64,000 nucleotides of DNA, taken from positions 62,001-126,000 of the forward strand of contig NZ_JZTW01000007.1 of NCBI RefSeq assembly GCF_000962805.1, read 5' to 3'. This DNA comes from Pseudarthrobacter chlorophenolicus. Lineage in GTDB: Bacteria; Actinomycetota; Actinomycetes; Actinomycetales; Micrococcaceae. The position numbers and the translations under genes are program-made. Under the pieces are notes generated by a model that was not told the origin of the DNA, did not search any database, and saw only the letters and a program-made list of their open reading frames with translations. This document shows, in pieces, positions 1 through 64,000 of this stretch. Every line of letters starts with the position of its first letter. The stretch's first letter is position 1.

Positions 1-284
1 GGGTGGGGGCCCGGGAAGCCGGACTGTCCGACGTCGCGCTGCAGGGCAACTTCATCAAGTTCGCGCCGGCCTCGCTTCCCGAGTCCAAGACCATGCGGCT
101 GACCCGGATGTATCCGGGGTCGCAGTCCAAGCCCGCGTTGGACGCGATCCTCATCCCCAAGCCGAAGACGGCCCGGATCGGCGGCAGGGACCTCCAGGAC
201 GCCGAAATCCTGGAGTGGGCCAACGGAGTCATCCGCAACATCTTCTCGGACCAGCCGCTTTCTGTCGCCCCTTCAGCGGGCTAG
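1..284 (+). CDS. mfd: Transcription-repair coupling factor Mfd, C-terminal end (partial)
   Basis: Only the last 93 or so codons are in the window; the frame is open from base 3 and stops with TAG at 282-284. The visible peptide matches the C-terminal D7 domain of actinobacterial Mfd, with a basic MRLTRMYPGS stretch, an ILIPKPKTARIGG segment and a final helix containing DAEILEWANGVI. Mfd is an ATP-dependent translocase that removes stalled RNA polymerase at DNA lesions and recruits UvrA. D7 is the part that keeps the enzyme autoinhibited. No catalytic motif is visible here, so the call rests on this tail alone. The next gene starts within 3 bases of the stop. Confidence 0.85.
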   Translation, partial: VGAREAGLSDVALQGNFIKFAPASLPESKTMRLTRMYPGSQSKPALDAILIPKPKTARIGGRDLQDAEILEWANGVIRNIFSDQPLSVAPSAG

Positions 285-286
285 GC

Positions 287-1105
287 ATGATGGGAGGTCA
301 CCACGCCGCGTCGGGAGCCGCGGCGTGGGTAGCTGTTGCGTCCACCGGCCCATACACGCTGGGCTGGTACCCGCTGGATCCCACGGGGATCCTCATCGGC
401 GGCATGGCCACGGCCGGCACCGCCCTGGTCTGCGACTGGGACCACCGGTCCAGCACTGTTGCCCACTCACTGCCGCCGCTGTCCAATGCCATAGCAAGGG
501 GCATCGAAACCGTCAGCGGCGGCCACCGCCAGGGCACCCACTCGGTCCTGGGCGCCGCCGGGTTCGTGCTCCTCGCAGGCGTGGCCGCGCAGGTGCAGAT
601 GGAGACCCCCTGGGGTTTGCTGTCCGTGGGCGCAGGACTGCTGTGCATGTTCCTGATCAACATCGCTGCCAAGGCCCTGAAGCTGTTTCCGAAGAGCGGG
701 TTCATTTCCAACTGGATCTTCGCCCTGGTGATGGCCGGGTTGGTTACGGTGTACGCGCCGCACCAGTGGACCTGGCTGCCGATGTCGATGCTTATCGGCG
801 TGATGGTCCACATCGTGGGAGACCTCATCACCACCGGGGGAGTGCCGCTGCTGTGGCCACTGGTGATCCGCCCGCCGAAACTGCTGCGCAAGGTGCCGCT
901 GCTGCGGAACGTCTGGCGGGCCAACGGGGCGCTGTCACTGCCTCTGCTGGGCCGGGCGGGGTCCAAGCGCGAGTGGCTGGTGCTGATTCCCGTCAGCGCG
1001 TACGCCATGGTGGGACTGACGGTGGCGGGCTGGGCCATCGCCCAGAACCAGTGGCCCAGGGTGGTGGCTGCTGCCGCCGCCTGGATCGGCCCCTGGTTTG
1101 CCTGA
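287..1105 (+). CDS. Metal-dependent hydrolase, YdjM/DUF457 membrane family
   Basis: The 272-residue product starts MMGGHHAASG. The early His-His, a GILIGG segment and an internal HIVGDLITTGGVPLLWP motif (His-x3-Asp) are typical of the YdjM/DUF457 family of inner-membrane proteins predicted to be metal-dependent hydrolases. Several hydrophobic segments lie between residues 15 and 195 and near the C-terminus. A longer frame opens upstream at 215 but overlaps mfd; the ATG at 287 or 290, directly after the mfd stop, fits better. Substrate is unknown. In E. coli ydjM is an SOS gene, so its place behind mfd could reflect a DNA-damage link, but that is inference. It ends in a strong hairpin. Confidence 0.82.
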   Translation: MMGGHHAASGAAAWVAVASTGPYTLGWYPLDPTGILIGGMATAGTALVCDWDHRSSTVAHSLPPLSNAIARGIETVSGGHRQGTHSVLGAAGFVLLAGVAAQVQMETPWGLLSVGAGLLCMFLINIAAKALKLFPKSGFISNWIFALVMAGLVTVYAPHQWTWLPMSMLIGVMVHIVGDLITTGGVPLLWPLVIRPPKLLRKVPLLRNVWRANGALSLPLLGRAGSKREWLVLIPVSAYAMVGLTVAGWAIAQNQWPRVVAAAAAWIGPWFA

Positions 1106-1127
1106 GGGCGTTCCCACAGGCCTCGAA

Positions 1128-1170
1128 CAGCGAAAGACCCCCTGGACAGCGTCCAGGGGGTCTTTCGCTG
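1128..1170. terminator. Bidirectional intrinsic terminator
   Basis: A perfect 20-bp stem with a 3-base loop (1148-1150). It carries GAAAG on the left arm and CTTTC on the right, so it can serve both the YdjM-like gene on the plus strand and the converging small membrane-protein gene on the minus strand. Confidence 0.9.
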
Positions 1171-1181
1171 CGTCAACAGGT

Positions 1182-1442
1182 TTAGTGTTCGCCGGCCGAG
1201 TCCGAGCGGCCGAGGATGGTCTGCGGAATCCAGAAGGCCAGGGCGAACAGGCCCAGGCAGACGGCCATCGGCCACGGGTTACCAAGCGTCAGGAAGGACA
1301 GCGAGTAGACGGCGCCGAGGAACAGGGCCATCATGATCACGAACACCACGATGGTGCCGCCCAGCTTGTTCTCGTTCTGCGGGGTGCGGACATAGCCCTG
1401 CTTCGCTGAGCCCTCGTTGGACGCGTTGATCTTGCTGGACAT
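1182..1442 (-). CDS. Small two-helix membrane protein, function unknown
   Basis: An 86-residue protein with a polar N-terminus of about 27 residues, then two hydrophobic helices (about residues 29-48 and 55-73) separated by a short GNPWP turn, and a short charged tail. A strong ribosome site (GAGGAGG) sits about 5 bases before the ATG. It lies 50 bp downstream of deoC on the same strand and is probably cotranscribed with it. I do not recognise a named family; similar small membrane proteins are common in Micrococcaceae. No enzymatic motif is visible. Confidence 0.75.
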   Translation of the reverse strand: MSSKINASNEGSAKQGYVRTPQNENKLGGTIVVFVIMMALFLGAVYSLSFLTLGNPWPMAVCLGLFALAFWIPQTILGRSDSAGEH

Positions 1443-1492
1443 TCGTTCCTCCTCGGCCCCGCGGGGCTTGATTGTGGCGTGTCCGGAGGCCG

Positions 1493-2209
1493 TCAGTAGG
1501 CGGACGAACCCTGTTCACCCTTGACGATGGCAATTCCGGAGCTGGCGCCGATACGTGTTGCACCTGCTGCAATCATAGCCTGAGCGTCTGCCAGCGACCG
1601 CACGCCGCCCGAGGCCTTGACGCCAAGTGCAGGGCCCACGGCCCTGCGCATAAGTGCCACGTCCTCCGCGGTGGCGCCCCCTCCGTTGAAGCCGGTGGAG
1701 GTCTTGACGAAATCGGCTCCGGCCGCCACGGCGGCTTCGCAGGCGAGGACCTTCTGGTCGTCTGACAGCAGGGCGGTCTCGATGATCACCTTCAGGATGG
1801 CGCCGCTGGCGTGCACGGCCTCGGCCACGGAGGCGATGTCTTCGGTCAGGGCACCCTTGTCGTCCGCGCGGGCAGCCGCAATATTGATCACCATGTCCAC
1901 TTCGTCGGCGCCGTCCAGCACCGCGCCGCGGGCTTCGAAGGTCTTCACATCGGTGGGTGTGGCCCCCAGCGGGAAGCCCACCACGGAGCAGGTCAGGACG
2001 CCTGAACCCTTCAGTGCCTTCTTGACTGTCTTGACCCAGACCGGGTTGACGCAGACGGACTTGAAACCGTATTCGGCGGCTTCGGCGCAGACCTTGAGGA
2101 CGTCAGCCTCGGAGGCTTCGGGCTTCAGCAGGGTGTGGTCGATGTAGGAAGCAATGTTCCCGGCCGCAGCGGCAGCGGGTTGCACGGAAGGGGTGGCTTC
2201 GTTGCTCAT
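1493..2209 (-). CDS. deoC: Deoxyribose-phosphate aldolase
   Basis: Class I aldolase that cleaves 2-deoxyribose-5-phosphate to acetaldehyde and glyceraldehyde-3-phosphate in deoxynucleoside salvage. The 238-residue length is normal. Diagnostic pieces are YIDHTLLKP near residue 22, EVDMVINI with the catalytic Asp105, the Schiff-base Lys169 in FVKTSTGF, the second active-site Lys198 in VKASGGVR, and the phosphate-binding region IGASSG near the C-terminus. GAGAGGA precedes the ATG by about 6 bases. Purine nucleoside phosphorylase and a phosphosugar mutase, which feed the same route, lie about 9 kb away. Confidence 0.97.
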
Positions 2210-2323
2210 GATGGTCCTCTCGGGGCCTCGCCCGGGCGTCGTGGGCCCGGCGCGTCCTTGACTCGCGTTTCGGGAACCATCTTGTCACAGGTGCACACGG
2301 TGCAACCCGCACTGCCCCAGGCG

Positions 2324-3238
2324 TCAGGCGGCTGCCTGGAGGGACCGTGCGAGGGACGGCGCCGCAGCTGCTGCTTCCGGTGATGCCGCAGGCGACTGCG
2401 CGGCTGCCGAGGCCGCCGTAAGCAGCTGCGTGGCGCAGGCCCCTGCAGCGGAAGCCGCCGCCACCAGCAAACCCAGCCGGACGCCGTCGAACGCTGCCGC
2501 GTCCCCGATGGCCCAGATGCCGGGCACCGAGGTCCGGAAGTCCTGGCTGATGACGATTCCTCCGGTGGTGGCCGTCCGCAGGCCCGCGCTGGCGGCGAGG
2601 CCGTCGCAGGACACACGGTCCTCGGCCAGGACCACCAGGTCGCCGGACATGCTGCTGCCGTCCTCGAAGACCACGGCGGAGGCGGCCAGGCCAAAGGCCG
2701 AGGTCCCGGGCACGACGGCGGCCGGCCGGGCGGTGGTGCGCACCGGGCGGACGCCCTTGGCGCGCAGCACAGCCTCAGCCTGGCCTGCGGCCGCCCCGGT
2801 GCCCACCAGGATCCCGAGCGGACGGCGTCCCAGTTCCCGGGTGACTTCCTGCACCCGGTCCGCAATGCGCGTGGCGTCGTCGATGGTGGAATAGCTCAGG
2901 CACTCGGCGGCGCCTTCGACAGGTGCGGCAACGGGGGCCGAACCGGTGGCGATGACCAGCTGGTCGTAGGCGAACTCCATGCCGTCAGCCGTGGCCACGG
3001 TGCGGTTATCGGCGTCAATGTGGCTGGCAGGCTGTCCGAAGCGGACGGACACCTGCGGAAGCAGGGCAAGTTCCAGCAGGTCCTCGGGGGCGTCGTCGCG
3101 GTTGCTCAGGACGGTCATGCTGCCAGTGAACCGGCCCTGGTCCAGCTGCCGGACCAGGGCGCGGGCAGCCGGACCGGCTCCGGCGATGACGATGCGGGTG
3201 GCGGCGGAGGTGGACGTGGTGGGTGCCGGAGCGGACAT
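2324..3238 (-). CDS. FAD/NAD(P)-binding oxidoreductase related to the NirB N-terminal half
   Basis: A 304-residue flavoprotein with an N-terminal Rossmann motif (VIAGAGPAAR), a LVIATGSAP motif, a weakened second nucleotide site (ILVGTGAAAG), and a C-terminal FAD motif GIWAIGDAAAF. It looks like the reductase portion of NirB without the Fe-S and siroheme domains. The start is placed at MSAPAP (ATG, first base 3238), preceded by GAAAGG; a longer frame reaches 3346 without support. The promoter carries the same half-site array as nirB and narK, so a role in nitrate/nitrite electron transfer is likely but unproven. The second nucleotide loop lacks the full GxGxxG, so NAD(P)H use is uncertain. Confidence 0.8.
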   Translation of the reverse strand: MSAPAPTTSTSAATRIVIAGAGPAARALVRQLDQGRFTGSMTVLSNRDDAPEDLLELALLPQVSVRFGQPASHIDADNRTVATADGMEFAYDQLVIATGSAPVAAPVEGAAECLSYSTIDDATRIADRVQEVTRELGRRPLGILVGTGAAAGQAEAVLRAKGVRPVRTTARPAAVVPGTSAFGLAASAVVFEDGSSMSGDLVVLAEDRVSCDGLAASAGLRTATTGGIVISQDFRTSVPGIWAIGDAAAFDGVRLGLLVAAASAAGACATQLLTAASAAAQSPAASPEAAAAAPSLARSLQAAA

Positions 3239-3293
3239 GTGCTGGCCCTTTCGCTGGCGGCCGGAAAACGGCCGGAAGTTCATGATGGAACCC

Positions 3294-3336
3294 AGCGTAG
3301 GCCTGCGCCTTTTCCGGCGTGTTTCCCGCCAGTTGC
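3294..3336 (-). promoter_or_regulatory. GlnR-like half-site array and -10 box of the FAD oxidoreductase gene
   Basis: Read on the minus strand the order is GCAAC, 6 bp, GAAAC, 6 bp, GAAAA, 10 bp, TACGCT. The 11-bp pitch and the 10-bp gap to the TANNNT box are the same as at nirB, nirD and narK. Predicted transcription start is near 3287, about 50 bases before the ATG. The proximal half-site is one base off GAAAC. Confidence 0.55.
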
Positions 3337-3466
3337 CGTTCAGCACCCCGGTGTTCGCCAGTATTTACCGGCCGGTAACAGAACCGGTGACCTGCATCTC
3401 TTTCGGCCGGCGCCGGACACATTCGGGCCGTCCGCGGCAGGGCCCGCCCAGGCCAACCACGCAGGA

Positions 3467-3525
3467 TTTTTTGGGCAGATACCACGATTTGGAGGCGCTC
3501 GAAGTCCCGTTATCTGCCCAAAAAA
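3467..3525. repeat. 59-bp near-palindrome downstream of hemD
   Basis: Perfect 15-bp arms (3467-3481 and 3511-3525; the left arm is six T then GGGCAGATA) enclose a 29-base centre that continues the symmetry imperfectly. The T-run is on the 5' arm and the A-run on the 3' arm on either strand, the reverse of an intrinsic terminator. It may be an interspersed repeat or a protein-binding site. Confidence 0.6.
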
Positions 3526-3535
3526 CTCCAGGGGG

Positions 3536-4699
3536 TTAGACCCGGATCCGGTAGCCCCGCTTGACCACGGTTTCAATGAGCTTGCCGTCGGGCAGCGAGG
3601 ACCGGAGCCGGCTGACGGTCATGTCCAGTGCGTGCACAGAACCGCGCAGTTCCAGCAGGTCGGACAACGCCTCGCGGGAGAGGACCGCCCCGCCGGCGCC
3701 GAGCAGGGCGCGGAGCAGCAGCAAGGGAGCGGGCGCCAGTTCCACGGCCTGGCCGTCGATGCGCAGGCTGCGTCCGCGGAGCTCAATATTCCCGGACCGG
3801 GTGTCCAGCCGGCGTACGTGGTTCAGCGCCAGGTGCTCGCAGACCAGCCGGATCAGCGCGCCCATCCTGAAACGCTCCGGGATCAGCGGCTTCACGCCGG
3901 CGTCCAGCAGCGGCTGGGCGGTAACAGGGCCCACGACGGCGGTGGTCACGTTGGTTTTCAGGCTCTCGATCAGTTGCTTGTAGACGCCCATTTCGTGGGC
4001 TGTGCTCCACATGGCGTCGACGGCGGGTGCGCTGGTGAAAGTGAGCACGTCAAGGTTTCCGCTGCAGGCGGCCTCGATGAGGCGGGGGAGCCGGTCGGCG
4101 CCGTCCGGCTTGACCCAGCGGTACGGCGTGACGGTCAGGACGGTGGCGCCGGACATGCGCAGCCGTTCCAGCTGGCGGACGTCCGTGTAGCCGTGCAGCT
4201 GGACCGCGACGGTCTTGCCGCGCACCCCCTCAGCCAGGAGCATGTCCACCAGCGTTGCAGTGGTTTCATCGCTGCTGATTCCGACGTCGGCAAGGCCGGC
4301 CGCGCGGACCGCGCCGCGGGCCTTGGGGCCGCGGACGAACATCCGGCAGGCCCCCAGGGTTTCGAGCAGCTGGTCGCCGATGCCGAACGTGTCAGCTGCT
4401 TCGCACCAGCGGCGCATGCCGTAGGCGGTGGTGGCAATGCACAGGTCCGGTTTGGCCGCGATGATGGTGCGGGTGTCCTCGATGAGCCGGAGATCCTCCT
4501 GGACCGGGGCGATCTTGAGGGCCGGGGCATGGATCACCTCGGCGCCACGGCGTTCAAGGGCGTCGATCAGGTCCTGTGAGCGCCGGTGCGAGGTCACGCC
4601 GATGCGGAAGCCTTCCAGCGGTGATTCTGCCGCCTGGGCTTCCGCGGCGTCCGCCGCCCCGGTGGCGGCTGCCGTTTCGGCCGGTGCAAGTGCGTTCAT
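3536..4699 (-). CDS. hemD: Uroporphyrinogen-III synthase fused to a winged-helix DNA-binding domain
   Basis: The 387-residue product has two parts. Residues about 20-285 are a HemD fold (GFRIGVTSHRR start, VLTFTSAPAV, VVGPVTAQPLLDAG), which closes and flips ring D of hydroxymethylbilane. Residues about 300-387 are an OmpR-type winged helix (LRIDGQAVELAP, LSREALSDLL, ALDMTVSRLRSSL, VVKRGYRI). The same fusion lies beside the nitrate/nitrite genes in mycobacteria (Rv0260c type), where it is thought to regulate them. The start is ATG at 4699, with AAAGGA about 11 bases upstream, rather than the GTG at 4717. It follows cobA by 14 bp. Whether it is an enzyme, a regulator or both cannot be decided from sequence. 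Confidence 0.9.
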   Translation of the reverse strand: MNALAPAETAAATGAADAAEAQAAESPLEGFRIGVTSHRRSQDLIDALERRGAEVIHAPALKIAPVQEDLRLIEDTRTIIAAKPDLCIATTAYGMRRWCEAADTFGIGDQLLETLGACRMFVRGPKARGAVRAAGLADVGISSDETTATLVDMLLAEGVRGKTVAVQLHGYTDVRQLERLRMSGATVLTVTPYRWVKPDGADRLPRLIEAACSGNLDVLTFTSAPAVDAMWSTAHEMGVYKQLIESLKTNVTTAVVGPVTAQPLLDAGVKPLIPERFRMGALIRLVCEHLALNHVRRLDTRSGNIELRGRSLRIDGQAVELAPAPLLLLRALLGAGGAVLSREALSDLLELRGSVHALDMTVSRLRSSLPDGKLIETVVKRGYRIRV

Positions 4700-4713
4700 G
4701 GGGGTCAATCCTT

Positions 4714-5745
4714 TCACGAACCGAGCAGCGAGGCCGCCAGCCGGTCCAGGTCGGCTGCGGCCTCAGCGTGCCCGCGGTTGGCTTCCGCCACCCGCACCAC
4801 CTCACCGATCACCAGGACTGCCGGGTTGCTGCAGCCGGCAGCGGCGGAGGCGATGGTGCCGAGGTCGGCAATGGTGGTGCGCTGGCCGGGGCGGTAACCC
4901 CGTTCCACTACTGCCATGGGCATATCGGCGCGCATGCCTGCCCGGCGGAGGCCTGCAGCCAGGTGGTGCAGCGTTCCGATGCCCATCAGTACCACGATGG
5001 TGCCGCCCAGGCCGGCAAGGTGATGGTGCTCCTTTTCGGTGAGCGGGGCGTGCCCGGACACCACGGTGAACATGTGGCTCACGTTGCGGTGCGTGACGGG
5101 GATGCCCGCCGCAGCGGGCACGGAGATGGCGCTGGTGACGCCGGACACCACCTGGACCTTCAGCCCGGCAGCCACGCAGGCGGCGACTTCTTCGCCGCCG
5201 CGGCCGAAGACGTACGGGTCTCCGCCTTTGAGGCGGACCACGTTGTTGCCGGCCAGGGCGCTGTCCACCATGAGCTTTTCGATATCGGCCTGGCCTACCT
5301 TGTGGTGCCCGGGCTTCTTTCCCACGTCCACCAGCTCGGCGCTGGTCAGGGCGGGCAGGTCCTGGCAGGGCGCCAGCCGGTCGTAGAACACCACGTCCGC
5401 GTCGCGCAGCGCCTTGACGGCGGCAACTGTCAGGAGCTCAGTGGTGCCGGGCCCGCCGCCCACCAGGGTGACGTGACCGGCGGCGCCTGCGGGCGGCTCC
5501 GCGGCGACAGGGACGCCGGCAGCCCGGTACTGCTGGAGCAGCGGCTCCCAGCCCGGCTGCCCGTCGTCGACCGCGGCCACCAGGAACGGCTTTTCCGGAA
5601 GCGGGGCGGTGCCGTGCGGGCCGGCGAGGCGGCGGACGACGGCGCCCGCGGCTTCGTAGCGCCGGACGGCCTGCCGCGCGGCGGCTTCAGTTCCGGTCAC
5701 CAGGACCTCGCGGCCCGTGAGGTCGATGCTGAGCTGCATGGTCAT
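4714..5745 (-). CDS. cobA: Uroporphyrinogen-III C-methyltransferase (SUMT)
   Basis: It makes precorrin-2 from uroporphyrinogen III with two SAM molecules, the first step to siroheme. The methyltransferase domain (about residues 90-325) has the expected VTLVGGGPGTTELLT, VVFYDRL, VRLKGGDPYVFGRGGEE and GIPVTHR motifs. The first 85 residues resemble a worn CysG N-terminal (precorrin-2 dehydrogenase) fold: there is an REVLVTG start but no recognisable complete NAD loop. The gene overlaps the nirB stop in ATGA and precedes hemD, so it supplies the nitrite reductase cofactor. The dehydrogenase and ferrochelatase steps may be encoded elsewhere. Confidence 0.93.
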   Translation of the reverse strand: MTMQLSIDLTGREVLVTGTEAAARQAVRRYEAAGAVVRRLAGPHGTAPLPEKPFLVAAVDDGQPGWEPLLQQYRAAGVPVAAEPPAGAAGHVTLVGGGPGTTELLTVAAVKALRDADVVFYDRLAPCQDLPALTSAELVDVGKKPGHHKVGQADIEKLMVDSALAGNNVVRLKGGDPYVFGRGGEEVAACVAAGLKVQVVSGVTSAISVPAAAGIPVTHRNVSHMFTVVSGHAPLTEKEHHHLAGLGGTIVVLMGIGTLHHLAAGLRRAGMRADMPMAVVERGYRPGQRTTIADLGTIASAAAGCSNPAVLVIGEVVRVAEANRGHAEAAADLDRLAASLLGS

Positions 5746-8399
5746 GCCTCGTTTCCAACGGGTGCGGGCGTGCCGGGACGGACGGCGATTGAGGCTCCGA
5801 GGAGGACGGGCTGCTGGGCAGCCGCCGCCTTCTCCTCGGCGGTGGCGGGGCGCATCTGGCCACGCTCATCGGGGACGAAGGTGATCGAATCGTCCTTCTG
5901 GTCCGGCGCGTTGACGAACGAGCGGAACCGGCGCAGGCGCTCCGGGTCCTTCAGGGTGTCGGCCCACTCGTCGATGTAGGTGTCAACGTGCTTGGCCATG
6001 GCTGCCTCAAGGTCCTCGGCGATGCCCAGGGTGTCCTTAACCACTACGTCCTCGACGTGCTTGATGCCGCCGTCGAGCTCCTCCTGCCAGCGTGCGGTAC
6101 GCTGCAGCCGGTCCGCCGTCCGGATGTAGTACATGAAGTACCTGTCGATGTACTTGATCAGGGTTTCGTCGTCCAGGTCCTTGGCCAGCAGCTGGGCGTG
6201 CGCCGGGGTGGCACCTCCGTTGCCGCCGACGTAGAGGTTCCAGCCGTCCGCCGTCGCGATAACGCCCACGTCCTTGCCTCGGGCCTCGGCGCATTCGCGG
6301 GCGCAGCCGGAGACGCCCATCTTGAGCTTGTGCGGGCTGCGAAGGCCGCGGTAGCGCAGTTCCAGCTGGATGGCCATGGCCACCGAATCCTGGACGCCGA
6401 AGCGGCACCAGGTGGAACCGACGCAGGACTTCACCGTCCGCAGGCTCTTGCCGTAGGCCTGCCCGGACTCGAACCCGGCGTCCACGAGTTCCTTCCAGAT
6501 CTCCGGGAGCTCCTCCAGCCGGGCGCCGAACATGTCGATCCGCTGGCCGCCGGTGATCTTGGTGTACAGGTTGTACTTCTCCGCCACAGCGGCGATCACG
6601 CCCAGCTTCTTGGGGGTAATTTCACCGCCGGCGATGCGTGGCACCACCGAGTAGGTGCCGTCCTTCTGCATGTTGGCCAGGGCGCGGTCGTTGGTGTCCT
6701 GCAGGGTCCCGCGGCCGGCGTCGAGGACGTAGGCGCTGTTCTGGCTGGCGAGGATGTTGGCGATAGTGGGCTTGCAGATGTCGCAGCCCTCGCCGGTGCC
6801 GTACTTGGCCATGATCTCTTCAAAGGAGGTCAGTTCCAGGACACGGATGGCATCGAAGAGTTCCTGGCGGGACAGTTCAATGTGCTCGCAGAGGGCCTTG
6901 GAGACCTCGACGCCGGACTTGGTCAGCTCAGTTTCCAGCAGCTTCTTCAGCATCGGAACGCAGGAACCGCACTGGGTGCCGGCACGGGTGCAGCCCTTGA
7001 GCTCGCCCAGTTCCTGGACAGGGGCGTTGCCCTCGCAGGCGCCGCAGCCGTTGATGGTGTCCCGGATGGTTCCGGCAGTGACGTTGTTGCAGGAGCACAG
7101 GGTGGCGTCGTCCGGAAGTTCGGTTTCCGGGGCGCCGCCGCCGCCGGCTGCGCTAAGGAACGCGCCCGGCTCGGCGGGAAGTTCGCGGCCCAGGAGGGGC
7201 CGCAGGCTCATGTACGGCGAGGCATCGCCCACGAAGATGCCGCCCAGGAGGGTCTTGGCATCATCGGTGGTGACGATCTTCTGGTAGACGCCGCGGGCGG
7301 GGTCTGCGTAGACGATTTCCAGCGCGTGCTCGGTCTTCGCGAAGGCATCGCCGAAGCTGGCCACATCCACCCCGGAGAGCTTGAGCTTGGTGGCGGTGTC
7401 GAATCCGGGGAACGTTGCGTCGCCGCCGTGCAGCCGGTCCGCCACGATCTCGGCCATGGTGTTGGCCGGGGCCACCAGGCCCAGGCACATGCCGCCGTAG
7501 TTGGCTACTTCGCCGATGGCCCAGATGCCCGGGATCTCGGTGGCGCAGTAGTCGTTGATGACCACGCCGCCGCGGGGGCCCAGGCTGAAGACCTGCTCTT
7601 CTCCCTCGGCGGCGCGGAAGAGTTCGTCACGGGGACGGACGCCGATGGCGACGATGACGATGTCGGCGTCGACGATGCGGCCATCGGCCATGAGCACGCC
7701 GGTGACCTGGCCGTCGTCGTCGGACAGGACTTCTGAGGGGAAGACGCCGCCGTGGACTTCAAAGCCCTTGGCCTTGATGAGCCGGCCCATGGCCTGGCCC
7801 GCGCCTTCGTCGAGCTGGGTGGCCATCAGCCACTGCGACCCGTCGATGACGATGGGGGTTGCACCCAGCTGCTCGGTCCCGGCGGCGGATTCCAGGCCCA
7901 GGAGGCCGCCGCCGATGGTAACGGCGTTTACCTTGCGGCCCAGCTTCACGGTGAGTTCGGCGATGGTTTTGTTGATGGCCCAGACATCTTCAAGCGTCCG
8001 GTAAACGTGGGTGAGCTCGTTGCCCGGAATGGGAAGCCGTGCGGCGTTCGAGCCGGTAGCCACCACCAGTTCGTCGTACTCGAAGACGCTGCCGGCAGCG
8101 GTTTCCACCGACTTGGCTTCTGCATTGATCCGGACGACGCGCTCGCCGGTGCGCAGGTCGAGGGAGCCGTGGTCCCACATCGACGCGGTGCCCAGTGTCA
8201 GGTCCACCCCGCCGTCGGTGAGGGCCTTGGACAGGGCCACCCGGTCGTAGGGGAGGTGGGCCTCCTCGGTGAGGACAGTGACATGCCAGCCATCGAGGCC
8301 GCGGGCATGCATGGCGTCCGCAAAACGGTGGGCCGCGGGGCCGCCGCCGGCGACGACGATGCGGCGCGGAGTCTCGGTGCTTGAAGTCTGTTCGGTCAC
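5742..8399 (-). CDS. nirB: Assimilatory nitrite reductase [NAD(P)H], large subunit
   Basis: An 885-residue NirB that reduces nitrite to ammonium in the cytoplasm. Domains in order: FAD site (VVAGGGPAAHR near residue 15), NAD site (TIGGGLLGLE), FAD motif GIWAIGEVANY, a BFD-type [2Fe-2S] domain (CSCNNV, GCTRAGTQCGSC), a second Cys region ending EGCDICKP, the ferredoxin-like half, and the siroheme/[4Fe-4S] motifs CVGSTWC and GVSGCARECAEA. The start is GTG at 8399 with GAAAGG upstream. It leads the minus-strand unit nirB-cobA-hemD. nirD, usually just downstream, is instead divergent. Confidence 0.98.
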   Translation of the reverse strand: MTEQTSSTETPRRIVVAGGGPAAHRFADAMHARGLDGWHVTVLTEEAHLPYDRVALSKALTDGGVDLTLGTASMWDHGSLDLRTGERVVRINAEAKSVETAAGSVFEYDELVVATGSNAARLPIPGNELTHVYRTLEDVWAINKTIAELTVKLGRKVNAVTIGGGLLGLESAAGTEQLGATPIVIDGSQWLMATQLDEGAGQAMGRLIKAKGFEVHGGVFPSEVLSDDDGQVTGVLMADGRIVDADIVIVAIGVRPRDELFRAAEGEEQVFSLGPRGGVVINDYCATEIPGIWAIGEVANYGGMCLGLVAPANTMAEIVADRLHGGDATFPGFDTATKLKLSGVDVASFGDAFAKTEHALEIVYADPARGVYQKIVTTDDAKTLLGGIFVGDASPYMSLRPLLGRELPAEPGAFLSAAGGGGAPETELPDDATLCSCNNVTAGTIRDTINGCGACEGNAPVQELGELKGCTRAGTQCGSCVPMLKKLLETELTKSGVEVSKALCEHIELSRQELFDAIRVLELTSFEEIMAKYGTGEGCDICKPTIANILASQNSAYVLDAGRGTLQDTNDRALANMQKDGTYSVVPRIAGGEITPKKLGVIAAVAEKYNLYTKITGGQRIDMFGARLEELPEIWKELVDAGFESGQAYGKSLRTVKSCVGSTWCRFGVQDSVAMAIQLELRYRGLRSPHKLKMGVSGCARECAEARGKDVGVIATADGWNLYVGGNGGATPAHAQLLAKDLDDETLIKYIDRYFMYYIRTADRLQRTARWQEELDGGIKHVEDVVVKDTLGIAEDLEAAMAKHVDTYIDEWADTLKDPERLRRFRSFVNAPDQKDDSITFVPDERGQMRPATAEEKAAAAQQPVLLGASIAVRPGTPAPVGNEA

Positions 8400-8462
8400 T
8401 GTGGGCCTTTCGCATGGGCCGCAGACGGTGCTCCGCGGCTTTCTCTGTCGAGCAGTCCAACC

Positions 8463-8516
8463 AGACTAGGGAGGGGCAGTTTCGCTTCAGTTTCCCAATT
8501 GTTTCGTCAACTTAAC
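8463..8516 (-). promoter_or_regulatory. nirB promoter with four GlnR-like half-sites
   Basis: On the minus strand: GTTAA, 6 bp, GAAAC, 6 bp, GAAAC, 6 bp, GAAAC, 10 bp, TAGTCT. The half-sites begin at 8516, 8505, 8494 and 8483, exactly 11 bp apart. GlnR of actinomycetes binds GTNAC-n6-GAAAC pairs. Predicted start of the mRNA is near 8456, giving a leader of about 57 bases. Confidence 0.65.
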
Positions 8517-8556
8517 TTCTGCATCACGAACGCATTTCCGCCCGGGTTAGGTCTCT

Positions 8557-8610
8557 TTTACGCCCCGGACACATTTGTCGCATGCCGCGGAAACACCCTG
8601 CGCCTAGCGT
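8557..8610 (+). promoter_or_regulatory. nirD promoter with GlnR-like half-sites
   Basis: On the plus strand: TTTAC (8557), 6 bp, GACAC (8568), 6 bp, a degenerate CGCAT, 6 bp, GAAAC (8590-8594), 10 bp, TAGCGT (8605-8610). The spacing is identical to nirB and narK, and the third half-site is the weak one here as it is at narK. Predicted leader is about 60 bases. Confidence 0.55.
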
Positions 8611-8677
8611 GGAACACGGCTGCTCAGGCTGCCACCAAGCGACATCAGGACAAGCAGCGCAGGGAGAGGAGCCGGAC

Positions 8678-9052
8678 ATGACGGCAACACTGGAACTCGG
8701 GACACTCGACGCCGAAACAGCGGACACCGCGGCAGGCTGGCACCGTGTCTGCCGCCTTGAGGACCTCGAACCCGCATGGGGGGAAGCCGCCCTGGTGGAC
8801 GGCCGGCAGGTGGCGCTTTTCCGCACCCTGGCGGGCGGGGTTTTCGCAGTGTCCCAGCAGGACCCGGCCACCGGTTCGTACGTGATGGCCCGCGGCATCC
8901 TGGGCTCGAAAGGCACCCGCCCCACCATCGCGTCCCCGCTGCACAAGGAGGTCTACGACCTTGAAACGGGCGAGTGCTTCAGCACACCGGGTCTCCGGAT
9001 CGACGCCTTCGGCACCCGCGTCATCGACGGCTTCGTCGAAGTGCGGCTGTAA
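8678..9052 (+). CDS. nirD: Nitrite reductase small subunit
   Basis: A 124-residue Rieske-fold protein with GWHRVCRLEDLE at the start, VALFRTLAGGVFAVSQQDP in the middle and SPLHKEVYDLETGEC towards the end, all typical of NirD. As in other NirD proteins the Cys/His ligands of a true Rieske cluster are missing, so it has a structural role with NirB. The start MTATLE follows AGGGAGAGG by about 9 bases; a longer frame opens at 8582 but has no ribosome site. The gene is divergent from nirB rather than behind it and has its own predicted promoter. Confidence 0.95.
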   Translation: MTATLELGTLDAETADTAAGWHRVCRLEDLEPAWGEAALVDGRQVALFRTLAGGVFAVSQQDPATGSYVMARGILGSKGTRPTIASPLHKEVYDLETGECFSTPGLRIDAFGTRVIDGFVEVRL

Positions 9053-9076
9053 TCCGGCCCGACATCTAACAACCAC

Positions 9077-9101
9077 AAGGGGCGCCCCCGGGGCGCCCCT
9101 T
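9077..9101. terminator. Hairpin between nirD and the phosphosugar mutase gene
   Basis: 10-bp arms (9077-9086, 9092-9101), with AA at the left foot and TT at the right. It lies between converging genes and can serve both. Confidence 0.75.
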
Positions 9102-9108
9102 CAGTGCG

Positions 9109-10860
9109 TTAAAGCCCCAGTGCCTCGCTGACATCGCCGAGGACCTCGTCCAGCGCTGCCCGGGCTGCCTGCCGGGCTTCGGGCAGTTCCGCGGCGGATC
9201 CCACCTGGTGGATCACTTCCAGGTAGCACTTGAGCTTGGGCTCCGTGCCGCTGGGCCGGATGATGACACGGGTGAGGTCGCGCGTCACGTACAGCAGGCC
9301 GTCGGTGGGCGGCAGTTGGTCGGAGCCGACGGAGAGGTCGGTGGAGACCTCAACTGCCGATGAGCCAAAGGACTCCGGCGGGGACACCCGGAGGCGGTTC
9401 ATCATGGCATCCAGCAGGCCAAGGTCCGCCACCCTGATGCTCAGCTGGTCGCTGGCGTGCAGGCCGTGCTGCAGGTAGAGCTCATCGAGGGTGTCAAAGA
9501 TGGTCTTGCCGTCGGCCTTGGCGGTGGCGGCCAGTTCGGCAATGAGGACGGCAGCGGAAATTCCGTCTTTGTCTTTGACCAGGTCCGGCGCCACGCAATA
9601 GCCCAGCGCCTCTTCGTACCCGTAGACCAGGCGGGGTACGCGGGAAATCCACTTGAAGCCCGTCAGGGTTTCCTCGTGGTCGAATCCTGCTGCCGCGGCG
9701 ATGCGGGAGAGCAGACGAGAGGACACGATCGAATTGGCGAACACCCCCGGGCTTTGCCCCTCAGGGGTTTCCGCTCCCGCGGCAGCATGCCGGGCGGCGA
9801 CATGCGCACCCAGGAGGGCGCCCACCTCATCGCCGCGGAGCATCCGCCAGGTGCCCGTGTCCGGGTCCTTGGCGGCAACTGCCGCGCGGTCGGCATCGGG
9901 GTCGTTGGCCAGGACGATGTCCGCGTCGAGGCGGTCGGCCGTTTCCAAGGCCAGGTCCAGGGCGCCGGGCTCTTCCGGGTTGGGGAAACTCACGGTGGGG
10001 AAGTCCGGGTCCGGTTCGGCCTGCTCCTTGACCAGGGTGACATCCCCGAAACCTGCGGCGTTCAGCACCGCGAGTGCCGTCTCCCCGCCAACACCGTGCA
10101 TGGGCGTCAGCACGATCCGCAGGTCCCGCGCCGGGAAGTGGTCAGGAAGGGCGAGTCCCGCCGTCGCCGACTGGTAACCGGCCGCCAGCGATCCGTCCAG
10201 CACCGTCCAGCCGTCCGTTGCCAGGGCAATGGTGTCCAGGGCGCCAACCGCGCTGATCCGGGCCGCGATTTCGGCGTCGTATGGCGCCACGATCTGGGCA
10301 CCGTTGCCGTTCTCCGCGACGGCGTGGCGTCCCAGGTACACCTTGTAGCCGTTGTCCTGGGGCGGGTTGTGGCTTGCCGTGACCATGACCCCGCCATCGC
10401 ATTCCAGGGCGCGGACTGCATAGGCGAGCAGGGGAGTGGGCAGCGCCGCCGGCATCAGGAAGGTTTCGATCCCCGCCGCGGTGAAGATGGCCGCAGTTTC
10501 AGCGGCGAACACATCCGAGTTATGGCGGGCGTCGTAGCCCACGACGGCGCGTGGCCGCGTGCCGGGGGATGCCTTGCCCACGGCGTCAACCAGGAAGTCC
10601 GCCAGGCCGGCGGCAGCGCGGCGCACCACCACGCGGTTCATCCGGTTGGGCCCGGGGCCGAGGGCGGCGCGGAGCCCGGCGGTGCCGAACTGCAGGGTGC
10701 CGCGGAAGCTGTCCTGAAGCTCCTGGCGGGCCGCGGCGCCGCCGTCTTCGGATGCCCGCACCAGTTCAAGAAGCGCGGCCGACGTTGCCGGATCCGGGTC
10801 TTGGGCCGCCCAATCGCGGGCATCGTTGTGGAGGCGAAGATCGGCATCGGAAGACGTCAT
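9109..10860 (-). CDS. pmmB: Phospho-sugar mutase (phosphoglucomutase/phosphomannomutase family)
   Basis: Alpha-D-phosphohexomutase that moves phosphate between C1 and C6 (or C5) of a sugar. It carries the catalytic phosphoserine loop TASHNP (Ser163), the metal loop ANDPDADR, the sugar-binding GYEEALGY and the phosphate-binding RPSGTEPKLK. The start is set at the second ATG (10860): the first ATG (10866) lies inside the region where a -10 box TAGCGT (10873-10868) would place the transcription start, so the mRNA is probably leaderless. It follows punA on the same strand, as deoD-pmmB does in mycobacteria, which supports a role in ribose-1-phosphate or hexose-1-phosphate metabolism. True substrate is not readable from sequence. 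Confidence 0.9.
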   Translation of the reverse strand: MTSSDADLRLHNDARDWAAQDPDPATSAALLELVRASEDGGAAARQELQDSFRGTLQFGTAGLRAALGPGPNRMNRVVVRRAAAGLADFLVDAVGKASPGTRPRAVVGYDARHNSDVFAAETAAIFTAAGIETFLMPAALPTPLLAYAVRALECDGGVMVTASHNPPQDNGYKVYLGRHAVAENGNGAQIVAPYDAEIAARISAVGALDTIALATDGWTVLDGSLAAGYQSATAGLALPDHFPARDLRIVLTPMHGVGGETALAVLNAAGFGDVTLVKEQAEPDPDFPTVSFPNPEEPGALDLALETADRLDADIVLANDPDADRAAVAAKDPDTGTWRMLRGDEVGALLGAHVAARHAAAGAETPEGQSPGVFANSIVSSRLLSRIAAAAGFDHEETLTGFKWISRVPRLVYGYEEALGYCVAPDLVKDKDGISAAVLIAELAATAKADGKTIFDTLDELYLQHGLHASDQLSIRVADLGLLDAMMNRLRVSPPESFGSSAVEVSTDLSVGSDQLPPTDGLLYVTRDLTRVIIRPSGTEPKLKCYLEVIHQVGSAAELPEARQAARAALDEVLGDVSEALGL

Positions 10861-10881
10861 GGGCATAACGCTATCGTCATT

Positions 10882-10919
10882 GGCCCTGCCGGTGGCGCAA
10901 CGCAGCCCCCGGCAGGGCC
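10882..10919 (-). terminator. Terminator hairpin after punA
   Basis: Perfect 11-bp arms (10882-10892, 10909-10919) around a 16-base loop, just behind the punA stop and before the mutase promoter. There is no clear T-run, so termination efficiency is uncertain. Confidence 0.6.
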
Positions 10920-10929
10920 CAAAACCGGC

Positions 10930-11748
10930 TTAGAGTTTCGCGATGATTCCGGCGAGCAGGGCCGAAATTCGCGGCCCCGCGGCCTGGCCGGATTCCAGCA
11001 CCTCCTGGTGGCTGAGCGGTTCCGCGCTGATCCCGGCGGCCAGGTTGGTCACGAGGGAGATTCCGAACACCTCCATTCCGGCGTGGCGTCCGGCGATGGC
11101 CTCCAGAGCGGTGGACATGCCGATCAGGTCGGCGCCGATCCGCTTGGCGTACTGGACCTCGGCGGGCGTCTCGTAGTGCGGGCCGGGGAACTGCGCGTAG
11201 ACGCCTTCATCGAGGGTGGAATCCACTTCGCGGGCAAGCCCGCGGATCCGTGCGGAGTAAAGATCTGTCAGGTCCACGAACGTGGCGCCTTCCAGCGGTG
11301 AAGCGGCGGTGAGGTTGATGTGATCCTTGATGAGTACGGGGGTGCCCGGCGCCCAGTCCTCGTTGAGGCCGCCGCAGCCGTTGGTGAGGACCAGGGTGCT
11401 GCAGCCTGCGGCGGCCGCGGTGCGGATCCCGTGGACCACGGCGCGTACGCCCTTGCCTTCGTAATAGTGGGTCCGGGCACCGAGGACCAGTGCGCGCTTG
11501 CCTTCGGTGGTCAGGATCGACCGGATGGTCCCCACATGCCCTTCGACGGCGGGTGCATGGAAACCGGGCACCTCTTCGGCTGACAGGGTGGCTGTGGTTT
11601 CGCCGATCAGGTCAGCTGCTCCGCCCCAGCCGGAGCCAAGCACCAGGGCGACGTCGTGGCTGTCCACCCCGGTTTCCTCGGCAATGTAGTCGGCAGCAGC
11701 GCGGGCGGCGGCGAAGGGGTCCGTGTTCAGGAAGTCAGTTGTACTCAC
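10930..11748 (-). CDS. punA: Purine-nucleoside phosphorylase
   Basis: Trimeric class II PNP that splits inosine or guanosine with phosphate to base and (deoxy)ribose-1-phosphate. The 272-residue product shows VLGSGWGG (phosphate loop), GARTHYYEG, VLTNGCGGLN, AQFPGPHYETPAE and GMSTALEAIAGRH (purine and ribose contacts). The frame runs open for 224 more codons upstream, but the GTG at 11748 gives the family start (MSTTDFLN) and stands 6 bases after a TACCTT box, so the mRNA is likely leaderless. Together with deoC and the mutase it completes nucleoside salvage. Confidence 0.95.
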   Translation of the reverse strand: MSTTDFLNTDPFAAARAAADYIAEETGVDSHDVALVLGSGWGGAADLIGETTATLSAEEVPGFHAPAVEGHVGTIRSILTTEGKRALVLGARTHYYEGKGVRAVVHGIRTAAAAGCSTLVLTNGCGGLNEDWAPGTPVLIKDHINLTAASPLEGATFVDLTDLYSARIRGLAREVDSTLDEGVYAQFPGPHYETPAEVQYAKRIGADLIGMSTALEAIAGRHAGMEVFGISLVTNLAAGISAEPLSHQEVLESGQAAGPRISALLAGIIAKL

Positions 11749-11854
11749 TGGTACAAGGTATCCTGCCGGTTCCGCTCCGCCCACCCCCTGGCGCGCACGC
11801 TCGAGAGAGCGGTTTCTTTGGTGGTCAGGCGTGGATGCGGGAGAATAATCGTTT

Positions 11855-13270
11855 GTGACTACGCACCCAGATTTCAGTTCACCCCGGATCGCGATCCTGG
11901 GAGGTGGTCCAGGCGGATACGAAGCCGCGATGGTGGCCGCCTCGCTGGGGGCGCAGGTCACCATCATCGAACGCGCTGGCCTGGGCGGTTCAGCAGTCCT
12001 GACGGATGTGGTCCCCTCCAAGACCCTCATCGCCACGGCTGACCTGATGACCCGCGTTGCCGAAGCCGGCGAGCTGGGGGTGAAGTTCGACGTCGACGGC
12101 GGAGACTTCGTCCCCGTGATGCGGGCCGACCTCAAGCACATCAATGACCGCCTGCTCAACCTGGCCCGCAGCCAGTCCAAGGACATCCACGACGCCCTGG
12201 CGAGCCAGAACGTCCGGATCCTCGCCGGCTCCGGCCGGCTCCTGGACAACCACACCATCGAGGTCCTGACCGCGGAGGGCACCGAAACCATCGAGGCGGA
12301 CACCATCCTGCTGGCCGTCGGCGCCCATCCGCGCGAGCTGGCCACCGCCCGTCCCGACGGCGAACGCATCCTCAACTGGACCCAGCTGTACAACCTCGAT
12401 GAACTTCCCGAGGAACTCATTGTGGTGGGCTCCGGCGTTACCGGTGCAGAATTCGCCTCCGCCTATAACGGACTGGGCTCCAAGGTGACGCTGGTATCCA
12501 GCCGCGACAGGGTGCTTCCGGGATCGGATGTTGACGCCGCCGTGGTCCTGGAGGAAGTCTTCGAACGCCGCGGTGTACGCGTGCTGTCCCGCTCACGCGC
12601 CGAATCGGTGGAGCGGACGGACGACGGCGTGGTGGTCACCCTCAGCGACGGCACCAAGGTCACCGGCAGCCACTGCCTCCTGTGCCTGGGGTCCATCCCC
12701 AACACCGCCGGAATCGGACTCGAGGAGGCCGGCGTCGCCGTCAGCGAAAGCGGCCACATCAAGGTGGACGGCGTTTCCCGCACCAGTGCCCCGAACGTCT
12801 ACGCCGCCGGTGACTGCACCGGCGTCCTGCCGCTGGCCTCCGTGGCCGCCATGCAGGGCCGGATTGCCGTGGCCCACTTCATGGGCGACGGCGTGACCCC
12901 ACTGAAGCTCCACCAAGTGGCCTCCAATATCTTCACCTCGCCGGAAATCGCCAACGTGGGTGTCTCGGAAGCGGAGATCGATTCCGGAAAGTACCAGGGC
13001 GACGTCGTGAAGCTCTCAATGCGCAGCAACGCCCGCGCCAAGATGCGCAGCGCCCGTGACGGCTTCGTGAAGATCTTCGCCCGCAAGGGATCCGGCACCG
13101 TGATCGGCGGCGTGGTGGTTGGCCCCAACGCATCCGAACTGATCTTCCCCATCGCCATCGCCGTGAAGCAGAAGCTCCACGTCGATGACGTTGCCAGCAC
13201 CTTCACCGTGTACCCGTCGCTGACCGGCTCCATTTCCGAAGCCGCCCGGCGCCTGCACGTCCACATGTAG
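11855..13270 (+). CDS. lpdA: NAD(P)H-quinone dehydrogenase, LpdA type
   Basis: A 471-residue flavoprotein of the disulfide reductase fold, with ILGGGPGGYEAA (FAD), VVGSGVTGAEFA (NAD), VYAAGDCTGVLPLA and a full dimerisation domain. The redox-active Cys pair of lipoamide dehydrogenase is absent: the loop reads GGSAVLTDVVPSK. That loss defines the mycobacterial LpdA (Rv3303c) group, which reduces quinones. Gene order with punA and the mutase matches that group too. The start is GTG at 11855 (MTTHPDF), within about 5 bases of an AATAAT box, so it may also be leaderless. It is divergent from punA. Confidence 0.93.
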   Translation: MTTHPDFSSPRIAILGGGPGGYEAAMVAASLGAQVTIIERAGLGGSAVLTDVVPSKTLIATADLMTRVAEAGELGVKFDVDGGDFVPVMRADLKHINDRLLNLARSQSKDIHDALASQNVRILAGSGRLLDNHTIEVLTAEGTETIEADTILLAVGAHPRELATARPDGERILNWTQLYNLDELPEELIVVGSGVTGAEFASAYNGLGSKVTLVSSRDRVLPGSDVDAAVVLEEVFERRGVRVLSRSRAESVERTDDGVVVTLSDGTKVTGSHCLLCLGSIPNTAGIGLEEAGVAVSESGHIKVDGVSRTSAPNVYAAGDCTGVLPLASVAAMQGRIAVAHFMGDGVTPLKLHQVASNIFTSPEIANVGVSEAEIDSGKYQGDVVKLSMRSNARAKMRSARDGFVKIFARKGSGTVIGGVVVGPNASELIFPIAIAVKQKLHVDDVASTFTVYPSLTGSISEAARRLHVHM

Positions 13271-13338
13271 CGGACGCAGGCAGGGACACCGGAACTCTGG
13301 ACCCTGCCGCCAACACCTGCATAGACTCCTTCAAGGAC

Positions 13339-13371
13339 CGGCCGGGAATTCCATCAACGAATTCCCGGCCG
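13339..13371 (+). terminator. Terminator hairpin after lpdA
   Basis: 12-bp arms (13339-13350, 13360-13371) with a 9-base loop, about 70 bp behind the lpdA stop. Confidence 0.75.
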
Positions 13372-13418
13372 TCCCTGCATCAGCCCGCCACTGTCCGGCG
13401 ACAACGCGAGGAGAACCC

Positions 13419-13505
13419 ATGGAACTGCAGGACGTCACATGGAATGAGCAGGCACGGGAAGCCGGAGACTTCTCCGCGGACGGCCAACCACAGGCAGAAG
13501 GGTAG
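13419..13505 (+). CDS. 28-residue ORF, possible leader peptide of the PspC-domain gene
   Basis: ATG at 13419 is preceded by GAGGAG with 5-8 bases of spacing, among the best ribosome sites in the window. The frame runs 28 codons to TAG at 13503-13505, then 8 bases to the next ATG. The peptide (MELQDVTWNEQ at its start) is acidic and polar and resembles nothing I know. Its tail overlaps the ribosome site of the following gene, so translation of the two is probably coupled. It may be a real microprotein or only a coupling device. Confidence 0.5.
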   Translation: MELQDVTWNEQAREAGDFSADGQPQAEG

Positions 13506-13513
13506 GCGCGGCC

Positions 13514-13699
13514 ATGTCCACAGCCCTGGTCCGGCCCCGCCGCGGCAAAGTGCTCGGCGGGGTCTGCGCCGCCCTCGCCGCCCGCTTCGGACTCCCCACG
13601 TTCCTGGTACGCCTCGGCTTCGTGATCTTCGGCCTGGTGGGCGTTGGGGAGCTTGTCTACATCGCCCTGTGGATCATCATCCCCAAGGCGCCGGCGTAG
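13514..13699 (+). CDS. PspC-domain small membrane protein
   Basis: A 61-residue protein that is almost entirely one PspC (phage shock protein C) domain. It begins with a basic LVRPRRGKVLGGVCAALAARFGLP, has the typical hydrophobic FLVRLGFVIFGL helix, and ends in a second hydrophobic stretch (YIALWIIIP). PspC proteins sit in the inner membrane and sense or buffer envelope stress. Short stand-alone copies like this are common in Actinobacteria. The start follows GAAGGG by about 10 bases. Confidence 0.85.
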   Translation: MSTALVRPRRGKVLGGVCAALAARFGLPTFLVRLGFVIFGLVGVGELVYIALWIIIPKAPA

Positions 13700-13722
13700 G
13701 TTTCGACAGGCTCAACCACCGG
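13699..13722. repeat. Copy of a short dispersed sequence found in Micrococcales intergenic regions
   Basis: The 24 bp contain TTTCGACAGGCTCAACCACC, directly behind the PspC gene stop. From memory this string recurs in intergenic regions of Arthrobacter and relatives; one copy in this window cannot prove it. Confidence 0.45.
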
Positions 13723-13776
13723 CCTCAACGACGGCGCGTTCAGGCGGCGGCTATTGCCTGGAGCCACGGCCGCGGG

Positions 13777-13808
13777 GTTCCCTGACCGAGCTTGCGAGGT
13801 TAGGGAAC
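13777..13808. terminator. Hairpin at the end of nasB
   Basis: 11-bp arms with one G-U pair (13777-13787, 13798-13808) and a 10-base loop. It overlaps the nasB stop codon (13800-13802). Probably the terminator of the narK-nasC-nasB unit; it may belong with the dispersed repeat at 13699. Confidence 0.55.
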
Positions 13809-15359
13809 GGCTGGGGAGAAGTGTTTTTCGATGATCCCCTTGATGTCCTCGTGGCAGCCGCCGCAGCCTGTCCCGGCGCGGGTTGCCCCGGACACCTCGG
13901 CCACCGTGGCGCAGCCTTCCTCCACGGCGCCCTGGATAACCGCCCCGCTGACCCCGGCGCAGCGGCACACGGTTCCGGCAGGATCCGCGGAGCCGCTGCC
14001 CGGCAGCTGGTCCGGTCCGTCCAGCCGGAGCAGCAGTGACCGGTCCGCCGGCAGTTCGGCGTTCCGTTCGAAGAGCCCTACCAGTTCGGCCGCCGTGCGG
14101 GGCATGCCCACGGCCACGAGTCCCTCCAGCACGCCGCCGCGGGTGGTCATCTTGACGTAGCGGCCGTGCTCAGGGTCCGCCCACTGGGCGATCTGCAGGC
14201 GCGGCCGGCCGTTGACCGCACCGGCGGTGAGCGCTTCCTCGTCCCAGGGGTCGGCGCCGTTGTCCCCGGCAACGGCCATGTTCAGGCCGCGCGCCTTGAG
14301 GACGATGATGCCGGGCTGCTCGGCCGGCAGCTCCGGCAGGAGATCGGCATCCTCGAACAGGCCCGCTGCCAGCAGCGTCAGGTATTCGGCCAGCCACTCG
14401 GCCTGGCGCCAGCCAGGGCCCACCAAACCTGACGGGCCCGGGGCGGTGCGGCATGCGGCGCAGCCGGGGTCCGGGCACCGCACCTCGGCGCAGTCGCCGA
14501 TCGCGAAGATGTGCGGTTCGTGGTGGGCCCGCAGCCGGTGGTCCACCAGGATGCCCGCGGCCGTGGAGAGGCCGCACCCCTCTGCCAGCTCGGTGCGGGG
14601 ACGCACGCCGCACGAGATGACCAGGAGGTCGCCGTCGATGGCGGAACCGTCATCGAGCAGCAACGCCGAGAAACCGCCGTCGGGCGCGTTGTGTTCCACT
14701 CCGGTGGAACGCGCGTTGCCGGCCATCCGCACGCCGCAGCGCCGCAGGCCTGCCGCCAGGACCGCGCCGCCGCCCTGGTCGATGGTGCGGCCCAGCGGGT
14801 GCGGTCCGTTGTGCACCACGGTGACGGTGGCGCCTTCCTCGGCTGCCGCAAGCGCCGTTTCCAGGCCCAGGACGCCGCCGCCGAGGACCACCACACGCTT
14901 TCCGCCGTCCACAGCCTGCCGCAGGACGCCGGCGTCGCGGAGGTCCCGGAGCGCGGTGACGCCGGCGGGCAGGACCGGTGAGGCGGGGTCCGGGTTGATG
15001 CCGGTGAGGTTGGGGATGACGGGCCGGGAACCGGTGGCGAACACCAGCCGGTCGTAGTGGACGGGGGTGCCGTCCGAGAGCAGGACCTGTTGGCGGGCGC
15101 GGTCCACGCGCCGGACGCGGGTGCCCAGCCGGACGTCCACACCGTCTGCGGCGAGGGCGCCGGCGTCCGAGAGGGCCAGGGCATCGGCGGTGGTGCGGCC
15201 AACCCCGAGGTCGGCCACGAGGACGCGGTTGTAGGCAGCTTCGGTCTCTTCACCCACCACGGTCAGTGCTACCTGGCCTGCGCGTACGGCGGGCAGCAGC
15301 TCGTCAACCAGCCGGGCCGCCACGGGCCCGAATCCCACAATGACAATCTGCTCGCTCAT
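13800..15359 (-). CDS. nasB: FAD-dependent oxidoreductase with C-terminal BFD [2Fe-2S] domain, nitrate reductase electron-transfer subunit
   Basis: The 519-residue product matches the electron-transfer partner of assimilatory nitrate reductase. It starts MSEQIVIVGFGPVAAR (FAD), has RLVFATGSRP and VVLGGGVLGLE (NAD), an FAIGDCAEV motif, a small Cys pair in the insertion (CPDPGCAAC), and a C-terminal BFD-like domain with CRCAGVS and GCGGCHEDIKG. The start at 15359 overlaps the nasC stop in ATGA; the frame extends to 15563 inside nasC without support. NAD(P)H electrons would pass through FAD and 2Fe-2S to NasC. Confidence 0.9.
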   Translation of the reverse strand: MSEQIVIVGFGPVAARLVDELLPAVRAGQVALTVVGEETEAAYNRVLVADLGVGRTTADALALSDAGALAADGVDVRLGTRVRRVDRARQQVLLSDGTPVHYDRLVFATGSRPVIPNLTGINPDPASPVLPAGVTALRDLRDAGVLRQAVDGGKRVVVLGGGVLGLETALAAAEEGATVTVVHNGPHPLGRTIDQGGGAVLAAGLRRCGVRMAGNARSTGVEHNAPDGGFSALLLDDGSAIDGDLLVISCGVRPRTELAEGCGLSTAAGILVDHRLRAHHEPHIFAIGDCAEVRCPDPGCAACRTAPGPSGLVGPGWRQAEWLAEYLTLLAAGLFEDADLLPELPAEQPGIIVLKARGLNMAVAGDNGADPWDEEALTAGAVNGRPRLQIAQWADPEHGRYVKMTTRGGVLEGLVAVGMPRTAAELVGLFERNAELPADRSLLLRLDGPDQLPGSGSADPAGTVCRCAGVSGAVIQGAVEEGCATVAEVSGATRAGTGCGGCHEDIKGIIEKHFSPAVP

Positions 15360-17572
15360 GAGGCCTCCATCGTCTGAAGCACTTTGCTGGATACGGGCGC
15401 GGCAACCGGCCGGACCCACACGTTGTTGAATTTGAACTCGGGCATTCCGGAGATGGGGTCGGTGACCGCCTCCGTGAGGCGGTTGGCGCTTTCCAGTTCG
15501 GGGAAGTGGAACGGCAGGAAGACCGTTTCGCTGCGGATGGCGGTGCTGAGTTCTGCCCGGCACACCACCTCGCCGCGTTCATTGGCCACCGACACGAAGG
15601 ATCCATCGGTGACGCCCATCGCTGCTGCCGCGGCGGGGTGGATCTGCATCCTGGCTTCTGGCTGCGCAGCCAGGAGCGCAGCGACCCGCCGCGTCTGGGC
15701 GCCGGACTGGTAGTGCTCCAGGAGGCGGCCGGTGATGAGGGTGAAGGGCTTGGCTCCAGCCGCATTCCCACTTTCCGCCAGGGGGTTTCCAGCAGGCGTA
15801 CGACGGCGGCGCGGCAGCACCGGGGTCATCACGGCTTTGCCGTCGGCGTGGGCGAAGCGCTCCTGGAAGAGCCTGGGGGTTCCGGTGCTGCCGGCGGGGT
15901 AGGGCCAGTAGGCGGCTTCCCCGCGGTCCAGCATGGCGTAGTCGATGCCGGAGTAGTCGGCCAGGCCGCCGGCAGATGCCAGCCGCAGTTCCTCGAAGAC
16001 TGTTTCGGGGTCCTCGCTGTAGGTGGACGGTGCTTCGAGCCGTTCGGCAAGCCGGGCCATGATCCACAGCTCGCTGCGGGCTCCTGCAGGCGGTGCGAGG
16101 GCCCGGCGGCGGCGGAGGACCCGGCCTTCGAGGTTGGTCAGGGTGCCTTCCTCCTCCGCCCACTGGAGCACGGGGAGGACCAGGTCTGCCATGGCTGCCG
16201 TCTCGGACATGAAGAAGTCGCAGACCATGAGGAAGTCCAGGCGGCGGATGCCCTCGATCACGGCGTTGGCGTCCGGCGAGGCGACTGCAATGTTGGAGGC
16301 GTGGACGAAAAGGCAACGGACGCCGTCGTCCTTCCCCAACGACTTCAGCAGCTGGACTGCCGGAAGGCCCGGGCCGGGGATGAGTTCCTCGGGAACGCCC
16401 CAGACGCCGGCCACGTGGGCGCGGGCGGCGGGGTCGGTGATCTTGCGGTAGCCGGGGAGCTGGTCGGCCTTCTGGCCGTGTTCGCGGCCGCCCTGGCCGT
16501 TGCCCTGCCCGGTGAGGGTGCCGTAGCCGCTGCGGGCCGAACCGGGGAGGCCGAGCAGGAGGCTGAGGTTGATGGCCGCTGTGGCGGTGTCGGTGCCGTC
16601 CACATGCTGCTCCACGCCGCGGCCGGTGAGGATGTAGCTGCCGCCCTTGCCGGCCCCGGCGGCAAGCCTGCGGGCCGTTTCCCGGATGAGGTCGGCCGGT
16701 ACGCCGGTGAGGGACTGGACCCGTTCGGGCCAGAAGGAGGCGACGCTGCGGGCTACGGCGCTGTAGCCCGAGGTGCGCTCGCGGACGTAGGCGGTATCCA
16801 GCAGGTTTTCGTGGATGACCACGTGGGAGAGGCCCAGCAGCAGGGTGAGGTCCGTGCCCGGAAGGGGCTGGAGGTGGAGGCCCCCGCCGTCGGCCGTGAA
16901 ATCTGCCGTGGCGGAACGGCGCGGATCCACCACTACCAGGCCGCCGGCGTCGCGGGCGCCTTTGAGGTGCTGGACGAAGGGTGGCATGGTTTCGGCCACG
17001 TTGGAGCCCAGCATGAGGATGGTGCTGGCGTTGTCCAGCGCTTCGAGCGGGAAGGGCAGGCCCCGGTCCACTCCGAAGGCGCGCATACCGGCGGCCGCCG
17101 CGGAGGACATGCAGAAGCGGCCGTTGTAGTCGATCCGCGAGGTGCCCAGGGCCAGCCTGGCGAACTTGCCAAGCTGGTACGCCTTTTCGTTGGTGAGGCC
17201 GCCGCCGCCAAAGACGCCAACGGCGTCTTTACCGAAGCGGGCGCGGGCGTCCTTCACCGCTGCAGCTGCGAGGTCCAGGGCCCGGTCCCAGGAGATGGGC
17301 CGGTGTACACCATCCGGGCCCTTGAGCAGGGGCTCGGTGATGCGTCCGGGGTGGTTGAGGAGGTTCGCGGAGGTCCAGCCCTTGCGGCACAGGCCGCCAC
17401 GGTTGGTGGGGAAGTCGCGCCCCTGGACCTCCAGTGGTGCAGCGGGTGCCGTGGTGAGGTCCACGGGGACCGGCCCCGGCTGTGCAGCCGGGGCCGGTCC
17501 TGTGGGGGACGTGAGCGTCATGGCGCACTGCAGGGCGCAGTAAGGGCAGTGCGTGTCGGCGCTTGTGGTCAT
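15356..17572 (-). CDS. nasC: Assimilatory nitrate reductase catalytic subunit (molybdopterin oxidoreductase)
   Basis: A 738-residue cytoplasmic Mo-bisMGD enzyme reducing nitrate to nitrite. The N-terminal [4Fe-4S] ligands are Cys9, Cys12, Cys16 and Cys62. The molybdopterin body follows: GVFGGGGLTNEKAYQLGKF, LMLGSNVAETMP, VVVDPRRSATA, ILTGRGVEQH, GTLTGQGNGQGGREHG, and the C-terminal dinucleotide domain with TLITGRLLEHYQSG. No twin-arginine signal is present, which fits an assimilatory enzyme. It is 2 bp behind narK and overlaps nasB by 4 bp. Confidence 0.95.
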   Translation of the reverse strand: MTTSADTHCPYCALQCAMTLTSPTGPAPAAQPGPVPVDLTTAPAAPLEVQGRDFPTNRGGLCRKGWTSANLLNHPGRITEPLLKGPDGVHRPISWDRALDLAAAAVKDARARFGKDAVGVFGGGGLTNEKAYQLGKFARLALGTSRIDYNGRFCMSSAAAAGMRAFGVDRGLPFPLEALDNASTILMLGSNVAETMPPFVQHLKGARDAGGLVVVDPRRSATADFTADGGGLHLQPLPGTDLTLLLGLSHVVIHENLLDTAYVRERTSGYSAVARSVASFWPERVQSLTGVPADLIRETARRLAAGAGKGGSYILTGRGVEQHVDGTDTATAAINLSLLLGLPGSARSGYGTLTGQGNGQGGREHGQKADQLPGYRKITDPAARAHVAGVWGVPEELIPGPGLPAVQLLKSLGKDDGVRCLFVHASNIAVASPDANAVIEGIRRLDFLMVCDFFMSETAAMADLVLPVLQWAEEEGTLTNLEGRVLRRRRALAPPAGARSELWIMARLAERLEAPSTYSEDPETVFEELRLASAGGLADYSGIDYAMLDRGEAAYWPYPAGSTGTPRLFQERFAHADGKAVMTPVLPRRRRTPAGNPLAESGNAAGAKPFTLITGRLLEHYQSGAQTRRVAALLAAQPEARMQIHPAAAAAMGVTDGSFVSVANERGEVVCRAELSTAIRSETVFLPFHFPELESANRLTEAVTDPISGMPEFKFNNVWVRPVAAPVSSKVLQTMEAS

Positions 17573-17574
17573 GG

Positions 17575-19050
17575 TTAGACGTGTCCCATCGCGTTTCGGT
17601 TGGCGTTGCGGATGTAGCAGGCCCAGCAGACCACCAGCATCAGGGCGTACGCCCCGACGAAGCCGTAGAAGGCCGGGGTGTAGGAGCCGCTGGCGGTGTT
17701 GGACGCGTTCAGCACCTGAGGGATGAGGAACCCGCCGTAGGCGCCGATCGCGGAGATCAGGCCGAGGGCGGAGGAAGCCAGCCGCTGGGTAGCCACGGAG
17801 CTGGCTCCGCTGCGCGCTGCCCGGCTGTTGGTGGCGAAGATGACCGGGATCATCCGGTAGGTTGCGCCGTTGCCGAAGCCGCTGGCGGTGAAGAGCATCA
17901 GGAACAGGACCAGGAAGAGCCAGAAGTTCTTCAGCGGCAGCGTCCAGATCATGGTCAGGGTGATCACAGCCATGGAAGCGAACGCGGACACAGTCATCCG
18001 GGCGCCACCCATGCGGTCAGCCATGCGTCCGCCGTAGGGCCGGGCGAGCGAGCCCACCAGGGGGCCCAGGAAGGCGAGGGAGAGCGCTACGGTTCCCACC
18101 CCGATGGTGGAAAACTCGGGGAAGTAGTCCTTGATCAGCTTGGGGAATACGCCGGCGAAGCCGATGAATGAGCCAAAGGTGCCGATGTACAGGAACGCCA
18201 TGATCCACAGGTGCGGTTCCTTCAGTGCTGCAACGGATCCGGCGACGTCGCCCTTGGCGCTGGTGAGGTTGTTCATGTACTTGTACGCGCCGAAGGCGGC
18301 CAGCAGGATGAACGGGACCCACATCAGGCCGGCCATGGGCAGGTTGACAGTACCGGCGGCCAGGAGGGTGATGACAATCGGAACGGCGAGCTGCGCGACG
18401 GCGGCACCGAGGTTTCCGCCGGCGGCGTTCAGGCCCAGGGCCCAGCCCTTTTCGCGTGCCGGGTAGAAGAAGGTGATGTTGGCCATGGAACTGGCGAAGT
18501 TGCCGCCGCCGAAACCGGCCAGCGCGGCCACCAAGAGCATCACGCCGAACGGTGTCTCCGGGTTGGAGACGCACAGGGCGAGGCCGATCGAGGGGATCAG
18601 GAGCAGCAGCGCGGAGACGATGGTCCAGTTCCGGCCGCCGAAGCGGGGAACCATGAAGGTGTACGGAATGCGCAGGGTGGCGCCCACCAGGCTGGGCATC
18701 GAGATCAGCCAGAAGATCTCTGACGTGGTGAAGGTGAAGCCTGCTGCGGGGAGCTGGACCACCACGATGGACCACAGCTGCCAGACGACGAAGCCGAGGA
18801 ACTCGGCGAAGATGGACCAGTTCAGGTTGCGGCGGGCGATGGAGCGGCCGGCGGTATCCCACTGTTCCTTGTTCTCGGCGTCCCAGTTGGCGATCCAGCG
18901 GCCGGGGCGGAATTCAAGGGCTGGGGCGGTTGCGGTGCGGGTAGTGCCGGGCTGTGCGCTGGCGGATGCTGCGGCTGATTCCGGGGACGAGGCGTCGTCA
19001 AGATCAACGGAATTGCCGGTGCCGGCATCTGCGGTGCGGTCAACAGTCAC
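17575..19050 (-). CDS. narK: Nitrate/nitrite transporter, MFS NNP family
   Basis: A 491-residue major-facilitator protein with about 12 membrane helices after a polar N-terminus of about 75 residues. NNP signature pieces are GFGGGNFASSMANITFFYP and, in the second half, GFGNGATYRMIP. It imports nitrate or exchanges it for nitrite. The GTG start at 19050 is preceded by an ideal AAAGGAGG ribosome site. It is the first gene of narK-nasC-nasB and has a promoter with GlnR-like half-sites. Confidence 0.95.
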   Translation of the reverse strand: MTVDRTADAGTGNSVDLDDASSPESAAASASAQPGTTRTATAPALEFRPGRWIANWDAENKEQWDTAGRSIARRNLNWSIFAEFLGFVVWQLWSIVVVQLPAAGFTFTTSEIFWLISMPSLVGATLRIPYTFMVPRFGGRNWTIVSALLLLIPSIGLALCVSNPETPFGVMLLVAALAGFGGGNFASSMANITFFYPAREKGWALGLNAAGGNLGAAVAQLAVPIVITLLAAGTVNLPMAGLMWVPFILLAAFGAYKYMNNLTSAKGDVAGSVAALKEPHLWIMAFLYIGTFGSFIGFAGVFPKLIKDYFPEFSTIGVGTVALSLAFLGPLVGSLARPYGGRMADRMGGARMTVSAFASMAVITLTMIWTLPLKNFWLFLVLFLMLFTASGFGNGATYRMIPVIFATNSRAARSGASSVATQRLASSALGLISAIGAYGGFLIPQVLNASNTASGSYTPAFYGFVGAYALMLVVCWACYIRNANRNAMGHV

Positions 19051-19082
19051 GGGTTACCTCCTTTGGGGGATGTTGTTCCTCA

Positions 19083-19136
19083 AAGGTAGGGACGGCGCGT
19101 TTCGCGGACCGACGCCGGATGTTAACGGGCTGTGAC
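19083..19136 (-). promoter_or_regulatory. narK promoter with GlnR-like half-sites
   Basis: On the minus strand: GTCAC, 6 bp, TTAAC, 6 bp, CGTCG (weak), 6 bp, GAAAC, 10 bp, TACCTT. The layout is the same as at nirB and nirD. The seven bases before the -10 box (CGTCCC then TA) also resemble those at nirB. Predicted leader is about 26 bases. Confidence 0.6.
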
Positions 19137-19205
19137 ATTTGCCTATCTGTGCCAGCCGGACGCCGTTAGGATGCGAAGGTGCCCAAAAAGTGAGACGCAC
19201 AGCAC

Positions 19206-19242
19206 AGGTCCAAATAGTGGACCTTTCGTCCATTGACTGGAC
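19206..19242 (+). promoter_or_regulatory. Tandem GTCCA-n5-TGGAC palindromes before the MHS transporter gene
   Basis: The first palindrome has 7-bp arms (AGGTCCA at 19206, TGGACCT at 19218) with a 5-base spacer. The second has 5-bp arms (GTCCA at 19228, TGGAC at 19238), also 5 bases apart. The centres are 20 bp apart. A TAATAT box at 19252-19257 follows, so the second site would cover the -35 region. Confidence 0.6.
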
Positions 19243-19326
19243 CAGCGGAACTAATATTGAACTCTAACTATTTCGCGCCGGGGCAGCCCGCTGTATCCGG
19301 CCGGTTTCTCACGAAAGCGTTTACAC

Positions 19327-20739
19327 ATGTCTTCCACCGACACCTCCACGGTGCCCGGTTCACCCCAGCCGGTGAACTCCCGCGGCCGTGTGATCGTCGC
19401 CAGCCTCATCGGCACCACGGTCGAGTTCTACGACTTCTATGTCTACGCAACTGCGGCGGTGCTCGTCTTCCCGCAGCTGTTCTTCCCCAACGCCAACGAA
19501 ACCACCCAGCTCCTGAGCTCCTTCGCGGTCTTTGGCGTGGCCTTCATCGCCCGCCCGCTGGGGTCCATCGTCTTCGGGCACTTCGGTGACAAGTTCGGCC
19601 GCAAGGGCACCCTGGTGGCCTCGCTGCTGACCATGGGCATCGCAACCTTCCTCATCGGCTGCCTGCCCACTGCGCTGGTACCGGGCTGGGAGTTCTGGGC
19701 ACCGGCCCTGCTGGTAGTCATGCGTTTCGCCCAGGGCCTGGCCCTGGGTGGCGAATGGAGTGGGGCGGCCCTGCTGGCCACCGAGAACGCACCGGCCAAC
19801 AAGCGCGCCATCTACGGCACGTTCCCGCAGCTCGGCGCTCCCATCGGCTTCATCATCGCCAATGTCATCTTCCTGGTGGCCAGCTACACGCTGTCACCCG
19901 CTGCCTTCCAGGCCTGGGGCTGGCGTGTTCCGTTCCTGCTCAGCGCCGTCATGGTGATCATCGGCCTCTACGTGCGGCTGAAGCTCATCGAAACCCCGGC
20001 GTTCACCAAGGTGATCGAGTCCAACGAGGTCGCCAAGCTGCCCCTGGGCCGTGTCTTCAAGACCAGCTGGCGCCAGCTGATCCTGGGCACCTTCATCATG
20101 CTCGCCACCTACGTGCTCTTCTACCTGATGACCACGTTCACCCTGACCTACGGCACCCGGGCATCGAGCCTCGACGCCGCCAAGGCGGCCGCTGAAAAGG
20201 CCGGCAAGCCGATGACCGAAGCCGCAGCCGCAGCGTTTGTTCCGGGCCTGGGCTACACCCGCAACGACTTCCTCTGGATGCTGATCGCCGGCGTCGTGTT
20301 CTTCGGCATCTTCACCCTGGTTTCGGGTCCGCTCGCAGAGAAGTACGGCCGCCGGAAGATGCTGATCGGCGTCACCGCCGGGATCTTCGCCTTCGGCCTG
20401 CTCTTCGTTCCGCTGTTCAGTGGCGGCTTCGTGGGCACCATGGCCCTGCTGATCCTGGGCTTCTCGCTCATGGGCCTGACCTTCGGACCGATGGGCGCGC
20501 TCCTGCCGGAGCTGTTCCCCACGAACGTCCGCTACACGGGATCGGCCATCAGCTACAACTTCTCCAGCATCCTGGGTGCCGCCGTTGCGCCGTTCATCGC
20601 CGTGGCGCTGTGGGAGCTGGCCGACGGCAGCCCGGTACTGGTGGGGGTCTACCTGACGTCCATGGCCGTGCTGACCCTCATCGCGCTCTTCGTCAGCAAG
20701 GAAACCCGCGACCTCGACTACGAGAACAACGTAGCCTGA
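19327..20739 (+). CDS. MFS transporter, metabolite:H+ symporter (MHS) family
   Basis: A 470-residue protein with about 12 membrane helices. Family marks are IGTTVEFYDFYVYATAA near residue 28, GSIVFGHFGDKFGRKGTL (the MFS loop 2-3 motif), RFAQGLALGGEWSGAALLATE and the ENAPANKRAIYGTFPQLG segment, all of the ProP/ShiA/KgtP type. It is a proton symporter for an organic acid or compatible solute; the substrate cannot be read. Residues about 280-310 form an Ala/Lys-rich insert in a loop. The gene stands alone, divergent from narK, behind two tandem palindromes, which suggests ligand-dependent control. Confidence 0.9.
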   Translation: MSSTDTSTVPGSPQPVNSRGRVIVASLIGTTVEFYDFYVYATAAVLVFPQLFFPNANETTQLLSSFAVFGVAFIARPLGSIVFGHFGDKFGRKGTLVASLLTMGIATFLIGCLPTALVPGWEFWAPALLVVMRFAQGLALGGEWSGAALLATENAPANKRAIYGTFPQLGAPIGFIIANVIFLVASYTLSPAAFQAWGWRVPFLLSAVMVIIGLYVRLKLIETPAFTKVIESNEVAKLPLGRVFKTSWRQLILGTFIMLATYVLFYLMTTFTLTYGTRASSLDAAKAAAEKAGKPMTEAAAAAFVPGLGYTRNDFLWMLIAGVVFFGIFTLVSGPLAEKYGRRKMLIGVTAGIFAFGLLFVPLFSGGFVGTMALLILGFSLMGLTFGPMGALLPELFPTNVRYTGSAISYNFSSILGAAVAPFIAVALWELADGSPVLVGVYLTSMAVLTLIALFVSKETRDLDYENNVA

Positions 20740-20777
20740 CCCGCCAGCCTGTGCGCTCCAGCCCGGTTGGTGGCTGG

Positions 20778-20824
20778 ACGGCCCGGCGTACGCCCTGCAG
20801 TACAGGGGGCGGGCGCCGGGCCGT
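20778..20824. terminator. Bidirectional terminator
   Basis: Perfect 11-bp outer arms (20778-20788, 20814-20824) with further imperfect pairing inside. It lies between the converging MHS transporter and amidotransferase genes. Confidence 0.75.
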
Positions 20825-20919
20825 CGTCGTTCCGGGCACAGGTAACCGGGCAGGAACGCACGACGGCGGATGGCCGGTTCGGGCGGGATGGTTCAGGCGC
20901 ACTGGCCAGGCGCGTGGGT

Positions 20920-21651
20920 TCAGGCGGCGTAACGCGCCACGAAGTTCCGCAGGATCTTCATCGGCTCGGTCACGGTGAACTTCCGGGCGTCGGCCATCAG
21001 GTCCTCGGCGGACTCCGGGGGGAAGTAGCCGGCGTTGCGGTAAATGTCGATGCGCGTCACCAGGCCTTCCGCATCGAGTTCGGGGTGGAACTGGGTGGCG
21101 TAGAGGTTTGACCGGACCCGGAACATCTGCACGGGGCAGGCTGCGGATCCCGCCAGGCGTTCCGCATGGGCGGGCAGCGAACTGCAGGCTTCCTTGTGGC
21201 CCGCAAAAGCGGTGAAGGACTGTGGCATTCCCTCAAGCAGCGGGTCCTGCAGGCCGTCCTCGGTGAGGCCGATTTCCACGGCGGCGAGGGGCTCGCCGTA
21301 GGTCCGGTCGATCACTGCACCTTGGTGCCTGCCCAGCGTCCCCACGCCGTAACAGGCCCCCAGGAACGGGAAATCGCGGGCCACCAGCTGGTCCAGCAGG
21401 CCTGACAGTTCCTGTTCCACCCTGTGCTGGACCTGGCTCTTGTCCTGTGGCGGGTCGCTGGAGGTGAACGGACTGCCACCCACAATCACGCCAGAGTACC
21501 CGGAGAGGTCCAGATCCGGCAGGGGAGCCGCTTCAAGCCGGATCCGCCGCAGCTCCCGCTCCTCCAGGCCGCCGTACCTCAGGTACGCAGCGTACTCGTC
21601 ATCGGCGGCGGCGTCCTCGGCCCGGGAGGCCAGGAGCAGGAAAGGCAACAC
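20920..21651 (-). CDS. Class I glutamine amidotransferase-like protein
   Basis: A 243-residue stand-alone amidotransferase domain. The nucleophile Cys100 sits in GACYGVG, and the His-Glu pair is in ATQFHPELDAEG. A VIVGGSPF motif and an AFAGHKEAC segment fit the GuaA-like family often annotated as GMP synthase-like. No synthetase partner is next to it, so it may act on small gamma-glutamyl compounds; the substrate is unknown. The start is GTG at 21651, with only a weak purine stretch upstream. Confidence 0.85.
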   Translation of the reverse strand: MLPFLLLASRAEDAAADDEYAAYLRYGGLEERELRRIRLEAAPLPDLDLSGYSGVIVGGSPFTSSDPPQDKSQVQHRVEQELSGLLDQLVARDFPFLGACYGVGTLGRHQGAVIDRTYGEPLAAVEIGLTEDGLQDPLLEGMPQSFTAFAGHKEACSSLPAHAERLAGSAACPVQMFRVRSNLYATQFHPELDAEGLVTRIDIYRNAGYFPPESAEDLMADARKFTVTEPMKILRNFVARYAA

Positions 21652-21687
21652 CTGCTAAGTGTGCCTGCAATTGCCCGAAATACGCCA

Positions 21688-21716
21688 GCAGCCCGGAGCG
21701 GAGGGCTCCGGGCTGC
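21688..21716 (-). terminator. Terminator hairpin behind the carboxylase alpha unit
   Basis: 12-bp arms (21688-21699, 21705-21716) with a 5-base loop, about 80 bp downstream of the SnoaL-like gene on the minus strand. Confidence 0.7.
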
Positions 21717-21797
21717 CGGGGATTGTGAAACTGCCGGACCCATAGCCTGCCCGGTCTGGTAGGGCTATAAGGCTTCCGGGCTCCCGCCACAGGCTGG

Positions 21798-22238
21798 TCA
21801 GCCGGCAGCGGCCTGGGCCAGCGACCGGCGGGACTGGGGCCGCGCAGCCGGATCGGCATGCCGGTGCACCAGCTTCCAGTAGCCTTCCTCGCGCCGGAAG
21901 ATGCTGGTCACCCGAAGGGCAAACTCCTCGGTGGCCGCAGCACCGTCCAGCCGGGCACGGAAGTGCTCGGTTTCCACCAGGTAGGCGGTGTCGCGCGCCG
22001 TGTAGGACGTGATGGTGTCAAAGCCGAGCATCTCGCCGTCCTGGAACTGCCGGGCGGCCTGGTCGAGCCGGGCTTCAACCTGTGCCCAGCCTTTGGCGAT
22101 GCCGCCGAAGGGGTTGGCCAGCGTCACGTCCTCGAGCCGGGAGTAGAGGTCCTTGATGGGACCGGTGTTGCCCCGGGTGATCTCCGGAACCGCCTCGTGG
22201 TAGCGCGCCACTTCTTCCTGGAAACTGGGTGCCAGCAT
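21798..22238 (-). CDS. SnoaL/NTF2-like domain protein
   Basis: A 146-residue protein with the cone-shaped NTF2-like fold pattern: an N-terminal helix (VARYHEAVPEITRGN), a central WAQVEARLDQAARQF helix, and strands ending in TSIFRREEGYWKLVHRHAD, the usual SnoaL-like closing motif. It could be a small hydrolase, isomerase or binding protein. It follows the acyl-CoA carboxylase alpha gene by 16 bp behind a GGAGG site, so the two are probably cotranscribed. Its function is unknown. Confidence 0.8.
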   Translation of the reverse strand: MLAPSFQEEVARYHEAVPEITRGNTGPIKDLYSRLEDVTLANPFGGIAKGWAQVEARLDQAARQFQDGEMLGFDTITSYTARDTAYLVETEHFRARLDGAAATEEFALRVTSIFRREEGYWKLVHRHADPAARPQSRRSLAQAAAG

Positions 22239-22254
22239 GGGTGCCTCCGGCCTG

Positions 22255-24063
22255 TCAGTCTTCGATCGTGGCGATCACGGCGCCGGCGGACACTGTCTCG
22301 CCCGCAACGGCTTTCAGGCCGGTGATGGTTCCGGCACGGTGCGCCGTAAGGGGCTGTTCCATCTTCATGGCCTCCAGGACCACTACCAGGTCGCCCTCGG
22401 CTACAACGTCGCCCTCAGCCACGGCCACCTTCACGATGGTGCCCTGCATGGGGGAGGCCAGCGCGTTGCCGGTTGCGGCAGCCGGGCCGCCGGACCGCGC
22501 GCGCTTCTTGGACTTTCCGGACTTCGCCGCAGGAGCGGAACCGGCGCCCAGCGAACCCAGGGAGGCCGGGAGCACCACTTCGAGGCGCTTGCCGCCTACC
22601 TCGACCACCACGCGCTGGCGTTCTTCGGCGTCCTCGGTTTCGGCAGCGCCGTGCGGGTTCCAGGCCGGCAGGTCGTTGGTGAACTCTGTTTCGATCCAGC
22701 GCGTGTGGACCTTGAAGGGCCCCTCCGCCGGCGCGAAATCGGGGTTGCTGACCACAGCGAGGTCAAACGGGATGACGGTGGGAATGCCTTCCACCACCAT
22801 CTCCTCCAGGGCGCGGCGTGAGCGCTGCAGGGCCTGGGCGCGGGTAGCTCCGGTGACCACCAGCTTGGACAGCATGGAGTCGAAGTTGCCGCTGATGACA
22901 TCGCCCTGCTCCACGCCGGAATCAATCCGGATGCCGGGGCCGGTCGGGTTCTTCAGCGTGGCAATGGTGCCCGGGGCGGGCATGAAGTTCCGGCCCGGAT
23001 CTTCACCGGTAATGCGGAACTCGATGGAGTGGCCACGGACCTCGGGGTCCCCGTAGCCCAGCTCCTCGCCGCGGGCCAGGCGGAACTGTTCGCGGACCAG
23101 GTCGATGCCGGTGACTTCCTCGGAGACGCAGTGCTCCACCTGCAGGCGGGTGTTGACCTCCAGGAAGGAAATGGTGCCGTCCTGGCCCACCAGGAATTCA
23201 CAGGTACCGGCACCGAGGTAGCCGGCTTCCTTCAGGATGGCCTTGGAGGATTCGTACAGGCGCTGGTTCTGCTCGGGGGTGAGGAACGGCGCCGGTGCTT
23301 CTTCGACGAGCTTCTGGTTGCGGCGCTGCAGCGAGCAGTCGCGGGTGGAGACCACCACGACGTTGCCGTGGGCGTCGGCGAGGCACTGTGTTTCAACGTG
23401 CCGCGGTGCGTCCAGGAAGCGCTCGATGAAGCATTCGCCGCGGCCGAAGGCTGCGGTGGCTTCACGGACGGCGGACTCGAACAGTTCCGGGATTTCTTCG
23501 CGGGTGCGGGCCACCTTGATGCCGCGCCCACCGCCGCCGAAGGCAGCCTTGATGGCCACGGGCAGGCCAAACTTGTCAACGAACTCGAGGATCTCCTCGG
23601 CGGACTGCACGGGGTCGGCGGTGCCGGGGACCTGGGGTGCACCCACCTTTTCGGCGATGTGGCGGGCCTGGACCTTGTCGCCCAGGGCGGAAATCGCTTC
23701 GGGGGACGGGCCGATCCAGGTGATGCCGGCTTCGATCACGCGGGCCGCGAACTCGGCATTTTCGGCCAAGAAGCCGTAGCCGGGGTGGATGGCATCCGCA
23801 CCGGACTGCCGCGCGGCATCGAGGATCTTGTCCATCACCAGGTACGACTCGGCGGCGGTGTTGCCGCCCAAAGCATAGGCTTCGTCAGCAAGGCGGACGT
23901 GCAGGGCGTCGCGGTCAGGGTCGGCGTAGATCGCCACAGAGGCGATGCCCTCATCGCGGGCGGCGCGGATGATGCGCACCGCGATTTCACCGCGGTTGGC
24001 GATCAGCACCTTGGTGAGGCTCTGCTGCGTGGTACCGGCGGACTGCTCCATATTTGCTGACAA
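22255..24063 (-). CDS. Acyl-CoA carboxylase alpha subunit (biotin carboxylase plus biotin carrier)
   Basis: A 602-residue AccA3-type subunit. The N-terminal biotin carboxylase begins [14 protein letters not shown], has the [14 protein letters not shown] motif, the glycine-rich ATP loop [12 protein letters not shown], and [12 protein letters not shown] in the catalytic core. The C-terminal biotinyl domain carries EAMKMEQP with the biotinylated Lys567. It carboxylates biotin with bicarbonate and ATP for the beta subunit near 34 kb. The TTG at 24063 lies 5-6 bases after AAGGAG, whereas the next ATG (24051) is about 18 bases away, so TTG is preferred. The biotin ligase that loads it is at 35.4 kb. 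Confidence 0.95.
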
Positions 24064-24154
24064 GGCGTCTCCTTCTTTCCTTCAGGGAGCCTAGCGCGGT
24101 TTTGGAGGTTCCGCCGATATTACTTGCGGAATCCGCGTGTAAACCGGCAATGCT

Positions 24155-24171
24155 TTGTAGGGAAGCTACAA
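24155..24171 (-). promoter_or_regulatory. TTGTAG-n5-CTACAA palindrome upstream of the carboxylase alpha gene
   Basis: Perfect 6-bp arms around GGAAG. The same palindrome with two changes (spacer GGAAC, first base C) lies upstream of the carboxylase beta gene at 34407-34423. Candidate TATA-like boxes (TAATAT, TAGGCT) lie downstream towards the gene. Confidence 0.65.
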
Positions 24172-24193
24172 GTCCGGCGTAATTGGCCGTCTT

Positions 24194-24844
24194 TCAACGC
24201 GGCGGCCAGAGATCGGTGATGCGCACGTTTGCGGCGGCCAGCAGCCCCCGGAGGGTGGACACGGACAGGCCGACGACGGCGTGCGGGTCGCCGTCGACCT
24301 TCCGGATGAAGGCCCCGCCCAGGCCGTCAATAGTGAAAGACCCGGCGCAGTGCAACGGTTCGCCGGTGGCGATGTACGCGTCGATTTCCTCCGCGTCCAT
24401 CTCCAGGAAGGCGACCTCCGCTGAGGCAACCGCGCCGAGGGTGGCGCCGGATCCGGCACCGTCACCGCCGTCGTCGTCCGTGTCCGTATCCCGGCAATCC
24501 ACCAGCCAGTGCCCCGTGTGCAGTACCCCGGAACTGCCGCTCATCCTGAGCATCCGCTCCCGCGCGACGTCGGCCGTGTAGGGCTTGCCATGCGCCTCGC
24601 CGTCGAACTCGAACACCGAATCGCAGCCCAGCACCAGTGCGCCCTCGGAGTCCGGCAGTGCCGCCACGGCCTCGGCCTTGGCCCGGGCCAGCAGGAGCGC
24701 GGTGTCGTGCGGGTCGGTCACGCCGTAGCGCGCCTGCACGGCGTGCTCGTCCACGTCGGAGACCAGGACGGTGTGCCGGATACCGGCTTCGGCCAGGAGT
24801 TTGGTGCGGGCGGGGGACTGGGAGGCAAGTATCAGGCGGACCAC
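24194..24844 (-). CDS. maf: Maf-family nucleotide pyrophosphatase
   Basis: The 216-residue protein opens with LILASQSPARTKLL, the Maf signature, and continues with a VLGCDSVFEFDG core and a GKPYTADVARERM segment. Maf proteins hydrolyse non-canonical or canonical (d)NTPs to monophosphates and help remove modified nucleotides. An acidic, glycine-rich insert (DTDTDDDGGDG, about residues 118-130) is extra. The GTG start follows TAGGCT by exactly 6 bases, so the gene probably has its own leaderless promoter overlapping the stop of the MMPL gene. Confidence 0.93.
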   Translation of the reverse strand: MVRLILASQSPARTKLLAEAGIRHTVLVSDVDEHAVQARYGVTDPHDTALLLARAKAEAVAALPDSEGALVLGCDSVFEFDGEAHGKPYTADVARERMLRMSGSSGVLHTGHWLVDCRDTDTDDDGGDGAGSGATLGAVASAEVAFLEMDAEEIDAYIATGEPLHCAGSFTIDGLGGAFIRKVDGDPHAVVGLSVSTLRGLLAAANVRITDLWPPR

Positions 24845-24853
24845 GGAAACAGC

Positions 24854-27376
24854 CTAGTGGACCAGCTCTGCGGACGCCTTGGTGTTCTCCGGCCGGCTGA
24901 GTTTGGCACCTTCCACGTCCACGTCCGGCAGGATGCGGTCCAGCCAGCGCGGCAGCCACCACGACTTCTCGCCCAGCAGGTACATCACGGCGGGAACAAT
25001 GGTCATCCGGACCACGAACGCATCCAGCAGCACGCCGAAGGCCATCGCGAAGCCCAATGGCCGGACCATGGTGAGGTGGCTGAAGATGAAGCCGGCGAAC
25101 ACGCTGACCATGATGATGGCGGCGGCGGTCACTACGGCGGCGGCGTGCCGGAAACCCACCCGCACGGCTTCCTTTGCGGTGGATCCGTGCATGTACGCCT
25201 CGCGCATGCCGGACGCGATAAACACCTGGTAGTCCATGGCCAGGCCGAACAGCACGCCGATCAGGATGATGGGCAGGAAGCTCAGGACCGCGCCGGGGTT
25301 GGCGACGTCGAACACGGTGCCCAGCCAGCCCCACTGGTAGACCGCAACCACGGCGCCGAACGCGGCAGCGAGCGAGAGCAGGAAGCCGCCGGTGGCCAGG
25401 AGCGGCACCACGATGGAGCGGAACACCAGTAGCAGCAGGATCAGGGACAGCCCGACGACGATGGCCAGGTAGGGCGGCAGCGCGTCACCGAGTTTGGTGG
25501 AGACGTCGATATTGCCGGCGGTCTGGCCGGTCAGGCCCATGGCTACGTCGTAGTCGGCCTTGATTTCGCCGTTTAGGCCGCGGAGTTCCGAGACGACCTT
25601 GACCGTGCTGGCGCTGGCCGGTCCTTCCTCGGGGATGACCTGGAAGACGGCGGTGCGGCGGTCTTCGCTGATGGCCACCGGAACGGCTGCCACAACGTTG
25701 TCCACTGCCCGGAGCTTGTCCGCGATGTCGTACTGCAGGGTGGTGGACGCGGCCTCGTCCAGGCCGGCGGGGAACTCGCCCACGGCAACGATGGGGCCGG
25801 TGACGCCTTCGCCGAAGCTGCGGGCGGTGACGTCGTAAGCCTGGTAGGCCTCGGAGTCCACCGGTTCGGAGCCGCCGTCGGGAAGGGCGAGCTGCAGCTG
25901 CGTGGCCGGGAGGGCCAGCGTGCCGAGCAGGATGACGCCGGCCACCATGGCGAGCACGGGGTGCCGGGTGACCAGTCCGCCCCAGCCGTGGGTGCTGCGT
26001 TCGCGGTCCTTGGCGTCGTCCGCCGCTTCGTGGCCGGGCTCGGCATTGTGGGCGTTGGCCTTGGCCCAGGCCCGCTTGGAGATGATGCGGCGGCCGATGA
26101 GGGACAGCATGGCCGGGGTGAGGGTGATGGCGACGAGGACCGCTACGGCCACAGTGCCGGCGGCTGCCAGGCCCATCACGGCCAGGAACGGCAGGCCGGG
26201 GACCACCAGGGCGGCGAGGGCGATAATGACGGTCAGGCCGGCGAACACCACGGCGTTGCCGGACGTTCCCGTGGCGCGGGCCACGGATTCTTCAGGATCC
26301 ATGCCGGCCAGGAGCTGGGTGCGGTGCCGGTTGACGATGAACAGCGAGTAGTCGATGCCGACGGCGAGGCCCAGCATGAGCGCCAGCATGGGGGAGATGG
26401 AGCTCATGTCGAAGAGGCCGGACAACGCGAAGGTGATGCCGACGCCCACGCCGACGCCCATGACAGCCATCAGGAGCGGGAGGCCGGCCGCCACCAGGGT
26501 GCCTAGCATGATGATCAGCACCAGGGCCGCGACGGCGATGCCGATGATTTCCGCGATGCCGAACAGCTCGGAGATGTCCTCGGTGATTTCCTTGCTGGCC
26601 AGGGCTGTGATGCCGGCGGCCGAGGTTTCGTGGGCGATGTCCTGGACCTGCTGCCGCACCTCGGGGCTCAGGCCGTTGATGGAGCCATTGAACTGCACCT
26701 GGGCTACCGCAGCCTTGCCGTCTTCCGAGACGAAGCGGATGGCAGAGGATGCCTCAGCCTGCCGTTTGCCCAGTTCCAGCTTGGCCTTGCTGGCCTCAAG
26801 TTCCTTCGCTCCGGCGTCGTATTTTGCCTGGCCTTCGGCTGCTGCGGCCTTCTGCTGGCCCAGTTGAGCCTCGATGGCCGCTGCCGGTGCACCGGCAGCC
26901 ACCATCTGCTGCTCTGCTGCCTCCAGCTGTGCCTTGCCGGCTTCCAGCTGTGCCTTGGAGGCGTCCAGCTGGGCCTGCCCGGCGGCCAGCTGCCGCTCGC
27001 CGTCGGTGATGGCCTGCCCGGCCTGGTCCACCTGGGCCTGCGTGGCGAACGGGTCCACGGTGCCGCGGACGTCCGGCAGCGTTTCGAGCTTCTTCAGGGC
27101 GTCAGTGACCGCCGCCCGTCCGGAGTCGGTGAAGCCGCCGTCGGGTGCTTCGAAAACGATCGTTGCGGTTCCGCCGGACGCTGACGGAAGGTCTTCCTTC
27201 AGCTTGTCTGCGATCCGCTGCGTTTCCGTTCCGGGGATCTGGAAATTGTTGGACAGGGTGCCGTGGAATGCCGCGGCGGAGCCGCCGACGGCAACCAGCG
27301 CCACGAGCCATAACGAAACGACCAGCCAGCGCCGGCGGTAGGAGAACTTGCCAAGGCGGTAGAGCAGCAGTGCCAT
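24854..27376 (-). CDS. MMPL-family RND transporter
   Basis: An 840-residue, roughly 11-12 helix export protein with two MMPL halves. Family marks are GSEPVDSEAYQAYD, AVGIDYSLFIVNRHR in the first half and FGLAMDYQVFIASGMRE in the second, each holding the Asp-Tyr pair of the proton relay. The first extracytoplasmic loop (about residues 110-230) is a long Ala/Gln/Lys-rich coiled coil with repeated QLEAGKAQLEA units. The start MALLLYRLG lies 17 bp behind the tetR stop without a clear ribosome site; a longer frame to 27598 overlaps tetR. It is probably an efflux pump for lipids or drugs. Confidence 0.9.
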   Translation of the reverse strand: MALLLYRLGKFSYRRRWLVVSLWLVALVAVGGSAAAFHGTLSNNFQIPGTETQRIADKLKEDLPSASGGTATIVFEAPDGGFTDSGRAAVTDALKKLETLPDVRGTVDPFATQAQVDQAGQAITDGERQLAAGQAQLDASKAQLEAGKAQLEAAEQQMVAAGAPAAAIEAQLGQQKAAAAEGQAKYDAGAKELEASKAKLELGKRQAEASSAIRFVSEDGKAAVAQVQFNGSINGLSPEVRQQVQDIAHETSAAGITALASKEITEDISELFGIAEIIGIAVAALVLIIMLGTLVAAGLPLLMAVMGVGVGVGITFALSGLFDMSSISPMLALMLGLAVGIDYSLFIVNRHRTQLLAGMDPEESVARATGTSGNAVVFAGLTVIIALAALVVPGLPFLAVMGLAAAGTVAVAVLVAITLTPAMLSLIGRRIISKRAWAKANAHNAEPGHEAADDAKDRERSTHGWGGLVTRHPVLAMVAGVILLGTLALPATQLQLALPDGGSEPVDSEAYQAYDVTARSFGEGVTGPIVAVGEFPAGLDEAASTTLQYDIADKLRAVDNVVAAVPVAISEDRRTAVFQVIPEEGPASASTVKVVSELRGLNGEIKADYDVAMGLTGQTAGNIDVSTKLGDALPPYLAIVVGLSLILLLLVFRSIVVPLLATGGFLLSLAAAFGAVVAVYQWGWLGTVFDVANPGAVLSFLPIILIGVLFGLAMDYQVFIASGMREAYMHGSTAKEAVRVGFRHAAAVVTAAAIIMVSVFAGFIFSHLTMVRPLGFAMAFGVLLDAFVVRMTIVPAVMYLLGEKSWWLPRWLDRILPDVDVEGAKLSRPENTKASAELVH

Positions 27377-27393
27377 GTGGGAAACCGATCTGG

Positions 27394-28113
27394 TCAGGAG
27401 GAGTGGGCGGCTGAAGGGGCTGACGAGCGTGCCGGAGGCACCGGCGCGGTGGACGTGCCGGCGCCTGCCGGCGGGGTGAAGCCGGAGCCCAGGAGGGCCA
27501 TGGCGTTGATAAGGAGTTGCCGGAGTTCGGCGAGGGAGGCGGGCGACAGGTCGGGCCCACGGCGGCTGAACCAGACCTCCATGGCGGCCTTGCCGCACGA
27601 GATGACGGAGCCGGCCAGGGCGTGGACATACAGATCGTCCGAACCGTCCGGCGTGGCCGCCACCCGGTCCCTTGCCACGGTGAAGACCTGGGCGCGGCAG
27701 TGGTCCCAGGCCTCGAGTTCGGTGTGGGCCATCAGCTGGCTGTGCTGCGTCAGGGCGAACAGCTCGGCCAGCGGCTCCACCGTCATGGGGTCCGCCAGGG
27801 CCATAAGGGCAGCCTGTGCCGCCTCCAGCAGCGGTTCCTCAGCGGGCCGCAGCTGCAGCTGCCGGATGACGATATCCAGGAAGCCGTGGGTGACCGAGGC
27901 AAGCGCCGCGTCGGTGCTGTTGAAGTAGTTGAAGAAGGTTCGCCGGGAGATGCCGGCAGCCTCGGCGATGTCTTCGGCCGTGAAACCGCCTGGCCCCTTG
28001 GACCGCAGCAGTGCCAGCGCAGCGTCCGTGATGGCCTGCCGGGTTGCGGCCTTGTTCAGTTCGCGGCGTGAGGGAACCGCGGGCGCGCCAGGCGGGGACG
28101 AGGGAGAATTCAC
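27394..28113 (-). CDS. TetR-family transcriptional regulator
   Basis: The 239-residue protein has an N-terminal helix-turn-helix (about residues 18-62) with GGFTAEDIAEAAGISRRTFFNYF, the TetR signature. The C-terminal ligand domain is not assignable. It precedes the MMPL transporter gene by 17 bp on the same strand, so it most likely represses its own operon. The GTG start is 6 bases after a TAGTGT box, so the mRNA should be leaderless. A 14-bp palindrome fills the promoter spacer. Confidence 0.92.
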   Translation of the reverse strand: MNSPSSPPGAPAVPSRRELNKAATRQAITDAALALLRSKGPGGFTAEDIAEAAGISRRTFFNYFNSTDAALASVTHGFLDIVIRQLQLRPAEEPLLEAAQAALMALADPMTVEPLAELFALTQHSQLMAHTELEAWDHCRAQVFTVARDRVAATPDGSDDLYVHALAGSVISCGKAAMEVWFSRRGPDLSPASLAELRQLLINAMALLGSGFTPPAGAGTSTAPVPPARSSAPSAAHSS

Positions 28114-28119
28114 GCTCTT

Positions 28120-28149
28120 ACACTACGTGCAAGTTTGCACAGTGGGCAA
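28120..28149 (-). promoter_or_regulatory. tetR promoter with embedded operator palindrome
   Basis: On the minus strand a -35 TTGCCC (28149-28144), an 18-bp spacer and a -10 TAGTGT (28125-28120) are followed after 6 bases by the tetR GTG. The spacer holds a perfect 14-bp palindrome GTGCAA-GT-TTGCAC (28127-28140, plus-strand reading), the likely site of autorepression. Confidence 0.65.
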
Positions 28150-28276
28150 GTTAAATTCATAGGAGAATGAAAGGCTCCCAACAGCCTCTACCGAACCTGC
28201 GCAGGGAAGCTTTGGTAAGACCCGGAAAGGGTCCAGCCACAGCAGCCGTCTGGCGACGGCGGAGCAGGAGAAGAGA

Positions 28277-28840
28277 ATGTCACGCAGGAAGAAGATGGCG
28301 CTCGGCCTGTCGGCAGCGGCGCTTGCCGTGGGTGCCGGCATAGGAGTGGCGGGAGTTGCCTCTGCCACGACGACGCCAACCCCCTCACCGAGCGCCAGTG
28401 CCTCTGCCGATGCCGGCACGGGCTCCGGCACGGGCCATGACGGCATGGGCCGCCACGGCGGACGCGGAGGTGAACGCGGCGGCGTGCAGGCATCAGCGCT
28501 GGCGCAGAAGCTGGGTGTGGACGAGGCAAAGGTCACTGACGCGCTGAAGGCTTTCCGGGAGGCCAACAAGCCCAGCGGACCGCCGGCAGAAGGCGAGAAG
28601 CCTGACATGGCCGCCCGCGAAGCTGCACTTGCCAAGTCCCTGGCAGCATCACTCGGCATTGACGAGGCCAAGGTAACGGCGGCGCTCGACGAGCTCCGTA
28701 CCGCGGCACAGGCAGATCGGGCGGCAGCGCTCAAGACCCGTCTCGACCAGGCGGTTACCGACGGAAAGCTGACCCAGGCCGAAGCGGACGCCGTCACCAA
28801 GGCGGTCCAGAACGGGGTGATCGGCGGCGGCGGACACTGA
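28277..28840 (+). CDS. Secreted protein with two repeated helical modules, function unknown
   Basis: The 187-residue product has a signal peptide (basic MSRRKKM, hydrophobic core, likely cut after ASA near residue 30), a Ser/Thr/Gly-rich linker with a His/Gly/Arg patch (about residues 35-70), then two copies of a helical unit: ALAQKLGVDEAKVTDALKAF and SLAASLGIDEAKVTAALDEL. A third helix pair (ALKTRLDQAVTDGKLTQAEAD) ends it. This pattern occurs in small secreted actinobacterial proteins of unknown role. AGGAG precedes the ATG by about 7 bases. It is divergent from tetR, so the shared region could control both. Confidence 0.8.
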   Translation: MSRRKKMALGLSAAALAVGAGIGVAGVASATTTPTPSPSASASADAGTGSGTGHDGMGRHGGRGGERGGVQASALAQKLGVDEAKVTDALKAFREANKPSGPPAEGEKPDMAAREAALAKSLAASLGIDEAKVTAALDELRTAAQADRAAALKTRLDQAVTDGKLTQAEADAVTKAVQNGVIGGGGH

Positions 28841-28882
28841 CCCCGCCACTGCCGCCCAGCTGCCCCGGCAGGTCGGGGTTGC

Positions 28883-28944
28883 GTCCCGGGATGACAGCCC
28901 GGGACAACAGGAAGTCCCCGGGAGAATTCCCGGGGACTTCCTGT
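28883..28944. terminator. Two tandem hairpins, the second a strong bidirectional terminator
   Basis: First hairpin: 8-bp arms (28883-28890, 28898-28905). Second: perfect 17-bp arms (28907-28923, 28928-28944) with a GAAT loop. They separate the secreted-protein gene from the converging symporter gene. Confidence 0.88.
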
Positions 28945-28982
28945 GATTGCACGTACGAGGCGCCTTGCGGCACCGGTGTTGG

Positions 28983-30422
28983 TTATGCCTTGGCGTCCTG
29001 CAGCTCGCGGGGCGCGGTGTCTGCGGCAGTACCGTCCGTAGCGGCACCGTCGCCGGCGGTGTCGTCGTCAACGAAGGGGGTGCCGTTACGAGGCGCGTTG
29101 TACAGCGCTTCGTCCAGGATGCCCTGGCGCTTGGCCACGATGGTGGGGACCAGGGCCTGGCCTGCCACGTTGACGGCGGTACGGCCCATGTCCAGGATCG
29201 GGTCGATGGCGAGAAGGAGGCCGACGCCGGCCAGCGGCAGTCCCAGCGTGGAGAGCGTCAGCGTCAGCATCACCACGGCGCCGGTGGTGCCGGCCGTCGC
29301 GGCGGATCCCAGGACGGAGACCAGGGCGATCAGCAGGTACTGGCTGAAGTCGAGCTGGATGCCGAAGAACTGGGCCACGAAGATGGCGGAGATGGCCGGG
29401 TAGATGGCGGCGCAGCCGTCCATCTTGGTGGTGGCGCCCAGCGGGACGGCGAAGGAGGCGTAGCCGCGGGGGACGCCCAGGCTGCGCTCGGTGACGCGCT
29501 GGGTGAGCGGCAGGGTTCCCACGGAGGAGCGGGAAACAAAGGCCAGCTGGACGGCCGGCCAGACGCCGGAGAAGTACTGCTTGACGGACAGGCCGTGGGT
29601 GCGGACCAGGATGGGGTACACAACGAACAGCACCAGGGCCAGGCCCGCGTAGATGGCAACAGTGAACTTGCCCAGGGAACCGATGGTGTCCCAGCCGTAG
29701 ACGGCGACCGCGTTGCCGATCAGGCCGATGGTACCCAGCGGCGCGATGCGGATGATCCACCAGAGGACCTTCTGGATCACGGCGAGGGCAGAAGCGTTGA
29801 GGTTCAGGAAGGGCTCGGCAGCCTTGCCCACCTTGAGGGCGGCGACGCCGACGGCGATGGCGATGACCAGGATCTGCAGCACGTTGAAGCTGACGGAGGT
29901 GGTGACGGCGCCGGATTCGGCGACGGTGGAGCTGGCACCGAGGCCGAGGAAGTTCTTGGGGAAGAGTCCGATCAGGAAGGCCCACCAGTCGCCGACCTTG
30001 CTGGGGGCCTCCCCCTTGCCGGTGATGCCGGTGTTGGCGCCGGGCTGCAGGAGCACGCCCAGGCCGATGCCGATCAGCACGGCAATCAGGGACGTGATGG
30101 CGAACCACAGCAGGGTGTTCCAGGCCAGCCGGGCGGCGTTGGACACCTGGCGAAGGTTGGAGATGGAGCTCACCACGGCCGTGAAGATGAGGGGCACGAC
30201 GGCGGTCTGCAGCAGCGACACGTAGCTCGAGCCGATGGTCTGCAGTGTTGCGCCAAGGCCGTTGGGGTTGGTCTTGGTGCTGCCGGTGTACTTGGCCAGC
30301 AGGCCGAGTCCAAGGCCCACGATGAGGGCGGCGATGATTTGGAAGCCGAACGATCCAGCCCACTTGGGAAGCTGGAGGCCCGTCTTCCCTGCGGGGGAAG
30401 GGGTGCTTGTCTGAGTGCTCAC
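28983..30422 (-). CDS. Dicarboxylate/amino acid:cation symporter (DAACS family)
   Basis: A 479-residue transporter of the GltP/DctA fold. Marks are AVVPLIFTAVVSSI, the serine-rich hairpin SRSSVGTLPLTQRV, the GVPRGYASFAVPLGATTKMDGCA motif of HP2/TM7 and AVNVAGQALVPTIVAKRQG near the end. It imports acidic amino acids or C4-dicarboxylates with Na+ or H+; which one is not readable. The GTG start is 6 bases behind TAGCGT, with no ribosome site, so it is probably leaderless. It is monocistronic. Confidence 0.92.
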   Translation of the reverse strand: MSTQTSTPSPAGKTGLQLPKWAGSFGFQIIAALIVGLGLGLLAKYTGSTKTNPNGLGATLQTIGSSYVSLLQTAVVPLIFTAVVSSISNLRQVSNAARLAWNTLLWFAITSLIAVLIGIGLGVLLQPGANTGITGKGEAPSKVGDWWAFLIGLFPKNFLGLGASSTVAESGAVTTSVSFNVLQILVIAIAVGVAALKVGKAAEPFLNLNASALAVIQKVLWWIIRIAPLGTIGLIGNAVAVYGWDTIGSLGKFTVAIYAGLALVLFVVYPILVRTHGLSVKQYFSGVWPAVQLAFVSRSSVGTLPLTQRVTERSLGVPRGYASFAVPLGATTKMDGCAAIYPAISAIFVAQFFGIQLDFSQYLLIALVSVLGSAATAGTTGAVVMLTLTLSTLGLPLAGVGLLLAIDPILDMGRTAVNVAGQALVPTIVAKRQGILDEALYNAPRNGTPFVDDDTAGDGAATDGTAADTAPRELQDAKA

Positions 30423-30505
30423 CCGAATACGCTAGGACCGAAGCCCTTATCACGTCGAAACAACATTGAGAAATATTACGCAACCCCAGTCGCCGGAAGA
30501 AATAG

Positions 30506-30539
30506 AAACCCGCGGAAAACCAAGGCGGACAGCGGGTTT
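30506..30539 (-). terminator. Possible terminator behind the DUF885 gene
   Basis: 8-bp arms (30506-30513, 30532-30539) with an 18-base loop. The region 30423-30695 otherwise shows no gene that I can support. Confidence 0.45.
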
Positions 30540-30695
30540 TATTACTTATTCCCACCGGCGGTGTGCTTAACATCTCGCGAAAGTGGCCTGCGCACGCCCC
30601 GACGTGGCTGGCTTCCGGCAGCGCGCGTCAGAGCGACGAAGGAGCAGCGCGCCGAGGAAGGCGGCCATGCCGGGGCACCCCGGCCACGCATGGGG

Positions 30696-32381
30696 CTATG
30701 AAAGCAACGCGCGGCGCAGCGTATCGAGTCCAACAGAGCCGATGTTCAGGGCCTTGGTGTGGAACTCCTTGAGGTCGAATCCTGGCCGTGATTCAAGCTC
30801 TGCGCGGATCTGTTCCCAGAGGCGCTGCCCCACTTTGTAGGAGGGGGCCTGGCCGGGCCAGCCCAGGTAGCGGGTGAACTCAAAGTTGAGCTGTCCCTCG
30901 CTGATGGGCAGGTTGGCCTTGAGGAAGTGGTATCCCTTGTCCGGGGTCCAGGTGCCGGTGCCCCAGCGTGCGGGCACCTCCAGTTCCAGGTGGACGCCGA
31001 TGTCGAAGACCACGCGGGCGGCGCGCATCCGTTGCATGTCCAGCATGCCCATGTGGTCTCCGGCGTCGTCGAGGTAGCCCAGTTCCTGCATGAGTTTCTC
31101 GGCGTAGAGGGCCCAGCCTTCGCCGTGGCCGGAGGTCCAGCAGATGTTGCGCCGCCATTTGTTGAGCAGTTCGCGCCGGTAGGTTGCGGTGGCCACCTGG
31201 AGGTGGTGGCCCGGGACACCTTCGTGGTAGACGGTGGTGGTCTCGGCCCAGGTGGTGAAGGTGTCTTCGCCGGCAGGGACGGACCACCACATGCGTCCGG
31301 GGCGGGTGAAGTCGTCCGAGGGGCCGGTGTAGTAGATGCCGCCTTCGTCGGTGGGGGCGATGAGGCATTCCAGTTTCTTCATGACGTCGGGGATGTCGAA
31401 GTGGACGCCGGCCAGTTCCGCGACGGCTTTGTCGGAGAGTTCCTGCATCCAGGCCTTGAGGGCGTCGGTGCCCTTGATCTGCCGGGCGGGATCATTGTTC
31501 AGGATCTCTTTGGCCTCTGCGATGGAGGCGCCGGCCTTGATGGTGCCGGCCACCACCTCCTGTTCGGCGATCAGGCGGTCGAGTTCCTGCACGCCCCAGG
31601 CGTAGGTTTCCTCCAGGTCCACGGTGGCGCCGAGGAAGGACCGTGATGCGAGCGCATAGCGGGCTTTACCCACTGCATCCTTCTCCGGGGCGGCGGGGAG
31701 CAGGTCGGTGCGGAGGAAATCGGCAAGCCCGGTGTAGGCGCGGCGGGCGGCGGCAGCACCGGCGTCGAGCTTCTCCTGCAGGGCGGTGCCCAGCGGGCCG
31801 GATTCCGTGGCGGCGCCGGCTGCGAGCTTGGCGAAGAATCCGTCCGGGGCGGCGTACTTCGTGGCCTGTTCGATCACGATGTTTACCTGGCGGGCCGCGG
31901 CCACCCGGCCTGCGTCGCGCGCCAGGCGCAGGGACTCGATGTAGCCTTCGACGGCGGCGGGTACGTTCTGCGCCCGCCCGGCGATGTGCTCCCAGTCCTG
32001 TTCCGTAGCGGTGGGCATGAGGTCGAAGATCGCGCGGATGTCCTGCGCGGGCGAGGCAATGTTGTTCAGGTCCGCATACTCCCACCCGGAGGCGTGGATC
32101 AGCAGCTGCAGGCCCAACCGCTCGCGCATGGCGTCCAGGGTGACGGCGTCCACGTCGTCTTCAGGCTCCAGGCCCTCAAGGTCGGCCAGGGCTTTGCGGG
32201 CGACCTCTGCGAATTCGGCGATGCCTGCGGGCGAGAAATCCTGGTACTCGGTTTCGCGGCCGGGCAGTCCCAGGGTGGTTGCCAGCGACGGATTCAGGCG
32301 GACGAGGGTATCGGTATAGGCGTCCGCGACGGCGTCGATGCGGGTATGCGGTCGTGCGGAGGGCGAGGTGTCGGTAGTCAC
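30696..32381 (-). CDS. DUF885-family putative zinc metallopeptidase
   Basis: A 561-residue, mostly helical protein. Near residue 386 it carries YHEGVPGHHLQ, the HExxxGH-type metal site of DUF885 proteins, followed by GHGEGWALYAEKLMQELG, which should supply the third ligand. DUF885 is related to oligopeptidases such as M3-like enzymes, but few members have been characterised. No signal peptide is visible, so it is probably cytoplasmic. The GTG start stands 6 bases after TAGTCT, pointing to a leaderless mRNA. It lies just downstream of the carboxylase beta/epsilon pair but is separated by a hairpin. Confidence 0.87.
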   Translation of the reverse strand: MTTDTSPSARPHTRIDAVADAYTDTLVRLNPSLATTLGLPGRETEYQDFSPAGIAEFAEVARKALADLEGLEPEDDVDAVTLDAMRERLGLQLLIHASGWEYADLNNIASPAQDIRAIFDLMPTATEQDWEHIAGRAQNVPAAVEGYIESLRLARDAGRVAAARQVNIVIEQATKYAAPDGFFAKLAAGAATESGPLGTALQEKLDAGAAAARRAYTGLADFLRTDLLPAAPEKDAVGKARYALASRSFLGATVDLEETYAWGVQELDRLIAEQEVVAGTIKAGASIAEAKEILNNDPARQIKGTDALKAWMQELSDKAVAELAGVHFDIPDVMKKLECLIAPTDEGGIYYTGPSDDFTRPGRMWWSVPAGEDTFTTWAETTTVYHEGVPGHHLQVATATYRRELLNKWRRNICWTSGHGEGWALYAEKLMQELGYLDDAGDHMGMLDMQRMRAARVVFDIGVHLELEVPARWGTGTWTPDKGYHFLKANLPISEGQLNFEFTRYLGWPGQAPSYKVGQRLWEQIRAELESRPGFDLKEFHTKALNIGSVGLDTLRRALLS

Positions 32382-32401
32382 CTTCCGAGACTAGCCCGGC
32401 C

Positions 32402-32435
32402 GCGCGCACCGGGCGAGGAACGCGCCGGTGCGCGC
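32402..32435 (-). terminator. Terminator hairpin after accE
   Basis: Perfect 11-bp GC-rich arms (32402-32412, 32425-32435) with a 12-base loop, between the epsilon-subunit stop and the DUF885 promoter. Confidence 0.7.
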
Positions 32436-32451
32436 CCCCGCCGTCGGACCG

Positions 32452-32688
32452 TCAGCCTTTGCTGCGCTTCCAGGCGCCCGGACCGGGCGTTGGTGCAAGG
32501 CCCAGCCGTTGCCGGCGCGCCCAGTGCCGTGCGGTTGGCGCAGCGGGTTTGGCCGCTTCGGGGCCGCCGAGGGAAAGTACGACGGCGGTGAGCGCAGCGA
32601 GTTCCTCGGCGTTCGGCTGCCCCTTGACAACCGAGAGCAGGGGAGCCGCGGGGGCTTCGGCCGGGTCCGGCGTTCCGGTGGCGCTCAC
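32452..32688 (-). CDS. accE: Acyl-CoA carboxylase epsilon subunit
   Basis: A 78-residue protein with the hallmarks of AccE/Pcc[22 protein letters not shown] in the N-terminal half, an Ala/Pro linker, and a basic C-terminus with WARRQRLG. Epsilon subunits occur only in actinobacterial acyl-CoA carboxylases, where they hold alpha and beta together. The ATG overlaps the stop of the beta gene by 4 bases, so translation is coupled and stoichiometry probably shared. Confidence 0.9.
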
Positions 32689-34268
32689 AGCGGGATGTTT
32701 CCGTGCTTCTTGGCCGGGAGGCTGGCTCGCTTGTCGCGGAGTGCGCGCAGGCCCCGGACAATTTGCAGCCGGGTGTCGGACGGCGCGATGACGGCGTCAA
32801 CGTAGCCGAGTTCGGCTGCCTGGTAGGGGTTCAGGAGTTCTTCCTCGTACTGCCGGATGACCTCGGCGCGGCGGGCTTCGACGTCGCCGCCGTCCTCGGC
32901 CACGGCCGCGAGGTCCCGGCGGTAAAGGATGTTCACGGCGCCCTGGGCCCCCATCACGCCGATCTGCGCGGTGGGCCATGCCAGGTTGAGGTCCGCCCCG
33001 AGCTTCTTGGAGCCCATGACGATGTAAGCGCCGCCGTAGGCTTTGCGGGTGATGACGGTCAGCTTGGGTACCGTGGCTTCGGCGTACGCGTACAGCAGCT
33101 TGGCGCCGCGGCGGATGATGCCCTGGAACTCCTGGTCCTTGCCCGGGAGGAAGCCCGGCACGTCCACCAGGGTGATGATGGGGATGTTGAAGGCGTCGCA
33201 GTTCCGGACGAAGCGGGCGGCTTTCTCGGAGGCGGCAATGTCCAGGGTTCCCGCGAACTGCAGCGGCTGGTTCGCCACGATTCCTACGGTGTGGCCTTCC
33301 ACCCGGCCGTAGCCGATCATCACGTTCGGGGCGTAGAGGGCCTGCATCTCCAGGAAGTGGCCGTCGTCGACGATCTGCTCAACGACGGCGCGCATGTCGT
33401 AGGGCTGGTTCGCAGAGTCGGGGATCAGCGTGTCGAGTGCGGCGTCGTCGTCGTTGACCGCGTTTTCCTGGGCGTGCTCCAGCACCGGGGCTTCGGACAA
33501 GTTGTTGGAGGGCAGGAAATCGAGGAGTTCGCGGACGAACTCGATCGCGTCCCCTTCATCCGAGGCGAGGTAAGTGGACGTGCCGGTGGTGGCGTTGTGC
33601 TGGCGTGCTCCACCGAGCGTTTCCATGTCCACATCCTCTCCCGTGACGGTCTTGATGACGTCGGGGCCCGTGATGAACATGTGGGACGTCTTGTCCACCA
33701 TCACCACGTAGTCGGTGAGGGCGGGGGAGTAGGCGGCGCCGCCGGCGGAGGGGCCCATGATGAGGGAGATCTGGGGCACGACGCCGGAAGCGTGAACGTT
33801 GTTGCGGAAGATATCCGCGAACATGGCCAGCGAGGCGACGCCTTCCTGGATGCGGGCGCCGCCGCCGTCAAGGATGCCGACCACCGGGCAGCCGTTGCGC
33901 AGGGCGAATTCCTGCACCTTGACGATTTTCTCGCCGTTGACCTGGCTCAGCGACCCGCCGTACACGCTGAAGTCCTGGCTGTAGACCGCAACCGGACGGC
34001 CGTCCACGGTGCCGTAGCCGGAGACCAGGCCATCGCCGAGGGGCTTCTTCTTTTCCATGCCGAAAGCTGTGGAACGGTGCACGGCAAGGGCGTCGAACTC
34101 GACGAAGGAGTCCTCATCCAGCAGCAGGGCAATGCGCTCGCGTGCGGTGTTCTTGCCGCGCGCATGCTGCTTTTCGACGGCCTCGGGGCCGGAGGGCTGT
34201 TCGGCACGTGCCTGGCGGTCGCGGAAATCGGCAATCTTTCCCGCTGTCGTTGTCAGATCGTGGCTCAT
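32685..34268 (-). CDS. Acyl-CoA (propionyl/acetyl-CoA) carboxylase beta subunit
   Basis: A carboxyltransferase of 527 residues that moves the carboxyl from biotin to acetyl- or propionyl-CoA. It begins [15 protein letters not shown] and contains [44 protein letters not shown] and, in the second half, [25 protein letters not shown], all typical of AccD/PccB. The start is ATG at 34268 with GGAG about 8 bases upstream; a TTG sits one codon earlier. Its substrate range (acetyl, propionyl or longer) cannot be read. The partner alpha gene is 8 kb away under a matching palindrome. Confidence 0.95.
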
Positions 34269-34406
34269 CAAGTATCTCCGGCTCTGTTGCAGATTGGTTC
34301 GGTGTCGCTGAGTCTTTGACGGGCCGTGCTCTGGAGGCGCTTAAGTAGCTTCCACACAAAGAACGAACCCTGCTGGCAAGTCTAATGACGGTTTGAGTGC
34401 CCGCGA

Positions 34407-34423
34407 CTGTAGGGAACCTACAA
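34407..34423 (-). promoter_or_regulatory. CTGTAG-n5-CTACAA palindrome upstream of the carboxylase beta gene
   Basis: 15 of 17 bases are the same as the palindrome before the alpha gene (24155-24171). It lies 139 bp before the beta start and about 70 bp before the divergent dehydrogenase gene, so either could be the target. Confidence 0.65.
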
Positions 34424-34454
34424 TTTTCTGCCGTGCCCTCACCCGGACCACTAT

Positions 34455-34486
34455 GTTACTCGCCGGTAACTTATCTGGGTTACAGT
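34455..34486 (+). promoter_or_regulatory. Short-chain dehydrogenase promoter with GTTAC-n6-GTAAC palindrome
   Basis: GTTAC (34455) and GTAAC (34466) form a palindrome over a -35-like TTACTC. The -10 box TACAGT (34481-34486) is 6 bases before the ATG, so the mRNA should be leaderless and the palindrome a plausible repressor site. Confidence 0.55.
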
Positions 34487-34492
34487 GTTTCC

Positions 34493-35380
34493 ATGACTTC
34501 GAGCAACGACGCTTTGACCGCGGCCGCCAGCCCCTACCGGGCGTCCGGTTCGCTTCGTGGGAGGACCATCCTGATGTCCGGGGGCAGCCGCGGCATCGGC
34601 CTTGCCATCGCACAACGGGCGGCGGCGGACGGCGCCAACATCGTCCTGATGGCCAAAACCGGCGAACCCCACCCCAAACTCGCCGGCACGGTGTTCACTG
34701 CCGCGCAGGAGCTGATCGAGGCCGGCGGCGGTGCGCTGCCGCTGGTGGGGGACGTCCGCAACGACCAGGACGTGGCCCGTGCCGTGGCCGAGGCCGTGGA
34801 CCGGTTCGGCGGCATCGACGTCGTGGTCAACAATGCCTCCGCCATTGACCTGTCCACCACCGATGCCGTGGACATGAAAAAGTACGACCTCATGCAGGAC
34901 ATCAACGTCCGCGGGACCTTCCTGCTCTCCAAGCTCGCGCTGCCGGCGCTGCGTGCGTCCGGCAATGCGCATATCCTCACGCTGTCGCCGCCCCTGAACC
35001 TTGATCCGCGCTGGGCCGGCCGGCACCTGGCCTACACCATGGCCAAGTACGGGATGAGCCTGACCACGCTGGGCCTGGCCGAGGAGTTGAAGGATGACAG
35101 AATCAGTGTCAACTCGCTGTGGCCCTGCACGCTGATCGACACCGCGGCGATCCGGAACATGCCGCAGGGCGAGGCAATCGTCCAGGCAGCGCGCGGACCA
35201 CAGATCATGGCCGACGCTGCCCATGCCATCCTGACCGGCAGCAACCTTCCCCCGGGCGGGCAGGCCACCGGCAATTTCTACACGGACGAACAGGTGTTGG
35301 CGGCAGCAGGGGTTTCCGATTTCCGCCCCTACAGCCTTGGGGCCCCGGAGGACCGGCTGGCTCCCGACATCTTCCTGTAG
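34493..35380 (+). CDS. Short-chain dehydrogenase/reductase (HSDL2-like)
   Basis: The 295-residue SDR starts MTSSNDALT and has the cofactor loop SGGSRGIGLAIA, a VVNNAS motif and YTMAKYGMS in the catalytic Tyr-x3-Lys position. The Ser of the usual triad is near LTLSPPLN. The SPPLNL and GNFYTDE segments match the HSDL2-type SDRs linked to fatty-acid or hydroxy-acyl metabolism. An arginine-free loop and the NIVLMAKTGEPHPKL region suggest NADP(H) use, but weakly. A longer frame from 34397 runs into the operator region and is unlikely. It is divergent from the carboxylase beta gene. Confidence 0.88.
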   Translation: MTSSNDALTAAASPYRASGSLRGRTILMSGGSRGIGLAIAQRAAADGANIVLMAKTGEPHPKLAGTVFTAAQELIEAGGGALPLVGDVRNDQDVARAVAEAVDRFGGIDVVVNNASAIDLSTTDAVDMKKYDLMQDINVRGTFLLSKLALPALRASGNAHILTLSPPLNLDPRWAGRHLAYTMAKYGMSLTTLGLAEELKDDRISVNSLWPCTLIDTAAIRNMPQGEAIVQAARGPQIMADAAHAILTGSNLPPGGQATGNFYTDEQVLAAAGVSDFRPYSLGAPEDRLAPDIFL

Positions 35381-35435
35381 CCGCAAGGGCAGGAGGCCGG
35401 TGCGGCGGCATTCCCCGGCTCGGTAGGATTTAGCT

Positions 35436-36344
35436 ATGGCTGAAGCGCATATCCCCGGTATCCCGTTGGACAGGTCGGAGCTTGGCGATCAGCGCTTCCT
35501 GTCCGCCGCCGGCATCTCCCGGCTGGACGTTGTGGACTCCACCGGCTCCACCAACGCAGACCTTCTCCGCGCGGTCACCGTGGAACCCGCGTCCTGGCCG
35601 GACCTTTCCGTGCTGACGGCCGAGTACCAGACCGCCGCCCGGGGGCGCCTGGAACGGCACTGGGAAGCGCCGCCGCTGAGCTCGGTCTCAGTCTCCGTTG
35701 TGCTGCGGCCCGTGAACGCCGAGGGCCGTCCCCTTCCCACGCAAAGTTATTCATGGCTCTCGCTGATCGCGGCCCTTGCGCTCCGCGAAACCCTGCTTGA
35801 AACGGCGGGCATACCGGCCGAGCTCAAATGGCCCAACGACGTCCTGGTCCGCGGCCGGAAGATTGCCGGTATCCTGGCCCAGATGGGCCCCATGGCGGAC
35901 GGCTCCGTCCCGCCGGTGGTGCTGGGCACCGGCCTGAACGTCACCCTCCACGAGGACGAACTGCCGGTCCCCACCGCCACCTCGGTGTTCCTCGAGGGAG
36001 CGCGGACCACGGACCGGACCCAGCTGCTGAAGAGCTACCTGTCCCACTTTGCCGTGCTCTACCGGAGTTTCTGCAACGCCGACGGCGACCCCACGGCAGG
36101 CATGGCAGGCGGCCCGTCCCTGCATAAGCGCGTCGAAGCCGTCATGGTCACGTTGGGGCGGCAGGTACGGGCCCAGCTGCCGGGCGACCACGAGATCATT
36201 GGCCACGCGTCCCGCCTGGACGAATACGGCTCGCTGCTGGTGGTGGACAAGGATTCCCGCGAACATGTGGTGACCGCAGGGGACGTGGTGCACCTGCGGC
36301 CCTGGAGCGCACCGGAAGACGCCGGCGAAGGCGGTTATGCGTAA
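35436..36344 (+). CDS. birA: Biotin-[acetyl-CoA-carboxylase] ligase
   Basis: A 302-residue enzyme that activates biotin as biotinyl-AMP and attaches it to the carrier Lys of carboxylases. It shows VDSTGSTNADL, TAARGRLERHWEAPP (biotinyl-AMP loop), LKWPNDVLVRGRKIAGIL and VVLGTGLNV, plus a C-terminal SH3-like domain (SRLDEYGSLLV). There is no N-terminal DNA-binding domain, so it is not a BirA repressor. A TAGGAT box ends 6 bases before the ATG, so it is likely leaderless. Its neighbours are the carboxylase subunits it serves. It overlaps the PH-domain gene by 8 bp. Confidence 0.96.
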   Translation: MAEAHIPGIPLDRSELGDQRFLSAAGISRLDVVDSTGSTNADLLRAVTVEPASWPDLSVLTAEYQTAARGRLERHWEAPPLSSVSVSVVLRPVNAEGRPLPTQSYSWLSLIAALALRETLLETAGIPAELKWPNDVLVRGRKIAGILAQMGPMADGSVPPVVLGTGLNVTLHEDELPVPTATSVFLEGARTTDRTQLLKSYLSHFAVLYRSFCNADGDPTAGMAGGPSLHKRVEAVMVTLGRQVRAQLPGDHEIIGHASRLDEYGSLLVVDKDSREHVVTAGDVVHLRPWSAPEDAGEGGYA

Positions 36345-36933
36345 GGACCTTGTTCCCGGCGAACAGGTCATCGTCACCACCCGGCCGCAACCCAGGAAGC
36401 TGGCCGGGCCAGCCGCCGCTTTCATCTTGGCCCCCGCGGTGGCGGCGTTCGCGTCCGCCTGGATCGTGCGGGGGGAGGCACGGCGCCTGGTTCCGGCACT
36501 GGACGCCCGCTGGACCCCCTGGCTGGTGGCGGCCTGCGCCCTGGCTGCTGCGTGGGTGTGGCTGGGCTACTGCCTGCCGCGGCTGATGCGCTGGCACGCC
36601 ACACGCTATACCCTGACCAGCCGGCGGATGGTGGCCAGGTCCGGCACCTTCAGGAGGCGCGAACAGCAGGTCAACCTCCTCTCAGTCCGCAACCTCACAG
36701 TCCATGTGGGCGTGCTTCAACGCCTCCTGCGGTCCGGGAATATATCCTTGGAAACCGGGCATGAGGGCGTAACGACCTTTCGGGACGTGCCGGAGGCCGC
36801 CAAATTCCGGGATTTCATCCTCGACGCCATCGGGGAACTGCCCGATGAGCGCCTCCCGCCCGGAGAAGCAGGGGATTACCTTGCCGGAGCAGTGCCGATG
36901 GAAATGAGAGAAGGTGGATGGAATGAACGATGA
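36337..36933 (+). CDS. Bacterial PH-domain (YdbS-like) membrane protein
   Basis: A 198-residue protein with two membrane helices (about residues 23-44 and 62-85) and a bPH2 domain after them: RYTLTSRRMVARSGTFRRREQQVNLLSV is the characteristic segment, followed by SGNISLETG. PH-domain proteins of this type are membrane-anchored and of unknown role. The start overlaps the birA stop by 8 bp and its own end overlaps the cyclase gene by 11 bp, so birA, this gene and the cyclase are probably one transcript. Confidence 0.85.
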   Translation: MRKDLVPGEQVIVTTRPQPRKLAGPAAAFILAPAVAAFASAWIVRGEARRLVPALDARWTPWLVAACALAAAWVWLGYCLPRLMRWHATRYTLTSRRMVARSGTFRRREQQVNLLSVRNLTVHVGVLQRLLRSGNISLETGHEGVTTFRDVPEAAKFRDFILDAIGELPDERLPPGEAGDYLAGAVPMEMREGGWNER

Positions 36934-38047
36934 GGCCCAGCAGGAGCTCGTGGATCCCGTCGCGCCGTCCCCCGCCACTGACCCGCACCCTCCTACCGGA
37001 GCGATGTCCGCAGAGCGCCTGGCCATGAAAGCCCTCGAGACGCGGCTGCTCGGTGGCGAACGCAAGCTCCGCCGTCGTGAGGTGGCCGCAGGCGCAGGCC
37101 TGTCCCTGCTGTCCGCGCGCAAACTCTGGCGCGCCCTCGGGTTCCCGAACTTCGGCGACGAGGACGTTGCCTTCACCGAACGCGACCAGGCGGCACTGTC
37201 AACCGTGGTTGACCTGGTCCGCGGCGGAAAGCTGACCGAGGAAGCTGCCATTTCCGTCACCCGCGCCATCGGCCAGATGACGGACCGCATGGTGGTGTGG
37301 CAGATCGAAGCCCTGGTGGAGGACCTCGTCCACGAGCAGGGTGTCACCGATGCGGTCGCCCGCAAGCGGCTGGTCAACGAGCTCCCGGCCCTGGTTGATG
37401 CCCTCGAGGAAGTGCTGGTCTATTCGTGGCGGCGCCAGCTCAATGCCGGCATCCAGCGGCTGGCCGTCCGGGCCGAAGCCGGACTGCAGGCCAGCGAAGA
37501 AGGCCGCGAAGGCGACGAGGACGATGCGCCGTTGCCGCTGGCGCGGGCCGTGGGCTTCGCCGACCTGGTGTCCTACACCAGCCTCTCGCGCCGGATGAAC
37601 GAGAAGACCCTGGCCCGCCTGGTGCAGCGGTTCGAGAATAAATGCGCCGAGATAATTTCCGTTGGCGGTGGCCGCCTGGTCAAGACCGTGGGCGATGAAG
37701 TCCTCTACATCGCCGAGACCCCGGCGGCCGGCGCCGAGATCTCCCTCGCCTTGGCCCAGGCCTTCACGGAGGACGAGATCCTGCCCGAAGCCCGGGTAGC
37801 CATGGTGTGGGGCAGGATCCTGTCCCGGCTGGGCGACATCTACGGCCCCACCGTCAACCTCGCAGCGCGGCTCACCACCCTCGCCGATCCCGGTACTGTG
37901 CTGGTGGACTCCATGACCGCATCTGCCCTCGAACATGACGAACGGTTCGTCATGGTTCCCCAGCCGCCGGAAAACGTCCGCGGATTCGGCGAAATCAAGC
38001 CTGTCCGCCTGACGCGCGGTTTGGGCAAGGGCCTGATCGTCGACTGA
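36923..38047 (+). CDS. Class III adenylate cyclase with N-terminal regulatory domain
   Basis: The 374-residue product makes cAMP. An N-terminal helical domain (about residues 25-195) resembles the autoinhibitory domain of the mycobacterial Rv1264 cyclase, which responds to pH. The catalytic domain has the metal-binding Asp214 (FADLVSYT) and Asp258 (KTVGDEVLY), the Lys expected for ATP specificity just before it, and YGPTVNLAARL, which supplies the transition-state Asn and Arg. No membrane helix is visible. The ATG at 36923 is chosen because AGAAGG sits about 9 bases upstream; a GTG at 36914 abuts that site. Confidence 0.9.
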   Translation: MNDEAQQELVDPVAPSPATDPHPPTGAMSAERLAMKALETRLLGGERKLRRREVAAGAGLSLLSARKLWRALGFPNFGDEDVAFTERDQAALSTVVDLVRGGKLTEEAAISVTRAIGQMTDRMVVWQIEALVEDLVHEQGVTDAVARKRLVNELPALVDALEEVLVYSWRRQLNAGIQRLAVRAEAGLQASEEGREGDEDDAPLPLARAVGFADLVSYTSLSRRMNEKTLARLVQRFENKCAEIISVGGGRLVKTVGDEVLYIAETPAAGAEISLALAQAFTEDEILPEARVAMVWGRILSRLGDIYGPTVNLAARLTTLADPGTVLVDSMTASALEHDERFVMVPQPPENVRGFGEIKPVRLTRGLGKGLIVD

Positions 38048-38081
38048 CCTCTTCCGCACCTGGCCTCATCGGCGGGAGAGT

Positions 38082-38112
38082 TTGTCCATTTGATAGCTAG
38101 ACAGGCTATATT
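38082..38112 (+). promoter_or_regulatory. Candidate promoter of the giant surface-protein locus
   Basis: A TATATT box (38107-38112) lies 19 bp behind TTGTCC (38082-38087). It is the only AT-rich stretch between the cyclase stop and the giant gene and would give a leader of about 60 bases. Confidence 0.45.
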
Positions 38113-38177
38113 TGTTCTGCCCGGCTGCCGCATGCCGGTCGTCGGCCGTCGCCGGATTCAACGGGGGGAACCGTTTC

Positions 38178-41100
38178 ATGAAACTTCGCGGACGAGCGCG
38201 GGCAAAAGCCGCTGCTGCACCCCGGCGCCGGCCCATTCTCCAGTCCCGCCTTTTCAGCACCTCCGCCATGGGGCTCGCCCTCGCCGCCCTCGTTGTTGGC
38301 GCAGTCGTTTATCCGGGGTTTAAGACCACTGAGGTGGAGTTGAATGACGGTGGTGTGTGGGTGGTGTCGAAGTCTAAGAATGCGGTGGGGCGGTTGAATT
38401 ATCCGTCGCGTGTGTTGGATGGTGCGGTGACTCCGGCGTCGTCGACGTTTGATATTTTGCAGGATGCCGGTGAGGTGTTTGTTGATGATGAGTCTGGTTC
38501 GACGTTGAATCAGGTGTCGCCGGCGAATATGCGTTTGGGTGGGGATAAGCAGTTGCCGGGGGCTGCGGATGTGAGTTTTGGGTCGTCGGTGTTGTCGGTG
38601 ACGGATGCGGCGTCGGGCAAGGTGTGGGCGGTGTCGCCGTCGACGGTGAATGGTTTTGATGAGGAAGCGTCGGAGCCGGTGTTGGTGGGTTCTGAGGGTA
38701 CGGTGTCGGCGGTGGGGGCTGATGATCGTATTTATTCGGCGGATCCGAAGGCCGGGACGGTGACGGTGACCGGTGTTGATGCCAATGGTGTGGTGGTGTC
38801 CTCGGATGCTGAGTCGTGGTCTGAGTTGAAGGGTGCGGGGGACCTGCAGATTTCGGTGGTGGGGGACCGGCCGGTGGTGTTGGATGCTGCGGCGGGGAAT
38901 TTGTTTTTGCCTGGTGGTAAGCGGTTGCAGTTGGCTGATGCGCGGGATGCGAAGTTGCAGCAGGGTGGTCCGGGCAGTGATTTTGTGGCGATTGCGACGC
39001 AGAAGGCGTTGTTGAAGCAGCCGTTGGATGGTGGGACGGCGAAGACGGTGTCGTTTGGTGGTGAGGGTGTTCCTGCGGCTCCGGTGCAGTTGGCCGGGTG
39101 TGTGCATGCGGCGTGGTCGGGGGCGAATAAGTATGTCCGTGATTGTGTCAATGATGCTGATGATAAGAACGTGGATGTGCCGAAGGCGAGTGCGTCGCCG
39201 TCGTATGTGTTTCGGGTGAACCGGGACCTGGTGGTCCTGAATGATGTGAATTCCGGGAATGTGTGGCTGGTGAACCAGAACATGCAGCTGGTCAACAACT
39301 GGGACGACGTTGTTCCCCCCAAGGAAACCTCGGACGACGCCGACAAGGACTCCGCCGACGAAGTCCAGCAGACAGTCCTCCCGGACCGCACCAAACCCAA
39401 CAGCCCGCCCGTCGCCCAGCCGGACAGCTACGGCGTCCGCGCCGGAAAGACCACCATCCTCCCGGTCCTGGATAACGACACGGACCCCGACGGTGACATC
39501 CTGACGGTGCGCCAGCCCGACGGGATCCGCCTCGGCGCAGTGTCCACTATTTACGGCAGCACGGGCTTCCAGGTCGCGGTTCCCGCCGACAAGACCGGCA
39601 GCGAATCGTTCAAATACACGGTGGACGACGGCCGCGGGCTCTCCGCCACAGCCGAAGTTTCGCTGCGCGTGGTTCCGCTGACGGAAAACAAGGCGCCGGC
39701 GCAGAAGCCGAACCGCGACACCACCATGGTGGTCCAGCAGGGCAAATCGGTCACCCGGAACATCCTTACGGACTGGATCGACCCCGACGGCGACGACCTC
39801 TACGCCACGTCGGTCTCCAGCCCCGACCCCCTTGACCAGGTCCGCATCCGTCCCGACGGGCAGCTCTCCTTCCAGGACAGCGGCACCTCACCGGGCCGCA
39901 AGGTCCTCACCGTGGGCATTTCCGACGGCCAGGCCACCACTGAAGGCCGGATCACGGTCGACGTCCGCCCCGCCGGGGCCCTCCCGCCCATCGCCAACGC
40001 AGACCATGTGGTGGCAGTCGCCGGGGCTCCGACCGTCATCGCACCACTCAAGAACGACATCGACCCCCAAGGCGGCGCGCTCCGCCTCGCCCAGGTGACC
40101 GCTGACGAGCAGTCCAGGGCAGTCATCGGCGCCGACCAGCAGACGTTCAGCTTCACCTCCGACGTGCCGGGACCGCACTACGTTGAGTACCTGGTAACTA
40201 ACGGGCCCGCCAGTGCAGTGCAGCTGGTCCGGGTCGACGTCGTTGCCGGCAACGACGCCGGAGCCCCCGTCGCGGTCCGCGACATTGCCCTGCTGCCTAC
40301 CGGCGGCAGCGTCCTCGTCGATGTGCTCGGCAACGACTCCGATCCCTCCGGCGGTGTCCTGGTGGTCCAGTCGGTGACCGCCGATTCCTCGCTGCCGGTC
40401 AGCGTGTCCGTCCTGGACCACTCGGTGGTCCGGATCACGGACCTTCGCGCCGAAGGCCAGCTGACGCTGAAGTACACCATCTCCAACGGCCGGTCTTCAG
40501 CGACCGGTGAGATCGCCGTCGTGGTGGTCCCGGCACCGACAAAGCTCCAGGCACCCCAGGCCAAGCCCGACGAAGCAACCGTCCGTGCCGGTGACGTGGT
40601 CTCCATCCCGGTGCTCGATAACGACACCGATCCCAACGGCGGCAAGCTGACCCTGGTGCCCGAGCTGGCCCAGGTCCCGGACGAAACCGACGGACGGACC
40701 TTCGTGGCCGGAGACCAGCTTCGCTTCATCGCCGGCTCCGAGGCCAAAACCGTCTACGCCATCTACAAAGTCCGCAACGAGTCCGGCCAGGTGGACTCCC
40801 AGCAGGTGACCATCCGTATCCTGGCGCGCGACGACGAACGCAACAGCCGCCCCGAACCGCGCAACCTCACCGGCCGCGTGGTGGCGGGCATGACCGTCAA
40901 GATCCCCGTGCCCCTGGACGGCATCGACGCCGACGGCGACTCGGTGCAGCTGATGGGAATCGACAAGGCAGCGGGCATGGGCACGGCGACCGTCCGCGAC
41001 GGCTACCTCGAATACACCGCCGCGGGCGACGCCGCCGGGACGGACACCTTCACCTACCGCGTTCGCGACCGGATTGGCGCAGAGAACACCGGCACCGTCA

Positions 41101-44100
41101 TTGTGGGCGTTGCACCGCCGGAAGCCATCAACCAGAACCCGATTGCCGTGGACGACGCCGTGGATGTCCGGCCGGGCAGGAACGTGGCCGTTGACGCGCT
41201 GGCCAATGATTCGGACCCCGACGGCGATCCCATCTCCCTGCTGACCGACGGTTTCGAAGCGCGGCCGGAGCTGAACGTGGAAGTTGCTGACGGCGCCAAG
41301 GTGCTCTTCACCGCACCGGCAGTGGAAGGCAACGAGAGCATCCGGTACCGCATCCAGGACGACAAGAAAGCCCAGGCCAGCGCCGTGATCCGGGTCCGGG
41401 TCAGCGCGGACGCGGAGCTGAAGCGTCCCATTGCCAAGGACGACAGGGTCACGCTTGCCGAAACCCTGGGTAAGACGGCCATCGACGTACCCGTCCTGAA
41501 GAACGACTCCGACCCCGACGGCGTGGCCTCCGAGCTGCAGATCAGCCTTCCGGATGGCAACCCCAACGCCCGCGTGGGCGGCTCAGGGAACGTGGTGGTC
41601 AACCTCACGCCCGAAGACCAGCTGATTCCCTACACGGTGACCGATACCGACGGCCTCACCGCAACGGCTGTGATCTGGGTCCCGGGCCAGGGAGCCCAGT
41701 ACCCCACGCTGTCCAACACCGAAACGGTGGAGGTCATGGCCGGGAAGGAAGTCACCCTGGACCTGGACGACTACGTCAGGGTGCGGGACGGCCGCCGGCC
41801 CAGGATCAGCGTTGCCGACTCCGTCAAGGTGCTGGGCGCCGCGCCGGACAACGTGATTGTTGGCGAAGGTGAAGGCCTCCGCTATGCGGCGCGGCCCGGT
41901 TACGCGGGGCCGGGCTCCATCACCTTCGAAGTCACCGACGGCTCCGGGCCCGACGATCCCGACGGACTGAAATCGACCCTGGTCATCATGACCAACGTGA
42001 TCCCGGACCCGGACGAGGCCAACACCCCGCCCACGTTCCGCGGGGCATCCCTGGACATTCCAAAGACGGAAACCGCCACACTGGACCTTGGCCCCCTCGC
42101 GGCCGACGTGGACGAGCGGGACCAGGGCAACCTCAAGTTCGCCCTCCAGGGCTCGCCGCCCCCGGGCTTCAGCGCAAGGCTCGACGGCACGGTCCTTAGC
42201 GTCAGCGCGGAAAACTCCGTAGGAGTCGGCGTGACGGGCAATATCCAGGCCACCGTGACCGACGGACGCTCACCCGCGGTGACGGCCACCATCCAGGTGC
42301 GGCATGTGGCCTCCAACCGCCCCATGCCCGTAGCCAACGACGACGTGGTGGAGAAAGCCAACGCTGGCCGTGCCGAGACGGTCAACGTCCTGGCCAACGA
42401 CGTCAACCCCTTCAGCGATACGCCGCTGAAGATCGTGGGCACCAGCGTCGAAACCGGTTCGGCCCAGGGCCAGCCCACCATCAACGGGGACTCCATCACC
42501 ATCACCCCGGCAGACGGGTTCAAGGGCGTCATGGTGGTCCGCTACACGATTGCCGACAAGACCGGTGACCTTTCCCGCCAGGTGGACGGCCGGGTCCGCC
42601 TCACTGTGCGCAGTGAACCCGACGCGCCGTCCGCCCCCTCGGCGACCGACGTCCGCAGCCGCACCGCGGTGCTCAAGTGGGCGCCGCCGTCGGACAATGG
42701 AGCGCCCATCACCGAGTACACGGTGGTATCCAACAACGGATTCCAGCAGAAGTGCCCCACCACCACGTGCACCCTCTCCGGCCTGACGAACAACGTGAAG
42801 TACGTCTTCACCGTCAAGGCAACCAACGAGGTGGGGGAGTCGCAGCCGTCACCGCAGTCGAACGAGATCCGGCCTGACGAGAAGCCCTCCCCGCCTGAAG
42901 CACCCAGCGTCAAAGCCGGCGACAAGAACATGGTCATCAACTGGCCCGCTGCCCGGACGGAAGGCTCCCCGGTCAAGCACTACAACCTGGAGATCTCGCC
43001 TCCGCCCGCCAACGGCGTCGCCGTCAAGAACGAGGTCGCAGGCCTTAATTACACGTGGACCGGGCTGACCAATGGCGTGAAGTACAAGGTGCGCGCCCAG
43101 GCCGTCAACGAGCTGGGCCCCTCCGATTGGGGTACCTATTCAGCCGAAGACAATCCGGCCGGCGTTCCGGCGGCCCCCGCCGCACCCACCTCCTCTGTGG
43201 CGTCGTCAGTGGGAACCCAGAACCAGCTGCGGGTGAACTGGGCTGAACCCAACACCAACGGTGACGCCATCAGCGCCTACCACGTCACGATGTCAGGCGG
43301 CGGCCGGCCCGCCCAGACGCAGACGATTCCAGGCACGGTCCGCAGCGCCAACTTCACGGCGGACAACTCCGAAGCCGCGTACACCTTCACCGTGCAGGCC
43401 GAGAACAAAGCAGGCAAGGGTGCAGTCAGCCCGCCCTCGGCTCCCCGCCGTGCCACAGGAAAGCTTGGGCAGGTTTCCGGCGTCAGCGCCACGCCGGCCA
43501 ACACCGGCGGTGCCGGCCGGTCGGTCACGGTCGACTTCCGGCGCCTGACGGCAGCCGAACGCAACGGCTCTGCCGAGAACGAGGTCAGTTACAGCTACAA
43601 CGCCAGCAATGGTGCCAGCGGCCCCATCAGCCCCGGCCAGACCATCGGCGGTTTCGCCAACGGCGCCCAGGTGAGCATCACTGTCATTGCCAATTCCTCC
43701 GTGGCCCCGAGCTCCAACGCCAGTGCCCCGGCGTCGGCAACGCCGTACGGATCCCCGGGCACGCCGTCTGCATCAGGACAGGACGGCGGCATCAACGACC
43801 AGTCCGTCACCCTGCGCTGGTCCTCGCCGTCCACGACTACGAATGACGTCGCGAGCACCAGGATCAGGATCAACGGCGGCGGCTGGGAGAACGTGGCAGC
43901 TTCGGGCAGCCGGACCATCAATACCGGTGGCTGGCAGCAGAGCCGCACCATCGAGGTCCAGACCCTGAATTCCGTGGGGACCGGAAGCGGTATTGCCACT
44001 GCCAGGGCGACGTCCGGCAAGCAGGGACTGTGGGAAACCCGGATCAAGACCTCGGATCCCAAGTTCGAGCGCAGCTGCACCTTCACCCGGGGCGGCTCGA

Positions 44101-44348
44101 ACTACCGGCCCACGCCCTACTTCACCTGCGATGGCGTCAGCGGCAACAACCCGCCCTGGTTCTACAAGTCCAGCCAGGACCGCATCATGGTGGCCTGCTA
44201 CATCGACCAGGACGACAACTGGTCCGGCAACGGCATCATCCGCTGGTGGCGGGTGGAGTCCGGCTCGGCACGCAACGTGGGCCGCTATGTGATCGCCGGG
44301 CACACCACGCTTCCGGACCCCGCAGGGCTTGGAGCACCCCCATGCTGA
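38178..44348 (+). CDS. Giant surface protein A: propeller-like domain, tandem Ig/cadherin-like modules, FN3 repeats
   Basis: A 2,056-residue type II membrane protein. A short basic N-terminus precedes one helix (about residues 27-46). Residues about 47-400 look like a beta-propeller (repeated WVVS, VWAVS, NVWLV strands; Cys pair GCVHAAW...RDC). About 11 modules of about 95 residues follow (residues 405-1480), most marked by a NDxDPDG calcium-type loop, then FN3-type modules (about 1480-1950) and a Cys-bearing C-terminal domain. There is no LPXTG. ATG at 38178 follows GGGGGGAA. Residues 45-381 are encoded by a block with no base difference from the next gene. It corresponds to the fn3 gene of the bifidobacterial PFNA cluster; adhesion or wall attachment is inferred. 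Confidence 0.85.
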   Translation: MKLRGRARAKAAAAPRRRPILQSRLFSTSAMGLALAALVVGAVVYPGFKTTEVELNDGGVWVVSKSKNAVGRLNYPSRVLDGAVTPASSTFDILQDAGEVFVDDESGSTLNQVSPANMRLGGDKQLPGAADVSFGSSVLSVTDAASGKVWAVSPSTVNGFDEEASEPVLVGSEGTVSAVGADDRIYSADPKAGTVTVTGVDANGVVVSSDAESWSELKGAGDLQISVVGDRPVVLDAAAGNLFLPGGKRLQLADARDAKLQQGGPGSDFVAIATQKALLKQPLDGGTAKTVSFGGEGVPAAPVQLAGCVHAAWSGANKYVRDCVNDADDKNVDVPKASASPSYVFRVNRDLVVLNDVNSGNVWLVNQNMQLVNNWDDVVPPKETSDDADKDSADEVQQTVLPDRTKPNSPPVAQPDSYGVRAGKTTILPVLDNDTDPDGDILTVRQPDGIRLGAVSTIYGSTGFQVAVPADKTGSESFKYTVDDGRGLSATAEVSLRVVPLTENKAPAQKPNRDTTMVVQQGKSVTRNILTDWIDPDGDDLYATSVSSPDPLDQVRIRPDGQLSFQDSGTSPGRKVLTVGISDGQATTEGRITVDVRPAGALPPIANADHVVAVAGAPTVIAPLKNDIDPQGGALRLAQVTADEQSRAVIGADQQTFSFTSDVPGPHYVEYLVTNGPASAVQLVRVDVVAGNDAGAPVAVRDIALLPTGGSVLVDVLGNDSDPSGGVLVVQSVTADSSLPVSVSVLDHSVVRITDLRAEGQLTLKYTISNGRSSATGEIAVVVVPAPTKLQAPQAKPDEATVRAGDVVSIPVLDNDTDPNGGKLTLVPELAQVPDETDGRTFVAGDQLRFIAGSEAKTVYAIYKVRNESGQVDSQQVTIRILARDDERNSRPEPRNLTGRVVAGMTVKIPVPLDGIDADGDSVQLMGIDKAAGMGTATVRDGYLEYTAAGDAAGTDTFTYRVRDRIGAENTGTVIVGVAPPEAINQNPIAVDDAVDVRPGRNVAVDALANDSDPDGDPISLLTDGFEARPELNVEVADGAKVLFTAPAVEGNESIRYRIQDDKKAQASAVIRVRVSADAELKRPIAKDDRVTLAETLGKTAIDVPVLKNDSDPDGVASELQISLPDGNPNARVGGSGNVVVNLTPEDQLIPYTVTDTDGLTATAVIWVPGQGAQYPTLSNTETVEVMAGKEVTLDLDDYVRVRDGRRPRISVADSVKVLGAAPDNVIVGEGEGLRYAARPGYAGPGSITFEVTDGSGPDDPDGLKSTLVIMTNVIPDPDEANTPPTFRGASLDIPKTETATLDLGPLAADVDERDQGNLKFALQGSPPPGFSARLDGTVLSVSAENSVGVGVTGNIQATVTDGRSPAVTATIQVRHVASNRPMPVANDDVVEKANAGRAETVNVLANDVNPFSDTPLKIVGTSVETGSAQGQPTINGDSITITPADGFKGVMVVRYTIADKTGDLSRQVDGRVRLTVRSEPDAPSAPSATDVRSRTAVLKWAPPSDNGAPITEYTVVSNNGFQQKCPTTTCTLSGLTNNVKYVFTVKATNEVGESQPSPQSNEIRPDEKPSPPEAPSVKAGDKNMVINWPAARTEGSPVKHYNLEISPPPANGVAVKNEVAGLNYTWTGLTNGVKYKVRAQAVNELGPSDWGTYSAEDNPAGVPAAPAAPTSSVASSVGTQNQLRVNWAEPNTNGDAISAYHVTMSGGGRPAQTQTIPGTVRSANFTADNSEAAYTFTVQAENKAGKGAVSPPSAPRRATGKLGQVSGVSATPANTGGAGRSVTVDFRRLTAAERNGSAENEVSYSYNASNGASGPISPGQTIGGFANGAQVSITVIANSSVAPSSNASAPASATPYGSPGTPSASGQDGGINDQSVTLRWSSPSTTTNDVASTRIRINGGGWENVAASGSRTINTGGWQQSRTIEVQTLNSVGTGSGIATARATSGKQGLWETRIKTSDPKFERSCTFTRGGSNYRPTPYFTCDGVSGNNPPWFYKSSQDRIMVACYIDQDDNWSGNGIIRWWRVESGSARNVGRYVIAGHTTLPDPAGLGAPPC
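38310..39322 (+). repeat. 1,013-bp direct repeat, copy 1
   Basis: Matches 44620-45632 with no difference that I could find, at an offset of 6,310 bp and in the same reading frame. The first 100 codons contain 3 ending in C and none ending in A, against 21 of 44 ending in C in the codons just before. Codon style returns to normal near 39225, about 95 bp before the identity ends. Confidence 0.95.
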
Positions 44349-44511
44349 CGCGCCAAAATCATGAAGGCGCAGGTCAGCGCCGGGGGCACCGCTACCCATC
44401 GCGGACCCTTGCACCGTTGGGTAGGCTTGCGCGGGGAACAGAGAGCCCGGTACCGGGTTTTTGGGGATTTCGGCCGGGGGGCCGCCGCACTACTGAGGGA
44501 AGCAAATCGCT

Positions 44512-47500
44512 GTGACAAGTCTGCTGGGGAAACTTGGGCTCAAACGGCGCCACAAGAAGATCGTCACCGGCACAGCCTTCGCCGCTGCCGTGGCCGTCGT
44601 GGCGACCGGTGCCGTGCTCTATCCGGGGTTTAAGACCACTGAGGTGGAGTTGAATGACGGTGGTGTGTGGGTGGTGTCGAAGTCTAAGAATGCGGTGGGG
44701 CGGTTGAATTATCCGTCGCGTGTGTTGGATGGTGCGGTGACTCCGGCGTCGTCGACGTTTGATATTTTGCAGGATGCCGGTGAGGTGTTTGTTGATGATG
44801 AGTCTGGTTCGACGTTGAATCAGGTGTCGCCGGCGAATATGCGTTTGGGTGGGGATAAGCAGTTGCCGGGGGCTGCGGATGTGAGTTTTGGGTCGTCGGT
44901 GTTGTCGGTGACGGATGCGGCGTCGGGCAAGGTGTGGGCGGTGTCGCCGTCGACGGTGAATGGTTTTGATGAGGAAGCGTCGGAGCCGGTGTTGGTGGGT
45001 TCTGAGGGTACGGTGTCGGCGGTGGGGGCTGATGATCGTATTTATTCGGCGGATCCGAAGGCCGGGACGGTGACGGTGACCGGTGTTGATGCCAATGGTG
45101 TGGTGGTGTCCTCGGATGCTGAGTCGTGGTCTGAGTTGAAGGGTGCGGGGGACCTGCAGATTTCGGTGGTGGGGGACCGGCCGGTGGTGTTGGATGCTGC
45201 GGCGGGGAATTTGTTTTTGCCTGGTGGTAAGCGGTTGCAGTTGGCTGATGCGCGGGATGCGAAGTTGCAGCAGGGTGGTCCGGGCAGTGATTTTGTGGCG
45301 ATTGCGACGCAGAAGGCGTTGTTGAAGCAGCCGTTGGATGGTGGGACGGCGAAGACGGTGTCGTTTGGTGGTGAGGGTGTTCCTGCGGCTCCGGTGCAGT
45401 TGGCCGGGTGTGTGCATGCGGCGTGGTCGGGGGCGAATAAGTATGTCCGTGATTGTGTCAATGATGCTGATGATAAGAACGTGGATGTGCCGAAGGCGAG
45501 TGCGTCGCCGTCGTATGTGTTTCGGGTGAACCGGGACCTGGTGGTCCTGAATGATGTGAATTCCGGGAATGTGTGGCTGGTGAACCAGAACATGCAGCTG
45601 GTCAACAACTGGGACGACGTTGTTCCCCCCAAAAACGAATCCGACGAGCAGGACCAGGAATCCGCGGATATCAACACCATCAACGTGTTGCCGGACCGCA
45701 CCAAACCGAACCGTCCGCCGGAAACCAAGCCCGACGTCGTCGGCGTCCGTCCGGGCCGCACCACCATCCTGAGCGTCCTGGACAATGATTCCGATCCCGA
45801 CGGCGACGTCCTCACCGCCGGGCTCCAGGGCAACCCGCCGAAGGCAGGGACGCTGGAGAACATCTACGGCGGCACCGCCTTCCAGATCTCCGTGCCGGCC
45901 GACGCCAGGCCAGGCACGGAAACGTTCAGCTACTCGGCGTCCGACGGCCGTGGCCTCTCCGCCACGGGACAGGTCACCCTCAACGTGGTGGGCCCGGACC
46001 AGAACAAGCCACCGCAGTTCAAACGCGGCGAGAACACCACCATGCTGGTGGAACAGGGCAAGACCGTGAGCCAGAACATCCTGACGGACTGGGTGGACCC
46101 CGACGGCGATGACCTGGTGCTCCTTGACGCCAAGGCCGACAACGAGCAGGACCAGGTGAAGGTCCGCCGCGACGGCCTGCTCACTTTCCAGGACTCCGGC
46201 GCCACCTCCGGCAAGAAGAACGTTGAGGTGACCATCTGGGACGGCCGCGACACCGTTACCGGCAAGGTGGTCATCAACGTCCAGCCGCCCGGTGCCCTCG
46301 CACCGGTAGTCAACGCTGACCATGTCACAGCCGTAGTGGGCCAGGACCTGGTGATCTCGCCGCTGAAGAATGACGTGGACCCCAACGGCGGCGCGCTCCG
46401 CCTCGCCCAGGTGGAAGCGAACGGCCCCGCCGATCTCGGCCCCGTGACAGACGGCGGAACCTTCACTTTCCGCAGCACCACGCCAGGTCCCGTCTACCTC
46501 ACGTACATCGCCAGCAACGGCCCGCAGAGCAGCCAGGGCCTGATCCGCGTGGATGTGGAGTCCGGTGACGATCCCGGCGACCCCGTTGCCGTACACGACG
46601 TCGCCCTCATGCCCACCGGCGGAAGCGTCCTGCTGGACCCGCTGGCCAATGACTCCGACCCCTCCGGCGGGGTCCTGGTGCTGCAATCCGTGAAACTTCC
46701 GGAGAACGCCACCGTCTCAGTCAGCGTGATCAACCACAGCGTCCTGCGCATCACGGACATCCTCGGTACCAAGGACCCGATCCTCTTCGAATACACCATG
46801 TCCAACGGCAAGAAGTCGGCCACCGGTTCGGTCTCCGTGGTACCCGTCCCGGCACCGGCCGTGGTGGAAGCACCCCAGCCCAAGCCGGACGAGGTCAACG
46901 TCCGCGTCAACGACGTCGTTACCATCCCCGTGCTGGACAACGACACGCACCCGCAGGGCCAGGAACTGACCGTCGACCCGGTCCTGCCGCAGGGCGTGGA
47001 CCCGGTTGACGGCAAGAGTTTCGTCTCGGAGAACACCGTCCGGTTCATCGCCGGCAGCCAGCCAAAGACGGTCCGCGCCATCTACAACGCGGTGGACCCG
47101 CAGGGCCAAAAGAGTGCCGCCGCCGTCACCATCCACATCCTCCCGCTGGAAGGCGCGGAGAATTCCCGCCCGCAGCCGCGCAACCTGACGGCCCGCGTGG
47201 TGGCAGCCGCGACCGTCCGCATTCCGGTGCCGCTGGACGGCATCGATCCTGACGGCGACTCGGTCCAGCTCACCGGCATCGACAGCACTCCCGCCATGGG
47301 TACGGCGACGGTGGGCAGCAACTTCATCGACTTCACGGCTGCAGGTGACGGCGCCGGGACCGATACCTTCCGCTACAAGGTGGTGGACCGGCAGGGTGCC
47401 GTCAATACGGGCACCGTAACTGTCGGCATCGCGCCGCGCGGTGAAATCAACCAGAATCCCACTCCCGTGGACGACGAGGTGCGGGTCCGCCCCGGCCGCC

Positions 47501-50500
47501 AGATCGCCGTCGACGCCACCGGCAACGACACCGATCCCGACGGCGACCAGATCCGCATCCTCACCGACGGCATCGAGGCTGATCCTGCCCTCCAGGCCAC
47601 CGTCAGCAAGACCAGCGGACGGGTCATCCTGACCGCCCCCAACGAGGCCGGGACGGTCAATGTCCGGTATACCGTGGCCGATGACCGGGACGCCCGGGCG
47701 CAGGCCACCATACGCGTGGTGGTGGACCCGGAGGTCCCGCTCAAGGCACCTATCGCCCGCGACGACCGGGTCACGTCCGCCCAGACCATGGGCAAGACCG
47801 CCGTGGACGTTCCTGTCCTGAAAAACGACGAAGACCCCGACGGCGTGGGCGAAAACCTGAAGATCAGCACCGAGGCAACCACGGCCCGGCCTGGCGCCGA
47901 AGGCAACATGATCGTTGACCTCACCGAGCAGCCGCAGCTCATCCCGTACACCGTGGAGGACGTTGACGGCCAGAAGTCCACCGCCATCATCTGGGTTCCC
48001 GGCCTCGGCCAGCAGGTTCCCACTTTGGCAAAGGACGAGGTCCTGGAAGTGGTGGCGGGACAGACCGTCAATGTTGACCTGGACGAATGGGTCAAGGTCC
48101 GGGAAGGCCGCTCACCGCGCCTGACGCAGGCGGACCGGATCAAGCTCATCGGAGCCGACGGCAGCGACCCCGTCACCGGTGACGGCACGGGACTGAAGTA
48201 CACCGCAGGCACTGACTACGTGGGTCCGGGTTCACTGACCTTCGAAGTCACCGACGGCACCGGACCGGACGATCCCGCCGGCCTGAAGTCGACGCTCAGC
48301 ATCCGCACCAAGGTCCTTCCGGACCCCAACAAGAACAACCCGCCTGAACTCCTGGGCGCGAAGGTCGAGGTGCCCATGGGCGACTCGGCAAGCATCGACC
48401 TGGGAAGGCTGACCTCGGACCCCGACGGGGACGACGTGGACAACATGAAGTACGAGCTGGTGGGCGGCGGTGCCGCCGGTTTCAACGCGAGCGTGGACGG
48501 CAAGAACCTCAAAGTCTCCGCGGCGGACTCCAGCCGGGCCGGCACCGCCGGTGCCGTTCAGGTCAAGGCCAGGGACCCGCGCGGCCTGGAAGCCACGGCC
48601 ACGTTCCAGCTGTCCGTGACGGCATCCAACCGGCCCAAACCGGTAGCCAACGACGACGTTGAACCCAACGCCGCCGCCGGCAAGCCCGTCACCATCAACG
48701 TTCTGGCCAACGACGCCAACCCGTTCCCCGAGACGGCGCTGAAGATCATTGCCGCGGCTACCGAGACCGGCAGCGGCAACGTTGAAGTGAACGGCGATTC
48801 GGTGACGGTCACACCCGCTCCCGGTTTCACCGGGACCATGGTGGTCACCTACACGGTGGAAGACAAGACCCAGGACGCATCGCGGCACGCCACGGCACGC
48901 GTCCGGCTGACCGTTAAGGACGCGCCGGCGGCCCCCACCACGCCGCAGGCGCAGAGCGTGGGGGACCGGACGGCACTGCTGACCTGGGCCGCTCCCGCGG
49001 ACCGCGGTTCACCCATCACCAGTTACACCGTGTACGGCGAGGGCGGGTTCAAGCAGGACTGCCCGGCCAACACCTGCACGCTGAACGGGCTGGTCAACAA
49101 CACGAAGTACCACTTCCAGGTCACCGCCACCAACGAGTTCGGCGATTCGGACCGTTCGCCGGCTTCGGCCGAGGTACGGCCGGACGTCAAGCCGGACACC
49201 CCGCTGGCGCCGTCGCTGAAGTTCGGCGACAAGGAACTGTCCATCAACTGGACTGCTCCTGCCAGCAAGGGCTCGCCGGTGAAGTCCTACGACTTGGAAA
49301 TCTCGCCGCCGCCCGCGGGGCAGAACGCCCAGATCCAGAACCTGACCGCTGTCAGCTATGTCTGGAAGGGCCTGCAGAACGGCGTGTCCTACAAGGTGCG
49401 GGTCCTGGCCCGGAACGACGCCAAGGAACCGTCCGAGTGGAGCCCGTACTCTGCGGCTGAAGTACCTGCCGGCGTGCCGGCGACGCCGGCCGCACCGTCA
49501 GCAGTGCAGGCGCAGCCTCTCGGCAGCGAAAGCCAGATGAAAGTTTCTTGGACAGCTCCGAATAACAACGGGGACGCCATTTCCGCTTACACCCTGACCA
49601 CCCTGCGGGGCGGTGCGGTGGTTGCCACCCAGCCGGTGGCCGGTACCTCGCAAAACGTGACAGTGGATAACTCCGAGGCCAATTACACCTTCACGGTTTC
49701 TGCAACCAACAAGGCAGGTACCAGCGCAACCGGGGCTGAGTCGGCGCCGGTGCGGGCTGCCGGGAAGCCCGGGCAGGTCAACAGCGGATCTGTGAAGGCG
49801 ACCGGAACCAGCGGCCAGCTGGAGGTCACCTTCACTCCGCTGAGTGATGCCCAACGCAACGGATCGACCGCATCCGAGATCACCTACTCGTACAACGCCG
49901 ATGGCAGGAGCGGGGCGATCAATGCAGGGGGTGGAACTATCGGCGGCATGACCAACGGCAGGGACATCACTGTCACGATCATTGCCCGGTCAACCAAGAA
50001 CAACATGGCCGGCGACGCTAAAGCCATCGGCAGCGGTAACCCTTACGGACCTCCCAACGCACCGAATGTGGACGGCAGGACATCTGCAAAGGGCGATGGA
50101 GATGTCCACTGGACGTGGAATGATCCCGCCACGAACGGACGGGCGCTCAGCCACTACGAGGTCAGTTATGAGGGCGGAGGCTGGATCAACGTAGGCAAGG
50201 CCAACCGCTATGACCGAGCCGCCGGAGGCTGGAATCAGTCCCGACAGCTAAAGGTCCGCGCGGTAACTGTGGTGCCAGGTCCGGCCGGCTCCGCAACGTC
50301 GAAGTCCGGTGACAACCCGACCCCGCCGCCGCCAACCTCGTGGAGCATCACGGCCACCCCGACCCGCAGCTGCACGGAGCCCCGCAAGGGTACGGACAGC
50401 TTTGTGGCCGGCAACCCGTCGCAGTGCAACGGGGCAGGCAAATGGCTGGACGCCGGCGCTCCGGCGGACACGGACAGGTACCAGGTTTGGTACAAGACGT

Positions 50501-50619
50501 CGAACAACCCGAGCGGCATCTGGTATCACCTCACCAGCGGCATGGCCGCCGGGAACTGGATCCGCTGCGATACGTCCAGCCGCGGCTGCAACCCGCCCGC
50601 CGGGATGCCCAACGGCTAG
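44512..50619 (+). CDS. Giant surface protein B, tandem paralogue of A
   Basis: A 2,035-residue paralogue of the preceding gene with the same plan: basic N-terminus (KLGLKRRHKK), one helix (about residues 17-38), the propeller-like domain (residues 37-374 the same as protein A), about 11 Ig/cadherin-like modules matching those of A one for one, FN3-type modules from about residue 1465, and a different Cys-bearing C-terminus (SWSITATPTRSC start). The GTG start follows GAGGGA at a longish distance. The distal part is clearly diverged from A, so the duplication is old even though the block is unchanged. A hairpin separates it from moxR. Confidence 0.85.
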   Translation: MTSLLGKLGLKRRHKKIVTGTAFAAAVAVVATGAVLYPGFKTTEVELNDGGVWVVSKSKNAVGRLNYPSRVLDGAVTPASSTFDILQDAGEVFVDDESGSTLNQVSPANMRLGGDKQLPGAADVSFGSSVLSVTDAASGKVWAVSPSTVNGFDEEASEPVLVGSEGTVSAVGADDRIYSADPKAGTVTVTGVDANGVVVSSDAESWSELKGAGDLQISVVGDRPVVLDAAAGNLFLPGGKRLQLADARDAKLQQGGPGSDFVAIATQKALLKQPLDGGTAKTVSFGGEGVPAAPVQLAGCVHAAWSGANKYVRDCVNDADDKNVDVPKASASPSYVFRVNRDLVVLNDVNSGNVWLVNQNMQLVNNWDDVVPPKNESDEQDQESADINTINVLPDRTKPNRPPETKPDVVGVRPGRTTILSVLDNDSDPDGDVLTAGLQGNPPKAGTLENIYGGTAFQISVPADARPGTETFSYSASDGRGLSATGQVTLNVVGPDQNKPPQFKRGENTTMLVEQGKTVSQNILTDWVDPDGDDLVLLDAKADNEQDQVKVRRDGLLTFQDSGATSGKKNVEVTIWDGRDTVTGKVVINVQPPGALAPVVNADHVTAVVGQDLVISPLKNDVDPNGGALRLAQVEANGPADLGPVTDGGTFTFRSTTPGPVYLTYIASNGPQSSQGLIRVDVESGDDPGDPVAVHDVALMPTGGSVLLDPLANDSDPSGGVLVLQSVKLPENATVSVSVINHSVLRITDILGTKDPILFEYTMSNGKKSATGSVSVVPVPAPAVVEAPQPKPDEVNVRVNDVVTIPVLDNDTHPQGQELTVDPVLPQGVDPVDGKSFVSENTVRFIAGSQPKTVRAIYNAVDPQGQKSAAAVTIHILPLEGAENSRPQPRNLTARVVAAATVRIPVPLDGIDPDGDSVQLTGIDSTPAMGTATVGSNFIDFTAAGDGAGTDTFRYKVVDRQGAVNTGTVTVGIAPRGEINQNPTPVDDEVRVRPGRQIAVDATGNDTDPDGDQIRILTDGIEADPALQATVSKTSGRVILTAPNEAGTVNVRYTVADDRDARAQATIRVVVDPEVPLKAPIARDDRVTSAQTMGKTAVDVPVLKNDEDPDGVGENLKISTEATTARPGAEGNMIVDLTEQPQLIPYTVEDVDGQKSTAIIWVPGLGQQVPTLAKDEVLEVVAGQTVNVDLDEWVKVREGRSPRLTQADRIKLIGADGSDPVTGDGTGLKYTAGTDYVGPGSLTFEVTDGTGPDDPAGLKSTLSIRTKVLPDPNKNNPPELLGAKVEVPMGDSASIDLGRLTSDPDGDDVDNMKYELVGGGAAGFNASVDGKNLKVSAADSSRAGTAGAVQVKARDPRGLEATATFQLSVTASNRPKPVANDDVEPNAAAGKPVTINVLANDANPFPETALKIIAAATETGSGNVEVNGDSVTVTPAPGFTGTMVVTYTVEDKTQDASRHATARVRLTVKDAPAAPTTPQAQSVGDRTALLTWAAPADRGSPITSYTVYGEGGFKQDCPANTCTLNGLVNNTKYHFQVTATNEFGDSDRSPASAEVRPDVKPDTPLAPSLKFGDKELSINWTAPASKGSPVKSYDLEISPPPAGQNAQIQNLTAVSYVWKGLQNGVSYKVRVLARNDAKEPSEWSPYSAAEVPAGVPATPAAPSAVQAQPLGSESQMKVSWTAPNNNGDAISAYTLTTLRGGAVVATQPVAGTSQNVTVDNSEANYTFTVSATNKAGTSATGAESAPVRAAGKPGQVNSGSVKATGTSGQLEVTFTPLSDAQRNGSTASEITYSYNADGRSGAINAGGGTIGGMTNGRDITVTIIARSTKNNMAGDAKAIGSGNPYGPPNAPNVDGRTSAKGDGDVHWTWNDPATNGRALSHYEVSYEGGGWINVGKANRYDRAAGGWNQSRQLKVRAVTVVPGPAGSATSKSGDNPTPPPPTSWSITATPTRSCTEPRKGTDSFVAGNPSQCNGAGKWLDAGAPADTDRYQVWYKTSNNPSGIWYHLTSGMAAGNWIRCDTSSRGCNPPAGMPNG
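44620..45632 (+). repeat. 1,013-bp direct repeat, copy 2
   Basis: Second copy of 38310-39322. It starts at a codon boundary (residue 37 of protein B), so recombination between copies would keep the frame. Confidence 0.95.
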
Positions 50620-50639
50620 CGCATTACCTCAACGCATAA

Positions 50640-50668
50640 GGCGGGACCCGGAACATCCGGGTCCCGCC
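50640..50668 (+). terminator. Hairpin between giant gene B and moxR
   Basis: Perfect 12-bp arms (50640-50651, 50657-50668) with a 5-base loop and no T-run behind. It may terminate or attenuate transcription into the moxR cluster, or protect the upstream mRNA 3' end. Confidence 0.6.
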
Positions 50669-50716
50669 ACAGACTGAAACCCACCCTTGGAACTGAGAAG
50701 AAGGAAGAACCACCCC

Positions 50717-51688
50717 ATGACGATGACCAGCGAGCAGGCCGCGTGGTTTGCCGATACGTTCGAAAAGCTCGTTGCCAACGTGGGGCAGGCGGTGCTGGGT
50801 AAGGAACACGTCATCCGGCTGACCTTCACCGCGATGCTGGCCGAGGGCCACGTCCTGTTCGAGGACGCCCCCGGAACGGGTAAGACCTCCCTGGCACGTG
50901 CGCTGGCCGCCACGGTCCAGGGCTCAAACAACCGCATCCAGTTCACCCCTGACCTCCTGCCCTCGGACGTCACCGGCGTGACCATCTACGACCAGAAGAC
51001 GCAGAAGTTCGAGTTCCACAAGGGCCCGATCTTCAACAACATTGTCCTCGCCGACGAAATCAACCGTGCGTCGCCGAAGACCCAGTCCGCGCTTCTCGAG
51101 GTCATGGAAGAATCCCGGGTCACCGTGGACGGCGTCACCTACTCCGCCGGCCGCCCGTTCATGGTGATGGCCACCCAGAACCCGATCGAACAGGCCGGCA
51201 CCTACCGCCTGCCGGAAGCACAGCTGGACCGCTTCCTGATCAAGACGTCCATCGGGTACCCGGACCACGCGTCCACTGTCCGGCTGCTGGGCGGCTCCAA
51301 CCTCAAGGACCGTTCCAAGGAACTGTCCGCCGTCATCACCACGCAGGCTGTGGCCGACATGGCCGACCATGCCGCCACCGGACACGTGGACACCGCAGTC
51401 CTCGAGTACATCTCCCGGCTGTGCGAGGAAACCCGCAACGCCCCGGAAACCCGGCTGGGCGTCTCGGTCCGCGGCGCCCTCGCCATGGTCCGCGCCGCGA
51501 AGGTCTGGGCAGCCTCGCAGGGCCGCAACTTCGTCCTGCCGGACGACATCAAGGAACTCGCCCCGGTGGTGTGGACCCACCGCTTCGTGATGGACCCCGA
51601 AGCCGAGTTCTCCGGAGCGACGCCCGAGGCCGTGCTTGCGCGGATCCTCGCAGACGTGGCAGCCCCGCAGCAGCGCACCAACGCCTGA
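50717..51688 (+). CDS. moxR: MoxR-type AAA+ ATPase
   Basis: The 323-residue protein has Walker A PGTGKTS (about residue 58), Walker B IVLADEINRA, the sensor segment MATQNPIEQAGTYRLPEAQLDRF and the C-terminal lid domain. MoxR ATPases act as chaperones in assembling or activating protein complexes and typically pair with DUF58 proteins, as here. The start is MTMTSEQ (ATG 50717) with AAGGAAG upstream; a GTG- or ATG-like start 10 codons earlier has no support. It heads the coupled downstream genes. Confidence 0.95.
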   Translation: MTMTSEQAAWFADTFEKLVANVGQAVLGKEHVIRLTFTAMLAEGHVLFEDAPGTGKTSLARALAATVQGSNNRIQFTPDLLPSDVTGVTIYDQKTQKFEFHKGPIFNNIVLADEINRASPKTQSALLEVMEESRVTVDGVTYSAGRPFMVMATQNPIEQAGTYRLPEAQLDRFLIKTSIGYPDHASTVRLLGGSNLKDRSKELSAVITTQAVADMADHAATGHVDTAVLEYISRLCEETRNAPETRLGVSVRGALAMVRAAKVWAASQGRNFVLPDDIKELAPVVWTHRFVMDPEAEFSGATPEAVLARILADVAAPQQRTNA

Positions 51689-51738
51689 TTAGCAGGCCCG
51701 GCACGTCCTCCACTTCCAGCAACAACGAAGGCACACAT

Positions 51739-53070
51739 ATGTCCACCGGCACCCCGCTGACCCGGCTCACGGAGCGTCTCAAGCAACCCTTCCACCGGGA
51801 CGGCAGGCCCACCCGCCTGCACCCGTCGGCGGTCTGGGCCGAGGCAAGCTCCACCGCGGGCCTTGCCCTGGCACCGGCCTGGCGCACCGTCCGGAAGACG
51901 TGGCTGACCTACGTGTGGCCGGTGCTTTCCGTGGTCAGCGTGCTGGGATGGTCCGTCCTTGCAGCCACCATCCTGCTCTGGTGGGCAGGATCGGCCTACG
52001 GCTGGCAGGAAGCGAAGGCCGCCGCCGTGGCGGCCTTCGTCATGTTCCTCATCGCCGTGTGCTTCATCCTGGGCCGTTCCACCTACGGGGTGGTCCTGGA
52101 CCTGGCACGGACCCGCGTGGCGGTGGGGGACAGCGCCGTGGGAAGCATCGCCGTCACCAACACGTCCAGCCGGCCGCTGCTGCCGGCATCGGTCGAACTG
52201 CCCGTGGGCGGCGTCACCGCCGTCTTCCACCTGCCCCGCATGAAGCCCCAGCAGGTCCACGAAGACCTCTTCACCATTCCGACGGCCCGCCGCGCCGTGA
52301 TCGTGGTGGGTCCGGTCCGTTCCGTCCGTGCCGACCCGCTGCACCTGCTGCGCCGGCAGGTCCTGTGGACCGAGCCAGAGGACCTCTTCGTCCACCCGCG
52401 CACGGTGGCGCTGGCGGGCTCAGCCGCCGGGTTCATCCGCGACCTTGAAGGCATGCCCACCACGGAACTGTCCAGCGCCGATGTGTCCTTCCACGCCCTC
52501 CGCGATTACGTCCCGGGCGATGACCGGCGGCACATCCACTGGAAGACCACCGCACGGACCAACAAACTGATGGTCCGCCAGTTCGAGGAAACCCGCCGGG
52601 CCCACCTCGCCATCGCCCTGTCCATCAACACCGATGAATACGCTTCGGAGGACGAGTTCGAGATGGCCATCTCGGCGGCCGCCTCGATCGGCCGCCAGGC
52701 CATCCGCGAGCAGCGCGAGCTGGACGTCCTGACGCAAAAGGGGCCGCTGCGCTGCGAAACCGGCCGCAACATGCTCGATGACATGACCCGGATTGTCGGC
52801 ACCCCGATGCGCCGCACCGCCGTCGACCTCGCCCGTACTTTGGCAGACACCGTCCCCAACGCCTCCGTGGTGTTCTTCGTGGTGGGCAGCAACGTGACAG
52901 CCACCCAGCTTCGTTCCGCCGCAGCGTCCGTTCCGCCGGGCGTCCGCAGCCTCGCCGTCAGGGTCGAGGCAGGGGCCGCGTCCAGCAGGGCCAACATCGC
53001 AGATCTCACCGTGCTGACCGTCGGCGACCTCGCCGATCTCGGCATCGTCCTCCGAAAGGCGGCAGCATGA
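51739..53070 (+). CDS. DUF58 membrane protein, MoxR partner
   Basis: A 443-residue protein with two membrane helices (about residues 53-75 and 88-105), a beta-sandwich, then the DUF58 core with the classic ALRDYVPGDDRRHIHWKTTAR motif and a degenerate von Willebrand A-like tail. It is the usual partner of MoxR. The ATG at 51739 follows GAAGG by about 8 bases, although the frame is open from 51421 inside moxR. It overlaps the next gene in ATGA. Precise function is unknown; an envelope-complex assembly role is inferred from context. Confidence 0.92.
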   Translation: MSTGTPLTRLTERLKQPFHRDGRPTRLHPSAVWAEASSTAGLALAPAWRTVRKTWLTYVWPVLSVVSVLGWSVLAATILLWWAGSAYGWQEAKAAAVAAFVMFLIAVCFILGRSTYGVVLDLARTRVAVGDSAVGSIAVTNTSSRPLLPASVELPVGGVTAVFHLPRMKPQQVHEDLFTIPTARRAVIVVGPVRSVRADPLHLLRRQVLWTEPEDLFVHPRTVALAGSAAGFIRDLEGMPTTELSSADVSFHALRDYVPGDDRRHIHWKTTARTNKLMVRQFEETRRAHLAIALSINTDEYASEDEFEMAISAAASIGRQAIREQRELDVLTQKGPLRCETGRNMLDDMTRIVGTPMRRTAVDLARTLADTVPNASVVFFVVGSNVTATQLRSAAASVPPGVRSLAVRVEAGAASSRANIADLTVLTVGDLADLGIVLRKAAA

Positions 53071-55646
53071 CCTCCGCACCTGGCCTCCGCCCCAGAAGCG
53101 GATCCGCCCGTAAACCGTTCAGCAGCCAGGGCGGCCCGTTCAGCAACGGGCAGCCGGCCTGGCATTTCGCCCTCGACGCCGGTGCCCTCACCGTCCTCCT
53201 GGGGCTGGGACTGCTCGGTTTCGGGCTGAGCTTCGGCGGCGACCCCTACTACCTGCTGTCCGGCTTCGGCGGCATCATCCTGGGCCTGGGCATCGGTGTG
53301 CTCAACGCGCACCCGCGCCTCGGACTGCTGGTCACCACGGCGATTGCCTTGGGCGCCTACCTCGTGTTCGGCACCCTGCTGGCCGTTCCGGATGCCGCCA
53401 TCGCCGGGTTCGTGCCCACGCTGGATTCTCTCCGCACGCTCCTGCTGGGTGTGGTGTTCGCCTGGAAGGACATGCTCACCGTGGGCGTCCCGGTAGGGTC
53501 CGCCAACGGCGTGCTGATTGTTCCGTTCCTGAGCTCGATGATCATGGCCCTCGTGGCAGCCGTGCTGACTTGGCGCGTGCGCAGCCCCTACCTCCCTCTG
53601 ATCCCGGTGCTGCTCCTCTTCGTCACGGGTATAGCGTTCAGCACCAACGCCGCCTTCCTCACGGTTGAGCGCGGCATTGGCCTGACGGTGCTGGGCATCG
53701 CCTGGGCAACCTTCCGCCGCGATGCCCTTCGCAGGTCCTCCACCCGGCGGGTCGCCGTCAACAATCCGCAGGCTGACACGGCCACGGCCAGGAAAGCCTC
53801 GCTGCGGCGCCTGGGCATGGCCGCCGGCGTGATCGCGGTCAGCGTGGGTGTCACCGCCCTGTCCGCGCCGCTGGTGACTGCCGGAGACGAACGCAAAGTC
53901 CTCCGCAACGTGGTGGTTCCGCCGTTCGATCCCAAGGACTACGTCACCCCGCTGGCCAGCTTCCGCACCTACGTCAAGGACAAGAAGGACGACACCCTGT
54001 TCGTCGTCAAGGGCCTTCCGCGGGACGGCAGGGTTCGGCTGGGGGCCCTGGACGCCTTCAACGGGACCAACTACAACATGGACCCCAACGGCTCGGGCAA
54101 CTTCAGCAAAGTGGGCGACGCCGAGTCCATCAACACGCTGGCGGACACCTCGAGCGTGGTCCCCACGAACGATTACTCCATCGACATCAGCATCGAGGAC
54201 TATCAGGGATACTTCGTCCCCGGCGGCCGGAAGACCACCGGCATCAGCTTCGACCAGGGCGGCTCCCAGGCGGCGTCCGGCCTGTACTTCAATTCCGGCA
54301 CGGATACCGCCGTTACCACCAACGGACTGAACCGGGGCGACTCCTACAGCGTGCAGGTCTCGGATCCCGTGAAGCTGGAGCATGGCCAGCTGACGCAGTA
54401 CGACTTTGCGCAGCTCTCGCTTCCTGACCCGCTGGAAGTTCCTCCGGTGGTGGGTTCGCAGGCCAACGACCTGTCAGCCGACGCTCCGACCGCCATCGAC
54501 CGGGTCCGCCAGATCGAAGCCCACTTCCAGAAGACCGGTGCGTTCAGCAACGGGCTGGTCAGCGAAGGCCAGCTCCCCAGTGTCTCCGGCCACGGCTCGG
54601 CGCGCATCCGCAACCTGCTGACAGCCAAGCAGATGCTGGGTGACGACGAACAGTACGCCGTGGCCATGTCCCTGATGCTGCGCCACCTGGGCATCCCGTC
54701 CAGGGTGGTGATGGGCTTCTATCCCGATCCCACGAGCCCCGAAAACGGTGCCGGCGAGGTCAAGATCACCGGCAAGAACGTCCACGCCTGGGTGGAAGTC
54801 GCGTTCGAACGCGTTGGCTGGGTCAGCTTCGACCCCACTCCGCCCAAGGACAACGTTCCCATCCCGCCGGACCCGGAGAACAAGTCCAAGCCCAAGCCGC
54901 AGGTGCTGCAGCCGCCGCCCCCGCCGCAGGAACCGGCGGACCTTCCGCCGGACTCCTCGCCGGACGCGCTGGATGCGGACCAGAAGAAGGACAACCCCTG
55001 GCTCTTCTGGGGTGCACTGCTCAGTGCCCTGGGTGTGGCGCTGATCCCGCTGGCCATCCTCGCGTTGCCGCTGCTGCTGGTCGCGCTGTTGAAATCACGG
55101 CGCCGGAAGTCGCGATTCAGCGCCGGTGACCCTGCCCAGCGGGTGGGCGGGGGTTGGAGTGAAGTGGTCAGCCTGGCCACCGACATGGGTGCCGCGGTGG
55201 ACACGAGGGCCACGCGCCGGGAAAGCGCTGCGGTCCTGGCCGAGGCGTTCCCGGGCAGCCAGTCCGCCACCACCACGTTGGCGCGGCGCGCGGACGCCTC
55301 GATCTTCGGCGCCGGGCAGCCCAGCGAGGACGAGGTGCGTGAGTACTGGACCATCGTGGACGGGTCGCTGAAGGAAATGACGGCCACGGTGGGCTTCTGG
55401 CGCCGCCAGCAAGCACGGTTCTCGCCGCGGTCGCTCCTCTCCGACGCACGGACCGCCTTGAACACGAAGGACAGCGCCGGCAACGGCGGACGCCGGTTCA
55501 GACTTCCGGCACTGCCGTTCGGGAACGCCGCGGGCCGCCGTCGTCCGCCTGCCGGGCCGCCTACGGACGGACCCGGCGCGCCACCGGCCGGCACCAGCGC
55601 ACCTGCACCTGAAGAACCCCCAACGCAAGGACCCAAACCAGAGTGA
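53067..55646 (+). CDS. Transglutaminase-like membrane protein with the catalytic Cys replaced by Asp
   Basis: An 859-residue TgpA-like protein. It has about 6 N-terminal helices (residues 33-215), an extracytoplasmic region, a transglutaminase-like domain (about residues 505-600), a Pro-rich stretch, a helix near residues 648-680, and a cytoplasmic Pro-rich tail. The domain shows LMLRHLGIPSRVVMGF, His573 in NVHAWVEVAF and Asp589 in SFDPTPP, but where the nucleophile Cys should be it reads GDDEQYA, with Asp527. It is therefore probably not a cysteine transglutaminase or protease; a binding role is possible. It corresponds to tgm of the PFNA cluster. It is translationally coupled on both sides. 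Confidence 0.88.
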   Translation: MTSAPGLRPRSGSARKPFSSQGGPFSNGQPAWHFALDAGALTVLLGLGLLGFGLSFGGDPYYLLSGFGGIILGLGIGVLNAHPRLGLLVTTAIALGAYLVFGTLLAVPDAAIAGFVPTLDSLRTLLLGVVFAWKDMLTVGVPVGSANGVLIVPFLSSMIMALVAAVLTWRVRSPYLPLIPVLLLFVTGIAFSTNAAFLTVERGIGLTVLGIAWATFRRDALRRSSTRRVAVNNPQADTATARKASLRRLGMAAGVIAVSVGVTALSAPLVTAGDERKVLRNVVVPPFDPKDYVTPLASFRTYVKDKKDDTLFVVKGLPRDGRVRLGALDAFNGTNYNMDPNGSGNFSKVGDAESINTLADTSSVVPTNDYSIDISIEDYQGYFVPGGRKTTGISFDQGGSQAASGLYFNSGTDTAVTTNGLNRGDSYSVQVSDPVKLEHGQLTQYDFAQLSLPDPLEVPPVVGSQANDLSADAPTAIDRVRQIEAHFQKTGAFSNGLVSEGQLPSVSGHGSARIRNLLTAKQMLGDDEQYAVAMSLMLRHLGIPSRVVMGFYPDPTSPENGAGEVKITGKNVHAWVEVAFERVGWVSFDPTPPKDNVPIPPDPENKSKPKPQVLQPPPPPQEPADLPPDSSPDALDADQKKDNPWLFWGALLSALGVALIPLAILALPLLLVALLKSRRRKSRFSAGDPAQRVGGGWSEVVSLATDMGAAVDTRATRRESAAVLAEAFPGSQSATTTLARRADASIFGAGQPSEDEVREYWTIVDGSLKEMTATVGFWRRQQARFSPRSLLSDARTALNTKDSAGNGGRRFRLPALPFGNAAGRRRPPAGPPTDGPGAPPAGTSAPAPEEPPTQGPKPE

Positions 55647-57367
55647 CCCCCAATGCCGAGCGATGCCCGCGCTGCCAGCAGAACATCCGCACGGGCGCCG
55701 CTTTCTGCACCTCCTGCGGGGCGCCGCTGCCCAACCGGTCGGCCCGGAGCCTCCGCAACCAGGAGCCGGCACCCGGAACCGGTGCCGGTCCTAACCCCGG
55801 CCCCGGCACCTCGCCGTACCCGGAAGCGGAGGTCCGGGCGGCGCCCGTCGCCGCGCACCGGCCGCCGATTCCCGGTACTATCCCGGTAGTACAAATGCCC
55901 CAGGCAACTTCTGCCGCGGGCATCGCGAACGCGGCATCGGCGCAGGGGAGAATCGCGGGTCCGGCAGGGGCGTCCGCGCCAGGGGGAGGAACAGGAATGG
56001 CAGGAAACCTTCAGCTTGTCCCGGCAACCGCGGGCAAGCGGCTCGGGGCTGCCGTCGTTGACTGGCTGTTCCCGCTGGCAGTCCTGGTGGTGACCTTCGC
56101 CATTGGCTTTGCGGGGATCACCCGCACCCGCAGCGGCGGCTTCATTATTTACGACACCGCCTCCCTGGTGCTGTTCGGCGGCATCGGACTGGGCATCACC
56201 CTGCTCTACGCTGCGGTGCTGGCAGGCCTCGAAGCCCGGAGGGGCAAAACACCCGGCAACCTCCTGATGGGGATCCGCAGCACCGACAATGACGGCTACG
56301 CGCCCGGGGCCGGCGGGGTCTTCGTGCGCGGACTGCTGACCGGTGCCGGCATCCTGCTGACCATCATCGGAGCCGTCCTGGTGGTGGTTTTCAAGTGGTT
56401 CGACGCCGCCTTCTTCATCCTGGGGCCGCTGCTCCTGGTGGCGGCCGTCTGGGCCGTTCTCGTAGTGGTCTCCAACACCTGGGACAAGGACGGGCGCCTG
56501 CGCGGCTGGCACGACAACGCTGCCAAGACGCTGGTTTTCGACGTCAAGGCCGGCCGTGATCCGATCACCACGGGCGGCATCCAAGGCCCGTACAGCTTCG
56601 CGCCGCTGGACCTGCCGCCCGTGCAGCCGGTGCTCTCGCCGGTCGCGGGTGCCCGCGCGCCCCAGGTCATCGCCCCGCAGGCGCCGCCCGGAGCGGCACA
56701 GCAGGCACAGGTGCCGACCGCGCCTGGTCAGCAGCCCGCCCAGCACACGCCCGCGGCGCCCGCTGCAGCGCCGGTCCAGCCCCACCCGGCACCGGCCATC
56801 CCGCCTGACGGCCGGACCATCCCGGCGCAGACCGTGTCCTACACCTCGCCGTCGTCCTTTGCGCCGCCGGGTACTCCGGCGCCGGACGCGGCTCCCGCAC
56901 CGTCCGCGGCATGGCAGTCCGGGCAGCCGGGCACGGGACAGCCGTTCGCCGCGCAGCAGTTTCCGGGACAGCCGCACGTTGACGACGACGTCGAACGCAC
57001 CCAGGTGCGCCCCGGCACCGCCGGCCCGGCGCCTGTCGCCGTGCTGCGGATCAGGCTGGACGACGGCCGCGACTTCCAGCTCGACCGCAGCGTCCTGGTG
57101 GGCCGCAACCCCGTGGGCTCCGCGGGTGAACAGCACGCCCAGCTCCTCGCCGTCGACGACCCCGGACGGTCCATCTCGAAGACCCACCTGCACGTCCTGA
57201 CTGACGGGGCGGGCATCTGGGTGACTGACCGGAACTCCACCAACGGCAGTGCCGTGACCACGCCCGACGGACTCCGCACACCCCTTGCGGCAGGGGTCCC
57301 GACTTTCGTTTCCCCAGGTTCCAGCGTCCACTTTGGCGACCGGACCTTTTACCTAGGACAGGCATGA
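55643..57367 (+). CDS. Zinc-ribbon, RDD membrane and FHA domain protein
   Basis: A 574-residue protein in three parts. An N-terminal zinc ribbon has Cys8, Cys11, Cys22 and Cys25. An RDD domain (about residues 130-300) has 3-4 helices and ends GRLRGWHDNAAKTLV. After a long Pro/Ala/Gln-rich linker comes a C-terminal FHA domain (about residues 470-574) with VGRNPVG, SISKTHLHV and NSTNGS, which binds phosphothreonine. It links the membrane to kinase output. The GTG start overlaps the previous stop in GTGA. Confidence 0.9.
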   Translation: MTPNAERCPRCQQNIRTGAAFCTSCGAPLPNRSARSLRNQEPAPGTGAGPNPGPGTSPYPEAEVRAAPVAAHRPPIPGTIPVVQMPQATSAAGIANAASAQGRIAGPAGASAPGGGTGMAGNLQLVPATAGKRLGAAVVDWLFPLAVLVVTFAIGFAGITRTRSGGFIIYDTASLVLFGGIGLGITLLYAAVLAGLEARRGKTPGNLLMGIRSTDNDGYAPGAGGVFVRGLLTGAGILLTIIGAVLVVVFKWFDAAFFILGPLLLVAAVWAVLVVVSNTWDKDGRLRGWHDNAAKTLVFDVKAGRDPITTGGIQGPYSFAPLDLPPVQPVLSPVAGARAPQVIAPQAPPGAAQQAQVPTAPGQQPAQHTPAAPAAAPVQPHPAPAIPPDGRTIPAQTVSYTSPSSFAPPGTPAPDAAPAPSAAWQSGQPGTGQPFAAQQFPGQPHVDDDVERTQVRPGTAGPAPVAVLRIRLDDGRDFQLDRSVLVGRNPVGSAGEQHAQLLAVDDPGRSISKTHLHVLTDGAGIWVTDRNSTNGSAVTTPDGLRTPLAAGVPTFVSPGSSVHFGDRTFYLGQA

Positions 57368-58368
57368 ACCAACAGCCCGCCAGTGTTCCCCCCACCACGC
57401 AGCCGGGCCCGGGCCTGAGCCTCAACTGCGGCTACGGAACGGACCGGGGACTCCGCCGCGAGCTGAATGAGGATTCCTTCATCGCGTCGGACCCGGTCTT
57501 CGCCGTTGCCGACGGCATGGGCGGCCATGAGGCCGGCGAGATTGCCAGCGGCATGTGCGTCAGGACCCTGGCAGCGATTCCGCAGCTGTCCACGGGGGAC
57601 CGGAGCGTCACGGCCGCGGTCCTGCAGCAGTACCTGCTGCGCGCGGACAACTCCATCAGGGAAGCCACGGGTGCCCGGGCGGGAACCACGCTGACCGGAG
57701 CGGTAGTGGTGGAACAGATGGGCATGCCGTACTGGCTGGTCATGAACATCGGCGACTCCCGGACCTACCGCCTCAGCCAGGGCCGGTTCGAGCAGATCAG
57801 CGTGGACCACTCGGAAGTCCAGGAACTCGTGGACGCCGGCGAAATCACGCCCCAGCAGGCCACCGTGCATCCCCGCCGCCATGTGGTCACCAGGGCGCTG
57901 GGCACCGGGGACGAAACCGAAGCGGACTACTGGCTGCTTCCGGTGGAGGAGGGGGACCGGGTGATGGTCTGCTCCGATGGCCTCACCTCCGAACTGACGG
58001 ACGAGCACATCCACCGCATCCTCAGCACGGCCGGCCACCCGCAGGACGCCGTTGATGCCCTCATCCAGGCTGCGCTGCGCAGCGGCGGGCGGGACAACAT
58101 CACGGTGATTGTGGTGGACGCCCGCAACGTCCTGAACGACGCCGGCGCCGCCACTACGGCTCCACGGCGCGACCCGTCCGCTGAAGACGAGGACACATTG
58201 CCCCGCGGACAGGCACCGCAGGCCACAACCCAGCCTCTTCCGCAACAGCAGGACAACTCTGAGCAGGAAAACCCTGCGGTGCAGGAAACCCCTGCAGGGC
58301 AGGAGAAAGCGGGGCACGAACCCGCTGCAGGCCAGGATCCCGACGACGGCACGGAGGCCCCGCGATGA
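57364..58368 (+). CDS. PP2C-family Ser/Thr protein phosphatase
   Basis: A 334-residue PPM phosphatase that reverses Ser/Thr phosphorylation using two metal ions. Motifs in order: DRGLRRELNEDSF, VADGMGGHEAG (metal Asp and Gly), MNIGDSRTYRL, MVCSDGLTSEL and GGRDNITVIVV. The last 70 residues are Pro/Gln/Glu-rich and low in complexity. There is no membrane helix, so it is cytoplasmic. It is coupled to its neighbours by ATGA overlaps on both sides and is the natural opponent of the kinase two genes downstream. Confidence 0.95.
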   Translation: MNQQPASVPPTTQPGPGLSLNCGYGTDRGLRRELNEDSFIASDPVFAVADGMGGHEAGEIASGMCVRTLAAIPQLSTGDRSVTAAVLQQYLLRADNSIREATGARAGTTLTGAVVVEQMGMPYWLVMNIGDSRTYRLSQGRFEQISVDHSEVQELVDAGEITPQQATVHPRRHVVTRALGTGDETEADYWLLPVEEGDRVMVCSDGLTSELTDEHIHRILSTAGHPQDAVDALIQAALRSGGRDNITVIVVDARNVLNDAGAATTAPRRDPSAEDEDTLPRGQAPQATTQPLPQQQDNSEQENPAVQETPAGQEKAGHEPAAGQDPDDGTEAPR

Positions 58369-60446
58369 CCGGCACCAGCTACGTCCCCGGCACCTGGCTG
58401 GGTATCGTCCGCTCCCATACGGCGGTCATCCTCGGACCCGATACGCCGCCCGCCCTCGCCGATTCCGTGTGGAACCTCATTGCCGGGAAGACCGAAGTCT
58501 ACGAAGTCCTGCAGGCCATCACCGGCAGCGCGGGCGGCAACCTGTCCCGGATTCCGCCGTTCGCCATCCTGGACTTCGCCGGACCCCTGCGGGTGTTCCT
58601 TCGGGGCGGGCTCGAACTCTCTGTCGAAACACCGGAGGGTCCTGCGGAGCTGAACGGCCGCGACGTCACCACCTGGAGCGAACGCAGTTTTGCCGTTCCC
58701 GGTGCCTGCACCCTGATGATCCCGGGTGCGGGCGAAACCGGACAGTCCGAGCTCCGGCTGGGGGAGGGCATGGTGCTGCTGCAGGCGATCCGCCTGGGCG
58801 CTGATGCCGGGCAGGGCGCGCTGGAAGCTCCAGGTGCTGCTGAGGGTGGGACTGTCCCCGCTGGCGCGGCGGCCGACGCGGCAGCAGTCCTTGCGCCTGA
58901 AACCCTGACCGACCCGGACACTGCGGCCGATCCTGCCGTTGCGGACGCCCCGTTGACGGCTGTTGCCGTCGACTCGTCGGGTACTGCTGAAGTCCTTCCA
59001 GAGGCTTCCAGTGCCAAGGATGCCGCTGCCGGCCCGGCCGCTGATCCCGGCGCTCCGGACGCCGGAGCTGCGGCACTGCCCGAAACGGCCATCGCGCCGG
59101 GCCGTGCGGAGGTTTCCGTCGAGACTGTGTACGCGGTGCTGGACGAGGACGGCGAATATTCCGGTCACTCCGGCGCCCAGCACGCAGGCGCAGGCGATGA
59201 GTCGGGCCGCACTGACAATGATCCTGCCGAAAATGATGCGGCAGGCGATGATCCTGCCGCGCACGGCTCCGTTGAAGGCGGGGCAGCGGACAACGTCTCC
59301 GGTAACAACGGCAGCCCGGAAGCGGCAGCCGACGGACCGGACCTGGACGGCGACGCGGACAACGCTTCCGGGGCGGCAGTTCCCGCGGCCGCTGACCTGC
59401 CTGCGGCCATCGACCTGACCAGCTCCTACGACCACCTGTGGGAGCGTACGGTCATGCGGAACATCGAGGACGCTGCGGTCCGCGAAGAACCGGCCGAGGA
59501 CGATCACGGGGCAGCGCCGGCCATTGAGGCCGCAGCCCCGCAGGCTGCCATCGATGCCGAATCTGAAGAACAGCAGGCACTGGAACAACCGCTGCTGCAC
59601 GACGGAGCCGGCACCCCTGAAGTCCAGGACGGTGCAGGCCTTCCTCCGGCCGCAGCACCCAAACCGGCCACCGGCCTGCTCATCGAGTCGGTGCCGTGGC
59701 GGACCGGGGGAGCGGGGAACGCGCAAGCACCTGCCCCGGAGCCGTTCACCCCGGCACCAGCTTCGACCGTGACTCCGCCTGCAGCGCCACCGGCGTTCGG
59801 AGCGCCCACCCCGGCACCGCAGCCGGGAACCGCCAGCTACCCTGCGGCGCCCGGGGCGGGGCCATCGGCCAGCGACTTTGACGATGACCATGACGGCCAG
59901 ACGGTCATGAAAAGCAGCCTCCCCACCGGCCAGCAGGCAGCCGCCACGCCGGGCGGGCCGGCCACGGACGGTCCAGCTCCGGTCAGCGGTCCGCTGGTGT
60001 TGGCCCGGGTGTGCCCGCAGGGCCACGCCAACCCGCCCATCCGCTCGGCCTGCACCGAGTGCGGGGCGTCCCTGCCCCAGGACGCCGTCCAGGTGGGCCG
60101 CCCCCGCCTGGGCCGGATGCGCCTGTCCACCGGAGAACTGCTGGACCTTGACCAATCCCTGGTGATCGGCCGGCAGCCATCGGTGTCCCGGGTCCAGGGC
60201 GGCGGCATGCCACGCCTGGTCCAGGTGCCCAGCCCCGGCGGCGACATCTCAAGGTCCCACGTGGAGGTCCGGCTGGAAGGCTGGCACGTCATGCTCTGCG
60301 ACCTTAAGGCAACCAACGGCACAGTCCTGGTGCGGGAGGGGCAGCCCCCGCGGCGCCTGGCCCAGAACGAGATGGCCATCCTGCTGGACGGTGACATCGC
60401 CGAGCTGGGCGACAACATCTCGCTGCGTTTTGAGGAGATTCCTTGA
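58365..60446 (+). CDS. FHA-domain protein with zinc ribbon and long Ala-rich linker
   Basis: The 693-residue protein has an N-terminal globular domain (about residues 5-145) of unknown family, an acidic Ala/Pro-rich low-complexity region (about 150-535), a zinc ribbon (CPQGHANPPIRSACTEC) and a C-terminal FHA domain (about 590-693) with LVIGRQP, ISRSHVEVRL and LKATNGT. The FHA domain should bind threonine-phosphorylated partners made by the downstream kinase. No membrane helix is obvious. It is coupled by ATGA to the phosphatase gene and by TTGA to the kinase gene. Confidence 0.88.
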   Translation: MTGTSYVPGTWLGIVRSHTAVILGPDTPPALADSVWNLIAGKTEVYEVLQAITGSAGGNLSRIPPFAILDFAGPLRVFLRGGLELSVETPEGPAELNGRDVTTWSERSFAVPGACTLMIPGAGETGQSELRLGEGMVLLQAIRLGADAGQGALEAPGAAEGGTVPAGAAADAAAVLAPETLTDPDTAADPAVADAPLTAVAVDSSGTAEVLPEASSAKDAAAGPAADPGAPDAGAAALPETAIAPGRAEVSVETVYAVLDEDGEYSGHSGAQHAGAGDESGRTDNDPAENDAAGDDPAAHGSVEGGAADNVSGNNGSPEAAADGPDLDGDADNASGAAVPAAADLPAAIDLTSSYDHLWERTVMRNIEDAAVREEPAEDDHGAAPAIEAAAPQAAIDAESEEQQALEQPLLHDGAGTPEVQDGAGLPPAAAPKPATGLLIESVPWRTGGAGNAQAPAPEPFTPAPASTVTPPAAPPAFGAPTPAPQPGTASYPAAPGAGPSASDFDDDHDGQTVMKSSLPTGQQAAATPGGPATDGPAPVSGPLVLARVCPQGHANPPIRSACTECGASLPQDAVQVGRPRLGRMRLSTGELLDLDQSLVIGRQPSVSRVQGGGMPRLVQVPSPGGDISRSHVEVRLEGWHVMLCDLKATNGTVLVREGQPPRRLAQNEMAILLDGDIAELGDNISLRFEEIP

Positions 60447-62248
60447 GTTCCAAACGGCCCGTAGCGCCGCCGCCCCGCATCCCGGGGTTCACTTACATCA
60501 GCCTGCTCGGTTCCGGCGGGTTCTCCGACGTCTACCTTTACGAGCAGGACCGGCCGCGCCGGAAAGTCGCCGTCAAGGTGCTGCTCTCGGACCTGAAGAC
60601 CGAGGGCGCCCGCCGCCGCTTCGAGTCCGAAGCCAACCTGATGGCCCAGCTGTCCTCCCACCCCTACATCGTCACCATCTTCGAAGCGGAAGTGACGGAG
60701 GGCGGGCACTCGTACCTGGCCATGGAATACTGCTCACGGCCCAGCCTGGACGTGCGGTACCGCCGCCAGCGGTTCAGCGTGGACGAGGTGCTGGCCGTCG
60801 GCATCCAGGTGGCTTCCGCCGTCGAAACGGCGCACCGGGCCGGCATCGCCCACCGCGACATCAAGCCCGCCAACATCCTGGTGACGGACTACAACCGCCC
60901 TGCCCTGACCGACTTCGGCATCTCCGGCACCCTCGCCGGTGACGGCGACGACGACTCCGGCATGTCCATCCCGTGGTCGCCGCCCGAACAGTTCCGGGAC
61001 GGCAGCGTGGACGGCGTCATGGTGGACGTGTGGGCGCTCGGTGCCACGCTCTACACGCTCCTGGCCGGCCGCTCACCCTTCGTGATGCCCGGCGCGGACA
61101 ACTCCCAGCGCGAGCTGATCAACCGCATCAGCAACACCGCGCTGCCGCGCCTGGGCCGCGCGGACGTACCCGAATCCCTGGAGCTGGCCCTTGCCACCGC
61201 CATGGCCAAATCGCCCCAGTCACGGTATTCCTCCGCCCACGCGTTCGCCCTTGCCCTGCAGCGCATCCAAGCGGAGCTGAACCTGTCCGTCACCCCCTTC
61301 GAGGTCCTCGAAGAACCGCAGCAGGATGAGAACCACCCGGACGAGGGAACCGAGGAGACCCGGGTCCGGAGTATCGCGTCGATCGACCCGGAGCGCACCG
61401 GCAGCGCCCCCACCTTCCCGGCACGCACGTGGCCGCAGGCTCCTGGCTCCGGGGCAGGAGGCGCCGGTACCGGAAACACAACGGCGGGGCCGGGCAGCCA
61501 AACCGGTGCGCCGCCGTCGCGCTTCACCGCCCCTGCCGCCGGAACCTGGCCGCCCGCCACCGCGGAAGGACGGAATGCGGCCACGCAGGCCCGCCTCCCC
61601 GGGAGCAACTTCGGCAAGGCGGCAACGGACGACGACGGCCCGCACGAATGGTCCCAGTCCACCGTCCTGCGCGGCAGCGGCGGCGGCCAGCCCAATTACG
61701 GGGCGCCGGTCCACGGCGCCGAGGACGCACACACCAGTTCCGCCGACGCCACCGTGCACCGGCCCGCGCCTGGTGACCGGCCGGCCGAAGGGCCCGGGGA
61801 AGCACCGGAACAGGACCACGGCAAACGGAACCTGTGGCTCGCCATAGCCGGCGGCACCATCCTGGCCCTTGCCGCGGTGGTGGGGATCGTGGCGGCCAAC
61901 TCCGGCGGCGGGACGCCCAAGGCAGTGGAAACCCAGCAGGCGTCCAAGCCGCCTGCGGACGCCCTGGATAACGGAACCGTCCCCGACGTCGAGGGGCTGG
62001 CCGGGGCTGCCGGCAGTGACGGCAACGTGGCGTTCACCTGGAAGAACCCGCAGCCCAAGGACGGCGACAGCTACAAATGGCGCGTCTACACCATCGGCGG
62101 TGGCGGCGAGTTCCAGTCAGTGGCGCAGCCGCCGGTCCAGGTCAAGGCAAACCCCTCCGGGCAGACCTGCGTCCAGGTGATGATTGTCCGCACCGACGGC
62201 GCGTTCTCCCCGCTGGAACAGGGTTCCATCGCCTGCACGGGCTCATGA
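60443..62248 (+). CDS. Transmembrane Ser/Thr protein kinase (PknB-like kinase domain)
   Basis: A 601-residue Hanks-type kinase. The kinase domain (about residues 14-275) has the Gly loop GSGGFSDVY, Lys45, HRDIKPAN with Asp139, DFGISG with Asp157 and PPEQF in place of APE. A Pro/Ala-rich linker follows, then one helix (about residues 463-485) and a small extracytoplasmic domain of about 95 residues with two Cys, resembling an FN3-like sandwich and not PASTA repeats. The TTG start overlaps the FHA gene stop. Likely targets are the FHA proteins around it and the secretion ATPase. Confidence 0.94.
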   Translation: MSSKRPVAPPPRIPGFTYISLLGSGGFSDVYLYEQDRPRRKVAVKVLLSDLKTEGARRRFESEANLMAQLSSHPYIVTIFEAEVTEGGHSYLAMEYCSRPSLDVRYRRQRFSVDEVLAVGIQVASAVETAHRAGIAHRDIKPANILVTDYNRPALTDFGISGTLAGDGDDDSGMSIPWSPPEQFRDGSVDGVMVDVWALGATLYTLLAGRSPFVMPGADNSQRELINRISNTALPRLGRADVPESLELALATAMAKSPQSRYSSAHAFALALQRIQAELNLSVTPFEVLEEPQQDENHPDEGTEETRVRSIASIDPERTGSAPTFPARTWPQAPGSGAGGAGTGNTTAGPGSQTGAPPSRFTAPAAGTWPPATAEGRNAATQARLPGSNFGKAATDDDGPHEWSQSTVLRGSGGGQPNYGAPVHGAEDAHTSSADATVHRPAPGDRPAEGPGEAPEQDHGKRNLWLAIAGGTILALAAVVGIVAANSGGGTPKAVETQQASKPPADALDNGTVPDVEGLAGAAGSDGNVAFTWKNPQPKDGDSYKWRVYTIGGGGEFQSVAQPPVQVKANPSGQTCVQVMIVRTDGAFSPLEQGSIACTGS

Positions 62249-62300
62249 CGGCCGGCACGCTTGCCTGCCCGTCCGTTCTGCCGGCGGGCACGCCGGCCGT
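62248..62300 (+). terminator. Hairpin between the kinase and the next FHA gene
   Basis: 9-bp arms (62248-62256, 62292-62300), the loop containing a second possible stem. It is followed by an AT-rich ATTAATACTTA stretch that could hold a promoter. This is the only gap of note within the coupled gene run. Confidence 0.4.
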
Positions 62301-62333
62301 ATTAATACTTACGCTCTTGAGGAGGCACAGAAT

Positions 62334-63038
62334 ATGGGGGATCTAGCAATAGATTTCTGTGGTGAATGGTACGAGCCCTCGGATGAGGACGTCTTCAACA
62401 TCGGCCGCGAGGGCGACCTTGAAGTGGACGACAATCCGTACCTGCACCGGCAGTTCCTGCAGGTCGCCCGCTACGACGGCATCTGGTGGCTCAGCAACGT
62501 GGGCGGCATGCTGTCCGCCACGGTGGCGGACGCGTCCGGCGGGATGCAGGCCTGGCTGGCGCCGGGCGCCCGGATCCCGCTGGTCTTCAGCCACACCAAC
62601 ATCATCTTCACGGCCGGGCCCACCACCTACGAGTTCGCCGTCCACCTGAGGACCCCGTCCTTCCGGCAGGAAGCCAGGGACGGTGACAGCAGTGGCGACA
62701 CCACCATCGGCCCGGTGGTGTTCACCGACTCCCAGAAGGCACTGATCGTGGCCCTGGCGGAGCCCATGCTGCGGCGCGAGGGCACGGGCTTCAGCGCCAT
62801 CCCGTCGTCCGCTGCCGCCGCAAAGACCCTGGGCTGGGCGCTGACCAGGTTCAACCGCAAACTTGACAACGTCTGCGACAAGCTCGACCGCGTGGGCGTG
62901 GTGGGCCTGCGCGGCGGCGGCGGCAAGCTCGCCACCAACCGGCGTGCCCGCTTGGTGGAGCACGCCGTCACCTCCCACCTGGTGACCCCCGATGACCTGT
63001 ACCTGCTGGAAAAGATGAGGGGTGTGGACGAAGGATGA
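62334..63038 (+). CDS. FHA-domain protein with C-terminal winged-helix-like region
   Basis: A 234-residue protein starting MGDLAIDF, with GGAGG 10 bases upstream; the frame is open from 62184 but without support. Residues about 10-110 form an FHA fold with FNIGREGDLEVDDNPYLHRQF. Residues about 130-234 (SQKALIVALAEPML, AAKTLGWALTRFNRKLDNVCDKL, ATNRRARLVEHAV) look like a winged helix, in which case it might bind DNA or a protein. The gene overlaps the EssC-like gene in ATGA, so it is likely a partner or regulator of that ATPase. Confidence 0.85.
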   Translation: MGDLAIDFCGEWYEPSDEDVFNIGREGDLEVDDNPYLHRQFLQVARYDGIWWLSNVGGMLSATVADASGGMQAWLAPGARIPLVFSHTNIIFTAGPTTYEFAVHLRTPSFRQEARDGDSSGDTTIGPVVFTDSQKALIVALAEPMLRREGTGFSAIPSSAAAAKTLGWALTRFNRKLDNVCDKLDRVGVVGLRGGGGKLATNRRARLVEHAVTSHLVTPDDLYLLEKMRGVDEG

Positions 63039-64000
63039 GGATCCGGCTGACACTCCGCCGGGACCCGGCGGAAACCAAGGACCTGGCCGTCACCGTGGAC
63101 GGGCTGGCCACAGTGGCGGACATTGCCACGGTCCTGTGGGCCGCGGACCCGGACCGGAAGGGACGCCCCGCACCGGACAACCTGTCCCTCCGTATCGATG
63201 AGGCCTTCGTTGGCGGCGGCATCAGCGGCAACGTCCTGGCCAGGGAAGACAACCTCCTGGAGTCAGGCCTGCGGCCTGGTTCGGTGGTTTCGCTGGCCCA
63301 GGTCAGCGAGCAGTTCCATGAGGCCGGTGCCGGGCGCGGTCCTGCCGCGGCCACCCTTCGGGTGTTGTCCGGGCCCGACGTCGGCAAGGAATTTTCGCTG
63401 CCCACCGGCACCAGCTACATCGGCCGGGACCGGGACGTGGACATCCGGCTGACCGACCCCCTGACCTCCAAGCGGCATGCCCGCATCACCGTGGCCGAGG
63501 GCGTCGAAATCGTGGACACCAACTCCGCCAACGGCCTGCTCATGGATGGCCTGCCGGTGACCCGTGCACGGCTTAACTCGTCCGACACCGTCACCCTGGG
63601 CGACACCACCGTCACGGTGGTGCCGCTGGGCCACAACCGGGCGGCAGCACCGACGTCGCCCCTGGTGGACTTCAACCGTTCACCCCGGGTGGTTCCGCGG
63701 TTCGAGGAACCCAAGCGGGTGGTCCCGTCCGGACCCAAGCGGCCCGAGGACCACCCCTTCCCCTACATCATGCTGATAGCGCCGCTGATGATGGGCGGGG
63801 TCATCTTTGCGGTCACCCGCAACCCGCTGTCCGTGATCTTCATGATGATGATGCCGCTGTTCATTATTGGCCACTACGTGGACCAGAAGATGCGCAACAG
63901 GAAGCAGCAGAAGGAAGGCCATAAGCACTTCCGTGCGTCGATGGCCGCCTTCCGCGAGGACATCACCGAGCTGCAGAAGGTGGAGCGTGCCGTCCGGCTG
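63035..64000 (+). CDS. EssC/EccC-like FtsK/SpoIIIE secretion ATPase, N-terminal part (cut by window end)
   Basis: 322 codons are visible and the frame is open to the edge. Residues 1-85 are a ubiquitin-like or degenerate FHA fold (MRIRLTLRRDPAE, LRPGSVVSLAQ). Residues about 107-195 are an FHA domain (SYIGRDRDVDIRL, SKRHARI, NSANGLLMDG). Two helices follow (about 241-262 and 266-284), then a basic helical region. This N-terminal order, two FHA-type domains then two membrane helices, is that of EssC of type VII secretion systems; the ATPase domains would lie beyond 64000. Mycobacterial EccC lacks such FHA domains. Confidence 0.8.
   Translation, partial: MRIRLTLRRDPAETKDLAVTVDGLATVADIATVLWAADPDRKGRPAPDNLSLRIDEAFVGGGISGNVLAREDNLLESGLRPGSVVSLAQVSEQFHEAGAGRGPAAATLRVLSGPDVGKEFSLPTGTSYIGRDRDVDIRLTDPLTSKRHARITVAEGVEIVDTNSANGLLMDGLPVTRARLNSSDTVTLGDTTVTVVPLGHNRAAAPTSPLVDFNRSPRVVPRFEEPKRVVPSGPKRPEDHPFPYIMLIAPLMMGGVIFAVTRNPLSVIFMMMMPLFIIGHYVDQKMRNRKQQKEGHKHFRASMAAFREDITELQKVERAVRL

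Follow-up and report, generated by a model that had tools for sequence, protein, structure and literature searches.

Two adjacent giant cell-surface genes in the 64-kb stretch of soil-bacterium DNA analysed here (the window) share one long block without a base difference, and the locus raises the question of how this block stays identical while the rest of both genes diverges. The block had been predicted at 38310–39322 and 44620–45632 (forward strand), and the comparison returned exactly 1,013 identical bases at an offset of 6,310. Set against related genomes, the locus very probably records a long-lasting interlocus gene conversion confined to a single beta-propeller domain.

Gene 1 (38178–44348, forward strand) begins with an ATG at 38178 and encodes about 2,056 aa. 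Its longest open frame opens at 38112, a G-rich stretch lies upstream of the ATG, and MKFRGRARAK is found at the same position in relative L033. The modules are a short tail and one hydrophobic segment, both read directly off the sequence, then a beta-propeller, Big_9/cadherin-like repeats and three Fn3 domains. Gene 2 (44512–50619, forward strand; GTG start, 2,035 aa) is a paralogue with the same module order, as originally predicted. Copy 1 of the block is the propeller adjoining the hydrophobic segment of gene 1, and copy 2 lies in gene 2. The remaining bodies, or arms (39323–44348 and 45633–50619, forward strand), are not homogenised: they are 61.9% identical in DNA and 46% at 4-fold sites, which bears out the divergence claimed for them. 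Compared base by base, the sequence outside the block mostly shows 50–77% DNA identity, lower towards the C-terminal ends, and both block edges are abrupt.

An adenylate/guanylate cyclase-like gene (36914–38047) lies upstream and a gene for a MoxR-type AAA ATPase (50687–51688) downstream, the left and right flanks in our comparisons. The remaining operon-like run (51421–62248, frame starts unrefined) encodes DUF58, TgpA-like transglutaminase, RDD/zinc ribbon, PP2C and FHA-ended proteins and a Ser/Thr kinase (60443–62248), all on the forward strand. Neither the promoter scan (1 vs 1.3 in shuffles) nor the terminator scan (12 vs 9.3, sd 2.9) rose above shuffles. The block pair is the sole exact direct repeat of at least 40 bases in the window and the sole direct repeat of at least 60 bases in the first 220 kb of its contig (C39 of the 41-contig draft G000). 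A DNA search with the block found these two copies, both on that contig, and no third place in the genome; a plasmid collection gave one match, 68% identical, in Arthrobacter sp. StoSoilB13. Block 1 contains no E. coli Chi octamer.

The original prediction had taken the block to cover a whole propeller-like domain. A fold prediction of moderate quality (pLDDT 62.6, pTM 0.65) supports a beta-propeller by its similarity to solved propellers, with residues 1–89 and 301–353 poorly modelled. The best Foldseek match has an E of 5.8e-7, yet a TM of about 0.4, and the best VIA match a Z of 14.3 (rmsd 4.0, 225 aligned). By name, most of the structure matches listed belong to NHL, WD40, designed or lyase propellers. 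Sequence profile searches with the window's copy gave no Pfam match and no convincing solved structure.

Block identity within and between genomes

Recent or recurrent gene conversion had been proposed for the block, and a comparison with orthologous loci strongly supports the recurrent form. Among 73 tandem pairs of the genus, block identity is 87–100% in 41 and at least 97% in 31, while blocks of different genomes differ by about 17%. Finer analyses used 39 pairs, namely the 40 fetched as the leading entries of a similarity ranking against the window, less L065 (which has 100 Ns) and L066 (whose gene 2 is frameshifted), plus the window itself; 34 pairs (L167–L170, L204–L230 and L231–L233) were added to reach 73, and members of one clade are not independent of each other. 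Over the 39 pairs, mean block identity is 96.4% within genomes against 83% between them, and the bodies stand at 63%. The block copies are sisters in 35 of the 39 treed genomes and the body copies in none.

The same pattern appears site by site. Compared with L033, the nearest fetched relative, 16 block sites are genome-specific in both copies, none is gene-specific and 3 are of other kinds. Over 741 genome pairs, the block has on average 130.9 genome-specific and 1.21 gene-specific sites, against 13.3 and 170.5 per 1,011 sites for the body. The agreement of the copies within a genome and their difference between genomes strongly support recurrent conversion, and the identical block of the window is not an isolated accident. 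In partly converted pairs the traces are patchy, agreeing stretches being longer than in shuffled data for 16 of the 23 pairs that could be tested (p<0.05), and the 3' edge lies at most 12 bases from that of the window in 35 of the 36 pairs whose best segment is more than 90% identical. No direction of conversion was seen (odd sites, 705 vs 663).

Homogenisation is not universal. Clade B, a set of 27 genomes defined by their similarity and their low block identity (three of them treed with clade A), has pairs with diverged blocks instead. Searches at the order, class and family levels were samples with differing queries. In related lineages both genes carry a collinear, diverged propeller in the corresponding position. 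The other origin first put forward, arrival of the block after the duplication, is rejected on these grounds.

We propose that, in an old tandem pair of surface-protein genes, repeated interlocus conversion keeps the shared propeller identical; the direct repeats, 6.3 kb apart, would recombine homologously, presumably by recombination of the RecA type. Conversion would extend until the genes cease to match, so that the diverged arms would fix the block edges and remain distinct. An occasional crossover through the block homology would delete 6.3 kb and leave one fused gene. Gene-1 upstream DNA joined to a gene-2 body, which is the product expected of crossover between blocks, occurs in 6 of 33 single-copy loci, a survey in which the upstream type was unreadable in L195 and L197.

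Silent-site composition of the homogenised tract

The base bias of the block, like the separate history of the gene 1 arm described below, was absent from the original prediction. Silent sites of the window's block have frequencies of A 0.00, C 0.08, G 0.70 and T 0.22, a G+T of 0.92 against a background of 0.44. Extreme G+T at silent third positions spans 38309–39272 in gene 1 (0.932 inside, 0.370 outside) and 44622–45582 in gene 2 (0.931 and 0.412), on the forward strand; these segments begin at most 2 bases from the block starts and finish 50 bases short of the block ends. In a wider composition scan, whose gene picks are heuristic, the top outlier outside the block reached 0.72 and may be a wrong frame.

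The bias is associated with the converted tract, with exceptions. Block identity correlates with 4-fold G+T across the 73 pairs (Spearman 0.82) and within the 39 of clade A (0.55). The length of the bias tracks the tract and not the domain, being 1 kb in the window, 5 kb in a different genus and patches in a different family; in G379 it spans a 5,006-nt identical tract. The G662 pair gives a rho of 0.69 over 40 windows, matched by none of 39 circular shifts, while L148 and L245 alone give 0.50 and 0.36, each matched by 2 of 38 shifts. Outside clade A, the overall rho for 448 windows is only 0.22, and mean G+T is 0.75 in the 29 windows at least 95% identical, 17 of which come from one genome, against 0.46 in the 336 windows below 80%. 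The misfits are L144 (98–99% identical, G+T about 0.58), L159 (first 100 codons identical, G+T 0.48), L162 (block 87% identical, normal composition, rho −0.20) and L256 (G+T raised in one copy, rho 0.24). One copy of the diverged pairs L149 and L251 also has raised G+T, which we read as a relic.

The diverged group lacks the bias, former pairs mostly show it more weakly, and some homogenised tracts that are perhaps recent lack it too, so the bias has the look of a conversion footprint. Long conversion would leave, or be sustained by, a strand-asymmetric silent change in which coding-strand A and C are replaced by G and T. The proposition that the bias results from conversion is, in our judgement, evenly balanced. 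Somewhat more tentative is the idea that conversion is itself strand-asymmetric, driving coding-strand silent sites to G or T until hardly any A is left, and feeds itself through recombinases that favour G+T-rich DNA.

The causal arrow may also point the other way, with G+T-rich silent sites making a hot spot via recombinase pairing or G-rich coding-strand R-loops. Bias and homogenisation coincide in several lineages, and the available part of PMC5948810 describes preferential binding of GT repeat sequence by RecA and Rad51. However, bias is unnecessary for conversion, because homogenised tracts without it exist (L144 and the start of L159), and the fused single-copy genes retain raised G+T (0.75–0.87 in 6 of 6); we consider bias as the cause rather unlikely.

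Base differences were also compared by class. New one-copy differences number 60 for K>M and 63 for M>K, a spectrum compatible with both mutation and biased repair, and in relatives they are distributed among T>C, C>T, G>A, G>T, C>G and A>G. Fixed counts, 415 for K>M and 245 for M>K, are at face value opposite to a G+T fixation bias, but the body of gene 2, taken as control, shows the usual common-to-rare class excess (1203 for M>K, 831 for K>M). Between 36,900 and 52,000, no G-quadruplex motif was found on the coding strand, and of four starts on the opposite strand none lies in a block. A literature search found no paper linking such a strand bias to converted paralogues.

The arm of gene 1 and the remaining explanations

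In relatives, the history of the gene 1 arm is discordant with that of the operon, the signal switching where block 1 ends on its 3' side, and the gene 2 arm mostly agrees with the operon. For the 24 of 27 clade B loci used, three without cyclase sequence being left out, the flanks contradict the gene 1 arm at 9 of its 19 strong splits and the gene 2 arm at 5 of 18. The gene-2 leader, between the gene 1 arm and block 2, tracks gene 2 and not the arm, which disfavours a Campbell-type circle insertion of the arm. These observations bear on a further explanation of the likeness of the blocks, that the arm is a mobile cassette entering by recombination at the block. The discordant arm and its switch point would fit, but the arm is discordant in clade B too, where blocks are not homogenised, and the leader again speaks against insertion of a circle; we regard a cassette as improbable. 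Because of clade B, block homogenisation as a condition for arm exchange is likewise unsupported.

If selection kept the propellers identical, or acted on some codon or RNA feature of the block, recombination would be unneeded, and even in diverged pairs conservation between gene 1 and gene 2 is higher in the propeller than in the arms. At 4-fold sites, however, the block copies agree by 91.8% within genomes and by about 64% between them, and protein-level selection is insufficient because these silent sites are homogenised within genomes. Clade B lives with diverged propellers, and in G379 the bias reaches over most of the arm, so that selection by itself is very unlikely. An equally slim chance attaches to a short-read assembler having duplicated one copy, although the source genome is a 41-contig draft in which a few differences could be collapsed. 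As a general explanation, artefact is contradicted by single-contig relatives from other species (L034, L035, L044, L050, L061, L064 and L231), whose blocks are 97.8–99.9% identical with few differences, and by several other drafts in which a contig ends just inside the block. Independent recent whole-gene duplications in each species of the genus would likewise give within-genome similarity, and L144, from another genus, has two gene 1-like bodies and therefore indicates that new duplication or replacement does occur, but body trees refute them for the window's genus, with a clean gene 1/gene 2 split in all 39 treed genomes that three second-genus genomes share (L145–L147, in a tree with 19 of the 39 pairs), and their probability is negligible.

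Known systems and implications

Gene conversion between the tandem copies can be compared with established cases. The available excerpts of PMC6053082 describe 26 prokaryotic genes, including tuf, whose paralogues undergo concerted evolution by gene conversion. As in those cases, some of them tandem (fla, mtrA), within-genome paralogues are closer than orthologues and the process is long-lasting; unlike them, our locus involves a single domain of a giant gene, a fixed 3' edge, a group that has escaped and a strand bias. In the accounts available of bab and hom of Helicobacter pylori, paralogous surface proteins likewise undergo gene conversion and have converted as well as diverged segments. 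We know of no strand-asymmetric composition in those genes.

The order fn3, MoxR, DUF58 and transglutaminase is common to the window and the PFNA cluster of bifidobacteria as given in parts of PMC8430577 and PMC6803598, and both runs contain kinase and FHA genes. The two differ in that the kinase gene is downstream here, whereas pkb2 comes first there, and in the upstream cyclase and the two tandem fn3-type genes of the window; the likeness is one of gene order. In these partial texts, PMC8430577 calls the cluster unique to bifidobacteria, and PMC6803598 reports neither recombination in the sequences it studied nor orthologues in other organisms. In the MoxR-vWA-beta-propeller ternary conflict system, as outlined in the available section of PMC7159879, the propeller sits on the vWA component, whereas here it sits on Ig-like/Fn3 repeats; the MoxR protein of the window passes the bpMoxR cut-off (5.1e-11), with a far better match to AAA_3 (1.2e-62). 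A diversity-generating retroelement was rejected, as the copies are identical here, the differences in relatives are not adenine-specific and none of the 19 window proteins scanned matched a reverse transcriptase.

Homogenised, diverged and formerly paired single loci in many species make up a clean natural experiment. If the bias is a footprint of conversion, converted tracts could be found from one copy alone, and the process would expose or repair one strand in a biased fashion. If conversion is strand-asymmetric, the composition of a tract would record the duration of converting, and if the bias drives conversion, silent sites can determine where genes remain alike. The locus also shows the base of a surface protein held constant while the arm of its partner has a history of its own.

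A homogenised block in two diverged tandem genes

The window carries two neighbouring giant genes, gene 1 (open frame 38112-44348, likely ATG at 38178) and gene 2 (44512-50619). Domain analysis bears out the original observation that they share a module order: their products, of ~2,050 residues each, consist of a short tail, a hydrophobic segment, the block, Big_9/cadherin-like repeats (9 and 10 Big_9 stretches in the two genes) and three Fn3 domains. As had been claimed, the copies of the block (38310-39322 and 44620-45632) are identical over all 1,013 bases, whereas outside it the genes are ~62% identical in DNA and 46% at fourfold silent sites. The block pair is the only exact direct repeat of at least 40 bases within the window; both copies lie on one contig, and a DNA search of the window's genome found no third copy.

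The window's block copy had no Pfam match. Its predicted structure (pLDDT 62.6, pTM 0.65; residues 1-89 and 301-353 poor) matched mainly beta-propellers, in keeping with the propeller-like domain proposed originally. The best Foldseek match was the NHL domain of TRIM71 (E 5.8e-7, TM ~0.4), PknD of M. tuberculosis was also among the matches, and VIA comparison gave Z values up to 14.3.

The 40 loci fetched from the genus, together with the window, provided 39 usable tandem pairs (clade A). Within a genome, the blocks of genes 1 and 2 averaged 96.4% identity (91.8% at fourfold sites), whereas between genomes identity was 83% for gene 1, for gene 2 and across genes. The rest of the genes, their bodies, showed 63% identity between genes; for orthologous bodies the values were 78% and 82%. 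The block tree placed a genome's own copies as sisters in 35 of 39 cases (exceptions L045, L047, L053 and L063), whereas the body tree never did (0/39), all gene 1 bodies standing apart from all gene 2 bodies. Recurrent gene conversion, as originally suspected, is thus strongly supported. Between the window's genome and L033, its nearest fetched relative, the block showed 16 genome-specific sites present in both copies, none gene-specific and three of other patterns. Across 741 genome pairs, blocks averaged 130.9 genome-specific and 1.21 gene-specific sites, the reverse of the bodies (13.3 and 170.5). Of the 23 pairs carrying eight or more mismatches, 16 had agreeing stretches longer than those in shuffles.

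The 3' edge of the block coincided to within 12 bases in 35/36 pairs, the exception being L041, which has an indel. In 13/36 pairs the 5' edge was no more than 27 bases from that of the window, and in 22/36 it lay 43-63 bases farther upstream; in L049, where gene 1 has a gene 2-type tail, it lay 123 bases upstream. Single-contig assemblies with blocks 97.8-99.9% identical include L034, L035, L044, L050, L061, L064 and L231. Several draft assemblies have a contig ending just inside the block, a typical behaviour of assemblers at exact repeats. At least one tandem gene is apparently broken by frameshifts or stops in L066, L149, L155 and L248.

Coding-strand G+T in homogenised tracts

The block also differs from its surroundings in silent-site composition. 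Fourfold sites in the window's block are A 0.00, C 0.08, G 0.70 and T 0.22, against C 0.49-0.54 and G 0.32-0.34 in both bodies; the adjoining genes are C-rich too. Inside the blocks, GC skew is ~+0.46 and AT skew ~-0.33. Fourfold G+T is 0.92, compared with 0.44 (sd 0.066) across 150 genes picked from the same contig. The maximum-likelihood high-G+T segments, 38309-39272 in gene 1 and 44622-45582 in gene 2, start within 2 bases of the block start and stop 50 bases short of its end. Twofold sites are also biased (clade A, gene 1): T/(T+C) is 0.61 in the block vs 0.13 in the body, and G/(G+A) is 0.96 vs 0.71.

The bias goes with the homogenised tract. Block identity correlated with G+T across 73 pairs of the genus (Spearman 0.82) and within clade A (0.55; 39 pairs); mean G+T was 0.85 at block identities of at least 97%, 0.76 at 87-97% and 0.41 below 70%, with bodies at 0.43. 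In L148, from genome G379 of another genus in the family, the identical tract spans 5,006 bases, with G+T of 0.52-0.92 within it and a drop after it (rho 0.50, reached by 2 of 38 shifts). In L253, from genome G662 of another family, the two copies match in patches, and high G+T falls mostly in these identical patches (rho 0.69 in 50-codon windows, reached by none of 39 circular shifts and none of 2,000 permutations). L245 alone gave rho 0.36 (2/38 shifts). The overall rho of 0.22 for the 448 windows outside clade A speaks against a simple rule.

In the genus of G379, five diverged pairs (L150, L246, L249, L250 and L258) have normal G+T. In the same genus, G+T is raised in gene 1 alone of the diverged pairs L149 and L251 and in the single-copy gene L247, possibly as relics of past conversion. 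There are also exceptions: copies 98-99% identical with G+T ~0.58 (L144), an identical start with G+T 0.48 (L159), a block 87% identical with normal G+T (L162, rho -0.20), and G+T raised mainly in the second copy (L256 of genome G903, rho 0.24). The L256 copies are mostly 80-98% identical across their first 1,700 codons. Since homogenised tracts without bias exist, we infer that the bias would follow conversion rather than precede it.

Escape, fusion and the history of the locus

Among the 73 pairs measured in the genus, 31 have block identities of at least 97% (three of them 100%), 10 of 87-97%, two of 78% and 30 below 70%. The low-identity group takes in the 27 genomes of clade B, with fourfold identity of 0.35-0.51 in the block and 0.37-0.43 in the body (three genomes measured). 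Three genomes from a second genus (L145-L147) share the split between gene 1 and gene 2 bodies; a fourth, L144, has two gene 1-like bodies. Single-copy loci retain the gene 2 body in 32/33 cases and the gene 1 body in one (L196). In six of the 33 (L173, L174, L175, L176, L187 and L201), gene 1 upstream DNA and tail precede a gene 2 body; in two further loci the upstream type could not be read. The six fused loci are the product of crossover between the blocks. Their G+T is 0.75-0.87, and that of the other 27 single-copy loci of the genus averages 0.64 (range 0.32-0.87).

A separate observation concerns the arms beyond the block. In the window (39323-44348) and in loci L033-L072, the phylogeny of the gene 1 arm bears no relation to that of the operon flanks, as if the arm had been swapped between species; the gene 2 arm mostly agrees with the flanks. 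In clade A, body distances correlated with those of the flanking cyclase and MoxR genes at rho 0.16 for gene 1 and 0.80 for gene 2, the flank signal shifting at block 1's 3' edge and returning in the gene 2 leader. Strongly supported body splits opposed the flanks in 17/28 cases for gene 1 and 5/28 for gene 2 (19/28 and 5/27 with other body limits). Between L041 and L052, 5 kb of gene 1 are 95.9% identical, and most surrounding windows 75-92%. Six pairs are close but have distant gene 1 arms. Similarity is lost 100-190 bases past block 1 in four of them and already upstream of it in two; it returns no more than 150 bases from the gene 1 stop in four and only near block 2 in two. Clade B is discordant too (gene 1 9/19, gene 2 5/18), and therefore the gene 1 arm discordance is independent of homogenised blocks.

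Downstream of the pair lie MoxR, DUF58, TgpA-like transglutaminase, RDD, PP2C, FHA and kinase genes. This run closely resembles the bifidobacterial PFNA cluster (PMC8430577, PMC6803598), although the kinase gene is placed differently; the papers call the cluster unique to the bifidobacterial genus. Positions 35436-64000 of the window nevertheless hold a PFNA-like run (fn3-type, MoxR, DUF58, transglutaminase, PP2C, FHA, kinase) outside bifidobacteria. The closest named matches are in Arthrobacter, Pseudarthrobacter and Paenarthrobacter. In samples, matches were present in 156/198 genomes of the genus, 102/245 of the family and, with an alignment as query, 170/297 of the order and 24/246 of the class. 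Genomes G002, G128, G168 and others, which show one copy near the query's similarity level, have a distant paralogue (~46% to the query) at another site.

Proposed mechanism and relation to known concerted evolution

The most likely mechanism is homologous recombination at the direct repeats, for example between sister chromosomes, in which events would mostly proceed without crossover and block edges would be fixed by missing homology beyond them. The strand bias may reflect recurrent damage, or biased repair, in a coding strand exposed as a single strand (C changing to T or G, and A to G), a state perhaps arising from R-loops or recombination intermediates. Because RecA and Rad51 reportedly prefer GT repeats, as stated in PMC5948810, a self-reinforcing loop is conceivable.

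Searches of an open-access library turned up nothing that connects converted tracts with silent-site G+T on the coding strand, a weak absence. Concerted evolution itself is already known, in prokaryotes also over long times (PMC6053082), and conversion confined to one domain and stopping at a fixed edge is a variant of it.
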